From: Piscinibacter sp.
GTDB taxonomy: Bacteria; Pseudomonadota; Gammaproteobacteria; Burkholderiales; Burkholderiaceae_C
NCBI GenBank assembly: GCA_017983795.1
Contig: JAGOAS010000007.1
Span: forward strand, 98,819 to 162,818
DNA length: 64,000 bases
Direction of reading: 5' to 3'
Part shown: in pieces, positions 1-64,000 of the stretch
Position numbering within the stretch: position 1 is the first letter of the stretch
Layout of the letters: the number at the start of each line of letters is the position of its first letter
The notes under the pieces: generated by a model
What the model was told of the DNA's origin: nothing
What the model saw: only the letters and a program-made list of their open reading frames with translations
The model's database searches: none
Position numbers and translations under genes: made by a program

Positions 1-97
1 GCAGCAGCTTCTCCGTCAGCGTGGTCTTGCCGGCGTCGGGGTGGGAGATGATGGCGAAGGTGCGGCGGCGCCGGACCTGGGGCGTGAGATCGGACAT
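1..97 (-). CDS. prfC: Peptide chain release factor 3, N-terminus only
   Basis: This is the first 32 codons of RF3, the translational GTPase that recycles RF1 and RF2 after termination. The reverse strand reads [20 protein letters not shown] and then [12 protein letters not shown], which is the P-loop of the classical translation GTPases with the HPDAGKTT form typical of RF3. The rest of the gene lies beyond the left edge. It is divergent from the glycosylase gene at 154, with 56 bases between the two starts. Confidence 0.9.
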
Positions 98-153
98 GGG
101 GCCGCGATTATCCCCGTTGAGCCCCGAGGCACGGCGCAGGCACACTGCGCCGC

Positions 154-1038
154 ATGCCCGAGCTGCCCGACATCACCGTCTACGTCGAGAGCCTGGCCGC
201 GAAGCTGGCGGGCGCGACGCTGCAGCGCGTGCGCGTGATGAACCCCTTCGTGCTGCGCACCGCCGTGCCGCCCATCGCCTCGGCCGAGGGCCGGCGCGTG
301 ACGGGGCTGGAGCGGCTCGGCAAGCGCGTCGCGATCACGCTCGAGGGTGATCTCTTCCTCGTCATCCACCTGATGATCGCCGGCCGCCTGCAGTGGCTGG
401 CCGCCGGTGCCAAGCCGGCGAAGTCCGCCCTGCTGGCGCTCGAGTTCGACGCCGGCACGCTGGTGCTGACCGAAGCCGGCACGCAGCGCCGCGCCTCGCT
501 GCATCTGCTGGCGGGCCGCGAGGCGCTGGCGGCGGCCGACCCGGGCGGCGTGGAGCCGCTCGCGGCCGACCTCGCCACCTTCGCCGAGCGCCTGAAGGCC
601 GAGAACCACACCCTCAAGCGTGCGCTGACGAACCCGCGCCTCTTCAGCGGCATCGGCAACGCCTATTCCGACGAGATCCTGCATCGTGCGCGGCTCTCGC
701 CGGTCACGCTGACGCGCGCGCTCGACGACGCGGCGCTGCAGCGCCTGCACGCGGCCACGCGCGAGGTGCTGCTCGAATGGACCGAACGCCTGCGCGACGA
801 GGCCAGCAAGGCCGGCGGCTGGCCGAAGAAGGTCTCGGCCTTCCACCCCGAGATGGCGGTGCACGGCCGCTATGGCCAGCCCTGCCCGGTGTGCGGCACG
901 CCGGTGCAGCGCATCGTGCACGCCGACAACGAGACCAACTACTGCGCACGCTGCCAGACCGGCGGCAAGCTGCTCGCCGACCGCGCGCTGTCGCGATTGC
1001 TCAAGGCCAGCTGGCCGAAGACGATCGACGACCTTTGA
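154..1038 (+). CDS. Fpg/Nei-family DNA glycosylase
   Basis: Bifunctional DNA glycosylase/AP lyase of the Fpg/Nei fold, expected to excise oxidised bases. It starts [10 protein letters not shown], giving the catalytic Pro at mature position 1 and Glu at 2. K57 (GKR) and N169 (GIGNAYSDE) match conserved DNA-contact positions. A zinc finger is formed by C244-x2-C247-x16-C264-x2-C267. Two features differ from standard MutM. The finger hairpin reads DNETNYC, without the usual Arg that contacts the flipped-base phosphate. About 27 residues follow the last Cys, whereas MutM normally ends just after it. It belongs to a less studied Fpg/Nei branch, so lesion preference cannot be assigned. Confidence 0.88.
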
Positions 1039-1041
1039 AGG

Positions 1042-3597
1042 TCACGCGGCGCCGATGAGCCGCTTGAGCAATTCGGTGGCGACGAGGTAGGCCAGCACCA
1101 CGCCCAGCAGCGCGGCTAGCAGCGAAGGCGAGAGCGCGACGAAGCCGAACAGGCTCTGCACCGGCGCGAGCAGCGGCAGCAGCAGCGCCAGCACGCCCAC
1201 CGCCGCCGTGGTGCCCCACAGCAGCGGGCTGGGCGCGCTGCGCCAGAACGCGCCGCGCGTGCGCAGCACCAGCACCACGGCCAGCTCGGTGAGCAGCGAG
1301 ACGCTGAACCAGGCGGTCTGGAAGGTCGCCTCGTCGGCGTGGAACCAGCGGTGCAGCAACAGGAAGGTGAGCAGGTCGAATACCGTCGAGATCAGCCCGA
1401 AGACGATCATGAAACGCTGCAGGTCTTTCACCTGCCAGCGCTGCGGCGCGGCCAGGCGCTCGGGGTCGACGCGGTCGGTGGAGATCGCGATCGAGGGCAG
1501 GTCGGAGAGGAAGTTGTTGAGCAGGATCTGCTTGGCCGCCAGCGGCAGGAAGGGCAGGAACAGCGTGCCCAGCGCCATGCTCACCATGTTGCCGAAGTTG
1601 GCGCTGGTGGTGATGCCGATGTATTTGAGCGTATTGGCGAAGGTGCGCCGGCCGTCCTCGACGCCGCGGCGCAGCACGTCGAGATCGGGGCGCAGCAGCA
1701 CGATGTCGGCGCTCTCGCGCGCCACGTCCACCGCCTGGTCGACCGAGATGCCGACATCGGCGGCGTGCAGCGCCGGCGCGTCGTTGATGCCGTCGCCGAG
1801 GTAGCCCACCGCATGGCCGGTGCGCTGCAGCGCGTGCACGATGCGCTCCTTCTGCTGCGGGTCGATCTCGGCGAATACGTCGGCGTGGCGCGCCTGCTGC
1901 CAGAGCGCCTCGTCGCGCATCGCGGCGAGCTGCTCGCCGGTGAGCAGCGTGTCGGTCGACAGGCCCAACGCGCCCGCCACATGCGCCGCCACGTGGCGGT
2001 TGTCGCCGGTGATCACCTTGACGCGGATGCCGAGCGCGGCGAGCTCGCGCAGCGTCTGCGCCGCGCCGGGCTTGACCGGGTCGAGGAAGAGCAACAGGCC
2101 CTCGAAGCACATGCCGGCCTCGTCGGCCAGCGTGTAGTGCGCTTGCGCCGGCACGCGCCGCGTCGCCAGGCCGAGCACGCGGAAGCCTTCTTCGCTGCGC
2201 GCGCGGAACATCTCCGCGAGGCGCCGGCGTTCGGCGTCGTCGAGCGCTCGCGCTTGCTCGCCCGCGCGCACCTGGGCGCAGGCCGCGAGCACGTTGTCGA
2301 AGGCGCCTTTGGTGATGATCCGATGCGTGCCTTCACCGGCCGTTTCCTCGGCGACCACGATGGTGAGCCGCCGGCGCTGGAAGTCGTAGGGAATCTCGTC
2401 GATCTTGCGAAAGGCCTCCACGCTCAGGCCCTGCACCTGGCCGGCGGCCACCAAGGCCGCGTCGAGCGCATTGGCGATGCCGGTCTCGAGTGCGGCATTG
2501 GCATGCGCCCAGCGCAGCACGCGCGCCGAGGCCTGGCCGTCGGGGCCGAGCGCGCCAGACAGCGCCATGTCCCCGACGGTGAGCGTGCCGGTCTTGTCGG
2601 TGCAGAGCACGTCGATGCTGCCCAGGTTCTCGATCGCCTCCAGGCGCCGCACCAGCACGCCGCGCCGTGCCATGGCGTGCGCGCCGCGCGCGACGGTGAC
2701 GCTGACGATGGCCGGCAGCAGCTCGGGCGAAAGCCCCACGGCCAGCGCCACCGCGAACATCAGCGACTCCACCATAGCCCGGCCCAGCCACTGGTTGACC
2801 AGCACGACGAACAGCACCATCACGATCATCACGCGCAGCAGCAGCTCGCCGAAGCGGCGCACGCCGCGCGCGAAGTCGGTCTCGGGCTCGCGCTGCGCGA
2901 GGCGCGCGGCCACCGCGCCGAAGGCGGTGTCGGGCCCGGTGGCCGCCACCAGCACGGTGGCCGTGCCGCTGCGCACCGAGGAGCCGAGGAAGACGCAGTT
3001 CTCGCGCCGCGCCAGCGGCGCGTTCGCATCACAAGTGCCGGGGCGCTTCTCCACCGGCATGGATTCGCCGGTGAGCGCGGCCTCGGTGACGAGAAAATCC
3101 TTGGCCTCCAGCAGCAGTGCGTCGGCCGGCACGAGGTGGCCGGCGGCCAGGCGCACGATGTCGCCCGGCACCAGGCGCGAGGTCGGCAGCGTGTGCCAGG
3201 CGCCACCGCGTTGCACCTGGGCGTGCAGCGCGAGCCGGCGCCGCAGCCGCGCTATCGCCGCCGAGGCGCGCCACTCCTGCACGAAGCCGAGCAGCGCGCT
3301 GCCGGCCACGATGACGAGGATGATGGCGGCCTCGGTGCGCTCGTGCAGCAGCAGCGAGACCGCCGCGCCGAAGAGCAGGATCAGCACCAGCGGGTTGGTG
3401 AACTGGCGCAGCAGCAGGCGCGGCCAAGCCGGCGCCTCGTCGGCGCGCACCGTATTCGGCCCGTGGGTTCGCCAGCGCTGCGCGGCCTCGCGCGGGCTCA
3501 GGCCTTCGCGGCCGGAGCGCAGCGCGGCCAGCAGCGCCTCGGGCGCCAGGCTCCACCAGGCGCCCGGCGTGGCCAGGCGCTCAGGCGGCGCTCGCAT
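1042..3597 (-). CDS. mgtA: Magnesium-translocating P-type ATPase, MgtA type
   Basis: P-type (P3B) ATPase of the inner membrane that imports Mg2+. Visible motifs are LTGES in the actuator domain, CTDKTGTLT with the phosphorylated Asp at about residue 334, and GDGINDAPAL in the hinge. The MgtA-type segment SANFGNMVS precedes the C-terminal membrane segments. At 851 residues it is slightly shorter than enteric MgtA (about 900). The chosen ATG at 3597 overlaps the end of the upstream DJ-1/PfpI gene by 17 bases. Longer in-frame starts would lie deep inside that gene and add unrelated sequence. The overlap leaves no room for an mgtL-type leader or Mg2+ riboswitch directly in front. Confidence 0.92.
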   Translation of the reverse strand: MRAPPERLATPGAWWSLAPEALLAALRSGREGLSPREAAQRWRTHGPNTVRADEAPAWPRLLLRQFTNPLVLILLFGAAVSLLLHERTEAAIILVIVAGSALLGFVQEWRASAAIARLRRRLALHAQVQRGGAWHTLPTSRLVPGDIVRLAAGHLVPADALLLEAKDFLVTEAALTGESMPVEKRPGTCDANAPLARRENCVFLGSSVRSGTATVLVAATGPDTAFGAVAARLAQREPETDFARGVRRFGELLLRVMIVMVLFVVLVNQWLGRAMVESLMFAVALAVGLSPELLPAIVSVTVARGAHAMARRGVLVRRLEAIENLGSIDVLCTDKTGTLTVGDMALSGALGPDGQASARVLRWAHANAALETGIANALDAALVAAGQVQGLSVEAFRKIDEIPYDFQRRRLTIVVAEETAGEGTHRIITKGAFDNVLAACAQVRAGEQARALDDAERRRLAEMFRARSEEGFRVLGLATRRVPAQAHYTLADEAGMCFEGLLLFLDPVKPGAAQTLRELAALGIRVKVITGDNRHVAAHVAGALGLSTDTLLTGEQLAAMRDEALWQQARHADVFAEIDPQQKERIVHALQRTGHAVGYLGDGINDAPALHAADVGISVDQAVDVARESADIVLLRPDLDVLRRGVEDGRRTFANTLKYIGITTSANFGNMVSMALGTLFLPFLPLAAKQILLNNFLSDLPSIAISTDRVDPERLAAPQRWQVKDLQRFMIVFGLISTVFDLLTFLLLHRWFHADEATFQTAWFSVSLLTELAVVLVLRTRGAFWRSAPSPLLWGTTAAVGVLALLLPLLAPVQSLFGFVALSPSLLAALLGVVLAYLVATELLKRLIGAA

Positions 3598-4192
3598 CCA
3601 CGAAGGGCCGCACCACCTGCAGCAGCCGCTCGACGTAGGCGTCCTTCTCGCCCACCGGCGCGGCGTAGTGCAGCGCCTGGGCCGCGGCATCGAAGCCGGC
3701 GCGGCTGGCCATCATCCACGCCGCCAGGTACTGCGAGGCGAGGCAGCCGCCCGCCGTGGCCACCGGCCCGCGCGCATGGAAGGGCGCATCGATCACGCGC
3801 ACGCCGGCTTCGATGACCCAGGGCTTGGTGATGAGGTCGGTGCAGGCCGGCATGTCGGCCAGCAGCCCGAGCCGCGCCAGCAGCAGCGTGCCCGAGCACT
3901 GCGCGCCGATCAGCTGGCGCAAGGGGTCCAAGCGCAGGCGGTCGAGCAGCTGGCTGTTCTCGGCGATGGCGCGGGTGTAGATGCCGCTGCCGAAGATCAC
4001 CGCGTCGGCCTGGTTGGCGAACTCCAGCGGGCGCTGCGCCTGCACCGTCACCCCGTTCATCGAGGTGACGTGCGAGGTGGGGCTCGCGATCTCCGCCTTC
4101 CAGCCCTGCGCGCCGAGGCGGTTGAGCAGGCCCAGCGCGATGAACGAGTCGAGCTCGTTGAAACCGTCGAAGGTCAGGATCGCGATGCGCAC
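3581..4192 (-). CDS. DJ-1/PfpI family protein
   Basis: A 203-residue single-domain protein of the class I glutamine amidotransferase-like superfamily. It opens with the beta-strand MRIAILTFDGFNELD, containing the conserved Glu (E13). The nucleophile elbow IGAQCSGTLL places the reactive Cys at residue 99. Family members include isonitrile hydratases, glyoxalase-like and chaperone or stress proteins, and the sequence does not separate these. It lies just upstream of mgtA on the same strand and overlaps it by 17 bases, so the two are probably co-transcribed. A strong terminator isolates the pair from katG. Confidence 0.82.
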   Translation of the reverse strand: MRIAILTFDGFNELDSFIALGLLNRLGAQGWKAEIASPTSHVTSMNGVTVQAQRPLEFANQADAVIFGSGIYTRAIAENSQLLDRLRLDPLRQLIGAQCSGTLLLARLGLLADMPACTDLITKPWVIEAGVRVIDAPFHARGPVATAGGCLASQYLAAWMMASRAGFDAAAQALHYAAPVGEKDAYVERLLQVVRPFVDASAA

Positions 4193-4213
4193 GGCGAAGG
4201 TCCTGGGCGAGAC

Positions 4214-4244
4214 AAAACCCCGCCACTGTAGCGAAGTGGCGGGG
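4214..4244 (-). terminator. Rho-independent terminator downstream of katG
   Basis: A perfect 10-bp stem (CCCCGCCACT at 4218-4227 pairing with AGTGGCGGGG at 4235-4244) has a 7-base loop. On the minus strand the T-run (TTTTG) follows the hairpin. It lies 27 bases after the katG stop and ends the katG transcript before the DJ-1/PfpI gene. Confidence 0.85.
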
Positions 4245-4271
4245 TCGAGCCAATGACGGCGTGCTCTTCGT

Positions 4272-7548
<3,277 letters not shown>

Positions 7549-7689
7549 GCGGTGAAGTATGGCAGCGCGGCGCATCGCGGCGTGCGCCTGTGGGCATCGT
7601 CGCGCTGTACCGGCGCGCTGAGCGCTTGCGCCGCCGCGCGTCGCAGCCGAACCTGCGCGGGCGGCATGTGCCGCGCACTCCGATACCTC

Positions 7690-8160
7690 ATGGACACAGC
7701 CTCACGTTCGCGTCTCGTCTTCTCCGCATTGCTCGCCGCCGGCGCCCTGTCCGCCTGCGTGGTCGTTCCGGTCGATCCGCGCACCGGCCAGCCCTATCCG
7801 GCCGCATCGCGCGAGGGCGGCAGCGTCACGGTGGTCACGCCACCGCCGCCGCCCGCGGCACCGCAGCCCACGCTGCTCAACGTGCGCCTCTATCCCGCCA
7901 ATGCGCAGGCCAACGCGGGCGGCATGCTGGTCGCCACCGTGCTCGATGTCCACACCGGCCGCGGCACCTTCAGCGTCGGCTATCTCGGCGACACCCTGCA
8001 AGGAGAAGCCACGCGTGTCGGCGGTGCGCGGCGCGGCATCGCCAACGCCTGGGGCCCGCGCGGCATCAGCGTGCAGTGCGACTACCAGATCAGCGCGCCG
8101 GGCCAGGGCACGGGCAGCTGTCTCTTCTCGGACGGCGCCCGCTACCAGATGCATTTCTAG
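7690..8160 (+). CDS. Small predicted lipoprotein of unknown function
   Basis: A 156-residue protein with a signal sequence and a lipobox (LSAC, Cys at about residue 23). A Pro-rich stretch (TPPPPPAAP) links this to a beta-rich C-terminal domain ending in SDGARYQMHF. I do not recognise a family. The stop overlaps the stop of the convergent recG gene: the four bases CTAG at 8157-8160 serve both. An in-frame ATG eight codons upstream (MCRALRYL) is an alternative start. Confidence 0.72.
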   Translation: MDTASRSRLVFSALLAAGALSACVVVPVDPRTGQPYPAASREGGSVTVVTPPPPPAAPQPTLLNVRLYPANAQANAGGMLVATVLDVHTGRGTFSVGYLGDTLQGEATRVGGARRGIANAWGPRGISVQCDYQISAPGQGTGSCLFSDGARYQMHF

Positions 8161-10214
8161 GCTTTCAGGTAGTCGGTCTTCGAGCCCAGCCAGCGCGCGA
8201 TGTGGCGCTCGGCAGCCTGCGGGCGCTGGGCGAGCAGCTGCTGCGCCGCCGTGCGGGCGAGCCGCAGCAGCGGCTCGTCTTCGCTGAGATCGGCGAAGCG
8301 CAGCAGCGGCGCACCCGACTGGCGTGCGCCGAAGAACTCGCCGGGGCCGCGGATCTCCAGATCGCGGCGCGCGATCTCGAAGCCGTCGGTGGTCTCGATC
8401 ATCGCCTTCAGGCGCGACTTGGCGGTGTCCGACAGCGGCGTCGTGTAGAGCAGCACGCACACGCTGGCCACCGCGCCGCGCCCGACGCGCCCGCGCAGCT
8501 GGTGCAGCTGCGAGAGGCCGAAGCGCTCGGCATGCTCGATCACCATCAGCGAGGCATTGGGCACGTCGACGCCGACCTCGATCACCGTGGTCGACACCAG
8601 CACGCCCATCTGCCCGCCGCTGAAGAGCGACATCACCGCTGCCTTCTCGGCCGCCGGCATGCGGCCGTGCAGCAGGCCGACCATCTGCCCGGGCAGCGCC
8701 TCGTAGAGCTGCTGGTGGGTGGCGGTGGCGTTGCGCAGGTCGAGCGTCTCGCTCTCCTCGATCAGCGGGCAGACCCAGTAGACCTGCCGGCCGGCCGCCA
8801 CCTCGTCGCGGATGCGCGCGATCACCGCGTCGCGCTTGTCCTCGGCGAACAGTTTGGTGACCACCGGCGTGCGGCCGGGCGGCAGCTCGTCGATGGTGCT
8901 GATGTCGAGGTCGGCGAACAGCGTCATCGCCAGCGTGCGCGGAATGGGCGTGGCCGACATCATCAGCGTGTGCGGCTCGAGCGGGCCGTCCTGCAGCTTG
9001 CTGCGCAACGCCAGCCGCTGCTGCACGCCGAAGCGATGTTGCTCGTCGATGATCGCCAGGCCCAGCTTGGCGAACTCCACCTGATCCTGGATCACCGCAT
9101 GCGTGCCCACCACCAGCGCGGCTTCGCCGGAGGCGATCTGCGCCAGCATCTGCGTGCGCGCCTTGCCCTTGCGGCTGCCGGTGAGCCAGGCCACCGTGAT
9201 GCCCAGCGGCGTCAGCCAGCCGACCAGCTTGCGCAGGTGCTGCTCGGCGAGGATCTCGGTGGGCGCCATCAGCGCGCATTGCCAGCCCTCTTCGATGGCG
9301 ATGGCGGCGGCGAGCGCGGCCACCACGGTCTTGCCCGAGCCGACGTCGCCCTGCAGCAGGCGGTGCATGGGCGTCTCGCGCCCGAGGTCGCGCGCGATCT
9401 CCTCGACCACGCGGCGCTGCGCCTCGGTCAGCGCGAAGGGCAGCGCCGCCAGCAGCTTCTCCTGCAGGCCGCCGGCACGCAGGGCGAAGGCCGGGGAGCG
9501 CTGGCGCTCGCGTTCGAGCTTGGCCTTCAGCTGCGAAAGCTGCTGGGCCAGCAGTTCCTCGAACTTGAGGCGCTGCCAGGCCGGGTGGCTGTGGTCTTCC
9601 AGCGTGGCCAGGCTCACGTCCGGCGCCGGGTGGTGCAGGAAGGCCAGCGCCTCGCGCAGCGTCGGCAGCTGACGGGGCACGCTGCCGGGTGGCAGCAGCT
9701 CGCCGAGATCGGCGTGCGCCAGGCCGGAGGCGACCGCCTTGCGCAAGTAGGCCTGCGGCAGCTGCGCCGTGCTCGGGTAGACCGGCGTGAGCGCACGCGC
9801 CAGCGGCGCGCCCTCGCTCACCGCCTTGAAGCTCGGGTGCACCATCTCCAGCCCGAAGAAGCCGCCGCGCGCCTCGCCGCGCACGCGCAGGCGCGCGCCT
9901 TCGGCGAGCGTCTTCTGGTGCGAGGGGTAGAAGTGCAGGAAGCGCAGCACCAGATCATTCGCGCCGTCGTGCAGCTTCACCACCAGCTGGCGGCGCGGGC
10001 GGAACTGCACGCGGCTGTCGGTCACCACGCCTTCCACCTGTGCGATGTCGCCGTCGCGCAGTGCGGCGATGGGGGTGAGTTGCGTCTCGTCCTCGTAGCG
10101 CAGCGGCAGGTGCAGCGCGAGGTCGATGTCGCGCGTGAGGCCGAGCTTCTCGAGCGCGCGCTGCGGCGCGGACTTCGGCTTGTTCTCGTTCGACGGGGGG
10201 GCGGCCTCGGCCAT
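8157..10214 (-). CDS. recG: ATP-dependent DNA helicase RecG
   Basis: Superfamily 2 helicase that remodels stalled replication forks and branched DNA. The N-terminal wedge/OB domain covers about residues 1-250. Walker A is QGDVGSGKTVVAA with K295. The DEAH-like box is IIDEQHRFG, and motif III (SATPIPRT) and motif VI (QLRGRVGRG) are present. At 685 residues it has the usual length. The start at 10214 (MAEAAPPS) is chosen; another ATG 11 codons upstream is possible. It is convergent with the lipoprotein gene and shares the CTAG stop palindrome. Confidence 0.95.
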   Translation of the reverse strand: MAEAAPPSNENKPKSAPQRALEKLGLTRDIDLALHLPLRYEDETQLTPIAALRDGDIAQVEGVVTDSRVQFRPRRQLVVKLHDGANDLVLRFLHFYPSHQKTLAEGARLRVRGEARGGFFGLEMVHPSFKAVSEGAPLARALTPVYPSTAQLPQAYLRKAVASGLAHADLGELLPPGSVPRQLPTLREALAFLHHPAPDVSLATLEDHSHPAWQRLKFEELLAQQLSQLKAKLERERQRSPAFALRAGGLQEKLLAALPFALTEAQRRVVEEIARDLGRETPMHRLLQGDVGSGKTVVAALAAAIAIEEGWQCALMAPTEILAEQHLRKLVGWLTPLGITVAWLTGSRKGKARTQMLAQIASGEAALVVGTHAVIQDQVEFAKLGLAIIDEQHRFGVQQRLALRSKLQDGPLEPHTLMMSATPIPRTLAMTLFADLDISTIDELPPGRTPVVTKLFAEDKRDAVIARIRDEVAAGRQVYWVCPLIEESETLDLRNATATHQQLYEALPGQMVGLLHGRMPAAEKAAVMSLFSGGQMGVLVSTTVIEVGVDVPNASLMVIEHAERFGLSQLHQLRGRVGRGAVASVCVLLYTTPLSDTAKSRLKAMIETTDGFEIARRDLEIRGPGEFFGARQSGAPLLRFADLSEDEPLLRLARTAAQQLLAQRPQAAERHIARWLGSKTDYLKA

Positions 10215-10380
10215 GGAGGCGGATTCTCGCCGCTGCGGGCGTGACATCCGCCCGCCGCGCGTGGCGCGCCGCATCCGGCCGGCCACCCTTGGACACATTC
10301 CGACAGCCCGCTCTACCGGCAGGCGCGCCGCCAAGGCGTAGCATCGCGCCCTGTCGTCTCGCCGCCCGCCTGCCCGCCCC

Positions 10381-10509
10381 ATGCGCCTCGTCGCCCGCAT
10401 CGCCCTGGTTCTCGTCGTCGTCGTCGCCGTCAGCGCCCTCTCCGCGCTAGCCTGGGATCGCTCCGAACGGATCGCGGCGCCGCCCGCGCCGCCGGCCGCC
10501 ACGCACTGA
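10381..10509 (+). CDS. Possible 42-residue membrane peptide
   Basis: A short open frame starting [20 protein letters not shown] forms one hydrophobic helix followed by a short charged and Pro/Ala-rich tail ending in ATH. It fills the gap between the divergent recG and queA genes and ends 40 bases before the queA start. No clear ribosome-binding site precedes it and no family is recognisable. It may be a real single-pass small protein or a chance frame. Confidence 0.33.
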
Positions 10510-10549
10510 GCGGCCGTTGCGCCCTCGGGCCCAGGCCGGTCAAGCCTTC

Positions 10550-11602
10550 ATGCCCTCCGATCGTTCCTACACGCTCGCCGACTTCGATTTCGAACTGCCG
10601 GCCGAGCTGATCGCCCAGCACCCCGCCGCCGAGCGCTCCGCCTCGCGGCTGCTCGATGCCAGCGGCGCCGTGCCGGTCGACCGCGTCTTCCGCGAACTGC
10701 CCGCGCTGCTCGAGCCCGGCGACCTGCTGGTCTTCAACGACACGCGCGTCATCAAGGCACGCCTGCTCGGCGCCAAGGCGAGCGGCGGCGCGGTGGAGGC
10801 GCTGGTCGAGCGCGTGCTGCCGCCGCGCGAGGTGCTGGCGCATCTGCGCGCCAGCAAGTCACCCAAGGCGGGCAGCCGCGTGCGCTTCGTCAGCGGCGAT
10901 GGTGAGTCGTCCTTCGAAGCCGAGGTGCTCGGCCGCGGCGGGCCGGACGGTTCGCTCTTCCATCTGCGTTTTCCTGCTGATCCGCTCGTGCTGCTCGAAC
11001 GCCACGGTCATGTGCCGCTGCCGCCCTACATCACGCATGCCGACAGCGCCGACGACGAGCGCCGCTACCAGACCGTGTTCGCGAAGCACCCCGGCGCGGT
11101 GGCCGCGCCGACCGCGGCGCTGCATTTCGATGCCGGCGTGCTGGCCGCGCTGCACGAGCGCGGCATCGCCGTTGCGAGCGTGACGCTGCACGTGGGCGCC
11201 GGCACCTTCCAGCCGGTGCGCAGCGAGAACCTCGCCGAGCACCGCATGCACAGCGAATGGTTCGAGGTGCCGCAGGCCACCGTGGAGGCCGTGGCCGCAG
11301 CGCACGCGGCCGGCCGGCGCGTGGTGGCGGTGGGCACCACCACGCTGCGCGCGCTCGAATCGGCCGCGCTCGGCGGTGAACTGATCGCCGGCGCGCGCGA
11401 CACCGACATCTTCATCACGCCGGGCTTCCGGTTCCGCGTCGTCGATCGGCTGGTCACCAACTTCCACCTGCCCAAGAGCACGCTGATGATGCTGGTGAGC
11501 GCCTTCGCCGGCCACGAGCGCGTGATGGCGCTGTACCGCCACGCGATCGCGCAGCGCTACCGCTTCTTCAGCTACGGCGACGCGATGTTGCTGGAACGCT
11601 GA
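10550..11602 (+). CDS. queA: S-adenosylmethionine:tRNA ribosyltransferase-isomerase
   Basis: Penultimate enzyme of queuosine synthesis. It transfers the ribosyl part of SAM to preQ1 already placed in tRNA, forming epoxyqueuosine. The 350-residue sequence shows the QueA signatures [30 protein letters not shown] and [14 protein letters not shown]. The start [17 protein letters not shown] at 10550 fits the family N-terminus better than the longer frame. tgt, the enzyme two steps earlier, is 5.9 kb downstream rather than adjacent. Confidence 0.96.
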
Positions 11603-11755
11603 GCCGCAGGGCGGGCGAGCGCAAGGGATCACGCAAGCGTCGCACGCCGACGCGGGCCGCGTGGCGCTGTTCACGCTGCATCGGCCATCCGGTCGATGCG
11701 CGCGATGCGTCCTCGTTTGCACCATCGCATCACGTTCAACCCCCACTGCGTGACG

Positions 11756-12274
11756 ATGAAAAAGACCCTGACGATCCTGGCCCTGGCACTCACCCTCGGC
11801 GCCTGCGCCAGTGCGCCGCAACTCGCGGCTCCGCAGGCCATCAAGGCCCCGTCGCCGATCTTGGGCAACACCGGCAAGTACATGTCGCCCTACACCGAGG
11901 ACGGCACCGTGGCCCCGTGGGTCGAGAAGGGCCGTGCGGCCAGCGCCGGTGCCGGCGTCGGCGGCTTCGTCGGCGCACAGGCCGGCGCCAAGCTGGCCGA
12001 GAGCATTCCCTTCGTCGGCGGCTGGCTGGGCCAGAGCGTCGGTGAATCGGTGGGCCGCCAGGTCGCGCTGAAGATGGTCGGCGGCGAGGAGTTCATCAAG
12101 GCCAACTCCGACATGTCGTTCAACACCGTCAACGAGCTGGCCGTCTACATGTACGCGAGGAACTCCAGCCACAAGGACTTCGCCGAGGTGCTCGACCTGA
12201 CGCAGAAGATCTACCCCGACCTGAAGCAGGCCTACTACCCGGCGATCGTCGCCGCCTCGCGCGCGGCGCGCTGA
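11756..12274 (+). CDS. Predicted lipoprotein, first gene of an LpoB-like operon
   Basis: A 172-residue protein with a signal peptide and lipobox LGAC (Cys at about residue 17). A Gly/Ala-rich segment (residues about 62-100: ASAGAGVGGFVGAQAGAKL) resembles a glycine-zipper membrane hairpin. The rest is soluble. No specific family is recognised. The ATG at 11756 is chosen because it gives the basic MKKTLTILALAL signal start. The next gene begins 7 bases after the stop, so this is probably the first member of a five-gene envelope operon. Confidence 0.75.
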   Translation: MKKTLTILALALTLGACASAPQLAAPQAIKAPSPILGNTGKYMSPYTEDGTVAPWVEKGRAASAGAGVGGFVGAQAGAKLAESIPFVGGWLGQSVGESVGRQVALKMVGGEEFIKANSDMSFNTVNELAVYMYARNSSHKDFAEVLDLTQKIYPDLKQAYYPAIVAASRAAR

Positions 12275-12281
12275 CCGAACC

Positions 12282-12941
12282 ATGACGCACGCCATGCCTT
12301 CCACCTTCGTGCGCCTGGGCGCGGCGGCTGCCGCCGCCTTCGCGCTGTCGGGCTGCGTGACGGTCAACTCCGGCCTCGACAACAGCGCCGGCCGCAAGAC
12401 CGTCTACGCCGATGCGGCCACCACGTCGAGCAAGGTCGCCGGGGTCGGCGTCGAGTCGCAGGACGTGATCTCGATGACCGACCAGATGATGCGCGACATC
12501 CTCGCCACGCCGGAGATTGCCGGCCGCGCCAAGGCGCCGCGCATCATCATCGACTCGGCCTACTTCAGCAACGACAGCAGCTCGCGCATCAACAAGAACG
12601 CGATCACCGACCGGCTGCGCGTGGAGCTCAACCGCTCGGCCGCCGGCCGCATGGTCTTCCTCGGGCGCCACTACGGCGACATGGTCGCGAAGGAGCGCGA
12701 GCTCAAGCGCGAGGGCGGCGCCGATGCCGGCACGATCCGCTCGACCAAGGCTCAGGCCGGCGCCGACTTCCGCCTCGGCGGGCGCATCGTCTCGATGGAC
12801 GCCGCATCGACCAGGAACGGCACGGTGTCGCGCTACCACCAGATCACCTTCGAGCTGATCGACCTCGAGTACGGCAACATCGCCTGGAGCGGGCTGTACG
12901 AGTTCAAGAAGGAAGCCCAGGATGACGTGGTGTATCGCTGA
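12282..12941 (+). CDS. LpoB-like penicillin-binding protein activator lipoprotein
   Basis: A 219-residue predicted outer-membrane lipoprotein (lipobox LSGC, Cys at about residue 25). Its core resembles LpoB/YcfM: a SMTDQMMRDIL helix, a strand reading APRIIIDSAYFSNDSSSRIN, and a C-terminal DLEYGNIAWSGLYEFKKEA. In enterics LpoB crosses the periplasm and activates PBP1b. The long disordered linker of E. coli LpoB is missing here, so reach and partner may differ. The gene overlaps the following one by 20 bases. The family assignment is from motif recognition; the function is inferred. Confidence 0.75.
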   Translation: MTHAMPSTFVRLGAAAAAAFALSGCVTVNSGLDNSAGRKTVYADAATTSSKVAGVGVESQDVISMTDQMMRDILATPEIAGRAKAPRIIIDSAYFSNDSSSRINKNAITDRLRVELNRSAAGRMVFLGRHYGDMVAKERELKREGGADAGTIRSTKAQAGADFRLGGRIVSMDAASTRNGTVSRYHQITFELIDLEYGNIAWSGLYEFKKEAQDDVVYR

Positions 12942-14106
12942 GCCTGCACGGCCCGGCGGCACCGCGTGGCGCGCCGTCGCCGCCGCTGCGCTGATGGCGT
13001 GCGGCGCGGCGCTCGCGCCCGCTGCGCACGCGCGCAGCCTGGCCGAGACCGAGGCCGCGCTCGAGCGCGCCGAGTCCAAAGACCGCACGCTGTACCAGCT
13101 GCAGGCCGGCGTGGCGGCGCTGCGCGAGGCGAAGCTCGACGTGGCCACGCGCCACCTCGACGAGGCGCTCGACGCGATCGAGAGCGTGTACTCCAACGCC
13201 GAGGGCGCGGCCAAGGCGCGCTCGCTGTGGTACGAGGAAGGCGCGAAGGACTTCAAGGGCGAGCCCTACGAGCGCGCGATGGCCTTCTACTACCGCGGCC
13301 TGGTCTACCTGACCGAGGCCGACTACGAGAACGCACGCGCGTCGTTCCGCACCGCGCTGATGCAGAGCTCGTTCGCCGAGGAGCAGCGCTACCGCTCCGG
13401 CTTCGCGACGCTGATGTTCCTCGACGGCTGGTGCAGCCAGATGCTCGGCGACACCGCGCAGGCCGCCGAGGCCTATGCCGAGGTGGCGAAGGACCGCAAG
13501 GACTGGACACCGCCTTCGCCCGACGCCGGCATGCTGGTGGTGGCCGAGCTGGCCGGCGCGCCGCGCAAGATCGGCGACGGTGTGGGCAACCACGAGATCG
13601 TCTACCGCCGCGCCAAGCGCACGCCGGAAAAGCGCATCGAGATTGCCCAGGGCGCCACGCCACTGCGCCTGTACCCGATGGAAGACCTGTACGTGCAGGC
13701 CACCCACCGCGGCGCGCGAGCGATCGACCGCATCATCGACGGCAAGGTCAGCTTCCAGAAGGCCACCGGCGCGATCGGCGACGCGGCCGCCAACCTGGCC
13801 AGCGAGGGCGCGCTGATCAACGTCGCGCTCGACGGCAGTGCCGGCCGCGCGCTCGGCGGGCTGGCCGCGGCCGGCGCGATCGTCTCGCTGGTGTCGGCCA
13901 ACGTGAAGCCGCGCGCCGACGTGCGCTACTGGGCCAACCTGCCCGAGAGCCTGCACCTGGCCACGCTGGGCGCCGCCGCCGCGCCGCTGGGCGAACTGAA
14001 GCTGTTCGACGAGGCCGGGCAACCGGTGGCCAGCGACGAGCTGGTGCGCCGCGAATGGACCGACCCCAAGGGCCGCCGACTCGTCTGGATCAAGACACGG
14101 CGCTGA
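12922..14106 (+). CDS. COG3014-like exported TPR protein
   Basis: A 394-residue protein with an N-terminal signal sequence (cleavage expected after AAHA, about residue 37). TPR-like helices cover about residues 40-190, including YERAMAFYYRGLVYLTEADY and NARASFRTALMQSSF. The C-terminal half has a Gly/Ala-rich segment and a beta-rich end. This architecture matches the uncharacterised COG3014 group found beside LpoB and YcfL homologues in other proteobacteria. It overlaps the LpoB-like gene by 20 bases, which suggests translational coupling. The molecular role is unknown, perhaps envelope or cell-wall assembly. Confidence 0.7.
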   Translation: MTWCIAEPARPGGTAWRAVAAAALMACGAALAPAAHARSLAETEAALERAESKDRTLYQLQAGVAALREAKLDVATRHLDEALDAIESVYSNAEGAAKARSLWYEEGAKDFKGEPYERAMAFYYRGLVYLTEADYENARASFRTALMQSSFAEEQRYRSGFATLMFLDGWCSQMLGDTAQAAEAYAEVAKDRKDWTPPSPDAGMLVVAELAGAPRKIGDGVGNHEIVYRRAKRTPEKRIEIAQGATPLRLYPMEDLYVQATHRGARAIDRIIDGKVSFQKATGAIGDAAANLASEGALINVALDGSAGRALGGLAAAGAIVSLVSANVKPRADVRYWANLPESLHLATLGAAAAPLGELKLFDEAGQPVASDELVRREWTDPKGRRLVWIKTRR

Positions 14107-14136
14107 ACCGACCCCAAAGACTTGCAAGGACACACG

Positions 14137-14580
14137 ATGAAGACTCCCCTGTTCGCGCTGGCCCTGGCCGCCCTGCTCGTCGGCTGCGCGCAGCCGCAGT
14201 TCACCGAAGGCGCCAAGCTGGCGCAGCGCGTCGACGACAAGCTCGCGCCCGATGCGCGCATCCAGTACGACCAGGTCGTGGTCCTCGACCGCAGCCTGCA
14301 GGGCGTGAAGGCCGGCAGGATCGCGGTCGAGAGCCAGGGCTCGCGGCGCACGCCGACCGGCACGCTGAAGGTGATCGCGCAGCTGCGCAACCGCACCGAC
14401 TTCACCCAGGTGATCGAGGCGCGCGTCAGCTTCTACGACAGTGGCTATGCACCGGTGGACCGCGCCAGCGCCTGGAACCGCATCGTGCTCGATGCCAACG
14501 GCGTCGGCGTCTACGAAGGCAGCTCGACGCTGACGTCACAGGTGGCGCACTACCTCGTCGAAGTGCGGGAGGCACGCTGA
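14137..14580 (+). CDS. YcfL (DUF1425) family lipoprotein
   Basis: A 147-residue predicted lipoprotein: MKTPLFALALAALLVGC carries the lipobox with Cys at 17. The following domain has the small Ig-like pattern of YcfL/DUF1425 (LKVIAQLRNRTDFTQVIEARVSFYD). YcfL is encoded next to lpoB in E. coli, which supports the operon interpretation. The ATG at 14137 has a well-placed AAGGA ribosome-binding site at 14126-14130. The stop overlaps the next start in a TGATG junction. Confidence 0.72.
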   Translation: MKTPLFALALAALLVGCAQPQFTEGAKLAQRVDDKLAPDARIQYDQVVVLDRSLQGVKAGRIAVESQGSRRTPTGTLKVIAQLRNRTDFTQVIEARVSFYDSGYAPVDRASAWNRIVLDANGVGVYEGSSTLTSQVAHYLVEVREAR

Positions 14581-15326
14581 TGCGCGCCGCGGCACTGTCG
14601 ATGGGCGCGCTGCTGGCGCTGGCCTCGGCCGGCGCGCAGGCGCAGCTGTTCGAGACCGAGCGCATGCTGACCACGCCGGTCGAGCCCGGCGTGGTCGCGC
14701 CGCACAAGCCCACGGCGGCGCATGCCGGCGATGTCGGCGAGACCGGCTCGCTGCAGGTGGCCGCCGCACCGGGCTCGACGCTGCAGGACTGGTACACCAG
14801 GCAGGGCCGCCCTGCGGTGGCGCTGTTCTTCGACCGCCGCCTCGAGCGCCTGCCGGCCGGCTGGGACGGCACGGCCCGCGTGATGATCGCCAGCGAGAAG
14901 CAGGCCGGCGGCAAGACCGAGACCGAGAACATCTCGATCGCGCTGGAGCACAAGGCACCGCGCGGCTCGCTGCAGCAGCGCCGCCCGGTGGTGCAGCTGG
15001 TCGAGAACTCGCTGCTGCGCGAGCTGCAGCGCATGCGCGTGCGGCTGGTCGATCCGTCGGTGGTCGAGCGCGCGCTGGCCGCCAAGGGCAAGGGCGGCGA
15101 CACCGAGTACGACGCGCTCAAGGGCGCGGCCGGCTACCTGCTGGAGATCGAGCTGGCCGCCACCGGCGCCGAGGTGTCGATGATCGGTGGGCTCAAGAGC
15201 CTGGCCGGCGACATCGTTGCCACCGTGCGCGCGCCGGTGCAGGACGACCTGCGTGAACCGGCCGCCGCCGATGCACTGGCGCGCGACTTCATCCGCAAGC
15301 TGCTCGCCGCCCCGGCGGCGATGTGA
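14580..15326 (+). CDS. Exported protein of unknown function, last gene of the LpoB-like operon
   Basis: A 248-residue protein with a Sec signal peptide (MRAAALSMGALLALASAGAQ). It has no lipobox Cys at the cleavage site, so it is probably soluble in the periplasm. The middle segment (VALFFDRRLERLPAGWDGTA, then LRELQRMRVRLVDPSVVERAL) resembles the strand-helix layout of the CsgG/LpoB-like fold, in which a leading strand is followed by an R/D-rich loop. That similarity is weak. The start overlaps the YcfL stop in TGATG, so it is translated with it. Confidence 0.68.
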   Translation: MRAAALSMGALLALASAGAQAQLFETERMLTTPVEPGVVAPHKPTAAHAGDVGETGSLQVAAAPGSTLQDWYTRQGRPAVALFFDRRLERLPAGWDGTARVMIASEKQAGGKTETENISIALEHKAPRGSLQQRRPVVQLVENSLLRELQRMRVRLVDPSVVERALAAKGKGGDTEYDALKGAAGYLLEIELAATGAEVSMIGGLKSLAGDIVATVRAPVQDDLREPAAADALARDFIRKLLAAPAAM

Positions 15327-15353
15327 GCACGCCGCCCCGCCGCCGGGCACTGC

Positions 15354-16874
15354 TCACTGCAGCGCCGCGCTGAGGTCGCCGTTCTTCTCGCGCACGCCCG
15401 GCAGCGGCTCGAGGCCGAAACGCCGGGTGATGAATTTGAGGATCGAGCCGGTGTCGTAGCTGGTGTGGTCGACGAAGCCGCGCTTGACGTTCGGCCCGAC
15501 GATCAGCGCCGGAATGCGCGTGCCGGGGCCGAGCCGGTCGCCCCAGCCGGAGCCGGCGGGCGGGCTCACGTGATCCCAGTAGCCGCCGTTCTCGTCGTAG
15601 GTCAGCACGATCAGCATGTCCTTCCATTGCGGGCTGGCGCGCAGCTTGGTGAGCAACGCGGCCATGTGCTCGTCACCGCTCTTGATGTCGGTGTAGGAGG
15701 GGTGCTGGGTGTAGCGGCCGGCCGGCTTGTAGAAGCTCACCGCGGGCAGCGTGCCGGCGGCGATGTCGCGCTCGAAGTCTTCGCCGTCCTTGATGTGCGC
15801 GGCGCGATCGGGCGTGCCGGGGGCGAAGCGCTCGTAGTAGTTGAAGGGCTGGTGATGCGGCTGGAACATCGGGCTGCCCTCGTTGCGCGTATAGATCATC
15901 TGCCGCTTCACCGCGGGCGGCTGGCGCCCGTCGGCCAGCGCGACGTTCCAGCCGCCCGAATACCAGGCCCAGGACACGCCCTTGGCGCTGAGCGTGTCGC
16001 CGATGGTCCTGGCGCGCTGCGGCGGCAGCGGCTGGCCGAGCGATGCCGTGCCCTTGGGGTCGGCGGCGTCGAGCGAGCCGCCTTCGGCCGGCGGCACGCC
16101 GCTGGGCTGCCAGGGCGGCTGGGTGGTGTTCACCGAGAGGCCGTCGGGCGTCACCTGCCCGCCCAGCCCGCCGCTGAAGACCTGCACCGCGCCCTCGTTG
16201 GCCGAGGGCGAGCCGGGCTTCTTGGTCAGGCGGCCGTCGGCGTCGAGCACGGCGCGCATGCTGGCCGGCGCGTCGGCATGCTGCGGCGCGCAGGCGCAGA
16301 TCAGGTACTGGTGGTTGAGGTAGGAGCCGCCGAACGCGCCCATGAAGAAGCGATCGGCCAGCGTGTACTCCTTCGCCCATTGCCAGAGCTTGAACTGCGA
16401 GCCGTCGTAGTGGCCCATGGTCCAGCCGCCCACGGTCGACATCGCGGCGAACAGGTTGTTCTTCCCGCCGTTGATCTGCTCCTGGTTGTGGAAGAAGGCG
16501 TGGATCGGGCTGGGCACGATCTCGCTGATGGTCTTGCTGACCGGCGGCGCGTCGATGCGGAAGGGCCGGTTGGGCAGGCGCGGGAAGCGCGCGTCGGGCT
16601 TGCCGTTCGGGCCGAAGACGATCAGCTCCTTGAGCGGCTGGCCGTCGTGGTCGAGTTGCGTGGCCTGCTCGGCGCTCGCATTGGCCACGCCGTCGGCGCC
16701 GGGGAACAGGCCGTAGAGATTGTCGAAGCTGTGGTTCTCCGCAAAGATCACGACGACATGGCGCACGCGCTCGATGGATGCCTGCGAGGCATCGCGCGCG
16801 GTGGGTGCGGCGCAGCCGGCGAGGGCGAGCGCGGCCGCGAGCGCGAGGCCGCTGCGGCGGGGTGAAAGCAACAT
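15354..16874 (-). CDS. Phosphoesterase family protein (acid phosphatase / phospholipase C type)
   Basis: A 506-residue exported enzyme of the alkaline-phosphatase-like phosphoesterase family that includes acid phosphatase AcpA and non-haemolytic phospholipase C. A signal sequence with lipobox LAGC precedes the catalytic start VRHVVVIFAENHSFDNLYG, whose Glu-Asn pair is the metal/nucleophile region. Later metal-binding segments are VLTYDENGGYWDHVSPP and SGDEHMAAL. The ATG at 16874 is supported by an AGGAGGAG ribosome-binding site. Substrate is not determined; phospholipid or phosphate-ester scavenging is likely. It is convergent with the operon that ends at 15326. Confidence 0.85.
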   Translation of the reverse strand: MLLSPRRSGLALAAALALAGCAAPTARDASQASIERVRHVVVIFAENHSFDNLYGLFPGADGVANASAEQATQLDHDGQPLKELIVFGPNGKPDARFPRLPNRPFRIDAPPVSKTISEIVPSPIHAFFHNQEQINGGKNNLFAAMSTVGGWTMGHYDGSQFKLWQWAKEYTLADRFFMGAFGGSYLNHQYLICACAPQHADAPASMRAVLDADGRLTKKPGSPSANEGAVQVFSGGLGGQVTPDGLSVNTTQPPWQPSGVPPAEGGSLDAADPKGTASLGQPLPPQRARTIGDTLSAKGVSWAWYSGGWNVALADGRQPPAVKRQMIYTRNEGSPMFQPHHQPFNYYERFAPGTPDRAAHIKDGEDFERDIAAGTLPAVSFYKPAGRYTQHPSYTDIKSGDEHMAALLTKLRASPQWKDMLIVLTYDENGGYWDHVSPPAGSGWGDRLGPGTRIPALIVGPNVKRGFVDHTSYDTGSILKFITRRFGLEPLPGVREKNGDLSAALQ

Positions 16875-17053
16875 CTCGGGTCTCCTCCTGGAACGTTCGC
16901 TGTTCCACGCTGGCGCAGCGGCCGTGGCGCCGCCGAGACGCCGTGCTCCATCGTGGCAAAACGAGTTTTGCGGTTGACGCCTATCAACCGGGGCGGCGTG
17001 GGGTCCACCAAGCATGAGCTCGAATTCGAACCCGATGACAGAGGAGTGACCCC

Positions 17054-18596
<1,543 letters not shown>

Positions 18597-18599
<3 letters not shown>

Positions 18600-18790
18600 G
18601 CCGCCGAAGCGAAGCGCCTATGCAATTGCGCAGCGCAGGCGGCTCAACTCAGGCCGACGCTGGCCAGTTGCACAGGGCCTTCGCTCTGGCCTGAGCCGCC
18701 GAAGCGAAGCGCCTATGCAATTGCGCAGCGCAGGCGGCTCAACACAGGCCGACGCTGGCCAGTTGCACAGGGCCTTCGCTCTGGCCTGAG
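18597..18790. repeat. Tandem 95-bp repeat, two copies with internal hairpins
   Basis: Two adjacent units, 18597-18691 and 18692-18786, differ at one base (T at 18649, A at 18744), followed by a partial TGAG. Unit 1 begins with the stop codon of tgt. Each unit holds an inverted repeat (TGAGCCGCC at 18597, GGCGGCTCA at 18638) and a central GCAATTGC palindrome. A second pair, CTCAGGCC/GGCCTGAG, spans the unit junction. It probably folds into consecutive stem-loops behind tgt and could terminate or stabilise the transcript. Confidence 0.93.
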
Positions 18791-18873
18791 TGTGGCGCTG
18801 GCTTGACGCGGGTCAGGCCAAAGCGCGCGAGCGGCGCGGAAGATCGGCCTCCCCGTCACGCGCAGTACCCACC

Positions 18874-20154
18874 ATGCCGCAGCATCCGAGCGCCGCCCCC
18901 TTCGACACCGACGTGCTCATCATCGGCGCCGGCCCGAGCGGCCTGGCGCTGGCGCGTGCGCTGGCCGATGCGTCGATCCGCAGCATCGTGCTCGACGCGC
19001 AGGATGCCGCCACGCTCGCCGACCCCGCGCCCGACGGCCGCGACATCGCGCTGACGCATCGCGCCGCGGTGCTGATGCGCCGCCTCGGCCTGTGGGAGCG
19101 CCTGCCCGCGGCCGAGGTGGCGCCACTGCGCGCCGCCGAGGTCTACAACGGCCGCGATCCCCAGCCGCTGCACTTCGATCCGCAGGGCTCGGGCGAAGAC
19201 GAGCTCGGCTGGCTGGTCTCCAACCACGTGATCCGCCGCGCCAGCTGGGAAGCGGTGCAAGGCCGCGAGGCCATCACGCTGCGCCCGGGCACGCGCGTGC
19301 TGGGCCTGGCCATCGAGGCCGACGCCGCCACGCTGCGCTGCCGCGCGGCCGACGGCAGCGAGGCGACGTTGCGCGCACCGCTGCTCGTCGCTGCCGACAG
19401 CCGCTTCTCCGAGGCGCGCCGCCAGGCCGGCATCGGCGCGCAGATGCGCGACTTCGGCCGCAGCGTGATCGTCTGCCGCATGGCGCACAGCGAGCCGAAC
19501 CGCGCGGTGGCGCAGGAGTGCTTCCACATCGGCCACACGCTGGCCGTGCTGCCGATGAACGGCGGCGAGAGCTCGATGGTGGTGACGGTCTCGTCCGACC
19601 AGGCGCTGGCGATGCAGCAGTGGGACGACGCGCGCTTCACCGCCTGGGTGCAGCAGCAGCTCGGCGAGCGGCTGGGCACGCTCACGCTGCGCGGCAAGCG
19701 CCACCTCTATCCGCTGGTGGCGGTGTATGCGCAGCGCTTCGTCGCGCCGCGCTTCGCGCTGATCGGCGATGCGGCGGTGGGCATGCACCCGGTCACCGCG
19801 CACGGCTACAACTTCGGCCTCTACGGCGTCGACGTGCTCGCCGGCCTGCTGGCCAGCGCGCAGCGCGCCGGCCGCGACCTCGGCAGCCTGGCCGTGCTGC
19901 AGCCCTACGAGACGATTCACAAGCGCGAGACCTGGCCGATCTTTCACGGCACCAACGCGATCGTCGGCCTGTTCACCGACGACCGCGGCGCGGCGCGCCT
20001 GGTGCGCCAGGCCGTGGTGCGCGTGGCCGAGCACCTGCCGCCGCTCAAGCGCGCCATCACGCAGCGCCTGACGCGCAGCGATGCCACGCCCTGGCCGCCG
20101 CTGCCGCCCTTGCCGCCGCTGCCCGCGGTGCTGACCTCGCTGTGGCGAGGTTGA
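18874..20154 (+). CDS. UbiH-family FAD-dependent hydroxylase (UbiM-like)
   Basis: Flavoprotein monooxygenase of the UbiH/UbiF/UbiI/UbiM group. These enzymes hydroxylate the ubiquinone ring on the membrane surface. The FAD-binding VLIIGAGPSGLALARAL sits at residues about 14-30. The second FAD motif is FALIGDAAVGMHPVTAHGYN, a form I associate with UbiM-type enzymes. Length is 426 residues. The C-terminus carries an unusual proline run (PPLPPLPPLP) and ends SLWRG. The start at 18874 is chosen because the flavin fold begins directly after it. The ring position hydroxylated cannot be decided from sequence. Confidence 0.82.
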   Translation: MPQHPSAAPFDTDVLIIGAGPSGLALARALADASIRSIVLDAQDAATLADPAPDGRDIALTHRAAVLMRRLGLWERLPAAEVAPLRAAEVYNGRDPQPLHFDPQGSGEDELGWLVSNHVIRRASWEAVQGREAITLRPGTRVLGLAIEADAATLRCRAADGSEATLRAPLLVAADSRFSEARRQAGIGAQMRDFGRSVIVCRMAHSEPNRAVAQECFHIGHTLAVLPMNGGESSMVVTVSSDQALAMQQWDDARFTAWVQQQLGERLGTLTLRGKRHLYPLVAVYAQRFVAPRFALIGDAAVGMHPVTAHGYNFGLYGVDVLAGLLASAQRAGRDLGSLAVLQPYETIHKRETWPIFHGTNAIVGLFTDDRGAARLVRQAVVRVAEHLPPLKRAITQRLTRSDATPWPPLPPLPPLPAVLTSLWRG

Positions 20155-22047
20155 TCAGGCGGCCAGCAAGGCGCCCACGCGCTCGCGCAAGCCGCCCGGC
20201 GTGACCTGCGCCGGCGGCACCGGCTCACCCGCCACCAGGCCGACGCGGCTGAAGAAGCCGCGCCGGAAGGGCTTGCTCATCGCGTTGCCCTCGATGCGCG
20301 AGAAGAACGAGCCCCACAGGTTGCGCAGCGCCAGCGGCACCACCGGCACCGGGTTGGCCTCGAGCAGCTTCATCACGCCGCCCTTGAATTCGCCGAGCGT
20401 GCCGTCGCGCGTGATCGCGCCCTCGGGGAAGATGCACAGCAGGTCGCCGGCGTCGAGCACCGCCCGGGCGCGCGCGAAGGCCTGCTCGTAGGCCTGCGGG
20501 TCTTCCTTCTGCGGCGCGATCGGCACGGCCTTGGCGAAGCGGAACAGCGTGCCCAGCACCGGCAGCTTGAAGATGCGGTGGTCCATGATGAAGACGATGG
20601 GCCGCGGGCTGGCCGCCATCAGCAGGATCGCGTCGACGAAGCTGACGTGGTTGCACACCAGGATGGCCGCGCCCTCGGTGGGAATGTGCTCGTCGCCGCG
20701 CACCTCGAAGCGGTAGACGAGCCGCGTGGCGATCCAGGCGATGAAGCGCAGCAGGTACTCCGGCACGACGAGGAAGATGTAGCCGGCCACCAGCAGGTTG
20801 AGCAGCCCGGTGATGAGGAACAGCTGCGGCACCGTCACGCCCGCCTTGAGCAGCAGCGCGGCCATCGCCGCGCTGGCGATCATGAACAGGGCGTTGAGGA
20901 TGTTGTTGGCGGCGATGATGCGCGAGCGGTGGCTGGGCAACGAGCGCATCTGGATCAGCGCATACATCGGCACGCTGTAGAGGCCGGCGAAGAGCGCCAG
21001 CAGCGCCAGGTCGGCCATCACGCGCCAGTGCGCCGGCTGGGCGAGAAACCGGCCCAGCGTGAGCGCGCCCTCGCCGTGCACCAGGCCGCGCGAGGCGAAC
21101 CAGAGGTCGATCGCGAACAGGCTCATGCCGAAGGCGCCGAAGGGCACCAGGCCGATCTCGACGTGGCGGCGCGAGAGCGTCTCGCACAGCAGCGAGCCGG
21201 TGGCGATGCCGATCGAGAACACCACCAGCAGCAGCGAGGCCACCTGCTCGTTGCCGCCCAGCACGTCTTTCGCGAAGGCGGGAAACTGCGTCAGGAATAC
21301 CGCGCCGAAGAACCACATCCACGAGATGCCCAGCAGCGAGCGGAACACCACGATGCTGCCGTGCGCGAGCTTCAGGTTGCGCCAGGTCTCGGTGACCGGG
21401 TTCCAGTTGATCTGCAGCGCCGCATCGGTGGCCGGCGCGCGGGGCACGAACTGCGCGCTCACGCGGCCGAGCAGCGCCAGCGCGAGACAGCTCCAGGCCA
21501 CGTAGCTCGCGCCGACCTCGGGCACCGCGATGAGCAGGCCGCCGACCACGTTGCCGAGCAGGATGGCCACGAAGGTGCCCATCTCCACCATGCCGTTGCC
21601 GCCGGTGAGCTCGCGCTCGTCGAGCTGCTGCGGCAGGTAGGCGTATTTCACCGGGCCGAACAGCGTGGAGTGCACGCCCAGCAGGAAGGTGCACAGCAGC
21701 AGCACCGGCACGCTCTTCGCGGTGAAGCCGTAGAGCGCGATCGCCATGATCGCGATCTCCAGGTTCTTCACGAAGCGGATCAGCCGGGCCTTGTCGAACT
21801 TGTCGGCCAGCTGGCCGGAGGTCGCCGAGAAGAGCAGGAAGGGCAGGATGAACAGCGCCGCGATCAGCTGCACGACGAGTGCCGGCGCGAGGCCGCTGGC
21901 GCTGGTGGCGCCGAAGGTCACCATCACGGTGAAGGCGAACTTGAACAGGTTGTCGTTGCCGGCGCCGAGAAACTGCGCCCAGAAGAAGGGCGCGAAGCGG
22001 CGCTGGCCCAGCAGCGCGAACTGATTCGTCGGATGCGGATCGTGCAA
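20155..22047 (-). CDS. Fused lysophospholipid transporter-acyltransferase (LplT-PlsC)
   Basis: A 630-residue two-domain membrane protein. Residues about 1-410 form an MFS transporter of the LplT type (start QRRFAPFFWAQFLGAGNDNL). Residues about 430-630 form a PlsC acyltransferase with the HX4D motif in NHVSFVDAILL and the FPEGAITRDG motif. It probably flips lysophospholipids inward and re-acylates them in one polypeptide, replacing the separate LplT and Aas proteins of E. coli. Translation starts at a TTG (22047), decided by a strong GGAGGA ribosome-binding site six bases upstream. It ends back to back with the hydroxylase gene. Confidence 0.88.
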   Translation of the reverse strand: MHDPHPTNQFALLGQRRFAPFFWAQFLGAGNDNLFKFAFTVMVTFGATSASGLAPALVVQLIAALFILPFLLFSATSGQLADKFDKARLIRFVKNLEIAIMAIALYGFTAKSVPVLLLCTFLLGVHSTLFGPVKYAYLPQQLDERELTGGNGMVEMGTFVAILLGNVVGGLLIAVPEVGASYVAWSCLALALLGRVSAQFVPRAPATDAALQINWNPVTETWRNLKLAHGSIVVFRSLLGISWMWFFGAVFLTQFPAFAKDVLGGNEQVASLLLVVFSIGIATGSLLCETLSRRHVEIGLVPFGAFGMSLFAIDLWFASRGLVHGEGALTLGRFLAQPAHWRVMADLALLALFAGLYSVPMYALIQMRSLPSHRSRIIAANNILNALFMIASAAMAALLLKAGVTVPQLFLITGLLNLLVAGYIFLVVPEYLLRFIAWIATRLVYRFEVRGDEHIPTEGAAILVCNHVSFVDAILLMAASPRPIVFIMDHRIFKLPVLGTLFRFAKAVPIAPQKEDPQAYEQAFARARAVLDAGDLLCIFPEGAITRDGTLGEFKGGVMKLLEANPVPVVPLALRNLWGSFFSRIEGNAMSKPFRRGFFSRVGLVAGEPVPPAQVTPGGLRERVGALLAA

Positions 22048-22078
22048 GTCTTCCTCCGTGGTCGTTGTCGTTCTCGGC

Positions 22079-22852
22079 TCAGCGCACCAGTTGCACCGGG
22101 GTGGCCAGCCCGCTGCGATTCAACCACGCGAACACCGAATCGACGGTGACGGTCTCGATGCGATCCGAGAAGCGCTTCTCGTTCGGATGATCGTCGAAGG
22201 CGATGTTGGCCGCGGTGGCGCGCGCGCCCAGGCGGGTGAAGGCGTTCAGGTGCAGCGTGGTCGGCTCGTAGCCGCTGAACTTCAGCCAGGCCTGGGCGCG
22301 ATCGCGCGTGAACGTCGCTGCCTGCGGCGCCTGCGCCATCGCCAGCGTCTCGATCGCCCACTGGTTGCTCTGCTGGTAGCGCTGCGCCCAGGGGTAGGCG
22401 AGCATGCTGTAGGCGGACGTGTGCAGGCGCGTCGCCTGCGCGTTGTCGCGCAGCACGGGCAGCAGCCTGGCCTGCAGGTCCGGCTGCGGCACCACGAAGC
22501 CGGCCTTGTATTCGTGCAGGTCGTCGAGGAAGAACTCGCCCAGGCCCTGGCGGTAGACGTCGGCGCGCGCGCTGCCGCAGGCATTGAGCTTGTGCAGCAC
22601 GCGCCAGCGCGCGCCGTCCTTGTAGGCGAGACCGAGGTGCGACCAGGCCAGGCCGTACTTCGACAGATCCTGCCCGGCGCGCGCCAGCAGCACCACCTGC
22701 GCGCCGCTGGCGTCGAGCGCGGCGGCGGTGTGCTGGGCGAGGGTCATCGCGCGCTGCACGTTGAGCGCTTCCGGCGCTCGTTGCTCGCAGCTGCGCCCTG
22801 CCTGGGCTGCGCCTGCCGCGAGCACGAGCGTGATCGCGAAGGCGGCCTTCAT
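22079..22852 (-). CDS. DUF2145-like exported protein
   Basis: A 257-residue protein with a Sec signal peptide (MKAAFAITLVLAAGAAQAG). The sequence resembles the DUF2145 family (WSHLGLAYKDGARWRVLHKL; YEPTTLHLNAFTRLGARA). Conserved Ser/His in the WSHLG segment and a late Asn/His could suggest an NlpC/P60-like hydrolase fold, but this is inference. It starts inside the end of the preceding gene (four-base ATGA overlap at 22849), so the two are translationally coupled. Confidence 0.7.
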   Translation of the reverse strand: MKAAFAITLVLAAGAAQAGRSCEQRAPEALNVQRAMTLAQHTAAALDASGAQVVLLARAGQDLSKYGLAWSHLGLAYKDGARWRVLHKLNACGSARADVYRQGLGEFFLDDLHEYKAGFVVPQPDLQARLLPVLRDNAQATRLHTSAYSMLAYPWAQRYQQSNQWAIETLAMAQAPQAATFTRDRAQAWLKFSGYEPTTLHLNAFTRLGARATAANIAFDDHPNEKRFSDRIETVTVDSVFAWLNRSGLATPVQLVR

Positions 22853-23268
22853 CGGCTGACGCGCTCGTTGTAGAGCAGCGCCTCGCCGATGGCGTTGGGG
22901 ATGTAGGCGAGCGCCTTGCCCGCCGCCGAGAGCACCCAGCCGGCGCTGAAGGCGCTGACCGTGATCGCCGTGCCGGCCGCCACCGAGAGGCCGCCCGCGG
23001 CCATGGCCGAGAGCGTGATGCTGGCGCGCGCGCCGTCGGAGGCGCGCTCCAGGATCCACACCGTGCCCTCGGCCGAGGCCTCGACGGCCACCACCGTGAG
23101 CACGGCGCCGCCGGAGATCAGCAGCGCGGGCGCGGCCACCGACACCGCCACCGGCAGCAGCGACAGCGCGCTGGCGTCCGAGGGCGTGGGGTGCGCGCGC
23201 ACCGGGCCGGCCAGGGCCGCGGCCAGCGCGGCCGCGGCGACGAGGGAGCGGAAGAAGCGCTGGTTCAT
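22849..23268 (-). CDS. Exported Ala/Gly/Ser-rich protein of unknown function
   Basis: A 139-residue protein with a signal peptide (MNQRFFRSLVAAAALAAALA, cleavage about VRA-HP). Two or three hydrophobic stretches follow (VAAPALLISGGAVLTVVAV, and LSVAAGTAITVSAFSAGWVL), so it may be membrane-inserted. No family is recognised. It lies between the YiaA/B gene (8 bases upstream) and the DUF2145 gene (overlapping by 4), which suggests a three-gene operon. Confidence 0.65.
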   Translation of the reverse strand: MNQRFFRSLVAAAALAAALAGPVRAHPTPSDASALSLLPVAVSVAAPALLISGGAVLTVVAVEASAEGTVWILERASDGARASITLSAMAAGGLSVAAGTAITVSAFSAGWVLSAAGKALAYIPNAIGEALLYNERVSR

Positions 23269-23276
23269 GCTGCTGC

Positions 23277-23687
23277 TCACTGCGTGGCCTGCGCTTCGTG
23301 TGCGTCGCGCAAGGTCTTGGCCAAGGTGAACGCGCTGGAGATCAGGAACAGCCAGGCCACGCCGAGGAAGGCCTTGTAGGTCGGGTTGATCTCCATGCGC
23401 CACAGGCCCCAGCCGGTGAGCGCCATCGCGAGCGCGAAGCCGCCCCAGACGACGGTGCCCCACATCGGCGTGTCGACGCGCCGGCCCTGGTTGTCGCGCA
23501 CGTACTTGGCGACCATGAAGGCGGCCGAGAGGCAGAAGCCGTAGCCCATGAACATGAAGGCGCGGTCGAGATCCTGGCCCGGCAGCCAGGCCAGGCCGAC
23601 GGCGCACAGGCCGGCGGCAGCGGCGAAGGAGATCCAGACCTGGGCCTTCCAGGCTTTGGTGTCGTGATGGATCGCGGGGCGGTTCAT
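23277..23687 (-). CDS. YiaA/YiaB family inner membrane protein
   Basis: A 136-residue protein with four hydrophobic segments in two repeats. Each repeat ends in the signature of this family: AAFMVAKYVRDNQGRR in the first and SAFTLAKTLRDAHEA in the second. The molecular role of YiaA/YiaB proteins is not known. The ATG at 23687 is the start of recognisable family sequence. It is the first gene of a probable three-gene operon and is divergent from the XRE regulator. Confidence 0.78.
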   Translation of the reverse strand: MNRPAIHHDTKAWKAQVWISFAAAAGLCAVGLAWLPGQDLDRAFMFMGYGFCLSAAFMVAKYVRDNQGRRVDTPMWGTVVWGGFALAMALTGWGLWRMEINPTYKAFLGVAWLFLISSAFTLAKTLRDAHEAQATQ

Positions 23688-23823
23688 GCGGTCATCCCTG
23701 TCGGGTGGTTGAGGGTGAGCGCATCGTGACGCAGGCCGAGCGTGGTATCCATCACTCCAAGGAGGGTTGCGCGGCGGCGCGCTTGAAGTATCGTCGAGCG
23801 GTACTTTTCGGGGGCCGAACAGG

Positions 23824-24573
23824 ATGAGCACGACCCAGGACCTGATCACCGCGCTGAAGGCCGAGCTGAAGGCCGCGGGCATCACCTACGCCGACCTCGC
23901 GCGCGAACTCGGCATGGCCGAGTCGAGCATCAAGCGCGTCTTCGCCAAGGCCGACATGCCGCTGTCGCGCATCGACGAGGTGCTGCGCGTGCTGAAGATG
24001 GACTTCGCCGACCTGGCGCGCAAGGTGGCCGATGCGCAGCCGCTGCGCCGCGAGCTGACGCACGAACAGGAGGCCGCCGTGGTGGCCGACCGCAAGCTGC
24101 TGCTGGTGGCGATCTGTGCGCTCAGCCAATGGACCTTCGAGCAGATCGTCGCCACCTACACGCTCACGGAAGCCGAGTGCGTGAAGTGCCTGCTGCAGCT
24201 CGACAAGCTCGGCTTCATCGAGCTGCGCCCGCTGAACCGCTACCGGCTCAAGGTGGCCAAGGGTTTTCGCTGGCGGCCCAACGGCCCGGCGATGCAGTAT
24301 TTCCGCAGGAACGTCGTCGACGACTATTTCTCCGGCGGCTTCGACGGCGAAGGCGAGATGCTGATGCTCGTGCACGGCCAGGTCGGCCGCAGCCTGGCAG
24401 CCACCTTCAAGGAGCGGCTGCAGCGTGTCGGCCAGGACTTCGCGCAGCAGCACCTCGCCGACCAGAAGCTCGCGCCCGAGCAGAAGCGTCCCTACACCCT
24501 GGTGGTGGGCATGCGCTCGTGGCTGTTCGCGGCCTTCCGCGATCTCAAGCGCGAGCCGGATCGGATTCCGTGA
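23824..24573 (+). CDS. XRE-type helix-turn-helix transcriptional regulator
   Basis: A 249-residue DNA-binding protein. Residues about 1-65 form an XRE/Cro HTH (ITYADLARELGMAESSIKRV). The remaining 180 residues form a helical and beta ligand- or partner-binding domain with no enzyme motifs (FRWRPNGPAMQYFRRNVVDD). Homologues are annotated only as regulators. Its upstream region contains AAGTA-N11-TACTT (23787-23807), a possible operator. It is divergent from the YiaA trio, which may be its target. Confidence 0.8.
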   Translation: MSTTQDLITALKAELKAAGITYADLARELGMAESSIKRVFAKADMPLSRIDEVLRVLKMDFADLARKVADAQPLRRELTHEQEAAVVADRKLLLVAICALSQWTFEQIVATYTLTEAECVKCLLQLDKLGFIELRPLNRYRLKVAKGFRWRPNGPAMQYFRRNVVDDYFSGGFDGEGEMLMLVHGQVGRSLAATFKERLQRVGQDFAQQHLADQKLAPEQKRPYTLVVGMRSWLFAAFRDLKREPDRIP

Positions 24574-24579
24574 GTCGGT

Positions 24580-25617
24580 TCAGTGCAGTGGCAGCGCGGC
24601 AGCGGTCACCGCGGCGGCGGTGGTGCTGGCGGGCACGCCGGCCACGCGTGTGCCGGCCAGCGTGTCGGCCAGCGGGCTGTGCAGCTGCACTGCCAGCGTT
24701 GCCGGCGAGAGCTGCGCATCGTGCGGCAGCGCGCGCCAGGGCTGCGCACCATGGGCGAGCAGGTAGTCGACCAGCTCGCGCTGGCGGGTCGCATCCGCCA
24801 CGAAGGCCGGCGTGATCACGCGCGCCAGCGGCACCCAGGGCAGCTGGCGTGCCTGCGCGGCGGGCACGCGGTCGACCAGCGTGGGCACGCGCTGCACCCA
24901 CCAGTCGAGCGCGTCGAAGTCGGCCGTGCGTAGCGCCTCCTCGAAGCCGCCGGCCAGCTGGCCGTGGTAGGCACCGAGCGCGGCCTGCGCACTGTGGCCG
25001 CGCGCCTCCAGCGCACGCGCCAGCGGCGAGCGCAGGTGGCTCGGGTGCAGCGCGCCCAGCATGCCGAAGGGCAGGGTGTCGGCGCGCAGCTGGTCCTGCT
25101 CGAGCCAGCGGTCGAGCACCGTGTCGAGGCCGGCCGCACGCGCATTGGGGCAGCTCAGCGCGCGCACCACGTCGTGGTGGATGGCGCGCGAGTCGGCCTC
25201 GGCGAGCCAGCGCAGCGCCTCGCGCTCGCGCGGGCTGGCGGCGGCGAAGTCGGGGCAGGGGTTGGCCTGCGCCAGCGCCACCCAGGGTGCGCTGGTGCAG
25301 GCTTCGGGCGAAGCGCCCTTGTCGACCAGCTCCGGCAGCATCGGCCAGAAGGCCGGGTCGCGCGCGGCCAGCGTCAGCGGGCACACCGGCAGGCCGGACG
25401 CGCGCACGTCTTCCGCCTTCAGGCTGCCGGGGCGGTAGGCGCCGCAGCGCGGCTGCAGCGCGCGCTCGACGCTGCCGAGGCGGAAGCAGGAAGTCGGGTC
25501 GCCCTCGGTGAGCTTGTCGACCAGATGCGCCACCACCAGCGTGGTCGTGCAGCCGCCGAGCAGCAGCGAACCGGCGGCGAAGGCGACGGCGGCGGCCAGG
25601 CGGCGCAGGTGTCTCAT
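24580..25617 (-). CDS. Predicted lipoprotein of unknown function
   Basis: A 345-residue protein with lipobox LGGC (Cys at about residue 23). It contains several paired Cys in the first third (CFRLG, PRCGA, VCPLT, ACTS, PCPDF, SCPNA), which suggests disulfides. The C-terminal half shows helix pairs (LVDYLLAHGAQPWRALPHDA) that look like a few degenerate ankyrin-type repeats. The role is unknown. It converges on the XRE gene with only six bases between the stops. Confidence 0.68.
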   Translation of the reverse strand: MRHLRRLAAAVAFAAGSLLLGGCTTTLVVAHLVDKLTEGDPTSCFRLGSVERALQPRCGAYRPGSLKAEDVRASGLPVCPLTLAARDPAFWPMLPELVDKGASPEACTSAPWVALAQANPCPDFAAASPREREALRWLAEADSRAIHHDVVRALSCPNARAAGLDTVLDRWLEQDQLRADTLPFGMLGALHPSHLRSPLARALEARGHSAQAALGAYHGQLAGGFEEALRTADFDALDWWVQRVPTLVDRVPAAQARQLPWVPLARVITPAFVADATRQRELVDYLLAHGAQPWRALPHDAQLSPATLAVQLHSPLADTLAGTRVAGVPASTTAAAVTAAALPLH

Positions 25618-25761
25618 GGCGGGAAAAGTTCTCAAGAACCGTGCCTTGCGCCGAAGTGACCAGCTCCGTCGGCCGGCGGTAAGTGCTTGTTGCCGCTGCC
25701 GCTTGCCCTGCCTCGCACCGCGCCCTACGCTTTGCGCCCACGACCCTCGCCGGAGCCGACC

Positions 25762-26319
25762 ATGCGCCGTTTCTTCGCCGCCTCTTTGTTGGTGCTCGCT
25801 TCGTGGTGCGGCGCGCAGGAACGATCGCTCGACAAGGAAGTGCTGGTGCCGGCGACGATCGCCGAGGTCTGGGCGGCGTGGACGACGCGCGAAGGCATCA
25901 CCTCCTTCCTCGCGCCCGACGCCGAAATCGACGCGCGCGTGGGGGGTGCATTTCACGTCCACTTCGATCCGCTCGCGGCACCCGGCAACAAGGGCGCGGA
26001 CGACATGCGTTACATGGCGCTACAGAAGCCGACCCTGCTCAGCTTCGACTGGAACGCGCCGCCGCACCTGCCGCTGGCGCGTGCGCAGCACACCTTCGTG
26101 GTGGTGCGATTGAAGGATGTCGATGGCAAGTCGACGCGCGTCACGCTGCACCACGTCGGCTGGGGCGAAGGCGGCGAGTGGGAGCAGGCCTATGCCTACT
26201 TCGACCGCGCCTGGGGCAACGTGCTGGCCAACCTGCGCAAGCGCTTCGAGAGCGGCCCGATCGACTGGAGCGACTGGATGGCGCAGCTGCGCAAGATGCA
26301 TCAGGAGCCGGCACGCTGA
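25762..26319 (+). CDS. Exported SRPBCC (AHSA1-type) domain protein
   Basis: A 185-residue protein. An N-terminal signal peptide (MRRFFAASLLVLASWCGAQE) is followed by a START-like SRPBCC domain. Characteristic segments are VLVPATIAEVWAAWTTREGI, then GGAFHVHFDP and, near the end, GEWEQAYAYFDRAWGNVLA. Most AHSA1-like proteins are cytosolic, so export is uncommon. The ligand is not predictable. The ATG at 25762 is chosen because it gives a complete signal peptide. Confidence 0.78.
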   Translation: MRRFFAASLLVLASWCGAQERSLDKEVLVPATIAEVWAAWTTREGITSFLAPDAEIDARVGGAFHVHFDPLAAPGNKGADDMRYMALQKPTLLSFDWNAPPHLPLARAQHTFVVVRLKDVDGKSTRVTLHHVGWGEGGEWEQAYAYFDRAWGNVLANLRKRFESGPIDWSDWMAQLRKMHQEPAR

Positions 26320-26324
26320 GCTCA

Positions 26325-26401
26325 ATCCCGTTCGGGCTGAGCTCGTCGAAGCCCCTTGCGTGCCACGCACGGCCCTTCGACGGGCTCAGGGCGAACGGTA
26401 G
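26325..26401. repeat. Long imperfect inverted repeat between convergent genes
   Basis: Arm 1 (CCCGTTCGGGCTGAGCTCGT, then CGAAGCCC) pairs with arm 2 (GGCCCTTCGACGGGCTCAGG, then GCGAACGG). The GTTCG-CTGAGC-TCGAAG pattern is a widespread dispersed intergenic hairpin in beta- and gammaproteobacteria. Here it lies between the SRPBCC gene and the convergent rlmJ and probably acts as a bidirectional terminator. Confidence 0.8.
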
Positions 26402-26404
26402 GGA

Positions 26405-27247
26405 TCAGGCCGCCTTCTGATCGAGCAGGAAGTTCGCACCCTCCACCTGCCCCAGCACGCTCACCAGCCAGGGCAGCACGCCGGCCAGCGTGTCGTGCAG
26501 CGTGTAGGGCGGGTTGATGACGAACATGCCGCTGCCGGCCAGGCCGAAGCCCTTGGCGTCGGCGCGCGCCACCGTCAGCCGCGCGTGCAGCCAGCCCTTG
26601 GGCGCGAGCGCCTCCAGCCGGCGCGGCAGCTCGGCCGCCTCGACCTTCTGCACCTGCGGGTACCAGACCATGTAGACGCCCTCGGCGAAGCGTGCCAGCG
26701 CATCGCGCAGCGTGGCCACCACGCGTGCGTAGTCGCCATGGCCCTCGTAGCTCGGATCGATCAGCACCGCGCCGCGCCGCGTGGGCGGCGGCAGCTGGCT
26801 CTTCAGGCCGTCGAAGCCGTCGGCGTGGCGCACGTCGACGTTGCGCTGCCCGCCCAGGTAGGACTCGAGGATGCGGTGCTCGGTGGGGTGCAGCTCGAAC
26901 AGGCACAGCGGATCGCCGGGCCGCATCACCATGCGCGCGAACGCCGGCGAGCCGGGATACTGCTCGAGCGCACCGCCGGGGTTGAACTCGCGCACGCGCG
27001 CCACGTAGTCGGCCAGCGGCTCGGGCAGGTCGTCGCGTTCCCACAGCCGCGCGATGCCCTCGAGGTACTCGCCCTTCTTCTGCGCATAGCGCCCCTGCAG
27101 CGAGTAGCCGCCGGCGCCCGCATGCGTGTCGACGAAACGGTAGGGCTTGTCCTTGCCGTTCATGTAGCGCAGCACCTGCAGCAGCACCAGGTGCTTGAGC
27201 ACGTCGGCGTGGTTGCCGGCGTGGAAGGCGTGTCGGTAGGCGAGCAT
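26405..27247 (-). CDS. rlmJ: 23S rRNA (adenine-2030-N6)-methyltransferase
   Basis: SAM-dependent enzyme that methylates A2030 of 23S rRNA. The N-terminus MLAYRHAFHAGNHADVLKHL is diagnostic of RlmJ. The SAM-binding FVDTHAGAGGY and the catalytic LIDPSYEGHGDY (a DPPY-type motif with Ser in the third position) are present. The 280-residue length is normal. It is monocistronic, divergent from the reductase gene at 27293. Confidence 0.93.
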   Translation of the reverse strand: MLAYRHAFHAGNHADVLKHLVLLQVLRYMNGKDKPYRFVDTHAGAGGYSLQGRYAQKKGEYLEGIARLWERDDLPEPLADYVARVREFNPGGALEQYPGSPAFARMVMRPGDPLCLFELHPTEHRILESYLGGQRNVDVRHADGFDGLKSQLPPPTRRGAVLIDPSYEGHGDYARVVATLRDALARFAEGVYMVWYPQVQKVEAAELPRRLEALAPKGWLHARLTVARADAKGFGLAGSGMFVINPPYTLHDTLAGVLPWLVSVLGQVEGANFLLDQKAA

Positions 27248-27292
27248 GGCGCAGTCTGCAGGAATCGGAGCGTGACTGTATCGTCATGCCCC

Positions 27293-28384
<1,092 letters not shown>

Positions 28385-28388
28385 TAGC

Positions 28389-28901
28389 TCAGTTTGGAGG
28401 AATCCGAAGCAGCTGACCCGGATAGATCTTGTCCGGGTGCGTGAGCATCGGCTTGTTGGCCTCGAAGATCTTCGGGTAGAGGTTGGCGTTGCCGTAGAAC
28501 TTCTTGGCGATGGCCGAGAGCGTGTCGCCGCGCACCACCGTGTGGTACTGCGACTCGTCGGCCGGCTGCGCCACCGTCATCAGGTCGGACACCGAGGCGA
28601 CGCCCTGCACGTTGCCGCAGCACAGCAGGATCTTCTCCTTGGTGGCCTGGTCGGCGGCCTGGCCCGAGACCGTCACCGCGCTGCTTGCGCCGTCGAACTC
28701 GACGGCCAAGCCGTCGGCCGAGAGACTCTGGGCGGCGATGTATTTCTCGATCGCCTGGGCGGCCGCGTCGTTGGCGGCGCGCGCGCGCTCCTGCAGGTCG
28801 GCCTGGCTCGGCGCCTGCGCGGCCGCGGCGGCCGCGGCCTCGGTGTCCTTGCTGCCGAACAGCTTCTCGCCGGCTTCCTTGAAGAAACTCACGATGCCCA
28901 T
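28389..28901 (-). CDS. kbp: BON-LysM protein, Kbp (YgaU) type
   Basis: A 170-residue soluble protein with a BON domain (residues about 50-110) and a C-terminal LysM domain (YHTVVRGDTLSAIAKKFYG). The N-terminus MGIVSFFKEAGEKLFG has no signal peptide and matches Kbp, a cytosolic K+-binding protein of E. coli that responds to osmotic or ionic conditions. An Ala-rich insert (AAAAAAAQAP) makes it about 20 residues longer than the E. coli protein. A good AGGAAGGAG ribosome-binding site precedes the ATG. Confidence 0.85.
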   Translation of the reverse strand: MGIVSFFKEAGEKLFGSKDTEAAAAAAAQAPSQADLQERARAANDAAAQAIEKYIAAQSLSADGLAVEFDGASSAVTVSGQAADQATKEKILLCCGNVQGVASVSDLMTVAQPADESQYHTVVRGDTLSAIAKKFYGNANLYPKIFEANKPMLTHPDKIYPGQLLRIPPN

Positions 28902-28933
28902 GTCTTCTCCTTCCTGGGGTGGTCTGGCCCGCC

Positions 28934-29512
28934 TCAGCCCTGCTTGCGCGAGGCCGCGCGGGAGCGGAACAGCTCGACGATACCCACTTCGTGCGGCCCG
29001 TGGATGACTTCGAACAGTTCGCCGGCGCGCAGCGTGCCCGGCGTCTTGACCGACAGGTAGAAGCCGCACCAGCCGTTGGCGAACATCAGCTTGCTCGCCT
29101 GGGCGAAGCCCATCACCGCGTTGAACTTGAAGCAGGGGAAGCGCGGCTCGCTCACCGCCAGCTCGCAGCCGGGGAAACGCAGCACATCGCCGACGCAGAC
29201 GTCCTTCTCCAGCAGGCCTTCGAGGGTGAGGTTTTCGCCGAGGAAGCCCGGCGGCAGCGGCTCGCCCCAGCCGGCCGCACGTGCCTGCGCGCGCACGGTC
29301 TGCCAGAACGGATAGTGCTCGGCCGGGTAGGCATAGACCGCCTTGGCGAGGCCGCCGTGCACCGAGAGATCGGCCTGCTCGTCGCCGGCCAGGCCGAGCG
29401 GCTTCACCGCCACCTCGCCCTCGACGGCACGCTTGACGATGCCGCTCGCCACGCTGCGGCCGTCGATCTCCAGCGCGCGGGCGGCGCCGACGTTCAGGCT
29501 CGCGATGCGCAT
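28934..29512 (-). CDS. MOSC domain protein (YiiM-like)
   Basis: A 192-residue MOSC protein, a fold that binds sulfur carriers or molybdenum cofactor through a conserved Cys. It resembles YiiM: GDEQADLSVHGGLAKAVYAY, then FLGENLTLEGLLEKDVCVGD, and EPRFPCFKF containing the likely functional Cys. YiiM-type proteins act in N-hydroxylated base detoxification with a Moco enzyme. The start overlaps the stop of the TupA-like gene by one base (TGATG), so the two genes are translated together. Confidence 0.84.
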   Translation of the reverse strand: MRIASLNVGAARALEIDGRSVASGIVKRAVEGEVAVKPLGLAGDEQADLSVHGGLAKAVYAYPAEHYPFWQTVRAQARAAGWGEPLPPGFLGENLTLEGLLEKDVCVGDVLRFPGCELAVSEPRFPCFKFNAVMGFAQASKLMFANGWCGFYLSVKTPGTLRAGELFEVIHGPHEVGIVELFRSRAASRKQG

Positions 29513-30330
29513 CAGGCCGGCAGCCGGTAGCCGCGCTGCCGCGCCACCACCGCGCGGCCCTTGGGCCCGGTGATCCACTGCGTAAAGAGCTTGCCGGCCG
29601 GATGGTTGACGCGGAACGAGCGCATCACGTGCACCGGCACCAGCATGCGCGGGTCGCCTTGCACCAGCACGGCCAGCGGCGCGCCGCCGTGGTCGGCCCA
29701 CACGCCGTGCTCGACCAGCGCGTAGGCCCCTTGCGCGCGCGCCTGCGCCAGCAACCCGCCGGCCGCGGCCTTCTGGTACCAGGGCGCTGCGGGCGCGATC
29801 TTGGCGGCGCGCCACAGCGCCTGCTCGGCGAGGTGGGCGCCCGAGCCGTCGCCGGCGCTGAGGAAGGTGATCGCGCCCGGGTTGGCGAGCGCCGCATCGC
29901 GCAGCTGCGTCAGCGCGGCGGCGGCGTCGCTCATCTTGGCGATGCCGGCGGGGTCGGGCGTCTTCTTCTTAGTCGCCGGGCCGACCAGCACCAGCGCGGC
30001 GTCGGCCACGCGGCGGCGGTCGTGCGCCAGGCCTTGCGATTCGAGCTTGAGTTCGAGCTCGGGTGCGTTGGTGAGGGTTGCGTCGAGCTCGCCGCGCTCG
30101 AGCGCTTCGAGCAACGTGCTCGACAGCCCGGGCTGCAGCTTGACCGCCACGCCGGTGTCGCGGCCGAAGGCGGTCTGCAGCGCGCCGGCCAGGCCGGAAT
30201 CCACCAGCGCCTGGTCGGCGCCCAGGCGCAGCGGATCGGCCAGCGAGGCGCGCTGCTGGGCTTGCAGCGCAACGGGCGCGGCCAGCGCGGCCGCGGAAGC
30301 AATCAGGAGGCGACGGCGGTGGAGCAGCAT
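29512..30330 (-). CDS. TupA-like extracellular solute-binding protein
   Basis: A 272-residue exported binding protein (signal MLLHRRRLLIASAAALAAPV) of the PBP-like type II fold. The segment AITFLSAGDGSGAHLAEQ, with ELDATLTNAPELE before it, resembles the tungstate- and molybdate-binding TupA proteins. No permease or ATPase gene is adjacent. The gene downstream encodes a MOSC protein, which often has a link to molybdenum or tungsten cofactors, so an oxyanion ligand is plausible but unproven. Confidence 0.75.
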   Translation of the reverse strand: MLLHRRRLLIASAAALAAPVALQAQQRASLADPLRLGADQALVDSGLAGALQTAFGRDTGVAVKLQPGLSSTLLEALERGELDATLTNAPELELKLESQGLAHDRRRVADAALVLVGPATKKKTPDPAGIAKMSDAAAALTQLRDAALANPGAITFLSAGDGSGAHLAEQALWRAAKIAPAAPWYQKAAAGGLLAQARAQGAYALVEHGVWADHGGAPLAVLVQGDPRMLVPVHVMRSFRVNHPAGKLFTQWITGPKGRAVVARQRGYRLPA

Positions 30331-30400
30331 GCGGCGATTCTGCTGGGTTTGGCAGCGTGGTGCTGGCCGAGCGCCGGGCCGCTCCCAAGCCGGCCAGCAT

Positions 30401-30441
30401 CCCCTCGGGGGATCGTCCGGCGTACCCGCCGGACGAGGGGC
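30401..30441. terminator. Strong hairpin between two minus-strand genes
   Basis: A perfect 9-bp stem (CGTCCGGCG at 30414-30422 pairing with CGCCGGACG at 30427-30435) has a TACC loop. Flanking CCCCTCG and CGAGGGG bases can lengthen it. There is no clear T-run. It lies between the cytochrome gene and the TupA-like gene and may end or attenuate transcription. Confidence 0.5.
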
Positions 30442-30451
30442 GCACGTTCTT

Positions 30452-30832
30452 TCAGGGCACCAGCACCAGGATCCAGTTCACGAGTGCGCGCGCTTCGCGT
30501 TCGCTCACCACGCTCGCGTTGGGCGGCATGTTGGCCTCGCCGACCTTGCCGGCCCAGTGGCGCGAGGCGGCGTTCGAGCCGCCCATCACCGTGCGCGTCA
30601 GGCGCTCGGAGGCGGCCGGGTCGTCGCGGTAGCGCTTGGCGATCTCGACCCAGGCCGGCGCGATCGGCGGCAGCCCGTCGCTGCGCCGCGGCCCGGCCTC
30701 CAGCGCGTGGCAGGCCAGGCAGCCGCGTTCGGTGGCGAGGCGGAACATGGCCTCGCCGTATTCGGCCGGCGTGGCCTGGGCGAGCGGCGCCGCGAGGGTC
30801 AGGGTGAGCAGCGCGAGGGACGGGAAGCGCAC
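30452..30832 (-). CDS. Small periplasmic class I cytochrome c (second copy)
   Basis: A 126-residue c-type cytochrome with a signal peptide (MRFPSLALLTLTLAAPLAQA). The haem motif is CLACH (residues about 38-42) and the axial Met lies in NMPPNA. It starts with GTG. It is a diverged paralogue of the cytochrome at 17054, sharing DGLPPI-PAW, GSN and MPPNA motifs. The two have different neighbours, so they may serve different electron routes. Confidence 0.86.
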   Translation of the reverse strand: MRFPSLALLTLTLAAPLAQATPAEYGEAMFRLATERGCLACHALEAGPRRSDGLPPIAPAWVEIAKRYRDDPAASERLTRTVMGGSNAASRHWAGKVGEANMPPNASVVSEREARALVNWILVLVP

Positions 30833-30960
30833 GGGGGTTGGCCTTTCATCGAGCGTCGCAGCTTAAGCCGTGGACATGCAAGCGCCTTGACGGATGTCGA
30901 AAATGCCTGCCACCGTTCGTCGTCCACGGCCAACACAACCACTGCACAGAAAGGTTCACC

Positions 30961-31407
30961 ATGTCTTCGCGCAGCGTCCGACTCCACCGCGTCCTCCGTG
31001 CCCCGCCCGAGAAGGTCTACCGCGCCTTCCTCGAGGCCGAAGCCCTGGCCAAGTGGCTGCCGCCCTACGGCTTCACCTGCACCGTGCATCACCTCGAAGC
31101 CAAGGTCGGCGGCAGCTTCCGCATGTCATTCCGCAACTTCTCCACCGGCAACGGCCATTCCTTCGGCGGCGAGTACCTCGAACTGGTGCCCAACCAGCGC
31201 ATCCGCTACACCGACCGCTTCGACGACCCCAACCTGCCCGGCACGCTGCAGGTGAGCGTCGTGCTCACGCCGGTGAGCTGCGGCACCGAGCTGGCCGTCG
31301 TGCAAGACGGTATTCCCGAGGTGATTCCGCTGGAGATGTGCTACCTCGGCTGGCAGGAATCGCTGCTGCAGCTGGCGACGCTGGTCGAGCCCGACATCCC
31401 GGGCTGA
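30961..31407 (+). CDS. SRPBCC (AHSA1-type) family protein
   Basis: A 148-residue cytosolic START-like domain protein. The family signature VLRAPPEKVYRAFLEAEALA opens it, followed by KWLPPYGFTC and GGSFRMSFRN. The C-terminal helix (LGWQESLLQLATLVEP) closes the ligand cavity. Homologues are annotated as polyketide cyclase-like or activators of Hsp90-type ATPases, and most have no known function. The ATG at 30961 gives the normal domain start. Confidence 0.85.
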   Translation: MSSRSVRLHRVLRAPPEKVYRAFLEAEALAKWLPPYGFTCTVHHLEAKVGGSFRMSFRNFSTGNGHSFGGEYLELVPNQRIRYTDRFDDPNLPGTLQVSVVLTPVSCGTELAVVQDGIPEVIPLEMCYLGWQESLLQLATLVEPDIPG

Positions 31408-31435
31408 GCCGGCACGGGCGCGGGCCCGCCTGCCG

Positions 31436-32476
31436 TCAAGGCAGGTTCTCGCGCAGCACGATGCTCAGGCGCAGCGTCTCGACGCCGGCCAGCGCGTCGC
31501 GGCCGTCGCGCAGGTTGGCGAAGATGCGCACCGCGTTGCCGACCACGCTCTGCGGGCTCTGCGTGATCACCGCGTCCAGCGTGCCGTCGATCAGCAGCGC
31601 GCGCGTATCGGGCGTCAGGCCGTGGCCGATGAACACCACCTTCTGCTCGCGGCCGGCGAGCTTGAGCGCGCGCGCCACGCCGTCGGAAGCGCCGCCGATG
31701 TTGTAGATGCCGGCCAGCTGCGGATGCTGCTCGAGCAGCGCGAGCGTCTGGCGCTCGTTGGTGGCGGCATCGTCCTGGCCCTCGCGCAGCCCGGCCACCT
31801 GCAGCTGCGGGAACATCTCCTCGACCAGGCTGAGGAAACCCATCTCGCGCTCCTCGTGGCCGCGGTAGCTGCGGCTGCCGGCGATCAGCCCGACGGTGGC
31901 CGCGCGCGCGCCGATGAAGCGACCCAGCAGCAGCGCCGCGGTGCGCCCGGCGGCGCGGTTGTCCAGCCCGACATAGCCGGCGCGGCGCGAGTTCGAGAGG
32001 TCCGACACCAGCGTGACCACCGGCACGCCCTCCTCGGCCAGTGTGTGCACCGCCTCGCGCACCAGCGGATGTTCGAGCGGCATCAGCGCCACGCCGTCGC
32101 TGCGCCGGCCGTGGTGCAGCAGCCGCTCGGCCAGCACGCGCGGATCGAAGCCCTCGATGGTGTGGGCGCGGCAGCGCACGTTGAGCGGCGCGAGCTGGTC
32201 TTCCATGTAGCCCACCGTCTCGCCGAGCATGCGCAGGTAGCGGTTGGTGCCGGCCGGCAGCAGGAAAGTCAGGCGCAGCGGCTTGGCGGCGAGCGCGGCG
32301 AAGGGGCCGTCTTCCGGCAGGTAGGCCAGGCGCGCCGCGGCCTCGAGCACGCGCTGCACGGTGACGTCGCGCACGCCGGGGCGGCGGTTCAGCACGCGGT
32401 CGACGGTGGCCGTCGACACGCCCGCCGCGCGGGCCACGTCGGTGGCGCGCGCGCGCCGCTGCGGGGCCTCGCTCAT
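31436..32476 (-). CDS. LacI-family transcriptional regulator
   Basis: A 346-residue repressor with an N-terminal HTH (ATDVARAAGVSTATVDRVLN, residues about 11-30) and a type I periplasmic-binding-like effector domain (residues about 70-340). It lacks a signal peptide. It is divergent from the TRAP/RuBisCO-like operon across a 120-bp region that holds a promoter and a palindrome. It is therefore the likely local regulator, with its inducer probably the transported sugar acid or a metabolite. The second hinge reads RPGVRDVTVQRVLEAAARLA. Confidence 0.9.
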   Translation of the reverse strand: MSEAPQRRARATDVARAAGVSTATVDRVLNRRPGVRDVTVQRVLEAAARLAYLPEDGPFAALAAKPLRLTFLLPAGTNRYLRMLGETVGYMEDQLAPLNVRCRAHTIEGFDPRVLAERLLHHGRRSDGVALMPLEHPLVREAVHTLAEEGVPVVTLVSDLSNSRRAGYVGLDNRAAGRTAALLLGRFIGARAATVGLIAGSRSYRGHEEREMGFLSLVEEMFPQLQVAGLREGQDDAATNERQTLALLEQHPQLAGIYNIGGASDGVARALKLAGREQKVVFIGHGLTPDTRALLIDGTLDAVITQSPQSVVGNAVRIFANLRDGRDALAGVETLRLSIVLRENLP

Positions 32477-32502
32477 ACATCAAATTTCATCAAGGCTGCC
32501 GT

Positions 32503-32560
32503 TTGACGGATATGCATGCGCCCCCCTATCGTCTCCGCAGATCGCAGCGATGATGCATCA
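32503..32560 (+). promoter_or_regulatory. Promoter and candidate operator for the TRAP/RuBisCO-like operon
   Basis: A sigma70-like promoter reads TTGACG (32503-32508), an 18-base spacer and TATCGT (32527-32532). A perfect 10-bp palindrome TGATGCATCA (32551-32560) lies about 12 bases after the expected start of transcription, with a second GCATCA at 32565. This placement fits repression by the divergent LacI-family protein. The palindrome lacks the central CG common in LacI operators. Confidence 0.42.
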
Positions 32561-32596
32561 GCTTGCATCAGATCCACAAGACAAGGAGACCATCGA

Positions 32597-33619
32597 ATGA
32601 AGCCGATCAGCCGTCGTCACCTGTTGCGCCATGCAGCCGCCCTGCCGGCCGCCGGCTTGGGCCTGGGCCTGCCGCGTTTCGCGCAGGCCGCGCCCGAGTT
32701 CTCGCTCAAGTACGGCAACAACCTGCCGCTCACGCACCCGCTGAACATCCGCGCCCAGGAAGCGGCCGATCGCGTGCTGAAGGAGTCCGGCGGCCGCGTC
32801 GAGATCAAGATCTTCCCGAACAACCAGCTCGGCGGCGACACCGACATGCTCTCGCAGGTGCGCAGCGGCGGCATCGACTTCTTCACGCCCTCGGCGCTGG
32901 TGGTCGCGACCCTGGTGCCGGTGGCGGCGATCAACGCGGTGGGCTTCGCCTTCAGCGACTACGGCCAGGTGTGGAAGGCGATGGACGGCGGCCTGGGCGC
33001 GCACGTGCGCGAGGCGCTGGCCAAGATGCGTCTGCACGCCTTCGAGAAGATGTGGGACAACGGCTTCCGCCAGACCACCACCAGCAACAAGCCGATCCAG
33101 AGCGCCGCCGACATGAGCGGCATGAAGATCCGCGTGCCGGTCAGCCCGCTGTCCATCGCGATGTTCAAGGGCCTGGGCGCGGCGCCGGCCAGCCTGCAGT
33201 TCAGTGAGGTCTACTCGGCGCTGCAGACCAGGATCGTCGACGCGCAGGAAAACCCGCTGCCCATCATCCAGGTGGCCAAGCTCTACGAGGTGCAGAAGTA
33301 CTGCTCGCTGACCAACCACATCTGGGACGGCTTCTGGTTCATCGCCAACGGCGCCAGCTGGGGCCGCCTGCCGCCCGATCTGCAGAAGGTCGTCGCCGGC
33401 GCGATCAACGACGCCGGCCTGAAGCAGCGCGAGGACATCAAGAAGCTCAACGAGACGGTGCAGGCCGACCTCGCGGCCAAGGGCCTGCAGTTCAACGCGC
33501 CCAAGTCGGACAGCTTCCGCGCCGCGCTGCGCGAGGCCGGCTTCTACGCCGACTGGAAGAAGCGCTTCGGCGACGAGGCCTGGGGCCTGCTCGAGCAGGC
33601 GGTCGGCAAGCTCGCCTGA
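32597..33619 (+). CDS. TRAP transporter solute-binding protein, DctP type
   Basis: A 340-residue periplasmic receptor of a TRAP transporter. A twin-arginine-like leader (SRRHLLRHAA) precedes the DctP fold. The conserved carboxylate-binding Arg is expected in MSGMKIRVPVSPLS, followed by FSEVYSALQTRIVDAQENPL. The ligand is probably an organic or sugar acid. It is the first gene of the operon, with an AAGGAG ribosome-binding site. The fused permease follows after 13 bases. Confidence 0.93.
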   Translation: MKPISRRHLLRHAAALPAAGLGLGLPRFAQAAPEFSLKYGNNLPLTHPLNIRAQEAADRVLKESGGRVEIKIFPNNQLGGDTDMLSQVRSGGIDFFTPSALVVATLVPVAAINAVGFAFSDYGQVWKAMDGGLGAHVREALAKMRLHAFEKMWDNGFRQTTTSNKPIQSAADMSGMKIRVPVSPLSIAMFKGLGAAPASLQFSEVYSALQTRIVDAQENPLPIIQVAKLYEVQKYCSLTNHIWDGFWFIANGASWGRLPPDLQKVVAGAINDAGLKQREDIKKLNETVQADLAAKGLQFNAPKSDSFRAALREAGFYADWKKRFGDEAWGLLEQAVGKLA

Positions 33620-33632
33620 GGCCGTGGGCGCC

Positions 33633-35504
33633 ATGATCTCCGCCTCGCCGCTGGATGCGCGCGCGCCGGCCGGCCCGGCGCTGGCCTTCGCGATCGACCG
33701 CGGCCTCGGCCGCGCCATCGAGTGGCTGGCCGCGGCGCTGGTGCTGGTCGAGATCGGCGTGCTGTTCTCCGGCGTCGTGGCGCGCTACGTCTTCCATTCG
33801 CCGCTGGTCTTGTCCGACGAACTCGCCTCCATCCTGTTCCTGTGGCTGTCCATGCTCGGCGCGGTGGTGGCGCTGCGGCGCGGCGAGCACATGCGCATGA
33901 CGGCGCTGGTCAACGGCCGTTCGCCGCAGACGCGCGCGCTGCTCGAGACCTTCGCGATCGCCGCCTCGGTGGCCTTCCTCGCGCTGGTGCTGGCGCCGGC
34001 CTTCGACTACGCCGCCGAGGAGCGCTTCATCGTCACGCCGGCGCTGGAGATCAGCAACGGCTGGCGCGCCGCCGCCATCCCGCTGGGCATGGCGCTGATG
34101 CTGGTGACCGCGCTGCTGCGCCTGCCGCGCGTGGCCACGCCCGGGCGCATCGTCGTCGCGCTGGCCGGCACGGCGGCGATCGTCGCCGCCTTCTGGCTGC
34201 TCGCCCCGCTGTTCGGCACGCTGGGCAAGTGGAACCTGGTGGTGTTCTTCGTCGGCGTGGTCGCGGTGACTGTGTTCAGCGGCGTGCCGATCGCCTTCTC
34301 GTTCGCGCTGGCCACCTTCGGCTACCTCGCGCTGACCACCTCGACGCCGCTGCCGGTGATCGTCGGGCGGCTCGACGAGGGCATGTCGCACCTGATCCTG
34401 CTGGCGGTGCCGCTGTTCATCTTCCTCGGCTCGCTGATCGAGATGACCGGCATGGCGCGCGCGATGATCCAGTTCCTCGCCGGCCTGCTCGGCCATGTGC
34501 GCGGCGGGCTGAGCTACGTGCTGATCGGCGCGATGTACCTGGTGTCGGGTATCTCGGGCTCGAAGATCGCCGACATGGCGGCGATCGCGCCGGTGCTGTT
34601 CCCCGAGATGCAGAAACGCGGCGCCAAGCCGGGCGACCTGGTGGCGCTGCTCGCGGCCACCGGCGCGCAGACCGAGACCATTCCGCCGTCCATCGTGCTG
34701 ATCACCATCGGCTCGGTCACCGGCATCTCGATCGCGGCGCTGTTCACCGGCGGCCTGCTGCCGGCGGTGGTGCTGGGCCTGGCGCTGTGCAGCGTGGTCT
34801 GGTGGCGCTACCGCGGCGAAGACCTGAGCGGCGTGCAGCGCTTTCGCGCCGGCGAGATCGCGCGCTTCGCGCTGGTTGCGCTGCCGGCCATCGCGCTGCC
34901 CTTCGTGATCCGCGCCGCGGTGGTCGAGGGCGTGGCCACCGCCACCGAGGTATCGACCATCGGCATCGTCTACGCGGCGCTGGTCGGGCTGCTGGTCTAC
35001 CGCCGCTTCGAGTGGTCGCGCCTGCTGCCCATGCTGGTCGAGACGGCCTCGCTGTCGGGCGCGATCATCTTCATCGTCGGCTGCGCCACCGCGATGGCCT
35101 GGGGGCTCACGCAGTCGGGCTTCTCGCAGGATCTCGCCGCGCTGATGAAGACCATCCCCGGCGGCGCGTACGGCTTCCTGGCGGTCTCCATCGTCGCCTT
35201 CGTCGTGCTCGGCAGCGTGCTCGAGGGCATTCCGGCGATCGTGCTGTTCGGCCCGCTGCTGTTCCCGATCGCGCGCGCCGTCGGCGTGCACGAGGTGCAC
35301 TACGCGATGGTGGTGATCTTCGCCATGGGCATCGGCCTGTTCGCGCCGCCCTTCGGCGTGGGCTACTACGGCGCCTGCGCGATCAGCCGCGTCGACCCGT
35401 CCGAGGGCATGCGCCCCATCGTCGGCTACGTGATCGCGCTGCTCGTCGGCCTGGTGCTGGTGGCGGCGGTTCCCTGGTTCTCGATCGGCTTCCTGAAGGT
35501 CTGA
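33633..35504 (+). CDS. TRAP transporter fused permease (DctQM type)
   Basis: A 623-residue inner-membrane protein joining the small DctQ subunit (residues about 20-170, four segments) to the large DctM subunit (residues about 210-620). The DctM part includes VPLFIFLGSLIEMTGMARAM and GAQTETIPPSIVLI. The ATG at 33633 is used; a GTG three codons upstream is also possible. It couples uptake of the ligand from the preceding binding protein to the Na+ or H+ gradient. Confidence 0.93.
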   Translation: MISASPLDARAPAGPALAFAIDRGLGRAIEWLAAALVLVEIGVLFSGVVARYVFHSPLVLSDELASILFLWLSMLGAVVALRRGEHMRMTALVNGRSPQTRALLETFAIAASVAFLALVLAPAFDYAAEERFIVTPALEISNGWRAAAIPLGMALMLVTALLRLPRVATPGRIVVALAGTAAIVAAFWLLAPLFGTLGKWNLVVFFVGVVAVTVFSGVPIAFSFALATFGYLALTTSTPLPVIVGRLDEGMSHLILLAVPLFIFLGSLIEMTGMARAMIQFLAGLLGHVRGGLSYVLIGAMYLVSGISGSKIADMAAIAPVLFPEMQKRGAKPGDLVALLAATGAQTETIPPSIVLITIGSVTGISIAALFTGGLLPAVVLGLALCSVVWWRYRGEDLSGVQRFRAGEIARFALVALPAIALPFVIRAAVVEGVATATEVSTIGIVYAALVGLLVYRRFEWSRLLPMLVETASLSGAIIFIVGCATAMAWGLTQSGFSQDLAALMKTIPGGAYGFLAVSIVAFVVLGSVLEGIPAIVLFGPLLFPIARAVGVHEVHYAMVVIFAMGIGLFAPPFGVGYYGACAISRVDPSEGMRPIVGYVIALLVGLVLVAAVPWFSIGFLKV

Positions 35505-35528
35505 CCGGTCGTTCTTTCGGAGTTTCCA

Positions 35529-36080
35529 ATGAGTCGATTCTTCGGGCCTGTGCGTCAGGCCGGCTACGTGGTGCGCGACATCGAGGCGGCGATGGACTAC
35601 TGGAGCCGCGAGCTGGGCATCGGCCCGTGGTTCTACAACCCGCGCGTGCCGATCGTGAACTACCGCTACGAGGGCCAGGCCTGGCAGCCGCACAACTCGG
35701 TGGCGCTGGCCAATGCCGGGCCGCTGCAGATGGAGCTGATCCAGGTGCGCAACGACGTGCCCTCGATGTACCGCGATTTTCTGCAGGCCGGCCACCTCGG
35801 CCTGCAGCACGTCGCCTACTGGACCGAGGACTTCGACGCCGACCTGGCGCGCGCACAGGCGCGAGGCATGCGCGTGTGCATGAGCGGCGAGGTCGGCGAG
35901 CGCGGCCGCTTCGTCTACTTCGCGCCCTCCGACCACCCGGGCGTGCACCCCGGCACGGTGATCGAGCTGTCCGAGGTCGCCGGGCCCAAGGGCACGCTGT
36001 TCCGCATGATCCGCGAGGCCTCGGAAGGCTGGGACGGCAAGGATCCGGTGCGGCCCTTCCCCGACCTGTCGACGCTGTGA
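35529..36080 (+). CDS. VOC-family metalloprotein in the RuBisCO-like operon
   Basis: A 183-residue glyoxalase-fold protein with two beta-alpha-beta-beta-beta modules. Likely metal ligands are Q10 (in VRQAGYVV, where many relatives have His), E70 (MELIQ), H94 (LQHVAYW) and E146 (VIELSEV). The pattern fits methylmalonyl-CoA epimerase/glyoxalase-like enzymes that stabilise enediolates. It lies between the transporter and the RuBisCO-like gene, which suggests isomerisation, epimerisation or cleavage of a pathway intermediate. A specific reaction cannot be assigned. Confidence 0.84.
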   Translation: MSRFFGPVRQAGYVVRDIEAAMDYWSRELGIGPWFYNPRVPIVNYRYEGQAWQPHNSVALANAGPLQMELIQVRNDVPSMYRDFLQAGHLGLQHVAYWTEDFDADLARAQARGMRVCMSGEVGERGRFVYFAPSDHPGVHPGTVIELSEVAGPKGTLFRMIREASEGWDGKDPVRPFPDLSTL

Positions 36081-36091
36081 GCCGCAGCAGC

Positions 36092-37363
36092 ATGGACACG
36101 CTGCAGGCGCGCTACCTGATCGAGACGCCGCTCGATCCGGCGCAGGTCGCCGAGGTGCTGGCCGGCGAGCAGAGCAGCGGCACCTTCGTGCGCGTGGCCG
36201 GCGAGAGCGACGAGCTGCGCGCGCGCAGCCGCGCCATCGTCGAGCACATCGAGGAGCTCGAACCCGCAAGCGCGCCCAGCCTGCCCAGCGCCTGGCTGGA
36301 GCGCCAGGGCCGTGGCGGGCCGTGGCGGCGCGCGCGCATCACGGTGGCCTTTCCGCTCGCCAACCTGGGCGCCAACTTGCCGACGCTCGCCGCCACCGTG
36401 GCCGGCAATCTCTACGACCTCGGCGAAACCAGCGGCGTGCGCCTCGAGCACCTCGCGCTGCCGGCCGCCTGGCGCGCGCGCTTCGAGCGCCCGCGCCACG
36501 GCGTGGCCGGCACGCGCGCGCTGACCGGCGTGGCCGACGGGCCGCTGGTCGGCACCATCGTCAAGCCCAACGTGGGCCTGTCGGCCGAGGCCACGGGCGC
36601 GCTGGTCGGCGAGCTGTGCGAAGCCGGCATCGATTTCGTCAAGGACGACGAGGTCTGCGCCAACCCCGACCATGCGCCGATCGCGCAGCGCATCAAGGCC
36701 GTGATGGCGCACGTTCGCCGCTGGCAGGAGCGCAGCGGCAAGCGCGTGATGGTCGCCTTCAACATCACCGACGAGCACGACGCCATGCTGCGCCATGCCG
36801 AGCTGGTGGCCCAGGAAGGAGGCAGCTGCGTGATGGCGAGCCTGAACTGGTGCGGCTTCTCCTCCATCCAGGCGCTGCGCCGCCGCACCGACCTGGTGGT
36901 GCACGGCCACCGCAACGGCTTCGGCATGTTCGCGCGCCATCCGGCGCTGGGCATGGACTTCCAGCCCTGGCAGACGCTGTGGCGGCTGGCCGGCGTCGAC
37001 CACATGCACGTGCACGGCCTGCAGGGCAAGTTCGCGCAGAGCGATGCCGAGGTGATCGACGGCGCGCGCGACTGCCTCGCGCCGCTGGCCGATGCAAGCG
37101 ACACGGCCGACCGCGTGATGCCGGCCTTCTCGTCCGGGCAATGGGCCGGCACCGTGCCGGCAACGATCGCCGCGGTACCCAGCGGCGACCTGCTGTTCAT
37201 GGCCGGCGGCGGCATCCTCGCGCATCCGGGCGGGCCGCGCGCCGGCGTCACCAGCCTGCGCCAGGCCTGGGCCGCGGCGCGCGACGGTATCGCGCTGGCC
37301 GACGCCGCAGCCGCCGCGCCGGAGCTGCGCGAGGCACTCGCCTTCTTCGGCGCGAAGCACTGA
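36092..37363 (+). CDS. RuBisCO-like protein (form IV), probable enolate-forming enzyme
   Basis: A 423-residue RuBisCO large-subunit homologue. It keeps K158 (GTIVKPNVGL, matching RuBisCO K175), the carbamate Lys and metal ligands K184-D186-E187 (FVKDDE), His in VVHGHRNGF, and loop-6 K313 (GLQGKFAQ). The phosphate-binding site is altered: SSGQW (347-351) replaces the SGG motif, while AGGG (371-374) is retained. A four-carbon acid sugar kinase gene follows within 10 bases. The pairing matches OiaX (decarboxylase) or OiaT (transcarboxylase/hydrolase) with kinase OiaK from D-apionate catabolism. CO2-fixing activity is not expected. The exact substrate is uncertain. Confidence 0.9.
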   Translation: MDTLQARYLIETPLDPAQVAEVLAGEQSSGTFVRVAGESDELRARSRAIVEHIEELEPASAPSLPSAWLERQGRGGPWRRARITVAFPLANLGANLPTLAATVAGNLYDLGETSGVRLEHLALPAAWRARFERPRHGVAGTRALTGVADGPLVGTIVKPNVGLSAEATGALVGELCEAGIDFVKDDEVCANPDHAPIAQRIKAVMAHVRRWQERSGKRVMVAFNITDEHDAMLRHAELVAQEGGSCVMASLNWCGFSSIQALRRRTDLVVHGHRNGFGMFARHPALGMDFQPWQTLWRLAGVDHMHVHGLQGKFAQSDAEVIDGARDCLAPLADASDTADRVMPAFSSGQWAGTVPATIAAVPSGDLLFMAGGGILAHPGGPRAGVTSLRQAWAAARDGIALADAAAAAPELREALAFFGAKH

Positions 37364-37373
37364 GGAGCGGGCG

Positions 37374-38657
37374 GTGCGCTGCGCCTTCTACGGCGACGAC
37401 TTCACCGGCGCGACCGACACGCTCGCCACCTACGCCGAGGCCGGCCTGGCGAGCGCGCTGTTTCTCGGCGTGCCCGACGCGCGGCGCCTGGCCGCCAGCG
37501 GCCGGCTCGAGGTGCTGGGCATTGCCGGCGCGGCCCGCGCCCTCGCGCCGCAGGCCATGGCCGACGAGCTGGCGCCGGTGGCCGCCTTCTTCCGCACGCT
37601 CGACGTGCCGCTGCTGCACTACAAGTGCTGCTCGACCTTCGACAGCGCGCCGCAGGTCGGCAACCTCGCGGCGGCGATGGCTGCGCTGCGCCCCGCGGCG
37701 GCGCATCCGCTGGTGGCGATCCTCGGCGGCCAGCCCAGCCTGGGGCGCTACTGCTGCTTCGGGCAGTTGTTCGCCAGCGCAGGTGCCGAGGGCGCCGTGC
37801 ACCGCATCGATCGCCATCCGACCATGAGCCGCCACCCGGTCACCCCCATGCACGAGGCCGACCTGCGCCGCCATCTCGGCAGCCAGGGGCTGGCGCGCAT
37901 CGAACTGGTCGATTGGCGCGCGCTCGACGACGAGGCGCGCCTGGACGGCGTGCTGGACGCCGCCCTCGCGCAAGCCCCCGACGCCGTGCTCTTCGACGTG
38001 CTGCACGAGCGCCACCTCGCCACGCTGGGCCGCCAGCTCTGGCAGCGCGCCGCCGTGGCGCGGCTGCTGGCGGTGGGTGCGAGCAGCGTCGCGCAGGCCT
38101 TGCTCGCGCATTGGCGCGCGAGCGGCCAGCTGGCCGCCGAGGCGCCAGCCGCCGGCATCGCGCCCGCCGAGGGGCCGGTATTCGCCATCGCCGGCAGCCG
38201 CTCGCCCGTGACGGCGCGCCAGGTCGAGCACGCCGTGGCCGCCTACGCGGTCGAGCGCGTCTCGGTGCAGCGCCTGCTCGGCGCGCGCGAGACCATCGTC
38301 GAGGCCAGCGCCCGCGGGTTGGCGCAGGGGCGCTCGGTGCTGGTCCAGGTCGACCCGGCCGACGAGTCGGCCGCCTCGGCGCAGGCGGTGGCCCAGGCCA
38401 CGGCACAGCTGCTTGCCGAGGTGCTGCAGCGCGCCCCGGCCGTGCGGCGCGTGGGCATCGCCGGCGGCGACACCTCCAGCCTGGCGGCACGCCATCTCGG
38501 CGTCTGGGGGCTGGAATTCGGCGGCCGCCTAGCCGCCGGCGTCACGCTGGTGCGCGCCCGCGCCGACGCGCCGCGCCTGGACGGCCTGGAGCTGATGCTC
38601 AAGGGCGGGCAGATGGGCCCGCCCGAACTGTTCCTGACCCTGATCGACGGGGCTTGA
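37374..38657 (+). CDS. Four-carbon acid sugar kinase family protein (DUF1537)
   Basis: A 427-residue kinase. The N-terminal domain starts MRCAFYGDDFTGATDTLATY, the sugar-acid binding DDFTGATD motif. The C-terminal nucleotide-binding domain contains VGIAGGDTSSLAARHLGV and KGGQMGPPELFL. The translation start is GTG at 37374. DUF1537 kinases phosphorylate C4 and branched sugar acids, such as 3-oxo-isoapionate by OiaK. As the last gene of the operon it would make the phosphorylated substrate of the RuBisCO-like protein. Confidence 0.9.
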   Translation: MRCAFYGDDFTGATDTLATYAEAGLASALFLGVPDARRLAASGRLEVLGIAGAARALAPQAMADELAPVAAFFRTLDVPLLHYKCCSTFDSAPQVGNLAAAMAALRPAAAHPLVAILGGQPSLGRYCCFGQLFASAGAEGAVHRIDRHPTMSRHPVTPMHEADLRRHLGSQGLARIELVDWRALDDEARLDGVLDAALAQAPDAVLFDVLHERHLATLGRQLWQRAAVARLLAVGASSVAQALLAHWRASGQLAAEAPAAGIAPAEGPVFAIAGSRSPVTARQVEHAVAAYAVERVSVQRLLGARETIVEASARGLAQGRSVLVQVDPADESAASAQAVAQATAQLLAEVLQRAPAVRRVGIAGGDTSSLAARHLGVWGLEFGGRLAAGVTLVRARADAPRLDGLELMLKGGQMGPPELFLTLIDGA

Positions 38658-38940
38658 TCGGACGCGGTCGAGGGATCTGCCGCAGCGGTCGGCATGAAAC
38701 TATTCCGCAAACGCATGACACCCCCGGGCTCCGGTGGTTACCGCGCCGGTACACTGATTTCACAATCCTCCCAGCTGCTCGCATTCGTGGCTCGCCGCCG
38801 CAACCCGGCCCCGCCGCGAAACTCGCCGTAACCCAGGCAAGCGCTGCGATGGCGGCATTGGGCAAGCCCTCCGGACCTCCCACCCGGGCCCTGCCGGCTT
38901 CCCCAATCCCGCCTTTTTGACTTTGAAGATTGGAAGCGAC
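38658..38940. other. Intergenic region upstream of pckG
   Basis: This 283-base gap separates the DUF1537 kinase gene from pckG. I see no convincing gene, repeat or complete promoter. An ATGACA hexamer (38715) and TACACT (38750) are present but wrongly spaced. Only a weak GGAAG ribosome-binding site precedes the pckG start. Confidence 0.6.
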
Positions 38941-40806
38941 ATGAACCGTCCCGTGCTCGAAGGGGTGCGCCTGAACGCGCCTGCCTACGTCCGCCACGCC
39001 CGCCTGCTGGCCTGGGTCGCCGAGATGGCGGCGCTCACCGAAGCCAAGGACGTCTACTGGTGCGACGGCTCCCAGGAAGAGTACGACCGCCTGTGCGGCC
39101 AGCTCGTCGAGGGCGGCACGATGAAGCGCCTCAACCCCGAGCTGCGCCCCAACAGCTACCTCGCCTGCAGCGACCCGAGCGACGTGGCGCGCGTGGAAGA
39201 CCGCACCTTCATCTGCTGCGAGCGCAAGGAAGACGCCGGCCCGACCAACAACTGGATGGCCCCGGCCGAGATGCGCGCGTTGCTGCAGACCGGCGAGCGC
39301 GCGCTGTTCCGCGGCGCGATGCGCGGCCGCACGATGTACGTGGTGCCGTTCTCGATGGGCCCGATCGGCTCGCCGATCGCGCACATCGGCGTCGAGCTGT
39401 CCGACAGCCCGTATGTCGCCGTCAACATGAAGATCATGACGCGCATGGGCCGCGCCGTGCTCGACGTGCTGGGCAGCGACGGCTTCTTCGTGCCCGCCAT
39501 GCACACCGTGGGCGCGCCGCTGGAGCCGGGCCAGAAGGACGTGAGCTGGCCCTGCAACAAGACCAAGTACATCGTCCACTACCCCGAGACGCAGGAGATC
39601 TGGAGCTACGGCTCGGGCTACGGCGGCAACGCGCTGCTGGGCAAGAAGTGCTTCGCGCTGCGCATCGCCTCGACCATGGGGCGTGATCAGGGCTGGCTGG
39701 CCGAGCACATGCTGATCCTCGGCGTCACCTCGCCCAAGGGCAAGAAATACCACGTGGCGGCGGCCTTCCCGAGCGCCTGCGGCAAGACCAATTTCGCGAT
39801 GCTGATCCCGCCGGCCGGCATGAACGGCTGGAAGGTGACGACCATCGGCGACGACATCGCCTGGATCAAGCCGCATGCCGACGGGCGCCTCTACGCCATC
39901 AACCCCGAGGCGGGTTATTTCGGCGTGGCGCCGGGCACCAACCACAAGACCAACGAGAACTGCATGGCCAGCCTCAAGCGCGACGTGATCTTCACGAACG
40001 TCGCGCTGACCGACGACGGCGACGTCTGGTGGGAAGGCATGAGCGACACGCCGCCGGCGCACCTGACCGACTGGCAGGGCAAGGACTGGACGCCGGCGCT
40101 CGCCAAGGAAACCGGCGCCAAGGCCGCGCATCCGAACGCGCGCTTCACCGTGGCCGCCACCAACAACCCGGCGCTCGACGCCGAGTGGGACAACCCGAAC
40201 GGCGTGGCGATCGACGCCTTCATCTTCGGCGGCCGCCGCTCCACCACCGTGCCGCTCGTCACCGAGGCGCGCAACTGGACCGAAGGCGTCTACATGGCCG
40301 CGACCATGGGCTCGGAAACCACCGCCGCCGCCGCCGGTGCGCAGGGCGTGGTGCGCCGCGACCCCTTCGCCATGCTGCCCTTCATGGGCTACAACATGAG
40401 CGACTATTTCCAGCACTGGCTGGGCCTGGGCGCCAAGCTGCAGGCGGCCGGCACCAAGCTGCCGAAGATCTACTGCGTCAACTGGTTCCGCAAGGGCGCC
40501 GACGGCAAGTTCGTCTGGCCCGGCTACGGCGAGAACATGCGCGTGCTCGAGTGGATGGTCGAGCGCATCGAGGGCACCGGCGGCGGCGAGGAGCATGTGT
40601 TCGGCGTGACGCCGAACTACGAGCACCTCAACTGGAGCGGCCTGAACTTCACGCGCGAGCAGTTCGACCAGGTCACCCGCATCGACCACGCCGAGTGGAA
40701 GGCCGAGATGGCGCTGCACGGCGAACTGTTCCAGCAGCTCGCCTACCACCTGCCCGAGGCGCTGAAGCAGACCAAGGCGAAGATCGAGGAGCGCCTGGCC
40801 GTCTGA
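38941..40806 (+). CDS. pckG: Phosphoenolpyruvate carboxykinase (GTP)
   Basis: Converts oxaloacetate to PEP with GTP, the first committed step of gluconeogenesis. The sequence is the GTP-dependent type: the catalytic P-loop [12 protein letters not shown] has C280, G281, K282 and T283, and [15 protein letters not shown] is present. At 621 residues the length is normal. The ATG at 38941 ([17 protein letters not shown]) begins family sequence. It is monocistronic, with a strong terminator 23 bases after the stop. Confidence 0.96.
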
Positions 40807-40828
40807 GGGCCGTCTCCAGCAAGACAAG

Positions 40829-40851
40829 AGGCCGGCGAAAGCCGGCCTTTG
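40829..40851 (+). terminator. Rho-independent terminator of pckG
   Basis: A perfect 8-bp GC stem AGGCCGGC (40829-40836) and GCCGGCCT (40841-40848) with a GAAA tetraloop is followed by a short T-run (TTTGT). It sits between pckG and the convergent small gene at 40871 and may also act for that gene. Confidence 0.85.
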
Positions 40852-40870
40852 TCGTTGGGGCGCGCGAGTG

Positions 40871-41140
40871 TCAGTCGCGCTGGCTCATCAGCGCCGCGGC
40901 GCGCAGATCGGCCGCGTAGCTCGGCTGGGTGGCGTCGTAGGCTTCGGCCAGGCGCAGCAGTTGCGCCGAGGCTTCGGGCACGGTCGGTGCCGGCATGCGC
41001 AGCCAGTTGCCGATAGCCTGCGCTCCGATCGATTGCAGCTCGATGATGGCGCGCGCCAGCCATTCGGCCAAGCGCGGTGCGGGGCCCTCGATGCCGAAGG
41101 CCATCGCATGGGCGGGGATGTTGACGGTCACGGTGGTCAT
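40871..41140 (-). CDS. Small protein of unknown function, paired with the gene at 41160
   Basis: An 89-residue cytosolic protein starting MTTVTVNIPAHAMAFGIEGP. Its C-terminal half (LRLAEAYDATQPSYAADLRA) is similar to that of the neighbouring 92-residue protein: both carry L-x(4)-Y-x2-T-x-P-x-(Y/F)-AADL-x-AA. A GAAAGAGGCC segment before the ATG may provide the ribosome-binding site. No family is recognised. It is probably co-transcribed with the gene at 41160 (19 bases apart). Confidence 0.7.
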   Translation of the reverse strand: MTTVTVNIPAHAMAFGIEGPAPRLAEWLARAIIELQSIGAQAIGNWLRMPAPTVPEASAQLLRLAEAYDATQPSYAADLRAAALMSQRD

Positions 41141-41159
41141 GAAGGCCTCTTTCAGCAGC

Positions 41160-41438
41160 TCAGGCCTTGTCGTTGGCCAGTTCGTGACGGTCGGCCGCGG
41201 CCATCAGATCGGCGGCGAAGCCCGGGTCGGTGCGCAGGTAGCTGCTGGCGAACTGGCGCAGCTCGTTGGCCTCTTCGATGACGCTGAGGCGACGGCCGTG
41301 TCGCACGGGGCGGCGCAGCGAGGACAACAGCGCCTTGGTGAGGCGCGCAGCGGCAAGAGCCAGGTCGCCGATGGCCTGACCCACACCGCCGGAACGGGCC
41401 GGGCGGAAGGATTGGGAAGGCAGGATGTGGCTGGTCAT
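41160..41438 (-). CDS. Small protein of unknown function, paralogue of the gene at 40871
   Basis: A 92-residue basic protein starting MTSHILPSQSFRPARSGGVG. The middle resembles a DUF1127-like Arg-rich segment. The end (FASSYLRTDPGFAADLMAAA) repeats the motif of its neighbour. AAGGAGTACATGCC precedes the ATG and supplies a clear ribosome-binding site. It is divergent from the LysR regulator, with a 116-base AT-richer region that contains an inverted repeat. Confidence 0.72.
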   Translation of the reverse strand: MTSHILPSQSFRPARSGGVGQAIGDLALAAARLTKALLSSLRRPVRHGRRLSVIEEANELRQFASSYLRTDPGFAADLMAAADRHELANDKA

Positions 41439-41504
41439 GGCATGTACTCCTTGGGCATCTGTTTGATGCTGCAGCGCAGTATAGGGTAAACACTTAGCTA
41501 CTGC

Positions 41505-41534
41505 AGTGAATGCTATGAATACTCGGCATTCACT
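41505..41534. promoter_or_regulatory. Candidate LysR operator in a divergent promoter region
   Basis: A perfect 9-bp inverted repeat, AGTGAATGC (41505-41513) and GCATTCACT (41526-41534), is separated by 12 bases. It lies 21 bases upstream of the LysR start and 67 upstream of the small-gene start. The size and position fit a LysR-type recognition site controlling both directions. Confidence 0.55.
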
Positions 41535-41554
41535 CACGAAATGAATTGCGAGCC

Positions 41555-42496
41555 GTGAACTTCCGCACGCTGGACCTGAACCTGCTGCGCGTCTTCGACA
41601 CCGTGATGGCCGAAGGCAGCATCACGCGCGCCGCCGAGCGCCTCGCCATGACGCAGCCGGCCGTGAGCAATGCCTTGAAGCGCCTGCGCGATTCAGTAGG
41701 CGAAGACTTGCTCACGAGAGCCGCCCGAGGCGTCGCACCCACCGCCTTCGGCGAGGCGCTGTGGCCGCAGGTGCGCTCGGCGCTCGGCCAGCTGCGCGCC
41801 GCGCTCGAGCCGGGTGACTTCGACCCGGCGCTCGACGCCCGGGTATTCCGCCTGACCATGGCCGACGCGATGGCCGCCTTCCTGCTGCCGGCGCTGATGG
41901 CGCGCTTCGCGACGCTCGGCGCGCGCTGCCAGATCGAGGTGCGGCCGCTGCTCGACCGCGACCCGCGCGAGCTGCTGGCCCATGCCGACATCGACGTGGC
42001 CCTGGGCCATTTCCCGGAAGTGCTGGCGGCACTGGCGGCCCAGGGCCGGGTCGCGCCGCTGCGCCACCGCCGCCTCGGCGAAGGCCGCTACGTCTGCGTC
42101 ATGCGCGCCGGGCATCCGCTCGCCGGCGCGCCGCTCACGCTAGCCGCCTTCTGCGCCGCCGAGCATGTGCTGGTCAGCTTCAGCGGCCGGCCGCACGGCT
42201 TCGTCGACCAGGCGCTCGCCGCGCAGCAGCTCAGCCGGCGTGTCGCGCTGACGGTCAACCAGTTCTTCACCGCCGCGCAGGTGGTGGCGCGCTCCGACCT
42301 GCTCACCGTGCTGCCCGAGCGCTTCCTGCCGCTCACCGGGCTGGAAGACCGGCTGGTCGTGCGCGAGCTGCCGGTCGAGCCCGGCACGGTGTACGCCGAC
42401 GCGATCTGGCATGTGCGCCACGACCGCTCGGCGGCGCACCAGTGGCTGCTCGCGCAGTTCGCCGAGGTCTCGGCCGCCGCCGCGGCCGCCGCTTGA
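41555..42496 (+). CDS. LysR-type transcriptional regulator
   Basis: A 313-residue regulator with an N-terminal winged HTH (ITRAAERLAMTQPAVSNALK) and a type II effector domain. The N-terminus FRTLDLNLLRVFDTVMAEGS is of the NodD/NahR-like group. The start is set at GTG 41555 (VNFRTLDLN); a TTG three codons upstream is possible. A run of Ala ends the protein (SAAAAAAA). It is divergent from two small genes that are the likeliest targets. A candidate promoter for hutU (TTGACG at 42493) overlaps its stop codon. Confidence 0.88.
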   Translation: MNFRTLDLNLLRVFDTVMAEGSITRAAERLAMTQPAVSNALKRLRDSVGEDLLTRAARGVAPTAFGEALWPQVRSALGQLRAALEPGDFDPALDARVFRLTMADAMAAFLLPALMARFATLGARCQIEVRPLLDRDPRELLAHADIDVALGHFPEVLAALAAQGRVAPLRHRRLGEGRYVCVMRAGHPLAGAPLTLAAFCAAEHVLVSFSGRPHGFVDQALAAQQLSRRVALTVNQFFTAAQVVARSDLLTVLPERFLPLTGLEDRLVVRELPVEPGTVYADAIWHVRHDRSAAHQWLLAQFAEVSAAAAAAA

Positions 42497-42525
42497 CGCG
42501 CGCCCCGATTCGGGCCATGCTTCGC

Positions 42526-42545
42526 CAAGTGGTCTAGGCCACTTT
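42526..42545 (+). promoter_or_regulatory. HutC operator A, upstream of hutU
   Basis: The near-palindrome CAAGTGGTCTAGGCCACTTT is centred on CTAG. It shares AAGTGG-(T/C)-CTAG with two other sites at 48204 and 52353, all in front of histidine-utilisation transcription units. It lies 29 bases before the hutU ATG and just after a weak promoter (TTGACG at 42493, CATGCT at 42516). Confidence 0.75.
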
Positions 42546-42573
42546 GTCAAACCACTCCTTCGGAAGCGCCGCC

Positions 42574-44303
<1,730 letters not shown>

Positions 44304-44307
<4 letters not shown>

Positions 44308-44882
44308 GCGCCGCGCGGTGCATCGACGTCGGGGCGATTGCGCCGCAGCGCTGGAAGAACGGCGCCGGGCTGACGCGCGAGATCGCGCTCGGCCCCGCGG
44401 GCTCGGGCCTGGACGACTTCGGCTGGCGCTTGAGCGTGGCCGAGCTCGAGCGCGACGCGCCGTTCTCGGCCTTCCCCGGCATCGATCGCTGCATCGTCGT
44501 GATCGACGGCGCGGGCATGGCCTTGCACGACGCGGCCGGCGCGCCGGTGCGAACGCTCGCGCCGCTCCAGCCTTGGGCGTTCGAGGGCGAACGTGCGCTG
44601 CACGCGCGCCTGACCCACGGGGCCTGCCGCGACTTCAACGTGATGACGCGCCGCGGCGCCTGGCGTGCCGAGCTGCGGGTGTTGCGTGAACCTGCGCCAC
44701 TGGCGCGCGGCGACGTCACGGCACTGCTCGTGGTGCAAGGCCGCTGGCGACTCGGCGGTGAGCGCTGCGAGGCGCTGCAAGGCCTGCTGCTCGATGGCGC
44801 GGGCGAAGCCGTCCAAGCCGTGCCGCTCGAAGCAAACGCCGCCCTGCTGCACGTGCGCCTGTGCCACGATCGCCGGCCATGA
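44304..44882 (+). CDS. hutD: HutD family protein
   Basis: A 192-residue bicupin-fold protein of the HutD family. Its role is not fully settled; in Pseudomonas it appears to limit hut expression, possibly by binding formylglutamate. Typical sequence is [15 protein letters not shown] near the start and [13 protein letters not shown]. It begins in an ATGA overlap with hutU and ends in another with hutF, so it is translated as part of the operon. Confidence 0.92.
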
Positions 44883-46216
44883 AGCGTCTTCACGCCGAAC
44901 TCGCGCTGCTGCCCGGCGGCTTCGCTCGCGAGGTGTTGATCGCCTGGGACGAGCAGGGCCGGCTCACCGAGGTGCAGCCCGATGCGGCACGGCCCGAGGG
45001 TGCAGAACTCATCGCCGGCCTCGTCGTGCCCGGCCTGCCCAACCTGCACTCGCACGCCTTCCAGCGCGCCTTCGCCGGCCTCACCGAGTACCGCGGCAGC
45101 ACGCAGGACAGCTTCTGGACCTGGCGCGATCTCATGTACCGCTTCGCCGGTGCGATCACGCCCGACGAGCTGGAAGCGATCGCCACGCAGCTCTACGTCG
45201 AGATGCTGCGCGCAGGCTACACCTCGGTGTGCGAGTTCCACTACGTGCACCACGATGCGGCCGGCCGGCCTTATGCGAACCCGGCCGAGATGTCGCTGCG
45301 CCTCGTGGCCGCGGCGCGCCGCGCGGGCATCGGCCTGACGATGCTGCCGGTGCTCTATCAGACCAGCGGCTTCGGCGCCGAGCCGCCGCGCGAGGATCAG
45401 AAGCGTTTCCTCAACGATGTGGCCGGCCTGCTGCGCATCGTCGAGGCCTTGCGCGCCCAGGGCGTGCGCAGCGGCGTCGCGCCGCACTCGCTGCGCGCCG
45501 TGCCGCCGGCGGCATTGAAGGATCTGCTCGACGGCATCGCCGCGATCGACGCCGGCGCGCCCATCCACATCCACGTCGCCGAGCAGATGCAGGAGGTCGA
45601 CGACTGCCTCGCCTGGAGCGGCCAGCGTCCCGTGCAGTGGCTGCTCGATCACGCGCCGGTGGACGAGCGCTGGTGCCTCGTGCACGCCACCCATCTCGAC
45701 GCCGCCGAGCGCGAGCAGGCCGCGCGGCGCGGCGCCGTCATCGGCCTCGCCCCCAGCACCGAGGCCAATCTCGGCGACGGCCTCTTCGATCTGCCCGCGT
45801 GGCACGGCGCCTGGGGCATCGGCTCCGACAGCCATGCCAGCGTCGATGCTGCCGAGGAACTGCGCCTGCTCGAATACGGCCAGCGCCTCGCGCGCCAGCA
45901 GCGCAACGTGAGCGTGGCCGAGGCGATGTGGAGCGCCGCGGTGGCCGGTGGCGCGCAGGCGGCGGGCCGGCCGGTGGCGGGCCTCGCCGTGGGCCAGCAG
46001 GCCGACTTCGTCTTGCTCGCCGATGCCATGCTCGATGGGCTCGCGCCCGCCGAGCGCCTTGCCAGCCACGTCTTCGCCAGCCACCGCCGCGAGGCGGTGC
46101 ACGAGGTGTGGGTGGGCGGGCGGCGTGTGGTGCATGATGGTCGCCACGCCGAGGCGGAAGCCGCCGAGCGAGGCTTCCTCGCCGCGCGCGCCCGGCTGCG
46201 GGAGGCCTTGCGATGA
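44879..46216 (+). CDS. hutF: Formimidoylglutamate deiminase
   Basis: Amidohydrolase that converts N-formimidoyl-glutamate to N-formyl-glutamate and ammonia. Metal ligands are seen in [31 protein letters not shown] and IGSDSHAS. At 445 residues it is full length. Its presence with hutG shows the five-step (formylglutamate) route rather than the four-step formiminoglutamase route. Both ends overlap neighbours by four bases. Confidence 0.96.
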
Positions 46217-47433
46217 GCCCTGGCATCGATCTGCTGCTGCGCAACGTGCGCATCGTCACCTGCACCGACGATGCCTGTTCGATCACGCCGCCGGCCTTCC
46301 TCGCCGTGCTCGGCGGACACATCGCCGGCCTGGGGCCCATGAGCCAGCTCGACCCGGCGGCGCGCGCGCAGCGCGAGATCGACGCGCAGGGCGCGCTGCT
46401 CACGCCCGGGCTGATCGACTGCCACACCCACCTCGTCTACGCCGGCCACCGCGCGCGCGAGTTCGAGATGCGCCTGCAGGGCGCGAGCTACGAGGAGATC
46501 GCGCGCGCCGGCGGCGGCATCGTCTCGACCGTGAAGCTCACGCGCGAGGCCGTCACCGCCGACCTCTACGCGCAGTCGGCGCGCCGCGCGCAGCAGCTGA
46601 TGGCGCATGGCGTCACGACGGTGGAGATCAAGTCGGGCTACGGCCTGTCGCTGAAAGACGAGCTCAAGTGCCTGCACGTCGCGCGCGAACTCGGCGAGCA
46701 CCTGCCGCTCACCGTGCGCACCACGCTGCTGGCCGCTCACGCACTGCCGCCGGAATATGCCGGCCGCTCCGGCGACTACATCGCGCATGTCGCCGGGCAC
46801 ATCGTGCCCGAGGCCGCGCGGCTGCGCCTGGCCGATGCGGTCGACGCCTTCTGCGAGAACATCGCTTTCGACCTGCTGCAGACGCGTCAGGTGTTCGAGG
46901 CCGCGAAACGCGCCGGCCTGCCCGTCAAGCTGCATGCCGAGCAGCTGAGCAACATGCACGGCGCGGCGCTGGCCGCCGAGTTCGACGCGCTCTCGGCCGA
47001 CCACCTCGAGCATGTCGACGAAGCCGGCGTGATGGCGATGGCGCGCGCCGGCACGGTGGCGGTGATGCTGCCCGGCGCCTTCTACTTCCTGCGCGACACG
47101 AACGTGCCGCCCATCGACCTGTTCCGCAAGCACGGTGTGGCCATGGCGGTGGCCACCGACTGCAACCCCGGCAGCAGCCCGACCACGCACCTGCCGCTGA
47201 TGATGAACATGGCCTGCACGCTGTTCCGCATGACGCCGGCCGAGGCGCTGCTGGGCGTCACGCGCCATGCGGCGCGCGCGCTGGGCCTGGCCGAGACGCA
47301 CGGCACGATCGAGCTCGGCAAGGTGGCCGATTTCTGCCTGTGGGACGTCGACCACCCGGCCGAGTTGGCCTACACGATCGCCGCCTCACCCCTGCGGGCG
47401 CGCTTCCACGGCGGCCGCGACCATCTGGCGTAG
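46213..47433 (+). CDS. hutI: Imidazolonepropionase
   Basis: Third enzyme of the pathway, hydrolysing imidazolone-5-propionate to formimidoyl-glutamate. Metal and substrate residues are in [36 protein letters not shown] and [12 protein letters not shown]. Length is 406 residues. Its 3' end runs 48 bases into the convergent hutG gene. Confidence 0.97.
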
Positions 47434-48186
47434 CAAAGGCTGCACGCGCGCCGCCAGGTCGGTGCGGTAGGCGAAGGGCGCGATCTCGTCCATGTAGGTG
47501 CACTGGCACAGCTCGAGCTGCAGCGCGTGCACGCCCGAGCCCGGCGCGCCGTAGTGGCGCGTGATCCAGCCGCCCTTGAAGCGGCCGTTGCTGACGTGCG
47601 TATAGCCGCCTTGTGCCTTCATCGGCGCCTCGGCCGCGGCCTGCACCGCCGGCGCGCAGGCGCGCCCATCGGCGGTGCCCAGGTTCAGGTCGGGCAGCTT
47701 GCCCTCGAAGAAGCGCGGCAGCTCGCTGCAGATCGAATGCGCATCCCACAGCACGACCTGGCCATGGCGCGCACGCAGCCGCTCGAGCTCGGCGCGCAAG
47801 GCCTCGTGATAGGGCCGCCAGAAACGCTCGCGGCGCTCGTCGCGCTCGGCGGCGTCGGGCGCCTCGCCGGGCAGGTAGAGCGGCTCCTTGCGGAAGGTGT
47901 CCATGGGCAGCAGGCCGGTCACGTCCTGCCCCGGGTAGAGGCTTTCGTCCTGCGGCGGGCGGTTCAGGTCGATGACGTGGCGCGCATAGTTCGCGGCGAT
48001 CAGCGTCGCGCCCATCGCGTGCACGAACTCGTACAGGCGCGGCAGGTGCCAGTCGACGTCGGCGCGCTGCAGCGCCGCCGGCGTCAGGCGCCGCTCGAGC
48101 GCGTGCGGGATCAGCGTGCCGGCGTGCGGGATGGAGACCAGCAGCGGCGCCGTGCCCCGGGTCAGTGCGAAGACGTCCTGCTCCAT
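47386..48186 (-). CDS. hutG: N-formylglutamate deformylase
   Basis: Final enzyme, releasing formate from N-formylglutamate to give glutamate. It has the HutG signatures [38 protein letters not shown] and [12 protein letters not shown]. The start [11 protein letters not shown] at 48186 is the family start. It is 266 residues. It is on the opposite strand to the other catabolic genes around it and overlaps the end of hutI by 48 bases. Its start region abuts HutC operator B. Confidence 0.96.
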
Positions 48187-48203
48187 GCGTGACAACCCTG
48201 GGT

Positions 48204-48223
48204 AAAGTGGCCTAGACAAGTGT
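48204..48223. promoter_or_regulatory. HutC operator B, between hutG and the ABC transporter
   Basis: AAAGTGGCCTAGACAAGTGT matches operators A and C (consensus AAGTGG-Y-CTAG-R-C). It overlaps a promoter-like pair facing the transporter genes: TAGACA (48213-48218), a 16-base spacer and TAGACT (48235-48240). It sits 17 bases from the hutG start, so it could control both directions. Confidence 0.72.
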
Positions 48224-48304
48224 AAACCGGCGTGTAGACTGCGGCACGCGCCTTGCAAGGCGAACGCCCTGCCCTACGCCCCTTCCACTCCAGGAGTCGA
48301 GTCG

Positions 48305-49276
48305 ATGATCAAGCGCTCTCTTGCCGCGCACCTCGCCGGCCTTGCGGCCACCGCCGCCATTCTCGCCGCCGCCGGCCCCGCGGCGGCCCAGGAAACCCCT
48401 GTGGCGATCGGCATTTCCGGCTGGACCGGATTCGCGCCCCTGACGCTGGCCAAGGAGGCGGGCCTCTTCAAGAAGCTGGGCCTGGACGTCTCGCTCAAGA
48501 AGATCCCGCAGAAGGACCGCCACCTCGCCATGGCCTCGGGCGACATCCAGTGCGCCGCGACGACAGTCGAGACCTGGGTGGTCTGGAACGCCAACGGCGT
48601 GGCCGCCACGCAGATCTTCCAGCTCGACAAGAGCTATGGCGCCGACGGCATGGTGGTCAAGCCTTCGGTGGCGAAGATCGCCGATCTGAAGGGCAAGACC
48701 GTGGCGGCGTCCGCGCCCGGCACGGCGCCCTACTTCACGCTGGCCTGGATGCTGAAGAAGAACGGCCTCTCGGTGAAGGACGTGAAGGTGGTCAACCTCG
48801 AGCCGCAAGCGGCTGCCAACGCGATGATCGCCGGCAACCAGGACATCGACGCCGCGATGACCTACGAGCCCTACCTCGGCGCGGTGCGCGCCAAGCCCGA
48901 GGCCGGCAAGATCATCGCGACCACGCTCGACTACCCGATGGTGATGGATACCGTCGGCTGCACGCCCAAGTTCCTCAAGGAGAACCCGAAAGCCGCCAAG
49001 GCGCTGGCCGACGGCTACTTCGCCGCGCTGGACATGATCAAGGCCGATCCCAAGAAGAGCTTCGAGATCATGGGCGCCGACGTCAAGCAGAGCGGCGAGG
49101 CCTTCGAGAAGAGCCAGGCCTATCTGCGCTGGCAGGACAAGGCCGCGAACCAGAAGTTCTTCGCCGGCGAGCACGCGCAGTTCAGCAAGGAGGCGGCCGA
49201 TCTGCTGCTGGAGATCGGCATCATCAAGCAGCTGCCCGATCTGAAGGCGCTGGCCGACACCTCGTTCATCAAGTAA
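48305..49276 (+). CDS. NitT/TauT-type ABC transporter substrate-binding protein
   Basis: A 323-residue exported binding protein (signal cleavage after AAAQ, about residue 28) of the NMT1/SsuA-like fold: VAIGISGWTGFAPLTLAKEA and DIQCAATTVETW are typical. This family usually carries sulfonates, nitrate or thiamine precursors. Its place inside the hut cluster and the HutC-like operator in front suggest histidine, urocanate or a related imidazole compound. It differs from the Pseudomonas HutXWV (ProU-type) system. Confidence 0.88.
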   Translation: MIKRSLAAHLAGLAATAAILAAAGPAAAQETPVAIGISGWTGFAPLTLAKEAGLFKKLGLDVSLKKIPQKDRHLAMASGDIQCAATTVETWVVWNANGVAATQIFQLDKSYGADGMVVKPSVAKIADLKGKTVAASAPGTAPYFTLAWMLKKNGLSVKDVKVVNLEPQAAANAMIAGNQDIDAAMTYEPYLGAVRAKPEAGKIIATTLDYPMVMDTVGCTPKFLKENPKAAKALADGYFAALDMIKADPKKSFEIMGADVKQSGEAFEKSQAYLRWQDKAANQKFFAGEHAQFSKEAADLLLEIGIIKQLPDLKALADTSFIK

Positions 49277-49283
49277 CCGCGCC

Positions 49284-50053
49284 TTGAAGCCGCTGCGTGA
49301 GGTCGAGCCCGGCGCGAAGCTGGCGCTGGGCATCTCCTTCTTCGTACTGTTCTTCGCCGTGTGGGCCGCCGCCACACTGGGCGGCTACGTCTCGAAGACC
49401 TTCCTGGCCGACCCGATCACGATGTTCCGCTCGGGCTGGACGCTGCTCGCCGAACAGGGCTTCGCCAAGGACATCGGCTACACGGTGTGGCGCGTGCTCG
49501 GCGGCTTCGTGCTGGCGGCAGTCGTCGCCGTGCCGCTGGGCGTGGCGATGGGGGCCTACAAGCCCATCGAAGCCTTCTTCGAGCCCTTCGTCTCCTTCGC
49601 GCGCTACCTGCCGGCCTCGGCCTTCATTCCGCTGCTGATCCTGTGGGCCGGCATCGGCGAGGCGCAGAAGCTGGCGGTGATCTTCATCGGCTCGTTCTTC
49701 CAGCTGGTGCTGATGATCGCGGTGACGGTGGGCGGCACGCGCCGCGATCTGGTGGAAGCCGCCTACACGCTGGGCGCCAACGACTGGGGCATCGTGCGCC
49801 GCGTGCTGATCCCGGCCGCCGCGCCGCAGGTGGCCGAGACGCTGCGCCTGGTGCTGGGCTGGGCCTGGACCTACGTGATCGTGGCCGAGCTGATCGGCGC
49901 CTCGCAGGGCATCGGCCACATGATCACTGACAGCCAGGCGCTGCTGGCCACCGACCAGATTATCTTCGGCATCATCACCATCGGCCTGATCGGGCTCGTC
50001 TCCGACCTCGCCTTCAAGCGCGCCAACCGCGCGCTGTTTCGCTGGGCGGCGCT

Positions 50054-50057
<4 letters not shown>
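49284..50057 (+). CDS. ABC transporter permease, NitT/TauT type
   Basis: A 257-residue inner-membrane permease with about six hydrophobic segments. The EAA loop that contacts the ATPase is DLVEAAYTLGANDWGIVRRV. The start is TTG at 49284; no upstream ribosome-binding site is obvious and no other good start exists nearby. It ends in a four-base overlap with the ATPase gene. Confidence 0.9.
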
Positions 50058-50842
<785 letters not shown>

Positions 50843-52339
50843 TCAGATCGTGGCGCCCTCTTCGACCAGAGCCGTGGCCAGCGCGATGTCGGGCGCCATC
50901 AGGCGATCTTCCGCGAGGCGCGCCACGCGAGCGCGCAGCCGCGCATGAAGCGCCTCGATGGCCGGCGACGAGCGCAGCGGGCGGTGGAAATCCAGCGCCT
51001 GCGCGGCGGCCAGCCACTCGATGGCTACGATGCCGGCCGTGTTGTCGAGCATCTGGTGCAGGCGCCGCGCCGCGTAGGTGGCCATCGAGACATGGTCTTC
51101 CTGGTTGGCCGAGGTGGGCAGCGAATCGACGCTGGCCGGGTGCGCGAGCGACTTGTTCTCCGAGGCCAGCGCGGCCGAGGTCACCTGCGCGATCATGAAA
51201 CCGGAATTGAGCCCGCCGTGCTCGACCAGGAAGGCCGGCAGGTTGGACAGCACCGGGTCCATCAGCATCGCGGTGCGGCGTTCGGAGAGCGCGCCGATCT
51301 CGGCGATGGCCAGCGCCAGGTTGTCGGCCGCGAACGCCACCGGCTCGGCGTGGAAGTTGCCGCCCGACAGCGCTTCCATCGCGTCGGCGAAGACCAGCGG
51401 GTTGTCCGACACGCCGTTCGCCTCGGTGAGCAGGATCTCCCAGGCATGCGCCATCTGGTCGAGGCAGGCGCCCATCACCTGCGGCTGGCAGCGCAGGCAG
51501 TACGGATCCTGCACCTTCTCGCAGTGCAGGTGCGAGGCGCGCAAGGGGCTGCCCGCCAGCCAGTCGCGGTAGCGCGCCGCCACGGCGCGCTGGCCCTTCT
51601 GGCCGCGCACCGCGTGGATGCGGTCGTCGAAAGGCGTGTCCGAGCCCTTGGCGGCGTCCACCGTCATCGCGCCGACGGCGAGCGCGGCGTCGAAGATGCG
51701 CTCCAGGCGCAGCGCGGCATGGATGGCCAGCGCGGTGGAGGCCTGCGTGCCGTTGAGCAGCGCCAGGCCCTCCTTGGGGCCGAGCACGAAAGGCTTCAGG
51801 CCGGCGTGCGGCAGCGCTTCCAGCGCGCTCAAACGCTTTCCGGCTACGAAGGCCTCGCCCACGCCGATCAGCACGCCGGCCATGTGCGAGAGCGGCGCCA
51901 GGTCGCCGCTGGCGCCGACCGAGCCTTTCTCGGGGACGACCGGCAGCACGTCGTGCGCCAGCAGGGCGAGCAGGCCCTCGATCACTTCCAGCCGCACGCC
52001 CGACACGCCGTGCGCCAAGCTGGCCGCCTTGAGCAGCAGCATCAGCCGCACCACCGGCGCGCTCATCGGCGCGCCGACGCCGGCGCTGTGCGAGAGCACC
52101 AGGTTGCGCTGCAGCTGTGTCAGCTGGTCGTCGGCGATGCGCGTCTGCGCCAGCTTGCCGAAGCCGGTGTTGATGCCGTACACCGGGTCGTGGCGCGCGA
52201 CCAGCGCGCGCACGCAGTCGACGCTGGCCTGGATGCCGGCCTTCGCCGAGGCCGCCACGGCCAGCGCCAGCGGGCCGGCGGCGACGCGCGCCAGCAGTGC
52301 CTTGTCGAGCCCGCCGGGCGTGATGAAGGTGACGGTCAT
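50843..52339 (-). CDS. hutH: Histidine ammonia-lyase
   Basis: First enzyme of the pathway: deaminates histidine to urocanate. The MIO cofactor is formed from A143-S144-G145 in [17 protein letters not shown]. Tyr in [13 protein letters not shown] and the region [11 protein letters not shown]-like ([16 protein letters not shown]) complete the active site. It has 498 residues. The ATG at 52339 is used; a start five codons upstream is less likely. It is transcribed away from hutC across operator C. Confidence 0.97.
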
Positions 52340-52352
52340 GATCGCGCTCCGC

Positions 52353-52372
52353 AAAGTGGTCTAGACAACTTT
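52353..52372. promoter_or_regulatory. HutC operator C between divergent hutH and hutC
   Basis: AAAGTGGTCTAGACAACTTT is a palindrome with one mismatched pair. It overlaps the -35 region of a hutC promoter and the -10 (TAAAGT, minus strand 52374-52369) of a hutH promoter whose -35 is TTGGAT with a 17-base spacer. One bound repressor could shut both genes. Confidence 0.8.
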
Positions 52373-52392
52373 AGCATGCCCTTGCATAGAAT
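52362..52392 (+). promoter_or_regulatory. hutC promoter with possible leaderless start
   Basis: A -10 hexamer TAGAAT (52387-52392) is followed six bases later by the hutC ATG (52399). Candidate -35 elements are TAGACA (52362, 19-base spacer) or GACAAC (52364, 17-base spacer), both inside operator C. Transcription would begin at or very near the A of the ATG, and no ribosome-binding site is present. Confidence 0.5.
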
Positions 52393-52398
52393 CCAACC

Positions 52399-53118
52399 AT
52401 GACGCCGCCGTCCCTGCCCCGCCGCCTGCCCTCCGAGGACATCAAGGCCTCGATCCGCCAGCGCATCGCCGAGGGCGGCTGGCAGCCGGGCATGAAGCTG
52501 CCTTCCGAGCGCGAGCTGGTGCAGCAGTTCGGCTGCGCGCGCATGACGGTGCACCACGCGCTGCGCGAACTGGAGGACGAGGGCCTGATCGAGCGCCGCC
52601 AGGGCTCGGGCTCCTACGTCGCGCAGCTGCACCCGATCTCCAACGTGCTGCAGGTGCGCGACATCCACGAGGAGATCGCCGAGCGCGGCCATGTGCACGT
52701 CACGCGCGTGCTGGCGGTCGAGCGCGAGAAGGCGGGCACCGACATCGCCGCGGCGATGCGCCTGCGCAAGGGCAGCGCGGTCTATCACGTGCGTCTGGTG
52801 CACCTGGAAAACGGCGTGCCCATCCAGCTCGAAGACCGGCACGTCAACCCGGCGCTCGCGCCCGGCTTCATGGCGCGCGACTTCACGCAGGTCACGCCCT
52901 CGGCCGTGCTGTTCGAGCACGCGCCGCTGACCGAGGCCGAGCAGGTGGTCGAGGCCGTGGTGGCCGACGCCGAGCAGGCGCGCGCGCTCGACGTGGCGGC
53001 GGGCTCGGCGCTCTTGATGGTGTCGCGCCGCACCGTGTCGCAGGGCGCCGTGGCCTCGGTGGCGCGCCTGTACCATCCCGGCACCCGCTACCGCCTGATC
53101 GGACATTTCTCGGTCTGA
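52399..53118 (+). CDS. hutC: Histidine utilisation repressor HutC (GntR family)
   Basis: A 239-residue GntR/HutC-type repressor. The N-terminal winged HTH has GMKLPSERELVQQFGCARMT and VHHALRELEDEGLIERRQGS. The C-terminal UTRA domain (residues about 90-235) should bind urocanate, the usual inducer. It lies next to hutH behind its own operator, and two further matching sites precede hutU and the transporter. The start has no Shine-Dalgarno sequence. Confidence 0.94.
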   Translation: MTPPSLPRRLPSEDIKASIRQRIAEGGWQPGMKLPSERELVQQFGCARMTVHHALRELEDEGLIERRQGSGSYVAQLHPISNVLQVRDIHEEIAERGHVHVTRVLAVEREKAGTDIAAAMRLRKGSAVYHVRLVHLENGVPIQLEDRHVNPALAPGFMARDFTQVTPSAVLFEHAPLTEAEQVVEAVVADAEQARALDVAAGSALLMVSRRTVSQGAVASVARLYHPGTRYRLIGHFSV

Positions 53119-53127
53119 TCGTCCCCC

Positions 53128-53850
<723 letters not shown>

Positions 53851-53857
53851 GCCGCGG

Positions 53858-54625
53858 ATGAGGATCCAGCTCCTCTCCGACCTGCACCTCGAGACCGAGG
53901 CTTTCGATCCCGAGCCCAATCCGGCCGCCGAACTGCTGGTGCTGGCCGGCGACATCGATTCATCGTGGAACGCGCTGGCGCGCTTTGCCGGCTGGCCGGT
54001 GCCGGTGCTGATGGTGGCCGGCAACCACGAGTTCGATGGCCGCGAGCTCGGCGAAGCCTGGTCCGCGCTGCGCACGCGCTGCGAGTCGCTGGGCATCACG
54101 CTGCTGGAGCGCGAGAGCCTCGTGCTTGCCGATGCTGCCGGCGCGCGCATCCGCTTCGTGGCCACGGTGCGCTGGTGCGATTTCGATCTGTTCGGCGACG
54201 CCGGCCGCGCCACCGCGATGCGCGCTGCGGCCTACTACATGCGCATCATGCGCAGTACGCGGCACGGCGTGGCCTTCGATGCAGAGGGTGTGCGCGAGGA
54301 AGCGCTGGCTTGCCGCGAGTGGCTGGCAACCGAACTGGCGCAGACGGGTGACTGGGATCGCACGGTGGTGCTGACGCACTTCGCGCCCTCGCTGCGCAGC
54401 GCCGATCCGCGCTACGGCGCACAGCCCGGCACGGCGAGCTTCTGCAATGCCGACGACGCGCTGCTGCCGCTGGCTTCGACCTGGATCCACGGCCACCTGC
54501 ATTGCCGCCACGACTACCTGGCCGAGCATGCAGCCGGCCGCACGCGGGTGGTCTGCCACGCACGCGGCCACGCGCGCAAGGGCGAGGCGGAGGGCTATGA
54601 CCCGCTGCGGCTCTTCGAGGTCTGA
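53858..54625 (+). CDS. Metallophosphoesterase
   Basis: A 255-residue calcineurin-like phosphoesterase. The dimetal motifs are IQLLSDLHLE, VLAGDID, VAGNHEF, VLTHFAPS and HGHLHC. It is compact, without extra domains, and probably cytosolic. Substrate is not predictable. It begins 7 bases after the YecA-like gene, so the two are probably co-transcribed. Confidence 0.87.
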   Translation: MRIQLLSDLHLETEAFDPEPNPAAELLVLAGDIDSSWNALARFAGWPVPVLMVAGNHEFDGRELGEAWSALRTRCESLGITLLERESLVLADAAGARIRFVATVRWCDFDLFGDAGRATAMRAAAYYMRIMRSTRHGVAFDAEGVREEALACREWLATELAQTGDWDRTVVLTHFAPSLRSADPRYGAQPGTASFCNADDALLPLASTWIHGHLHCRHDYLAEHAAGRTRVVCHARGHARKGEAEGYDPLRLFEV

Positions 54626-54629
54626 AGGC

Positions 54630-55814
54630 TTACTTCACCTCTTCGGCGATCTCGATCTTCAGCCCGTTGGCACCCACGGCCACCGGCTTCGAGAAGCCCT
54701 GCAGGTCGCCGGCCGCCGGCGCGGCGTTGCCGCTCTTGCTGATGCGCGCGCCGACGATCACCTGCCTGGCCGACGACAGGCGCGCCGCCGGCCCCATCGA
54801 GGTGGAGTCGTCGAGCGTGAAGCGCAGCGGCAGATCCTTGACTTGCTTGCGCACGATGGCCAGCGGCATCTTCGAGCCCTCGGCCGCGCGCGCGAAGACG
54901 AACAGCGTGTCCTCCGGCGAGGCGCGGCCCTTCAGCGCCGCGGCCAGTTGCACCTCGCCGCTCACCGAGGCGCCGGTGGCGGCGGCCACCGCGTTCGCTG
55001 CCGGAGCGCTGGCGGGCGGCAGGCCGGCGCGCGAGCGCGCCTCGGCCACGCCGCCTTCCAGGTTGCGCGCCAGCTCGCTGCCGGGCTCGGCCGAGGCGAT
55101 GGCGGCTTCCCACAGCCGCGCGGCCTTGGCGAAGTCGTTGTTGTCGAAAGCGATGGTGCCGGCCAGCGCCAGCGCCTTGAGGTTCTTGGGGTCGAGTTCG
55201 AGCGCCTTGGCGATCAGCGACGCGGGCTCGCCCGCCAGCTTGCGGCCGGCCGCCATGGCCTTGGCATCGGCCAGATCGGCGTAGCCCTGCGCGTCCTTGG
55301 GCCGCATGTCGACCACGCGCTGGAAGGCCGTCACCGATTCGGGGTAGCGGCCCAGCGCGCTGTAGCTGCGGCCCAGCATGCTCCAGCCCTCGGCGTCGTC
55401 GGGCTGGGCCTTGAGGCGCTCTTCCAGCTTGCCCACCATGGCCTCGATCTGGCCCGTGGCATTGCCGTGGCCGGCCTCTTCCTCGGTCTGCGCCACCGGC
55501 ACGCCCTTCCAGGCGCTGGGCGTGCCGAAGCGCGCATAGCCCGCCGCGGCGAGCGCGAGCACGAAGACGCCCATGCCGGCCAGCAGCTTGCGCGACACCC
55601 GCGGCGTGGCGGCCGCGGCCGTCGCAGCAGCGGCATGCGTCGGAGCCGCGGCCGGTGCCGCTGCTTCGGCGGCCGGCTGCATCACCAGCGCGAGCAGCTC
55701 CTGCTCCAGCTTGGTCTTCGACGCCGCGGCCTGCTCGGCCGGCAGGGCGCCGGAGGCGGCCAGCTCCTCGAGCTGGCGGATCTGGCGCTTGAGTTCTTCG
55801 ATGCGTGGGTTCAT
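54630..55814 (-). CDS. CcmI/CycH-like TPR protein of cytochrome c maturation type
   Basis: A 394-residue membrane-anchored protein. An N-terminal coiled helix (MNPRIEELKRQIRQLEELAA) precedes an Ala-rich stretch and a membrane segment (LLAGMGVFVLALAAAGYARF). TPR repeats (residues about 125-245) include AEGWSMLGRSYSALGRYPES. The beta-rich C-terminal domain (DTLFVFARAAEGSKMPLAIV) is typical of the CcmI C-terminus, which presents apocytochrome for haem attachment. No other ccm genes are nearby. The orphan position lowers certainty on role. Confidence 0.78.
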   Translation of the reverse strand: MNPRIEELKRQIRQLEELAASGALPAEQAAASKTKLEQELLALVMQPAAEAAAPAAAPTHAAAATAAAATPRVSRKLLAGMGVFVLALAAAGYARFGTPSAWKGVPVAQTEEEAGHGNATGQIEAMVGKLEERLKAQPDDAEGWSMLGRSYSALGRYPESVTAFQRVVDMRPKDAQGYADLADAKAMAAGRKLAGEPASLIAKALELDPKNLKALALAGTIAFDNNDFAKAARLWEAAIASAEPGSELARNLEGGVAEARSRAGLPPASAPAANAVAAATGASVSGEVQLAAALKGRASPEDTLFVFARAAEGSKMPLAIVRKQVKDLPLRFTLDDSTSMGPAARLSSARQVIVGARISKSGNAAPAAGDLQGFSKPVAVGANGLKIEIAEEVK

Positions 55815-55921
55815 GGGGCGTGCATGGTAAGCCCGGCCGAGATTGCGGGTTGTCAAGAACCCACGCCCGCCCTGTGCGAGACTCGATTCGTTTCAATCAT
55901 GTCCCCAGGAGACAGCACGCG

Positions 55922-56344
55922 ATGAAGATCCTCCTCGCCGTCGACGGCAGCGACTACACCAAGCGCATGCTCGCCTACCTCGCCGCTCACGACGAGTGGC
56001 TGGGCGATCGGCATGAATACACCGTGCTCAACACGGTCACGCCGGTGCCGGCGCGCGCCGCCTCGGTGATCGACCGCGACACGCTGAAGAGCTACTACGC
56101 CGACACCAGCGAGGCCGTCTTCAAGTCGATCCGCACCTTCTTCAAGAAGCAGGGCATCGCGGCGGAGTTCGTCGGCAAGGTCGGCCATGCGCCGGAGCTG
56201 ATCGCCAAGACCGCCGATGCGGGCAAGTACGACCTGCTGGTGATGGGCTCGCACGGCCACGGCACGCTGGGCAACCTGGTGATGGGCTCGGTGGCCACCA
56301 AGGTGCTGTCGGCGTGCAAGACGCCGGTTCTCTTGATTCGCTGA
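55922..56344 (+). CDS. Universal stress protein (UspA family)
   Basis: A 140-residue single-domain protein starting MKILLAVDGSDYTKRMLAYL. The ATP-binding G-x2-G-x9-G-S/T signature is seen in MGSHGHGTLGNLVMGSVATK. A CAGGAGA ribosome-binding site precedes the ATG. It is probably induced under stress or growth arrest. It is monocistronic. Confidence 0.93.
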   Translation: MKILLAVDGSDYTKRMLAYLAAHDEWLGDRHEYTVLNTVTPVPARAASVIDRDTLKSYYADTSEAVFKSIRTFFKKQGIAAEFVGKVGHAPELIAKTADAGKYDLLVMGSHGHGTLGNLVMGSVATKVLSACKTPVLLIR

Positions 56345-56352
56345 TCCGTTGA

Positions 56353-56372
56353 TCCGCCGCCGAAGCGGCGGA
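56353..56372. terminator. Hairpin between convergent genes
   Basis: A perfect 8-bp stem TCCGCCGC (56353-56360) and GCGGCGGA (56365-56372) with a CGAA loop lies between two convergent stops (56344 and 56375). It has no T-run but is placed as a shared terminator. Confidence 0.5.
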
Positions 56373-56374
56373 CG

Positions 56375-56587
56375 TCAGCGCTTCTTAGCGGCGCTTGCGC
56401 CGGCGGGCGGGCGGCCCGGCTCGGCGCGGGCCTCGGCCTTGGCTTCGGGCATGGGCAGGGTGTCGAGGCTGGCGTCCAGGCCGAAGGCCGTGCCCATGTC
56501 GGCGTAGTCGGTGTCCGGCGCTGCTGCTGCGGCCTTGCCGAAGCCCAGCGCCGACCACCAGGAACCCGAAGACGACTTGCTGCTCAT
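56375..56587 (-). CDS. Small hypothetical protein
   Basis: A 70-residue Ala/Pro/Lys-rich protein, starting MSSKSSSGSWWSALGFGKAA and ending SAAKKR, with no hydrophobic helix. It is probably disordered and cytosolic. A G-rich GGGGGTG segment before the ATG may act as ribosome-binding site. No family is recognised. The 156 bases between it and the PhoD gene hold nothing clear. Confidence 0.5.
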   Translation of the reverse strand: MSSKSSSGSWWSALGFGKAAAAAPDTDYADMGTAFGLDASLDTLPMPEAKAEARAEPGRPPAGASAAKKR

Positions 56588-56743
56588 GATCACCACCCCC
56601 GCTTTGCGCTCGCTGCCCACCGTGTTATCGGAATGATCCCAGTGTGGGCAATGGCGCGGCAGGGGGAAGCCGGGAACAAGCGCATGCTTGCCGTGCATTT
56701 CGATACGAAGTGCCGCGCTGCGTGACAAACGGGCGGATGGCCG

Positions 56744-58321
56744 TCAGTCGCGCACCACGCCGGGCTGGCCGGCCGCGACGCTGAAGCGTGCCTGCGAATA
56801 CAGCGCCGCGCCGGGCTGGGCCGGATAGGGCGTGGCGCGGAAGTCGGCGTGCGCGGCCTGCGGCGTCACCTCCAGGAAGGTGTAGCCGCGTTCGTCGGAG
56901 CGCGCATGCAGCAGGTCGGGGTTGCTGGCGCGGATCGCCGCCATCAGCGGCTCGGCGATGCCGCGGCTGGTGATCGAGCTGGTGACGAACTCGGCGGCGA
57001 CGATGGGTGAGCGTGGATCGTCCGGCCGTCGCCGCAGCTGGGCGGCGACATGGCGGTGCACGTCGCCGCCGAGCACGATGGTGTCGCCGCCGGCCGCGGC
57101 GATGGCGTCGAGCAGGCGTTCGCGGGCGAGCGGGTAGCCGTCCCAGCCGTCGCTGTAGATGCGCCGCGCCAGGCCCGGCACCGCCACGCCGGCGGGGCTC
57201 AGCTGGCTGCCCTGGGCGAGCAGCTTCCAGGGCCGCGTGCTCTGCGCCAGGCCTTCGGCCAGCCAGCGCTCCTGCGCGGCGCCGAACACCGTGCGCGCCG
57301 GGTCGGCGAGTTCCGCGCAGTCGGTCGAAATCGAGCGGCCGCCGGCCGCGCCCTCGTCGCCGCAGGCCTGCACGCTGCGGTACTGGCGGCCGTCCAGCGT
57401 CCACAGCTCGGCCAGCCGCCCCCAGCGGTAGCGGTCGTGGATGCGCATGGCCGGGCCGTTCGGCGCCATCGCCGGCGACACCGGCAGGTGCTCGAACCAG
57501 GCCTGGTAGGCGGCGGCGCGCCGGCGCAGGAAGGCGGCCGTGTCCAGCCCGCTCGGGCTGGCGTCGCCGGCGTAGTCGTTCTCGACCTCGTGGTCGTCCC
57601 AGGTCAGGATCCAGGGATGCGCCGCATGCGCGGCGCGCAGGTCGGCGTCGAGCTTGTAGGTGGCGTGGCGCGCGCGGTAGGCCTCCAGCGTCTGCGGCAC
57701 CGGGCCTTCGTGCTGGCGCACCTGGTGGCGCGGGTTGCTCGACTCGTAGATGTAGTCGCCGACGAAGAGCACGACGTCGAGCTCGCGCGCGGCGATCTCG
57801 CGGTGCGCCGCGTACCAGCCCTGCTCGTAGTGCTGGCAGGAGGCCAGCGCGAGGCGCAGGCGCGCCACCGGCTCGTCTTCGGCCGGCGCGGTGCGCGTGC
57901 GGCCGACCGCACTGACCGCGCCGCCGGCGATGAAGCGGTAGAACCAGGCACGCCCGCTGGCCAGGCCTTTCACCTCGACGTGCACCGCATGCGCATGCTC
58001 GGGCCGCGCGAGAAACTCGCCGCGCCGCACGCCGACGCTGAAGCGCTCGTCTTCGGCCAGCTCCCAGCGCACGGCAAGCGGCACGGGCGGCAGGCCGCCG
58101 CCACTCTCGTGCGGCCGGGGCGCCAAGCGCGTCCAGATCACCACCGAGTCGGGGCGCGGCATGCCGCTGGCCACGCCGAGCGTGAACGGGTCGCCGACGC
58201 CGGCCGGCCAGCGCGCTGGCGCACCCTGGGCGCCCTGGGCGCGCGCCGGGCCGAACAACTGCGCGAGTGCGAGGGCCGCGGCCTGGCGGCCGAGGCGATG
58301 AAGCAGGGTGCGTCTGTCCAT
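56744..58321 (-). CDS. PhoD-type alkaline phosphatase
   Basis: A 525-residue exported phosphoesterase. The N-terminus MDRRTLLHRLGRQAAALALA has a twin-arginine-like leader. It has a PhoD N-terminal domain (FTLGVASGMPRPDSVVIWTR) and a metallophosphatase core with SCQHYEQGWYAAHREI, VLFVGDYIYE and LTWDDHEVENDYAGD. A late VLGGDVHRH provides further metal ligands. PhoD enzymes use Fe3+/Ca2+ and release phosphate from mono- and diesters. A Pho box was not identified in the 70-base divergent promoter region shared with the Hsp70-like gene. Confidence 0.92.
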   Translation of the reverse strand: MDRRTLLHRLGRQAAALALAQLFGPARAQGAQGAPARWPAGVGDPFTLGVASGMPRPDSVVIWTRLAPRPHESGGGLPPVPLAVRWELAEDERFSVGVRRGEFLARPEHAHAVHVEVKGLASGRAWFYRFIAGGAVSAVGRTRTAPAEDEPVARLRLALASCQHYEQGWYAAHREIAARELDVVLFVGDYIYESSNPRHQVRQHEGPVPQTLEAYRARHATYKLDADLRAAHAAHPWILTWDDHEVENDYAGDASPSGLDTAAFLRRRAAAYQAWFEHLPVSPAMAPNGPAMRIHDRYRWGRLAELWTLDGRQYRSVQACGDEGAAGGRSISTDCAELADPARTVFGAAQERWLAEGLAQSTRPWKLLAQGSQLSPAGVAVPGLARRIYSDGWDGYPLARERLLDAIAAAGGDTIVLGGDVHRHVAAQLRRRPDDPRSPIVAAEFVTSSITSRGIAEPLMAAIRASNPDLLHARSDERGYTFLEVTPQAAHADFRATPYPAQPGAALYSQARFSVAAGQPGVVRD

Positions 58322-58333
58322 GGTCGCTGCGGA

Positions 58334-58364
58334 TTGTGGGGCGCATCCGTGACGTGCCTACAAT
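58334..58364 (+). promoter_or_regulatory. Candidate promoter of the Hsp70-like gene
   Basis: TTGTGG (58334-58339), a 19-base spacer and TACAAT (58359-58364) precede the GTG start at 58392 by 27 bases. The -10 is strong and the -35 weak, with a long spacer. Confidence 0.4.
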
Positions 58365-58391
58365 CGCGCCCCTTCGCAAAGGGCCGCCACC

Positions 58392-59669
58392 GTGTACTGC
58401 GCCATCGACTTCGGCACCTCCAACTCCGCCGTCGCCATTCCCGATCCGCTCGATGCGGCGCACGGCATGCGCCTGATCGAGCTCGAGCCCGGCCACACGA
58501 CCATGCCGACGGCGGTGTTCTATGCCGTCGAAGGCCCGGAGCAGTTCGGTCGCGCCGCCGTGGCGGCCTATGTCGACGGGCTGGACGGCCGCCTGATGCG
58601 CTCGATGAAGAGCATCCTCGGCAGCAGCCTCATCGAGCAGACCACCGACGTGGGCGGTGGCCGCGGCGTGAAGTACCTCGACATCGTGGCCGGCTACCTG
58701 CGCCACCTGAAGCGGCGCGCCGAGGCCCAGGCCGGCGCCGCCGTGACGCGTGCGGTGCTCGGCCGCCCGGTGTTCTTCGTCGACGACGATGCGGCGCGCG
58801 ACGCCCAGGCACAGGCCGCGCTGGAAGCGGCGGCGCGCCAGGTGGGCTTTGCCGACATCCACTTCCAGTACGAGCCGATCGCCGCCGCCTTCGACCACGA
58901 GCGCAGCATCGATCACGAGGAAGTCGTGCTGGTGGCCGACATCGGCGGCGGCACCTCGGACTTCTCCATCGTGCGCGTCGGCCCGGCGCGCGCGCGGCGC
59001 CTCGAGCGCAAGGACGACATCCTTGCCAACCACGGCGTGCACATCGCCGGCACCGACTTCGACCGCCGCGTCGAGCTCGCCGCCATCCTGCCGGAGTTGG
59101 GCTACGGCGCCTACGGGCCCAGCATCGCCGGCGCGCCGGCACGCGAGGTGCCCAGCGGCGTCTATTTCGACCTCGCCACCTGGCACCTGATCAACACCGT
59201 CTACAACCCGGCGCGCGTGGCCGAGCTGCGCGCGATGCGCGGCTTCTACGCCGATGTGCGCCAGCACGAGCGGCTGATGAGGGTGGTGGAGGAGCGCCTC
59301 GGCCACGAACTCGCCGCGCGCGCGGAAGACGCCAAGATCGCCGTGGCCGAGGGCGGGCACACGAGCATCGATCTCTCGCACGTCGAGCGCCGGCTCGCAG
59401 TCGAACTCAGTGAAGCGCAGGCGGTGGCGGCGCTCGACGCCGATATCGAGCGCATCGTTGCGGCGGCGCGCGAGACGGCGCGCCAGGCCGGCGTCGCCGC
59501 CGAGGCCATCGACGCGCTCTACTTCACCGGCGGCTCCACCGGCCTGCGCCTGCTGGCGCAGCGCATCGCCGCGGCCTTTCCGGCGGCGCGTGTCGTGCGC
59601 GGTGATCGATTCGCCTCGGTGGCCAGCGGCCTGGCGGTATTCGCGCAGCGCTGGTACGGCCAGCGCTAA
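58392..59669 (+). CDS. Hsp70-family protein, YegD type
   Basis: A 425-residue actin/Hsp70-fold ATPase. It has the phosphate 1 motif CAIDFGTSNSAVAIP, phosphate 2 VLVADIGGGTSDFSIVRV and the adenosine motif LYFTGGSTGLRLL. It ends shortly after the ATPase domain and has no DnaK-type peptide-binding domain or lid, as in E. coli YegD. The client or role is unknown. The start is GTG at 58392. Its TAA overlaps the stop of the convergent MaoC gene (CTAA at 59666-59669). Confidence 0.88.
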   Translation: MYCAIDFGTSNSAVAIPDPLDAAHGMRLIELEPGHTTMPTAVFYAVEGPEQFGRAAVAAYVDGLDGRLMRSMKSILGSSLIEQTTDVGGGRGVKYLDIVAGYLRHLKRRAEAQAGAAVTRAVLGRPVFFVDDDAARDAQAQAALEAAARQVGFADIHFQYEPIAAAFDHERSIDHEEVVLVADIGGGTSDFSIVRVGPARARRLERKDDILANHGVHIAGTDFDRRVELAAILPELGYGAYGPSIAGAPAREVPSGVYFDLATWHLINTVYNPARVAELRAMRGFYADVRQHERLMRVVEERLGHELAARAEDAKIAVAEGGHTSIDLSHVERRLAVELSEAQAVAALDADIERIVAAARETARQAGVAAEAIDALYFTGGSTGLRLLAQRIAAAFPAARVVRGDRFASVASGLAVFAQRWYGQR

Positions 59670-60103
59670 CCCAGGTCGAACAGGCTGGTGGCCTCGAGGT
59701 CGAGCACCTCGGTGTCGTGCTGGTTGAAGAGCTGCCAGCGCCAGCGCAGGATGCCCAAAGCGCGGTTGCCCTTGGAGCGGCGCGTCTCGATCACGGTGGC
59801 GCGCACGCGCAAGGCGTCACCGGGGCGCACCGGATGCGGCCACTTCACATAGGCAAGGCCGGGCGAGGCGAAGGATTCGCTGCCGGCCAGCGCCTTGTCG
59901 GCCACCAGCCGCATCGCGATGCCGCAGGTGTGCCAGCCGCTGGCGATCAGGCCGCCGAAGCGGCTCTTCGCGCTGGCGGCCTGTGCATCGGTGTGGAACC
60001 ACTGCGGGTCGTAGGCCGTGGCGAAGCGGACGATCTCCTCTTCGCTCACCTCGTAGGGGCCGGCGTGGATGACCTGGCCGAGCTGAAACTCGGCAAACCT
60101 CAT
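59666..60103 (-). CDS. MaoC-like hotdog dehydratase
   Basis: A 145-residue hotdog-fold enzyme with the (R)-specific enoyl-CoA hydratase motif: ATAYDPQWFHTDAQAA holds the catalytic Asp and His. It probably hydrates or dehydrates an acyl-CoA. It begins inside the end of the PaaH-type gene (ATGA at 60100) and so is the last gene of a boxB-boxA-paaH-maoC order, where it may act on an unsaturated adipyl-CoA intermediate. Confidence 0.86.
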   Translation of the reverse strand: MRFAEFQLGQVIHAGPYEVSEEEIVRFATAYDPQWFHTDAQAASAKSRFGGLIASGWHTCGIAMRLVADKALAGSESFASPGLAYVKWPHPVRPGDALRVRATVIETRRSKGNRALGILRWRWQLFNQHDTEVLDLEATSLFDLG

Positions 60104-61632
60104 GCGCGATGCGCGCGGCGCCGCAGCCAGGGGCTGAGGCGGTAGCGCTCGCCGCGGTATTCGGCGTCGAGCGCATGGATCACCTTGGCCACGCCGTCCA
60201 CGCTCCAGCCCTTCAGCCACTCGAAGGGCCCGGCCGGATAGTTGACGCCCAGCTTCATCGCCGCATCGGCGCCGCCTTCGTCGCACACGCCTTGCAGCAC
60301 CGCATCGGCGGCTTCGTTGATCAGCATGGCGAGCGTGCGCGCCACCACCAGGGCAGGCGCATCGGCCAGCGGCAGCGGCGTGAAGCCCAGCGCCGCCAGC
60401 CAGGCGCCGGCCTGCGTGCGCCAGGCCGCGTGCGCGGACGGCGCCACGGCGTAGGCGAGCGCACTGCCGGGGGCGATGGGGTGCACCACCGGGCGATCGA
60501 ATACCGCCACGTCGGGGGTGCCGAGATCGTGCGCCAGCTGCTGCGCGCTGCGGCCGTCGGTGAGCACCAGGCGCGCGTTGTCGATCGAGAGGCCGATCCA
60601 GTCGCTCGCCAGCTCGCGCGCCGGGCCCCAGCCCTGCGGCGCCAGCGCAGCGACGGCGGCGTGCTCGAGGTGGTCGGCGATCGGCCCGACGCCGTGCACC
60701 GTGACCTGCCGCGCCGTGGCCGGCGCTTCGTGCACCGCCACCGGCAGCGGCGGCACCGCGGACGCGCCTTCGCCATAGGCGTAGAAGCCGCGCCCGCTCT
60801 TGCGGCCGAACAGCCCGCCGGCCACCATCTCGGCCTGCACCAGCGAGGGCACGTAGCGCTTGTCGAAGAAGTTGGCGGCGTAGACCGAGTTCGTCACCGC
60901 GAAATTCGTGTCGTGGCCGATCAGGTCGATCAGTTCGCAGGGCCCCATGCGGAAGCCGGCGGCTTTCAGGCAGGCGTCGAGCACCTGCGGCGTCGCGGCC
61001 TGTTCCTGGAGAAGCGCCAAAGTCTCCGCATAGAACGGCCGCGCAATCCGGTTGACGATGAACCCCGGCGTGCTCTTCGCATGCACCGGCGTCTTGCCCC
61101 AGGCCTTGGACAATTCGAAGATGGCATCGGCCACCGCGGCATCGGTCTGCAGCCCGTGCACCACCTCGACCAGCTTCATCAGCGGCACCGGGTTGAAGAA
61201 GTGCATGCCGACCAGGCGCTGCGGATGCAGCAGGCCGTTGGCGATGGCCGTGACGCTGATCGACGAGGTGTTGGTGGCCAGCACCGCGGCGGGCGCGAGC
61301 AGGCCTTCGAGCTCGCGGAACAGGCTGCGCTTGGCATCGAGGTTCTCGACGATGGCCTCGACCACCAGGCCGGCCCCGCGCGCCTGCGCCAGCGAGTTGA
61401 TCGGCACCATGCGCTCCATCGCGGCGCGCGCGGCCTCGGCATCGAGCCGGCCCTTGTCGACCAGCGACTTCAGCGTGGCCGCCAGCTTCTCCAGCGCCTG
61501 CGCGGCCGCGCCTTCGCGCATGTCGAACAGCTTGACCGGATGGCCGGCCAGCGCCGCCACCTGCACGATGCCGGCACCCATGATGCCGGCGCCCACCACC
61601 AGCACCTCGGTGCCGCGAAGATCGATGCTCAT
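60100..61632 (-). CDS. 3-hydroxyacyl-CoA dehydrogenase, PaaH type
   Basis: A 510-residue NAD-dependent dehydrogenase. The Rossmann motif is VLVVGAGIMGAGIVQVA. The catalytic His lies in MHFFNPVPLMKLVEVV. Two C-terminal domains cover about residues 185-285 and 400-505. This duplicated form is that of PaaH, which oxidises 3-hydroxyadipyl-CoA to 3-oxoadipyl-CoA. Downstream of boxA it would take the adipyl-CoA products of benzoyl-CoA ring cleavage into thiolysis. Confidence 0.9.
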   Translation of the reverse strand: MSIDLRGTEVLVVGAGIMGAGIVQVAALAGHPVKLFDMREGAAAQALEKLAATLKSLVDKGRLDAEAARAAMERMVPINSLAQARGAGLVVEAIVENLDAKRSLFRELEGLLAPAAVLATNTSSISVTAIANGLLHPQRLVGMHFFNPVPLMKLVEVVHGLQTDAAVADAIFELSKAWGKTPVHAKSTPGFIVNRIARPFYAETLALLQEQAATPQVLDACLKAAGFRMGPCELIDLIGHDTNFAVTNSVYAANFFDKRYVPSLVQAEMVAGGLFGRKSGRGFYAYGEGASAVPPLPVAVHEAPATARQVTVHGVGPIADHLEHAAVAALAPQGWGPARELASDWIGLSIDNARLVLTDGRSAQQLAHDLGTPDVAVFDRPVVHPIAPGSALAYAVAPSAHAAWRTQAGAWLAALGFTPLPLADAPALVVARTLAMLINEAADAVLQGVCDEGGADAAMKLGVNYPAGPFEWLKGWSVDGVAKVIHALDAEYRGERYRLSPWLRRRAHRA

Positions 61633-61647
61633 TCGTTCAACAGGCCT

Positions 61648-62934
61648 TCAGTAAGTCTCCAGGTGCAGCCTGCCTTCGCGTTTCATCGCCGCGCCGACCG
61701 TGTCCCAGTCGAGCCCGGCGCCGCGCGCGATGTCGCGCAGTGTCGCCACCACGCCTTCTTCCATCGCCTTGAGGCCGCAGACATAGAAGTATGCGTTGGA
61801 GTCGGCCAGCAGCGGCGCCAGGTCCGCGGCGCGCTCGGCCATCGCGTGCTGCACGTAGCGCTTGGGCGCGCCGGCGGTGCGGCTGAAAGCGAAGTTGATG
61901 TCGATGAAATCCTTCGGCAGGTTCTGCAGCGGGCCGAAGTAGGGCAACTCCTCCTTGGTGCGCGCGCCGAAGAAGAGCATCAGCCGGCCGCCCTCGAACT
62001 TGCCCGACTGGCGCAGGCGCCGCCGCCATTCGGTCATCGCGCGCATCGGCGCCGAGCCGGTGCCGGTGCAGATCATCACGACGTGGCTCTTCGGGTGGTT
62101 GGGCATCAGGAAGGTGCTGCCGAAGGGGCCGATGACCTGCACCTTGTCGCCGACCTTCAGGTCGCACATGTAGTTGCTCGCCACGCCGCGCACCGGCTGG
62201 CCCTGGTGGTCTTCCAGCACGCGCTTGATGGTCAGCGAGAGGTTGTTGTAGCCCGGCCGCTCGCCGTTGCGCGGGCTGGCGATGGAGTACTGGCGCGCGT
62301 GGTGCGGCCGGCCATTGGCATCCGTGCCGGGCGGGATCACGCCGATGCTCTGCCCTTCCAGCACCGGGAAGGGCATGGCGCCGAAATCGAGCATCACGTG
62401 GTGCGTGTCGTAGTCGCGGCCGACTTCGGTGACACGCACGTTGCCGACCACCGTGGCGGTGACGCTCTTCTCCGCCGCCTTCGGCCCGTAGAGGTTGGTG
62501 TAGGCGTGCGCGGCCGACCAGGGCGGCAGCGTGGCGTTGTACTGCGCGCTGTTGAAGGCTGCCTCGGTGCCGGGCTCGGCCACCGCCGCCGCGGCCGGCG
62601 CGGGCTCGACGGGCAGCGCCGCCTCGGCCGACACGCCGGCCTCGGCGAGCTGCTCGGGCGTCAGCTCGGCGGGCAGCGCATCCCAGGTCAGCTGCTCGGC
62701 CACGCTGTAGGCCTTCACCCGCGGCATGGTGCGCCAGTTGTCGATGCTGCCGGTCGGGCAGGGCGGGATGCAGGCCAGGCACATGCCGCACTTGGCCGCA
62801 TCGACCACGTAGTTGCGCGAGTCGTGCGTGATCGCGCCCACCGGGCAGGTGGCCTCGCAGGTGTTGCAGCGGATGCAGATCTCGGGGTCGATCAGGTGCT
62901 GCCTGATCACCTGCGGATTCGCGGCCATGTCCAT
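61648..62934 (-). CDS. boxA: Benzoyl-CoA 2,3-epoxidase reductase subunit BoxA
   Basis: A 428-residue flavo-iron-sulfur protein that passes electrons from NADPH to BoxB. Two [4Fe-4S] sites lie at the N-terminus ([12 protein letters not shown] and [12 protein letters not shown]). A linker of Ala/Pro/Glu residues (about 105-145) leads to a ferredoxin-NADP reductase-like domain with [20 protein letters not shown] for FAD and [14 protein letters not shown] for NADPH. It lies 16 bases after boxB. Family, order and spacing fit the aerobic Box pathway. Confidence 0.95.
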
Positions 62935-62950
62935 CGCCCCGCTCCTCTTG

Positions 62951-64000
62951 TCAGTTGAACCTGACGTAGTCGAAGTCCACCGGCTGGCGGTTGATGCCCA
63001 TCACCGGCGGCGCGATCCAGTTGGCGAACTTGCCCGCCTCGACGACGCGGCCCATCAGGCTGGCGACGAAGGCGCGGTCTTCGTCGCTGGGCAGCCAGGC
63101 CTCGACGTTGCGGTTCCACTCGTGGTCGTGGATGTGGCGGCCGTCGGGGCTGACCTTTACGCCGGCCAATGCGCCGATGTTGCGGTGGAAGGCCTTGTGC
63201 GGCACGGTCAGGCGGAACGGAATCCCTGCTTTCTCGATCACCTTGTTCCAGCGCTCCACGCCGCCCTTGGAGTCGGCGATGTAGTCGTCGCGCAGCACTT
63301 CGTTGAGCGCGTTGAGCATCGGCACTTCCTTCTCGGTGAGCATGCCGTTGGCGACTTCCAGCACCTTGTAGCTCTGGCCGCGCAGCTGGTGGTCGTCGCT
63401 GCGCTTGCCTTCCTCGAAGCGGCCCTTCAGGCCGGTCGAGTAGAAGGTGGCGGCGTTGCTCGACTGGTCGGCGCCGAACAGGTCGATGGTCACCGAGAAG
63501 TGGAAGTTCAGGTAGCGCTGGATGGTCGGCAGGTCGATCACGCCGGCGGCGCGCAGCTTGGCCGGATCGTCGGTCTTGAGCTCGTTCATCACCTGGCAGG
63601 TGCGCTGGATGACGCGGCTCACGCCCGACTCGCCCACGAACATGTGGTGCGCTTCTTCGGTCAGCATGAACTTCGTCGTGCGGGCGAGCGGGTCGAAGCT
63701 CGACTCGGCCAGCGCGCACAGCTGGAACTTGCCGTCGCGGTCGGTGAAGTAGGTGAACATGAAGAAGCTCAGCCAGTCGGGCGTGGGCTCGTTGAAGGCC
63801 TGCAGGATGCGCGGGTTGTCCTGGTTGCCGCTGCGGCGGTCGAGCAGCGCCTCGCCTTCCTCGCGGCCGTCGCGGCCGAAATACTTGTGCAGCAGGTAGA
63901 CCATCGCCCACAGGTGGCGGCCTTCCTCGACGTTCACCTGGAACAGGTTGCGCAGGTCGTACTGGCTCGGGCAGGTCAGGCCCAGGTGGCGCTGCTGCTC
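62951..64000 (-). CDS. boxB: Benzoyl-CoA 2,3-epoxidase oxygenase subunit BoxB, 5' end outside window
   Basis: The C-terminal 349 residues of a class I diiron oxygenase that epoxidises benzoyl-CoA. Diiron ligands are in [14 protein letters not shown] and [11 protein letters not shown]. The end reads [16 protein letters not shown]. The frame is open to the window edge (reads [20 protein letters not shown] before VNVEEG). A full BoxB is about 470 residues, so about 120 are missing. boxC, the ring-cleaving lyase, may lie further right. Confidence 0.95.

Follow-up and report, generated by a model that had tools for sequence, protein, structure and literature searches.

The window, a stretch of 64,000 nucleotides from Piscinibacter sp. 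(contig JAGOAS010000007.1), harbours a six-gene operon that is common to many soil and plant-associated bacteria, and that looks like an undescribed way to use a sugar acid, lacking the oxidising enzymes that the known route employs. We tentatively favour a self-contained catabolic operon, in which an oxo acid would be imported, isomerised by a VOC-superfamily protein, phosphorylated, and cleaved by a RuBisCO-like protein (RLP) in an OiaT-like manner. The locus is organised as follows:

31436..32476, minus strand: LacI-family regulator with a Peripla_BP_4 sugar-type ligand domain (Pfam), divergent from the operon
32477..32596, no strand: divergent promoter region with CATCA-N5-CATCA direct repeats
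32597..33619, plus strand: DctP TRAP solute-binding protein with a Tat-type signal (Pfam DctP; nearest structure 4oan)
33624..35504, plus strand: DctQM fused TRAP permease (Pfam DctQ and DctM)
35529..36080, plus strand: predicted metalloenzyme of the VOC superfamily (Pfam Glyoxalase_4; presumed metal set Q10/E69/H94/E146)
36092..37363, plus strand: RLP of 423 aa (RuBisCO_large; tree; residues; 3nwr)
37374..38657, plus strand: DUF1537 sugar-acid kinase, OiaK-like (Pfam SBD_N and NBD_C; OiaK model)

Coordinates and Pfam matches agree with the sequence-only reading, which had placed LacI, DctP, DctQM, VOC, RLP and DUF1537 kinase genes at 31436-38657 with gaps under 25 bases inside the operon; these are 4, 24, 11 and 10 bases. 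The search of the open-licence literature, a scope outside which the primary D-apiose paper (Carter 2018) lies, returned no recognisable description of an RLP-VOC-DUF1537 operon.

Homologous loci were represented by the best 80 of 422, and are therefore the nearest relatives. Among these, the VOC gene lies directly before the RLP gene in 77 of the 78 loci with enough upstream DNA, and the kinase gene follows the RLP gene in 78/78. As 77/78 loci conserve it, the VOC-RLP pairing goes beyond chance, and the conserved VOC gene that the sequence-only reading had proposed to look for is present in the homologous clusters. In locus L003 VOC is absent from the 1.4 kb of upstream DNA. Identities across the best 80 of 422 are 68-77% for VOC and 68-78% for RLP, which are thus about equally conserved. 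A less biased sample consisted of 20 non-OiaX RLP loci from 398 Pseudomonadota genomes, the window's own excluded. Here VOC was found in 6/6 loci of the window RLP clade versus 1/14 of the others. The exception, L129, combines LacI-TRAP-VOC with the RLP and kinase of a third RLP group, which indicates that RLP-kinase cassettes are exchangeable and that both RLPs plausibly use the same intermediate.

Neighbouring genes were searched in 100 VOC loci (5.5-21.3 kb long, four below 10 kb; L003 and L005, the latter with 367 bases upstream, left out). These loci were selected for VOC presence, so the VOC count there is uninformative, and absence means absence within that DNA at an identity of at least 38%. 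On these terms, an oxidoisomerase-like PGDH_C gene was near 0/100 VOC loci. TPI-like and RpiB genes were near 0/100 VOC loci and 0/18 third-group loci, and near 4/7 OiaX loci. PGDH_C occurs near 9/18 third-group loci, and PGDH_C or SDR near 14/18; the remaining 4/18 possess no PGDH_C, SDR or VOC nearby. As in the earlier reading, tetrulose-phosphate isomerases and the PGDH_C oxidoreductase are absent near these operons, though in 4/100 VOC loci an additional SDR gene separates LacI from DctP. Of the 100 loci, L049 has a PdxA-like match (40%), and L134 matches ApnL in part (38% over 239 residues). ApnL and PGDH_C gave zero matches in the window's genome, in searches in which no positive control gave a match.

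The best NCBIfam model for the RLP is OiaX (NF042437), with 413 bits, below the cut-off of 700. The model for true RuBisCO gives 225 bits against a cut-off of 497, and the K177 equivalent is Asn, which places the protein outside RuBisCO proper. Over its full length the RLP matches PDB 3nwr with 692 bits (next chain, 177 bits); this structure, presumably from Paraburkholderia fungorum, is entered as a RuBisCO-like protein, and the entry names no function. In a tree with 62 of the 123 RLP rows, the window RLP clade has support of 100/100, and OiaX forms a separate clade, also with 100/100. The third RLP group, which holds L119, has support of 94/66 and is not firmly one clade; L114, L123 and L135 fall outside. 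We infer that this group represents OiaT because the L119 RLP sits in a D-apiose cluster with a true ApnL (919 bits, cut-off 750); L127 is similar, its ApnL being seen by tblastn only. With this inferred OiaT reference, the window RLP stands apart from both groups. Together with the conserved VOC gene, this placement supports the earlier suggestion of a variant or new sugar-acid pathway.

Residues K158, K184-D186-E187 and K313 are present in the RLP, as first read. The SSGQW motif is also present, but it does not distinguish this protein: GSGQW or CSGQW occurs in OiaX, and SSGQ or SSAQ in the third RLP group. Equivalents of H325 and H327 are kept in the window clade and in the third RLP group, and both are Q in 7/7 OiaX sequences. 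A third His (HVHG) belongs to the window RLP clade only. Among the 87 rows of the residue alignment, the L139 RLP truly departs at a single position, 348, where it has N; the odd letters of the L066 row arise because that row holds the last 460 residues, i.e. the kinase half, of an 861-residue frame in which RLP and kinase are joined. This single frame fits consecutive steps. The kinase matches SBD_N (171 bits) and NBD_C (84 bits) above both gathering scores and thus belongs to the DUF1537 family. Its best model is OiaK (NF042436), with 310 bits versus a cut-off of 700; the 3-oxo-tetronate kinase model gives 165 bits.

The VOC protein matches Glyoxalase_4 with 78.8 bits (gathering score 27), which assigns it to the VOC superfamily; a distant solved relative is 3gm5. 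Residues Q10, E69, H94 and E146 are invariant wherever aligned in 87 sequences, and were assigned as presumed metal ligands by inspecting the alignment visually. Q/E/H/E is the metal set of human glyoxalase I, which catalyses a proton transfer. An extradiol-type dioxygenase was considered and rejected, as the protein has Q/E/H/E and not the H-H-E triad. The Q10/E69/H94/E146 set favours an isomerase over a dioxygenase, and we propose a putative 2-oxo/3-oxo acid isomerase. The methylmalonyl-CoA epimerase model TIGR03081 gives 26.6 bits, below its cut-off of 115. For VOC relatives, 27 match places were taken, with G822, G798, G861, G823, G035 and G287 left out. Relatives at ~60-62% identity have a PdxA-like dehydrogenase in the place of the RLP in 6/6 loci. 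Two scored kinases from these PdxA-like/VOC clusters reach 451 and 477 bits with the OiaK model, versus 310 for the window kinase. Near paralogues of ~49-53% identity (7 loci), RLP, kinase and TRAP matches are all absent, and the neighbours in the five of these loci inspected gave no clue to function.

The open frame of DctP extends back to 32516. However, a start at 32597 is more likely, because an ATG there follows AAGGAG and precedes a twin-arginine motif recognised by eye. The nearest solved relative is PDB 4oan, RPB_2686 of Rhodopseudomonas palustris HaA2 (60% identity), whose ligand we take to be (S)-2-acetolactate. 2-Acetolactate is an alpha-hydroxy-beta-oxo acid, and its skeleton is that of 3-oxo-isoapionate. 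A review passage (PMC5812351) counts 2-acetolactate among the new ligands from a survey of TRAP proteins, with the protein left unnamed. A DctP model from a 14-sequence alignment was mediocre (mean pLDDT 56), with 4oan placed first by Foldseek; folding without an alignment was uninformative (mean pLDDT 35). A DctP orthologue is found in Paraburkholderia xenovorans LB400 (L009).

A lacI match above 250 bits was present in 73/73 homologous loci whose upstream DNA reaches 5.5 kb or more, taken from the best 80 of 422. In the window, CATCA-N5-CATCA direct repeats lie at 32478-32492 and 32556-32570, with TTTGAC at 32502 and TATCGT at 32527. The direct repeat was found in 62/78 regions before lacI, the window's included, where shuffles expect 0.18 and controls gave 0/88. 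A palindromic LacI operator was rejected as the general signal, since TGATGCATCA is exact in only 12/78 regions (shuffles 0.0) versus 62/78 for the direct repeat. The regulator would sense a pathway metabolite.

In the favoured pathway, the TRAP transporter would import a small branched acid already bearing an oxo group, and the metal-dependent VOC protein would isomerise it; the product would be a 3-oxo acid, probably 3-oxo-isoapionate or one of its close analogues. The latter step would equal the isomerase part of the reaction of ApnO, an oxidoisomerase, minus the oxidation. By homology to OiaK, the DUF1537 kinase would then phosphorylate the terminal hydroxyl. OiaX, the 3-oxo-isoapionate-4-phosphate decarboxylase, only decarboxylates. 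OiaT, the corresponding transcarboxylase/hydrolase, performs transcarboxylation followed by hydrolysis to 3-phosphoglycerate and glycolate. The RLP would cleave the 3-oxo-acid phosphate as OiaT does, to the same products, so that a tetrulose-phosphate isomerase would not be needed. A more specific version, which we consider rather unlikely, is that VOC catalyses a cofactor-free alpha-ketol rearrangement of an imported branched 2-oxo acid and feeds a third functional RLP class that hydrolyses a carboxy-keto sugar phosphate. Such a rearrangement would be the migration half of ketol-acid reductoisomerase or ApnO, and the hydrolysis would resemble that of RuBisCO on its six-carbon intermediate. 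Several findings count against the favoured pathway. The PdxA-like dehydrogenase beside VOC relatives poorly fits an imported acid that is already oxidised, and the two scored kinases of those clusters outdo the window kinase on the OiaK model. Further points are the SDR in four VOC operons, L003 without VOC, and the 4/18 third-group loci without PGDH_C, SDR or VOC. We are aware of no source from which such an oxo acid would be freely available in the environment.

Other readings of the operon differ mainly in the role given to VOC. The substrate might instead be a linear C4-C6 2-oxo aldonate. VOC would then turn the 2-oxo into the 3-oxo acid through a proton transfer, as OtnI does, the kinase would correspond to OtnK, and the RLP would be a decarboxylase. 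Decarboxylation of the linear 3-oxo-acid phosphate would give e.g. DHAP or ribulose 5-phosphate. The D-erythronate pathway, in which a DUF1537 kinase serves in the same series of three steps, and the resemblance of the presumed metal set to that of glyoxalase I speak for this scheme, as do the PdxA-like enzymes beside related VOC genes, since such enzymes belong to linear four-carbon acid routes. However, kinase and RLP score best on 3-oxo-isoapionate models (for the kinase, 310 versus 165 bits), and the RLP cassette swaps with the group of the D-apiose cluster (L129 versus L119). We regard the linear substrate as rather unlikely. It is also unlikely that the acid is imported in its 3-oxo form and that VOC, as an epimerase or racemase, converts the wrong stereoisomer into the one that the kinase accepts. 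The weak methylmalonyl-CoA epimerase match and the relative 3gm5 point that way, and the presumed 4oan ligand is itself an alpha-hydroxy-beta-oxo acid, but the match of ~27 bits is far from 115. C2 of 3-oxo-isoapionate carries no hydrogen, which rules out a simple epimerisation and would call for a carboxylate shift.

Two readings keep the operon within described routes, and we consider both improbable. In one, the known D-apiose/OiaT pathway would operate with upstream enzymes encoded elsewhere and VOC as an accessory. Kinase and RLP homology, the cassette swap of L129 and the partial ApnL-like match of L134 (1 of 100 VOC loci) agree with it. It is opposed by the lack of ApnL and PGDH_C matches in the window's genome (where no control matched, although the ApnL model does match L119), by PGDH_C near 0/100 VOC loci, and by a VOC about as conserved as the RLP. 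In the other, equally doubtful to us, the RLP would be an OiaX-type decarboxylase with isomerases encoded elsewhere. OiaX is its best NCBIfam model, and TPI-like and RpiB genes are also not near 3/7 OiaX loci, so their absence is not proof. Nevertheless, the score lies below 700 bits, the clades are separate (100/100), both His that OiaX replaces by Gln are kept, and isomerase genes are near 0/100 VOC loci.

Characterised RLPs are named from Xanthobacter autotrophicus and Agrobacterium radiobacter K84 (PMC6302742). To our knowledge, no reaction is known for several form IV groups of RuBisCO-like proteins. For the window RLP, a close relative with unnamed function is already solved, and its clade occurs in a conserved unit together with an importer, a regulator, a kinase and an additional enzyme. 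The search for the RLP reaction therefore needs six proteins and a single ligand screen. Should the VOC step be the isomerisation of an oxo acid, RLP pathways would gain an entry that involves no oxidation, and the VOC superfamily a new reaction.

Compared with known systems, the locus resembles the six curated OiaX loci (NF042437) in having the RLP next to a DUF1537 kinase, and both RLPs share equivalents of K175, K201, D203, E204 and K334 and the SGQW motif. However, OiaX has 39-42% identity to the window RLP and Q at both the H325 and H327 equivalents, and its loci have no VOC, with TPI-like and RpiB genes near 4/7. The presumed OiaT group (L119/L127) shares with the window the H325/H327 equivalents, the absence of isomerases nearby, a mostly adjacent kinase, and the cassette exchange of L129. 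It differs in its identity of 44-53% and position outside the window clade, in Ser versus Asn at the K177 equivalent, in lacking the third His of HVHG, and in having PGDH_C or SDR near 14/18 loci and no VOC. The D-erythronate system OtnI-OtnK-OtnC follows the same logic of isomerase, DUF1537 kinase and decarboxylase, steps that involve no dehydrogenase, although its isomerase and decarboxylase belong to other families.

The operon described in the sequence-only reading was located in the window with all six genes: a LacI gene divergent from genes for DctP, fused DctQM, a VOC protein (a small glyoxalase-type metalloenzyme), a RuBisCO-like protein (RLP) and a DUF1537 kinase.

31436-32476, minus strand, LacI gene, divergent from the five plus-strand genes
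32597 (probable start)-33619, plus strand, DctP
33624-35504, plus strand, fused DctQM
35529-36080, plus strand, VOC
36092-37363, plus strand, RLP
37374-38657, plus strand, DUF1537 kinase

This gene set very probably constitutes a sugar-acid catabolic operon. Between lacI and dctP (32477-32596) lie two CATCA-N5-CATCA direct repeats with a 10-base period. The motif was present in 62 of 78 such stretches (at most 170 bases preceding lacI; window included), against 0.18 expected from shuffles, and in none of 88 control regions 3' of the kinase. It is probably an operator, and its direct-repeat shape is unusual for a LacI-family regulator. Downstream of the operon, a phosphoenolpyruvate carboxykinase gene followed by putative urocanase and other putative histidine-degradation genes was recognised by eye (38917-40806, 42544-46216), and no connection to the operon was seen. 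The host genome (4.2 Mb, 99.7% complete) harbours on another contig a second, stronger RuBisCO match (458 vs 211 bits), a full large-chain match (genome G000, G000:C16:128771-129694); the bacterium may fix CO2 besides carrying the RLP.

Conservation was counted in the best 80 of 422 RLP relatives from a scan of genome contigs, belonging to Paraburkholderia, Variovorax, Polaromonas, Azospirillum, Bosea, and others. Neighbourhood mapping in these 80 bore out the VOC as a conserved gene: it lies at most 201 bases 5' of the RLP on the same strand in 77 of the 78 loci whose upstream stretch reaches 600 bases or more, at most 80 bases away in 72 of the 77. The sole exception, locus L003, lacks a VOC in 1.4 kb upstream of the RLP on a 3.6 kb contig; it possesses the kinase, and its RLP is the nearest to that of the window (78%). 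The kinase follows the RLP in every one of the 78 loci that extend 600 bases or more downstream, spaced by at most 150 bases in 77 and by 182 in locus L071. Where the upstream sequence spanned 5.5 kb or more, LacI (>250 bits) was found in 73/73, DctP (>300 bits) in 63/73, and DctQM (>300 bits) in 62/73. Six loci (L038, L049, L062, L066, L075, L081) lacked any TRAP match. L049 was the one examined, and an SBP_bac_3 ABC binding protein is encoded there ahead of the VOC, which marks the transporter as an exchangeable part. LacI, VOC, RLP, and kinase are constant, and transporters vary. No further conserved gene was found in the best 80, the next commonest neighbour family occurring in only 18 loci. 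In L066 (Paenalcaligenes, 9986-12571) a single open frame, 861 codons long, spans RLP and kinase and contains both Pfam domain sets (one of 123 RLP rows), apparently a natural fusion or at least a stop-free reading through both.

The top curated models for the RLP and the kinase were OiaX (413 bits, cut-off 700) and OiaK (310 bits, cut-off 700), respectively; both scores being below the cut-off, the proteins are relatives of the D-apiose enzymes and not members by the curated limit. In an RLP tree of 62 rows, the window clade comprised 31 rows (30 VOC loci and L003, support 100/100), and OiaX a separate clade of seven (100/100). A third group contained 16 rows at 94/66, 15 of these at 97/87, from VOC-less loci plus locus L129. 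Three VOC-less rows with long branches (L114, L123, L135) were left unplaced and are counted with the third group in the neighbour and residue tallies. We infer that the third group is OiaT, because its locus L119 sits in a true D-apiose cluster (ApnL 919 bits, cut-off 750), is not OiaX, and a review gives decarboxylation and transcarboxylation/hydrolysis as reactions of D-apiose RLPs (PMC6302742). The window RLP stands in its own clade, outside OiaX and this presumed OiaT group. L114, on a plasmid of Haloarcula sp. JP-L23, is a haloarchaeal cluster encoding a TRAP system, an SDR, an RLP (46% to the window's), and a DUF1537 kinase, with a PGDH_C-like gene nearby; it would be an archaeal RLP sugar-acid route.

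In a less biased sample of 398 Pseudomonadota genomes, six OiaX above cut-off and 20 RLP loci besides the window's (378 to 473 bits) were detected. With all 20 fetched at up to 8 kb each side, seven contained a VOC: 6/6 with a window-clade RLP and 1/14 of the others (L129).

Neighbour genes were tallied by tblastn at ≥38% identity (≥40% for SDR in the third group). OiaX loci (n=7) carried a TPI-like isomerase in four, RpiB in four, and PGDH_C in three. The third group (n=18) had PGDH_C in nine, SDR in five, neither in four, and no TPI-like isomerase or RpiB. The absence of isomerases and dehydrogenases noted earlier held for TPI-like isomerase, RpiB, and PGDH_C, each found in none of 100 loci selected for containing VOC, but not entirely for SDR, present in four (L020, L035, L079, L118); a PdxA-like and a partial ApnL-like match occurred in one locus each. 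PGDH_C is likely ApnO, as it is the oxidoreductase left over in L119 and is found again in OiaX clusters; a description of another strain's D-apiose cluster likewise has the oxidoisomerase encoded as a separate gene (PMC11747546). From the tallies, therefore, VOC occurs where oxidoisomerase or SDR does not. Loci L124, L125, and L135 possess a related TRAP permease (DctQM 65-70%) and SDR without VOC. Searches without a working positive control gave no ApnL or PGDH_C match in the window's genome.

Window-clade RLPs (87 aligned rows from VOC loci, L129 excluded and L066 dropping out) retain the equivalents of K175, K201, D203, E204, H294, R295, and K334 (spinach RuBisCO numbering). The H325/H327 equivalents are His in the window clade and third group (18/18), and Gln in OiaX (7/7). 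The K177 equivalent is Asn, Ser, and Ala in the window clade, third group, and OiaX, respectively; a third His (HVHG) occurs, among the groups compared, only in the window clade. The VOC matches Glyoxalase_4 and, weakly, the methylmalonyl-CoA epimerase model (27 bits, cut-off 115). Q10, E69, H94, and E146, chosen by eye from the alignment as presumed metal ligands, are invariant in all sequences covering them, including PdxA-type and paralogous VOCs. This set presumably matches that of human glyoxalase I, which argues for a metal-assisted isomerase and not a dioxygenase.

In L129, LacI, DctP, DctQM, and VOC are 59-78% identical to their window counterparts, but the RLP belongs to the third group and the kinase shares 58-60% identity with those of loci L124/L127, against 37% with the window's. 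Since window-type LacI-TRAP-VOC is thus paired with third-group RLP-kinase, it is simplest to suppose that the intermediate supplied by VOC would be accepted by either RLP-kinase pair. A search for the VOC also covered two orders, that of the window (300 genomes) and that of genome G217 (297 genomes); 27 of the places matched were fetched and six left out. At ≥68% identity (14 loci), RLP and kinase were present in 13; one of the 14, L159, had no LacI match in the fetched stretch. The remaining locus, L170 (68%), has a LacI-like gene and a distant TRAP with neither RLP nor kinase near; its close neighbours are isopropylmalate/tartrate-dehydrogenase-like and lactonase-like genes. At about 60-62% (L172-L176, L181), RLP was found in 0/6, PdxA-like dehydrogenase in 6/6, and OiaK-like kinase, DeoR gene, and DeoC-type aldolase in 5/6; seven loci at about 49-53% had no RLP, kinase, or TRAP match. 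The PdxA clusters, possibly a second undescribed route, caution against defining the substrate too narrowly: they suggest that the VOC works upstream of, or alongside, at least two kinase-led pathway endings.

The RLP substrate is probably a 3-oxo-acid phosphate produced by the kinase. For its cleavage, we lean slightly towards an OiaT-like reaction over plain decarboxylation. The earlier proposal left VOC isomerising or cleaving; isomerisation before the kinase is an even call, and the full sequence of steps on a branched C5 oxo acid is somewhat less likely than not. The structure nearest to DctP is 4oan (RPB_2686 of Rhodopseudomonas palustris HaA2), whose modelled ligand we take to be (S)-2-acetolactate. 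A review lists 2-acetolactate among the new ligands from that TRAP binding-protein survey, the protein not being named there (PMC5812351).

No account of the LacI-TRAP-VOC-RLP-kinase set was recognisable in the open-licence literature searched, the main D-apiose paper lying outside this scope. All component families are already known, and a close RLP relative, the nearest solved structure (3nwr, 692 bits), is deposited without a stated function.
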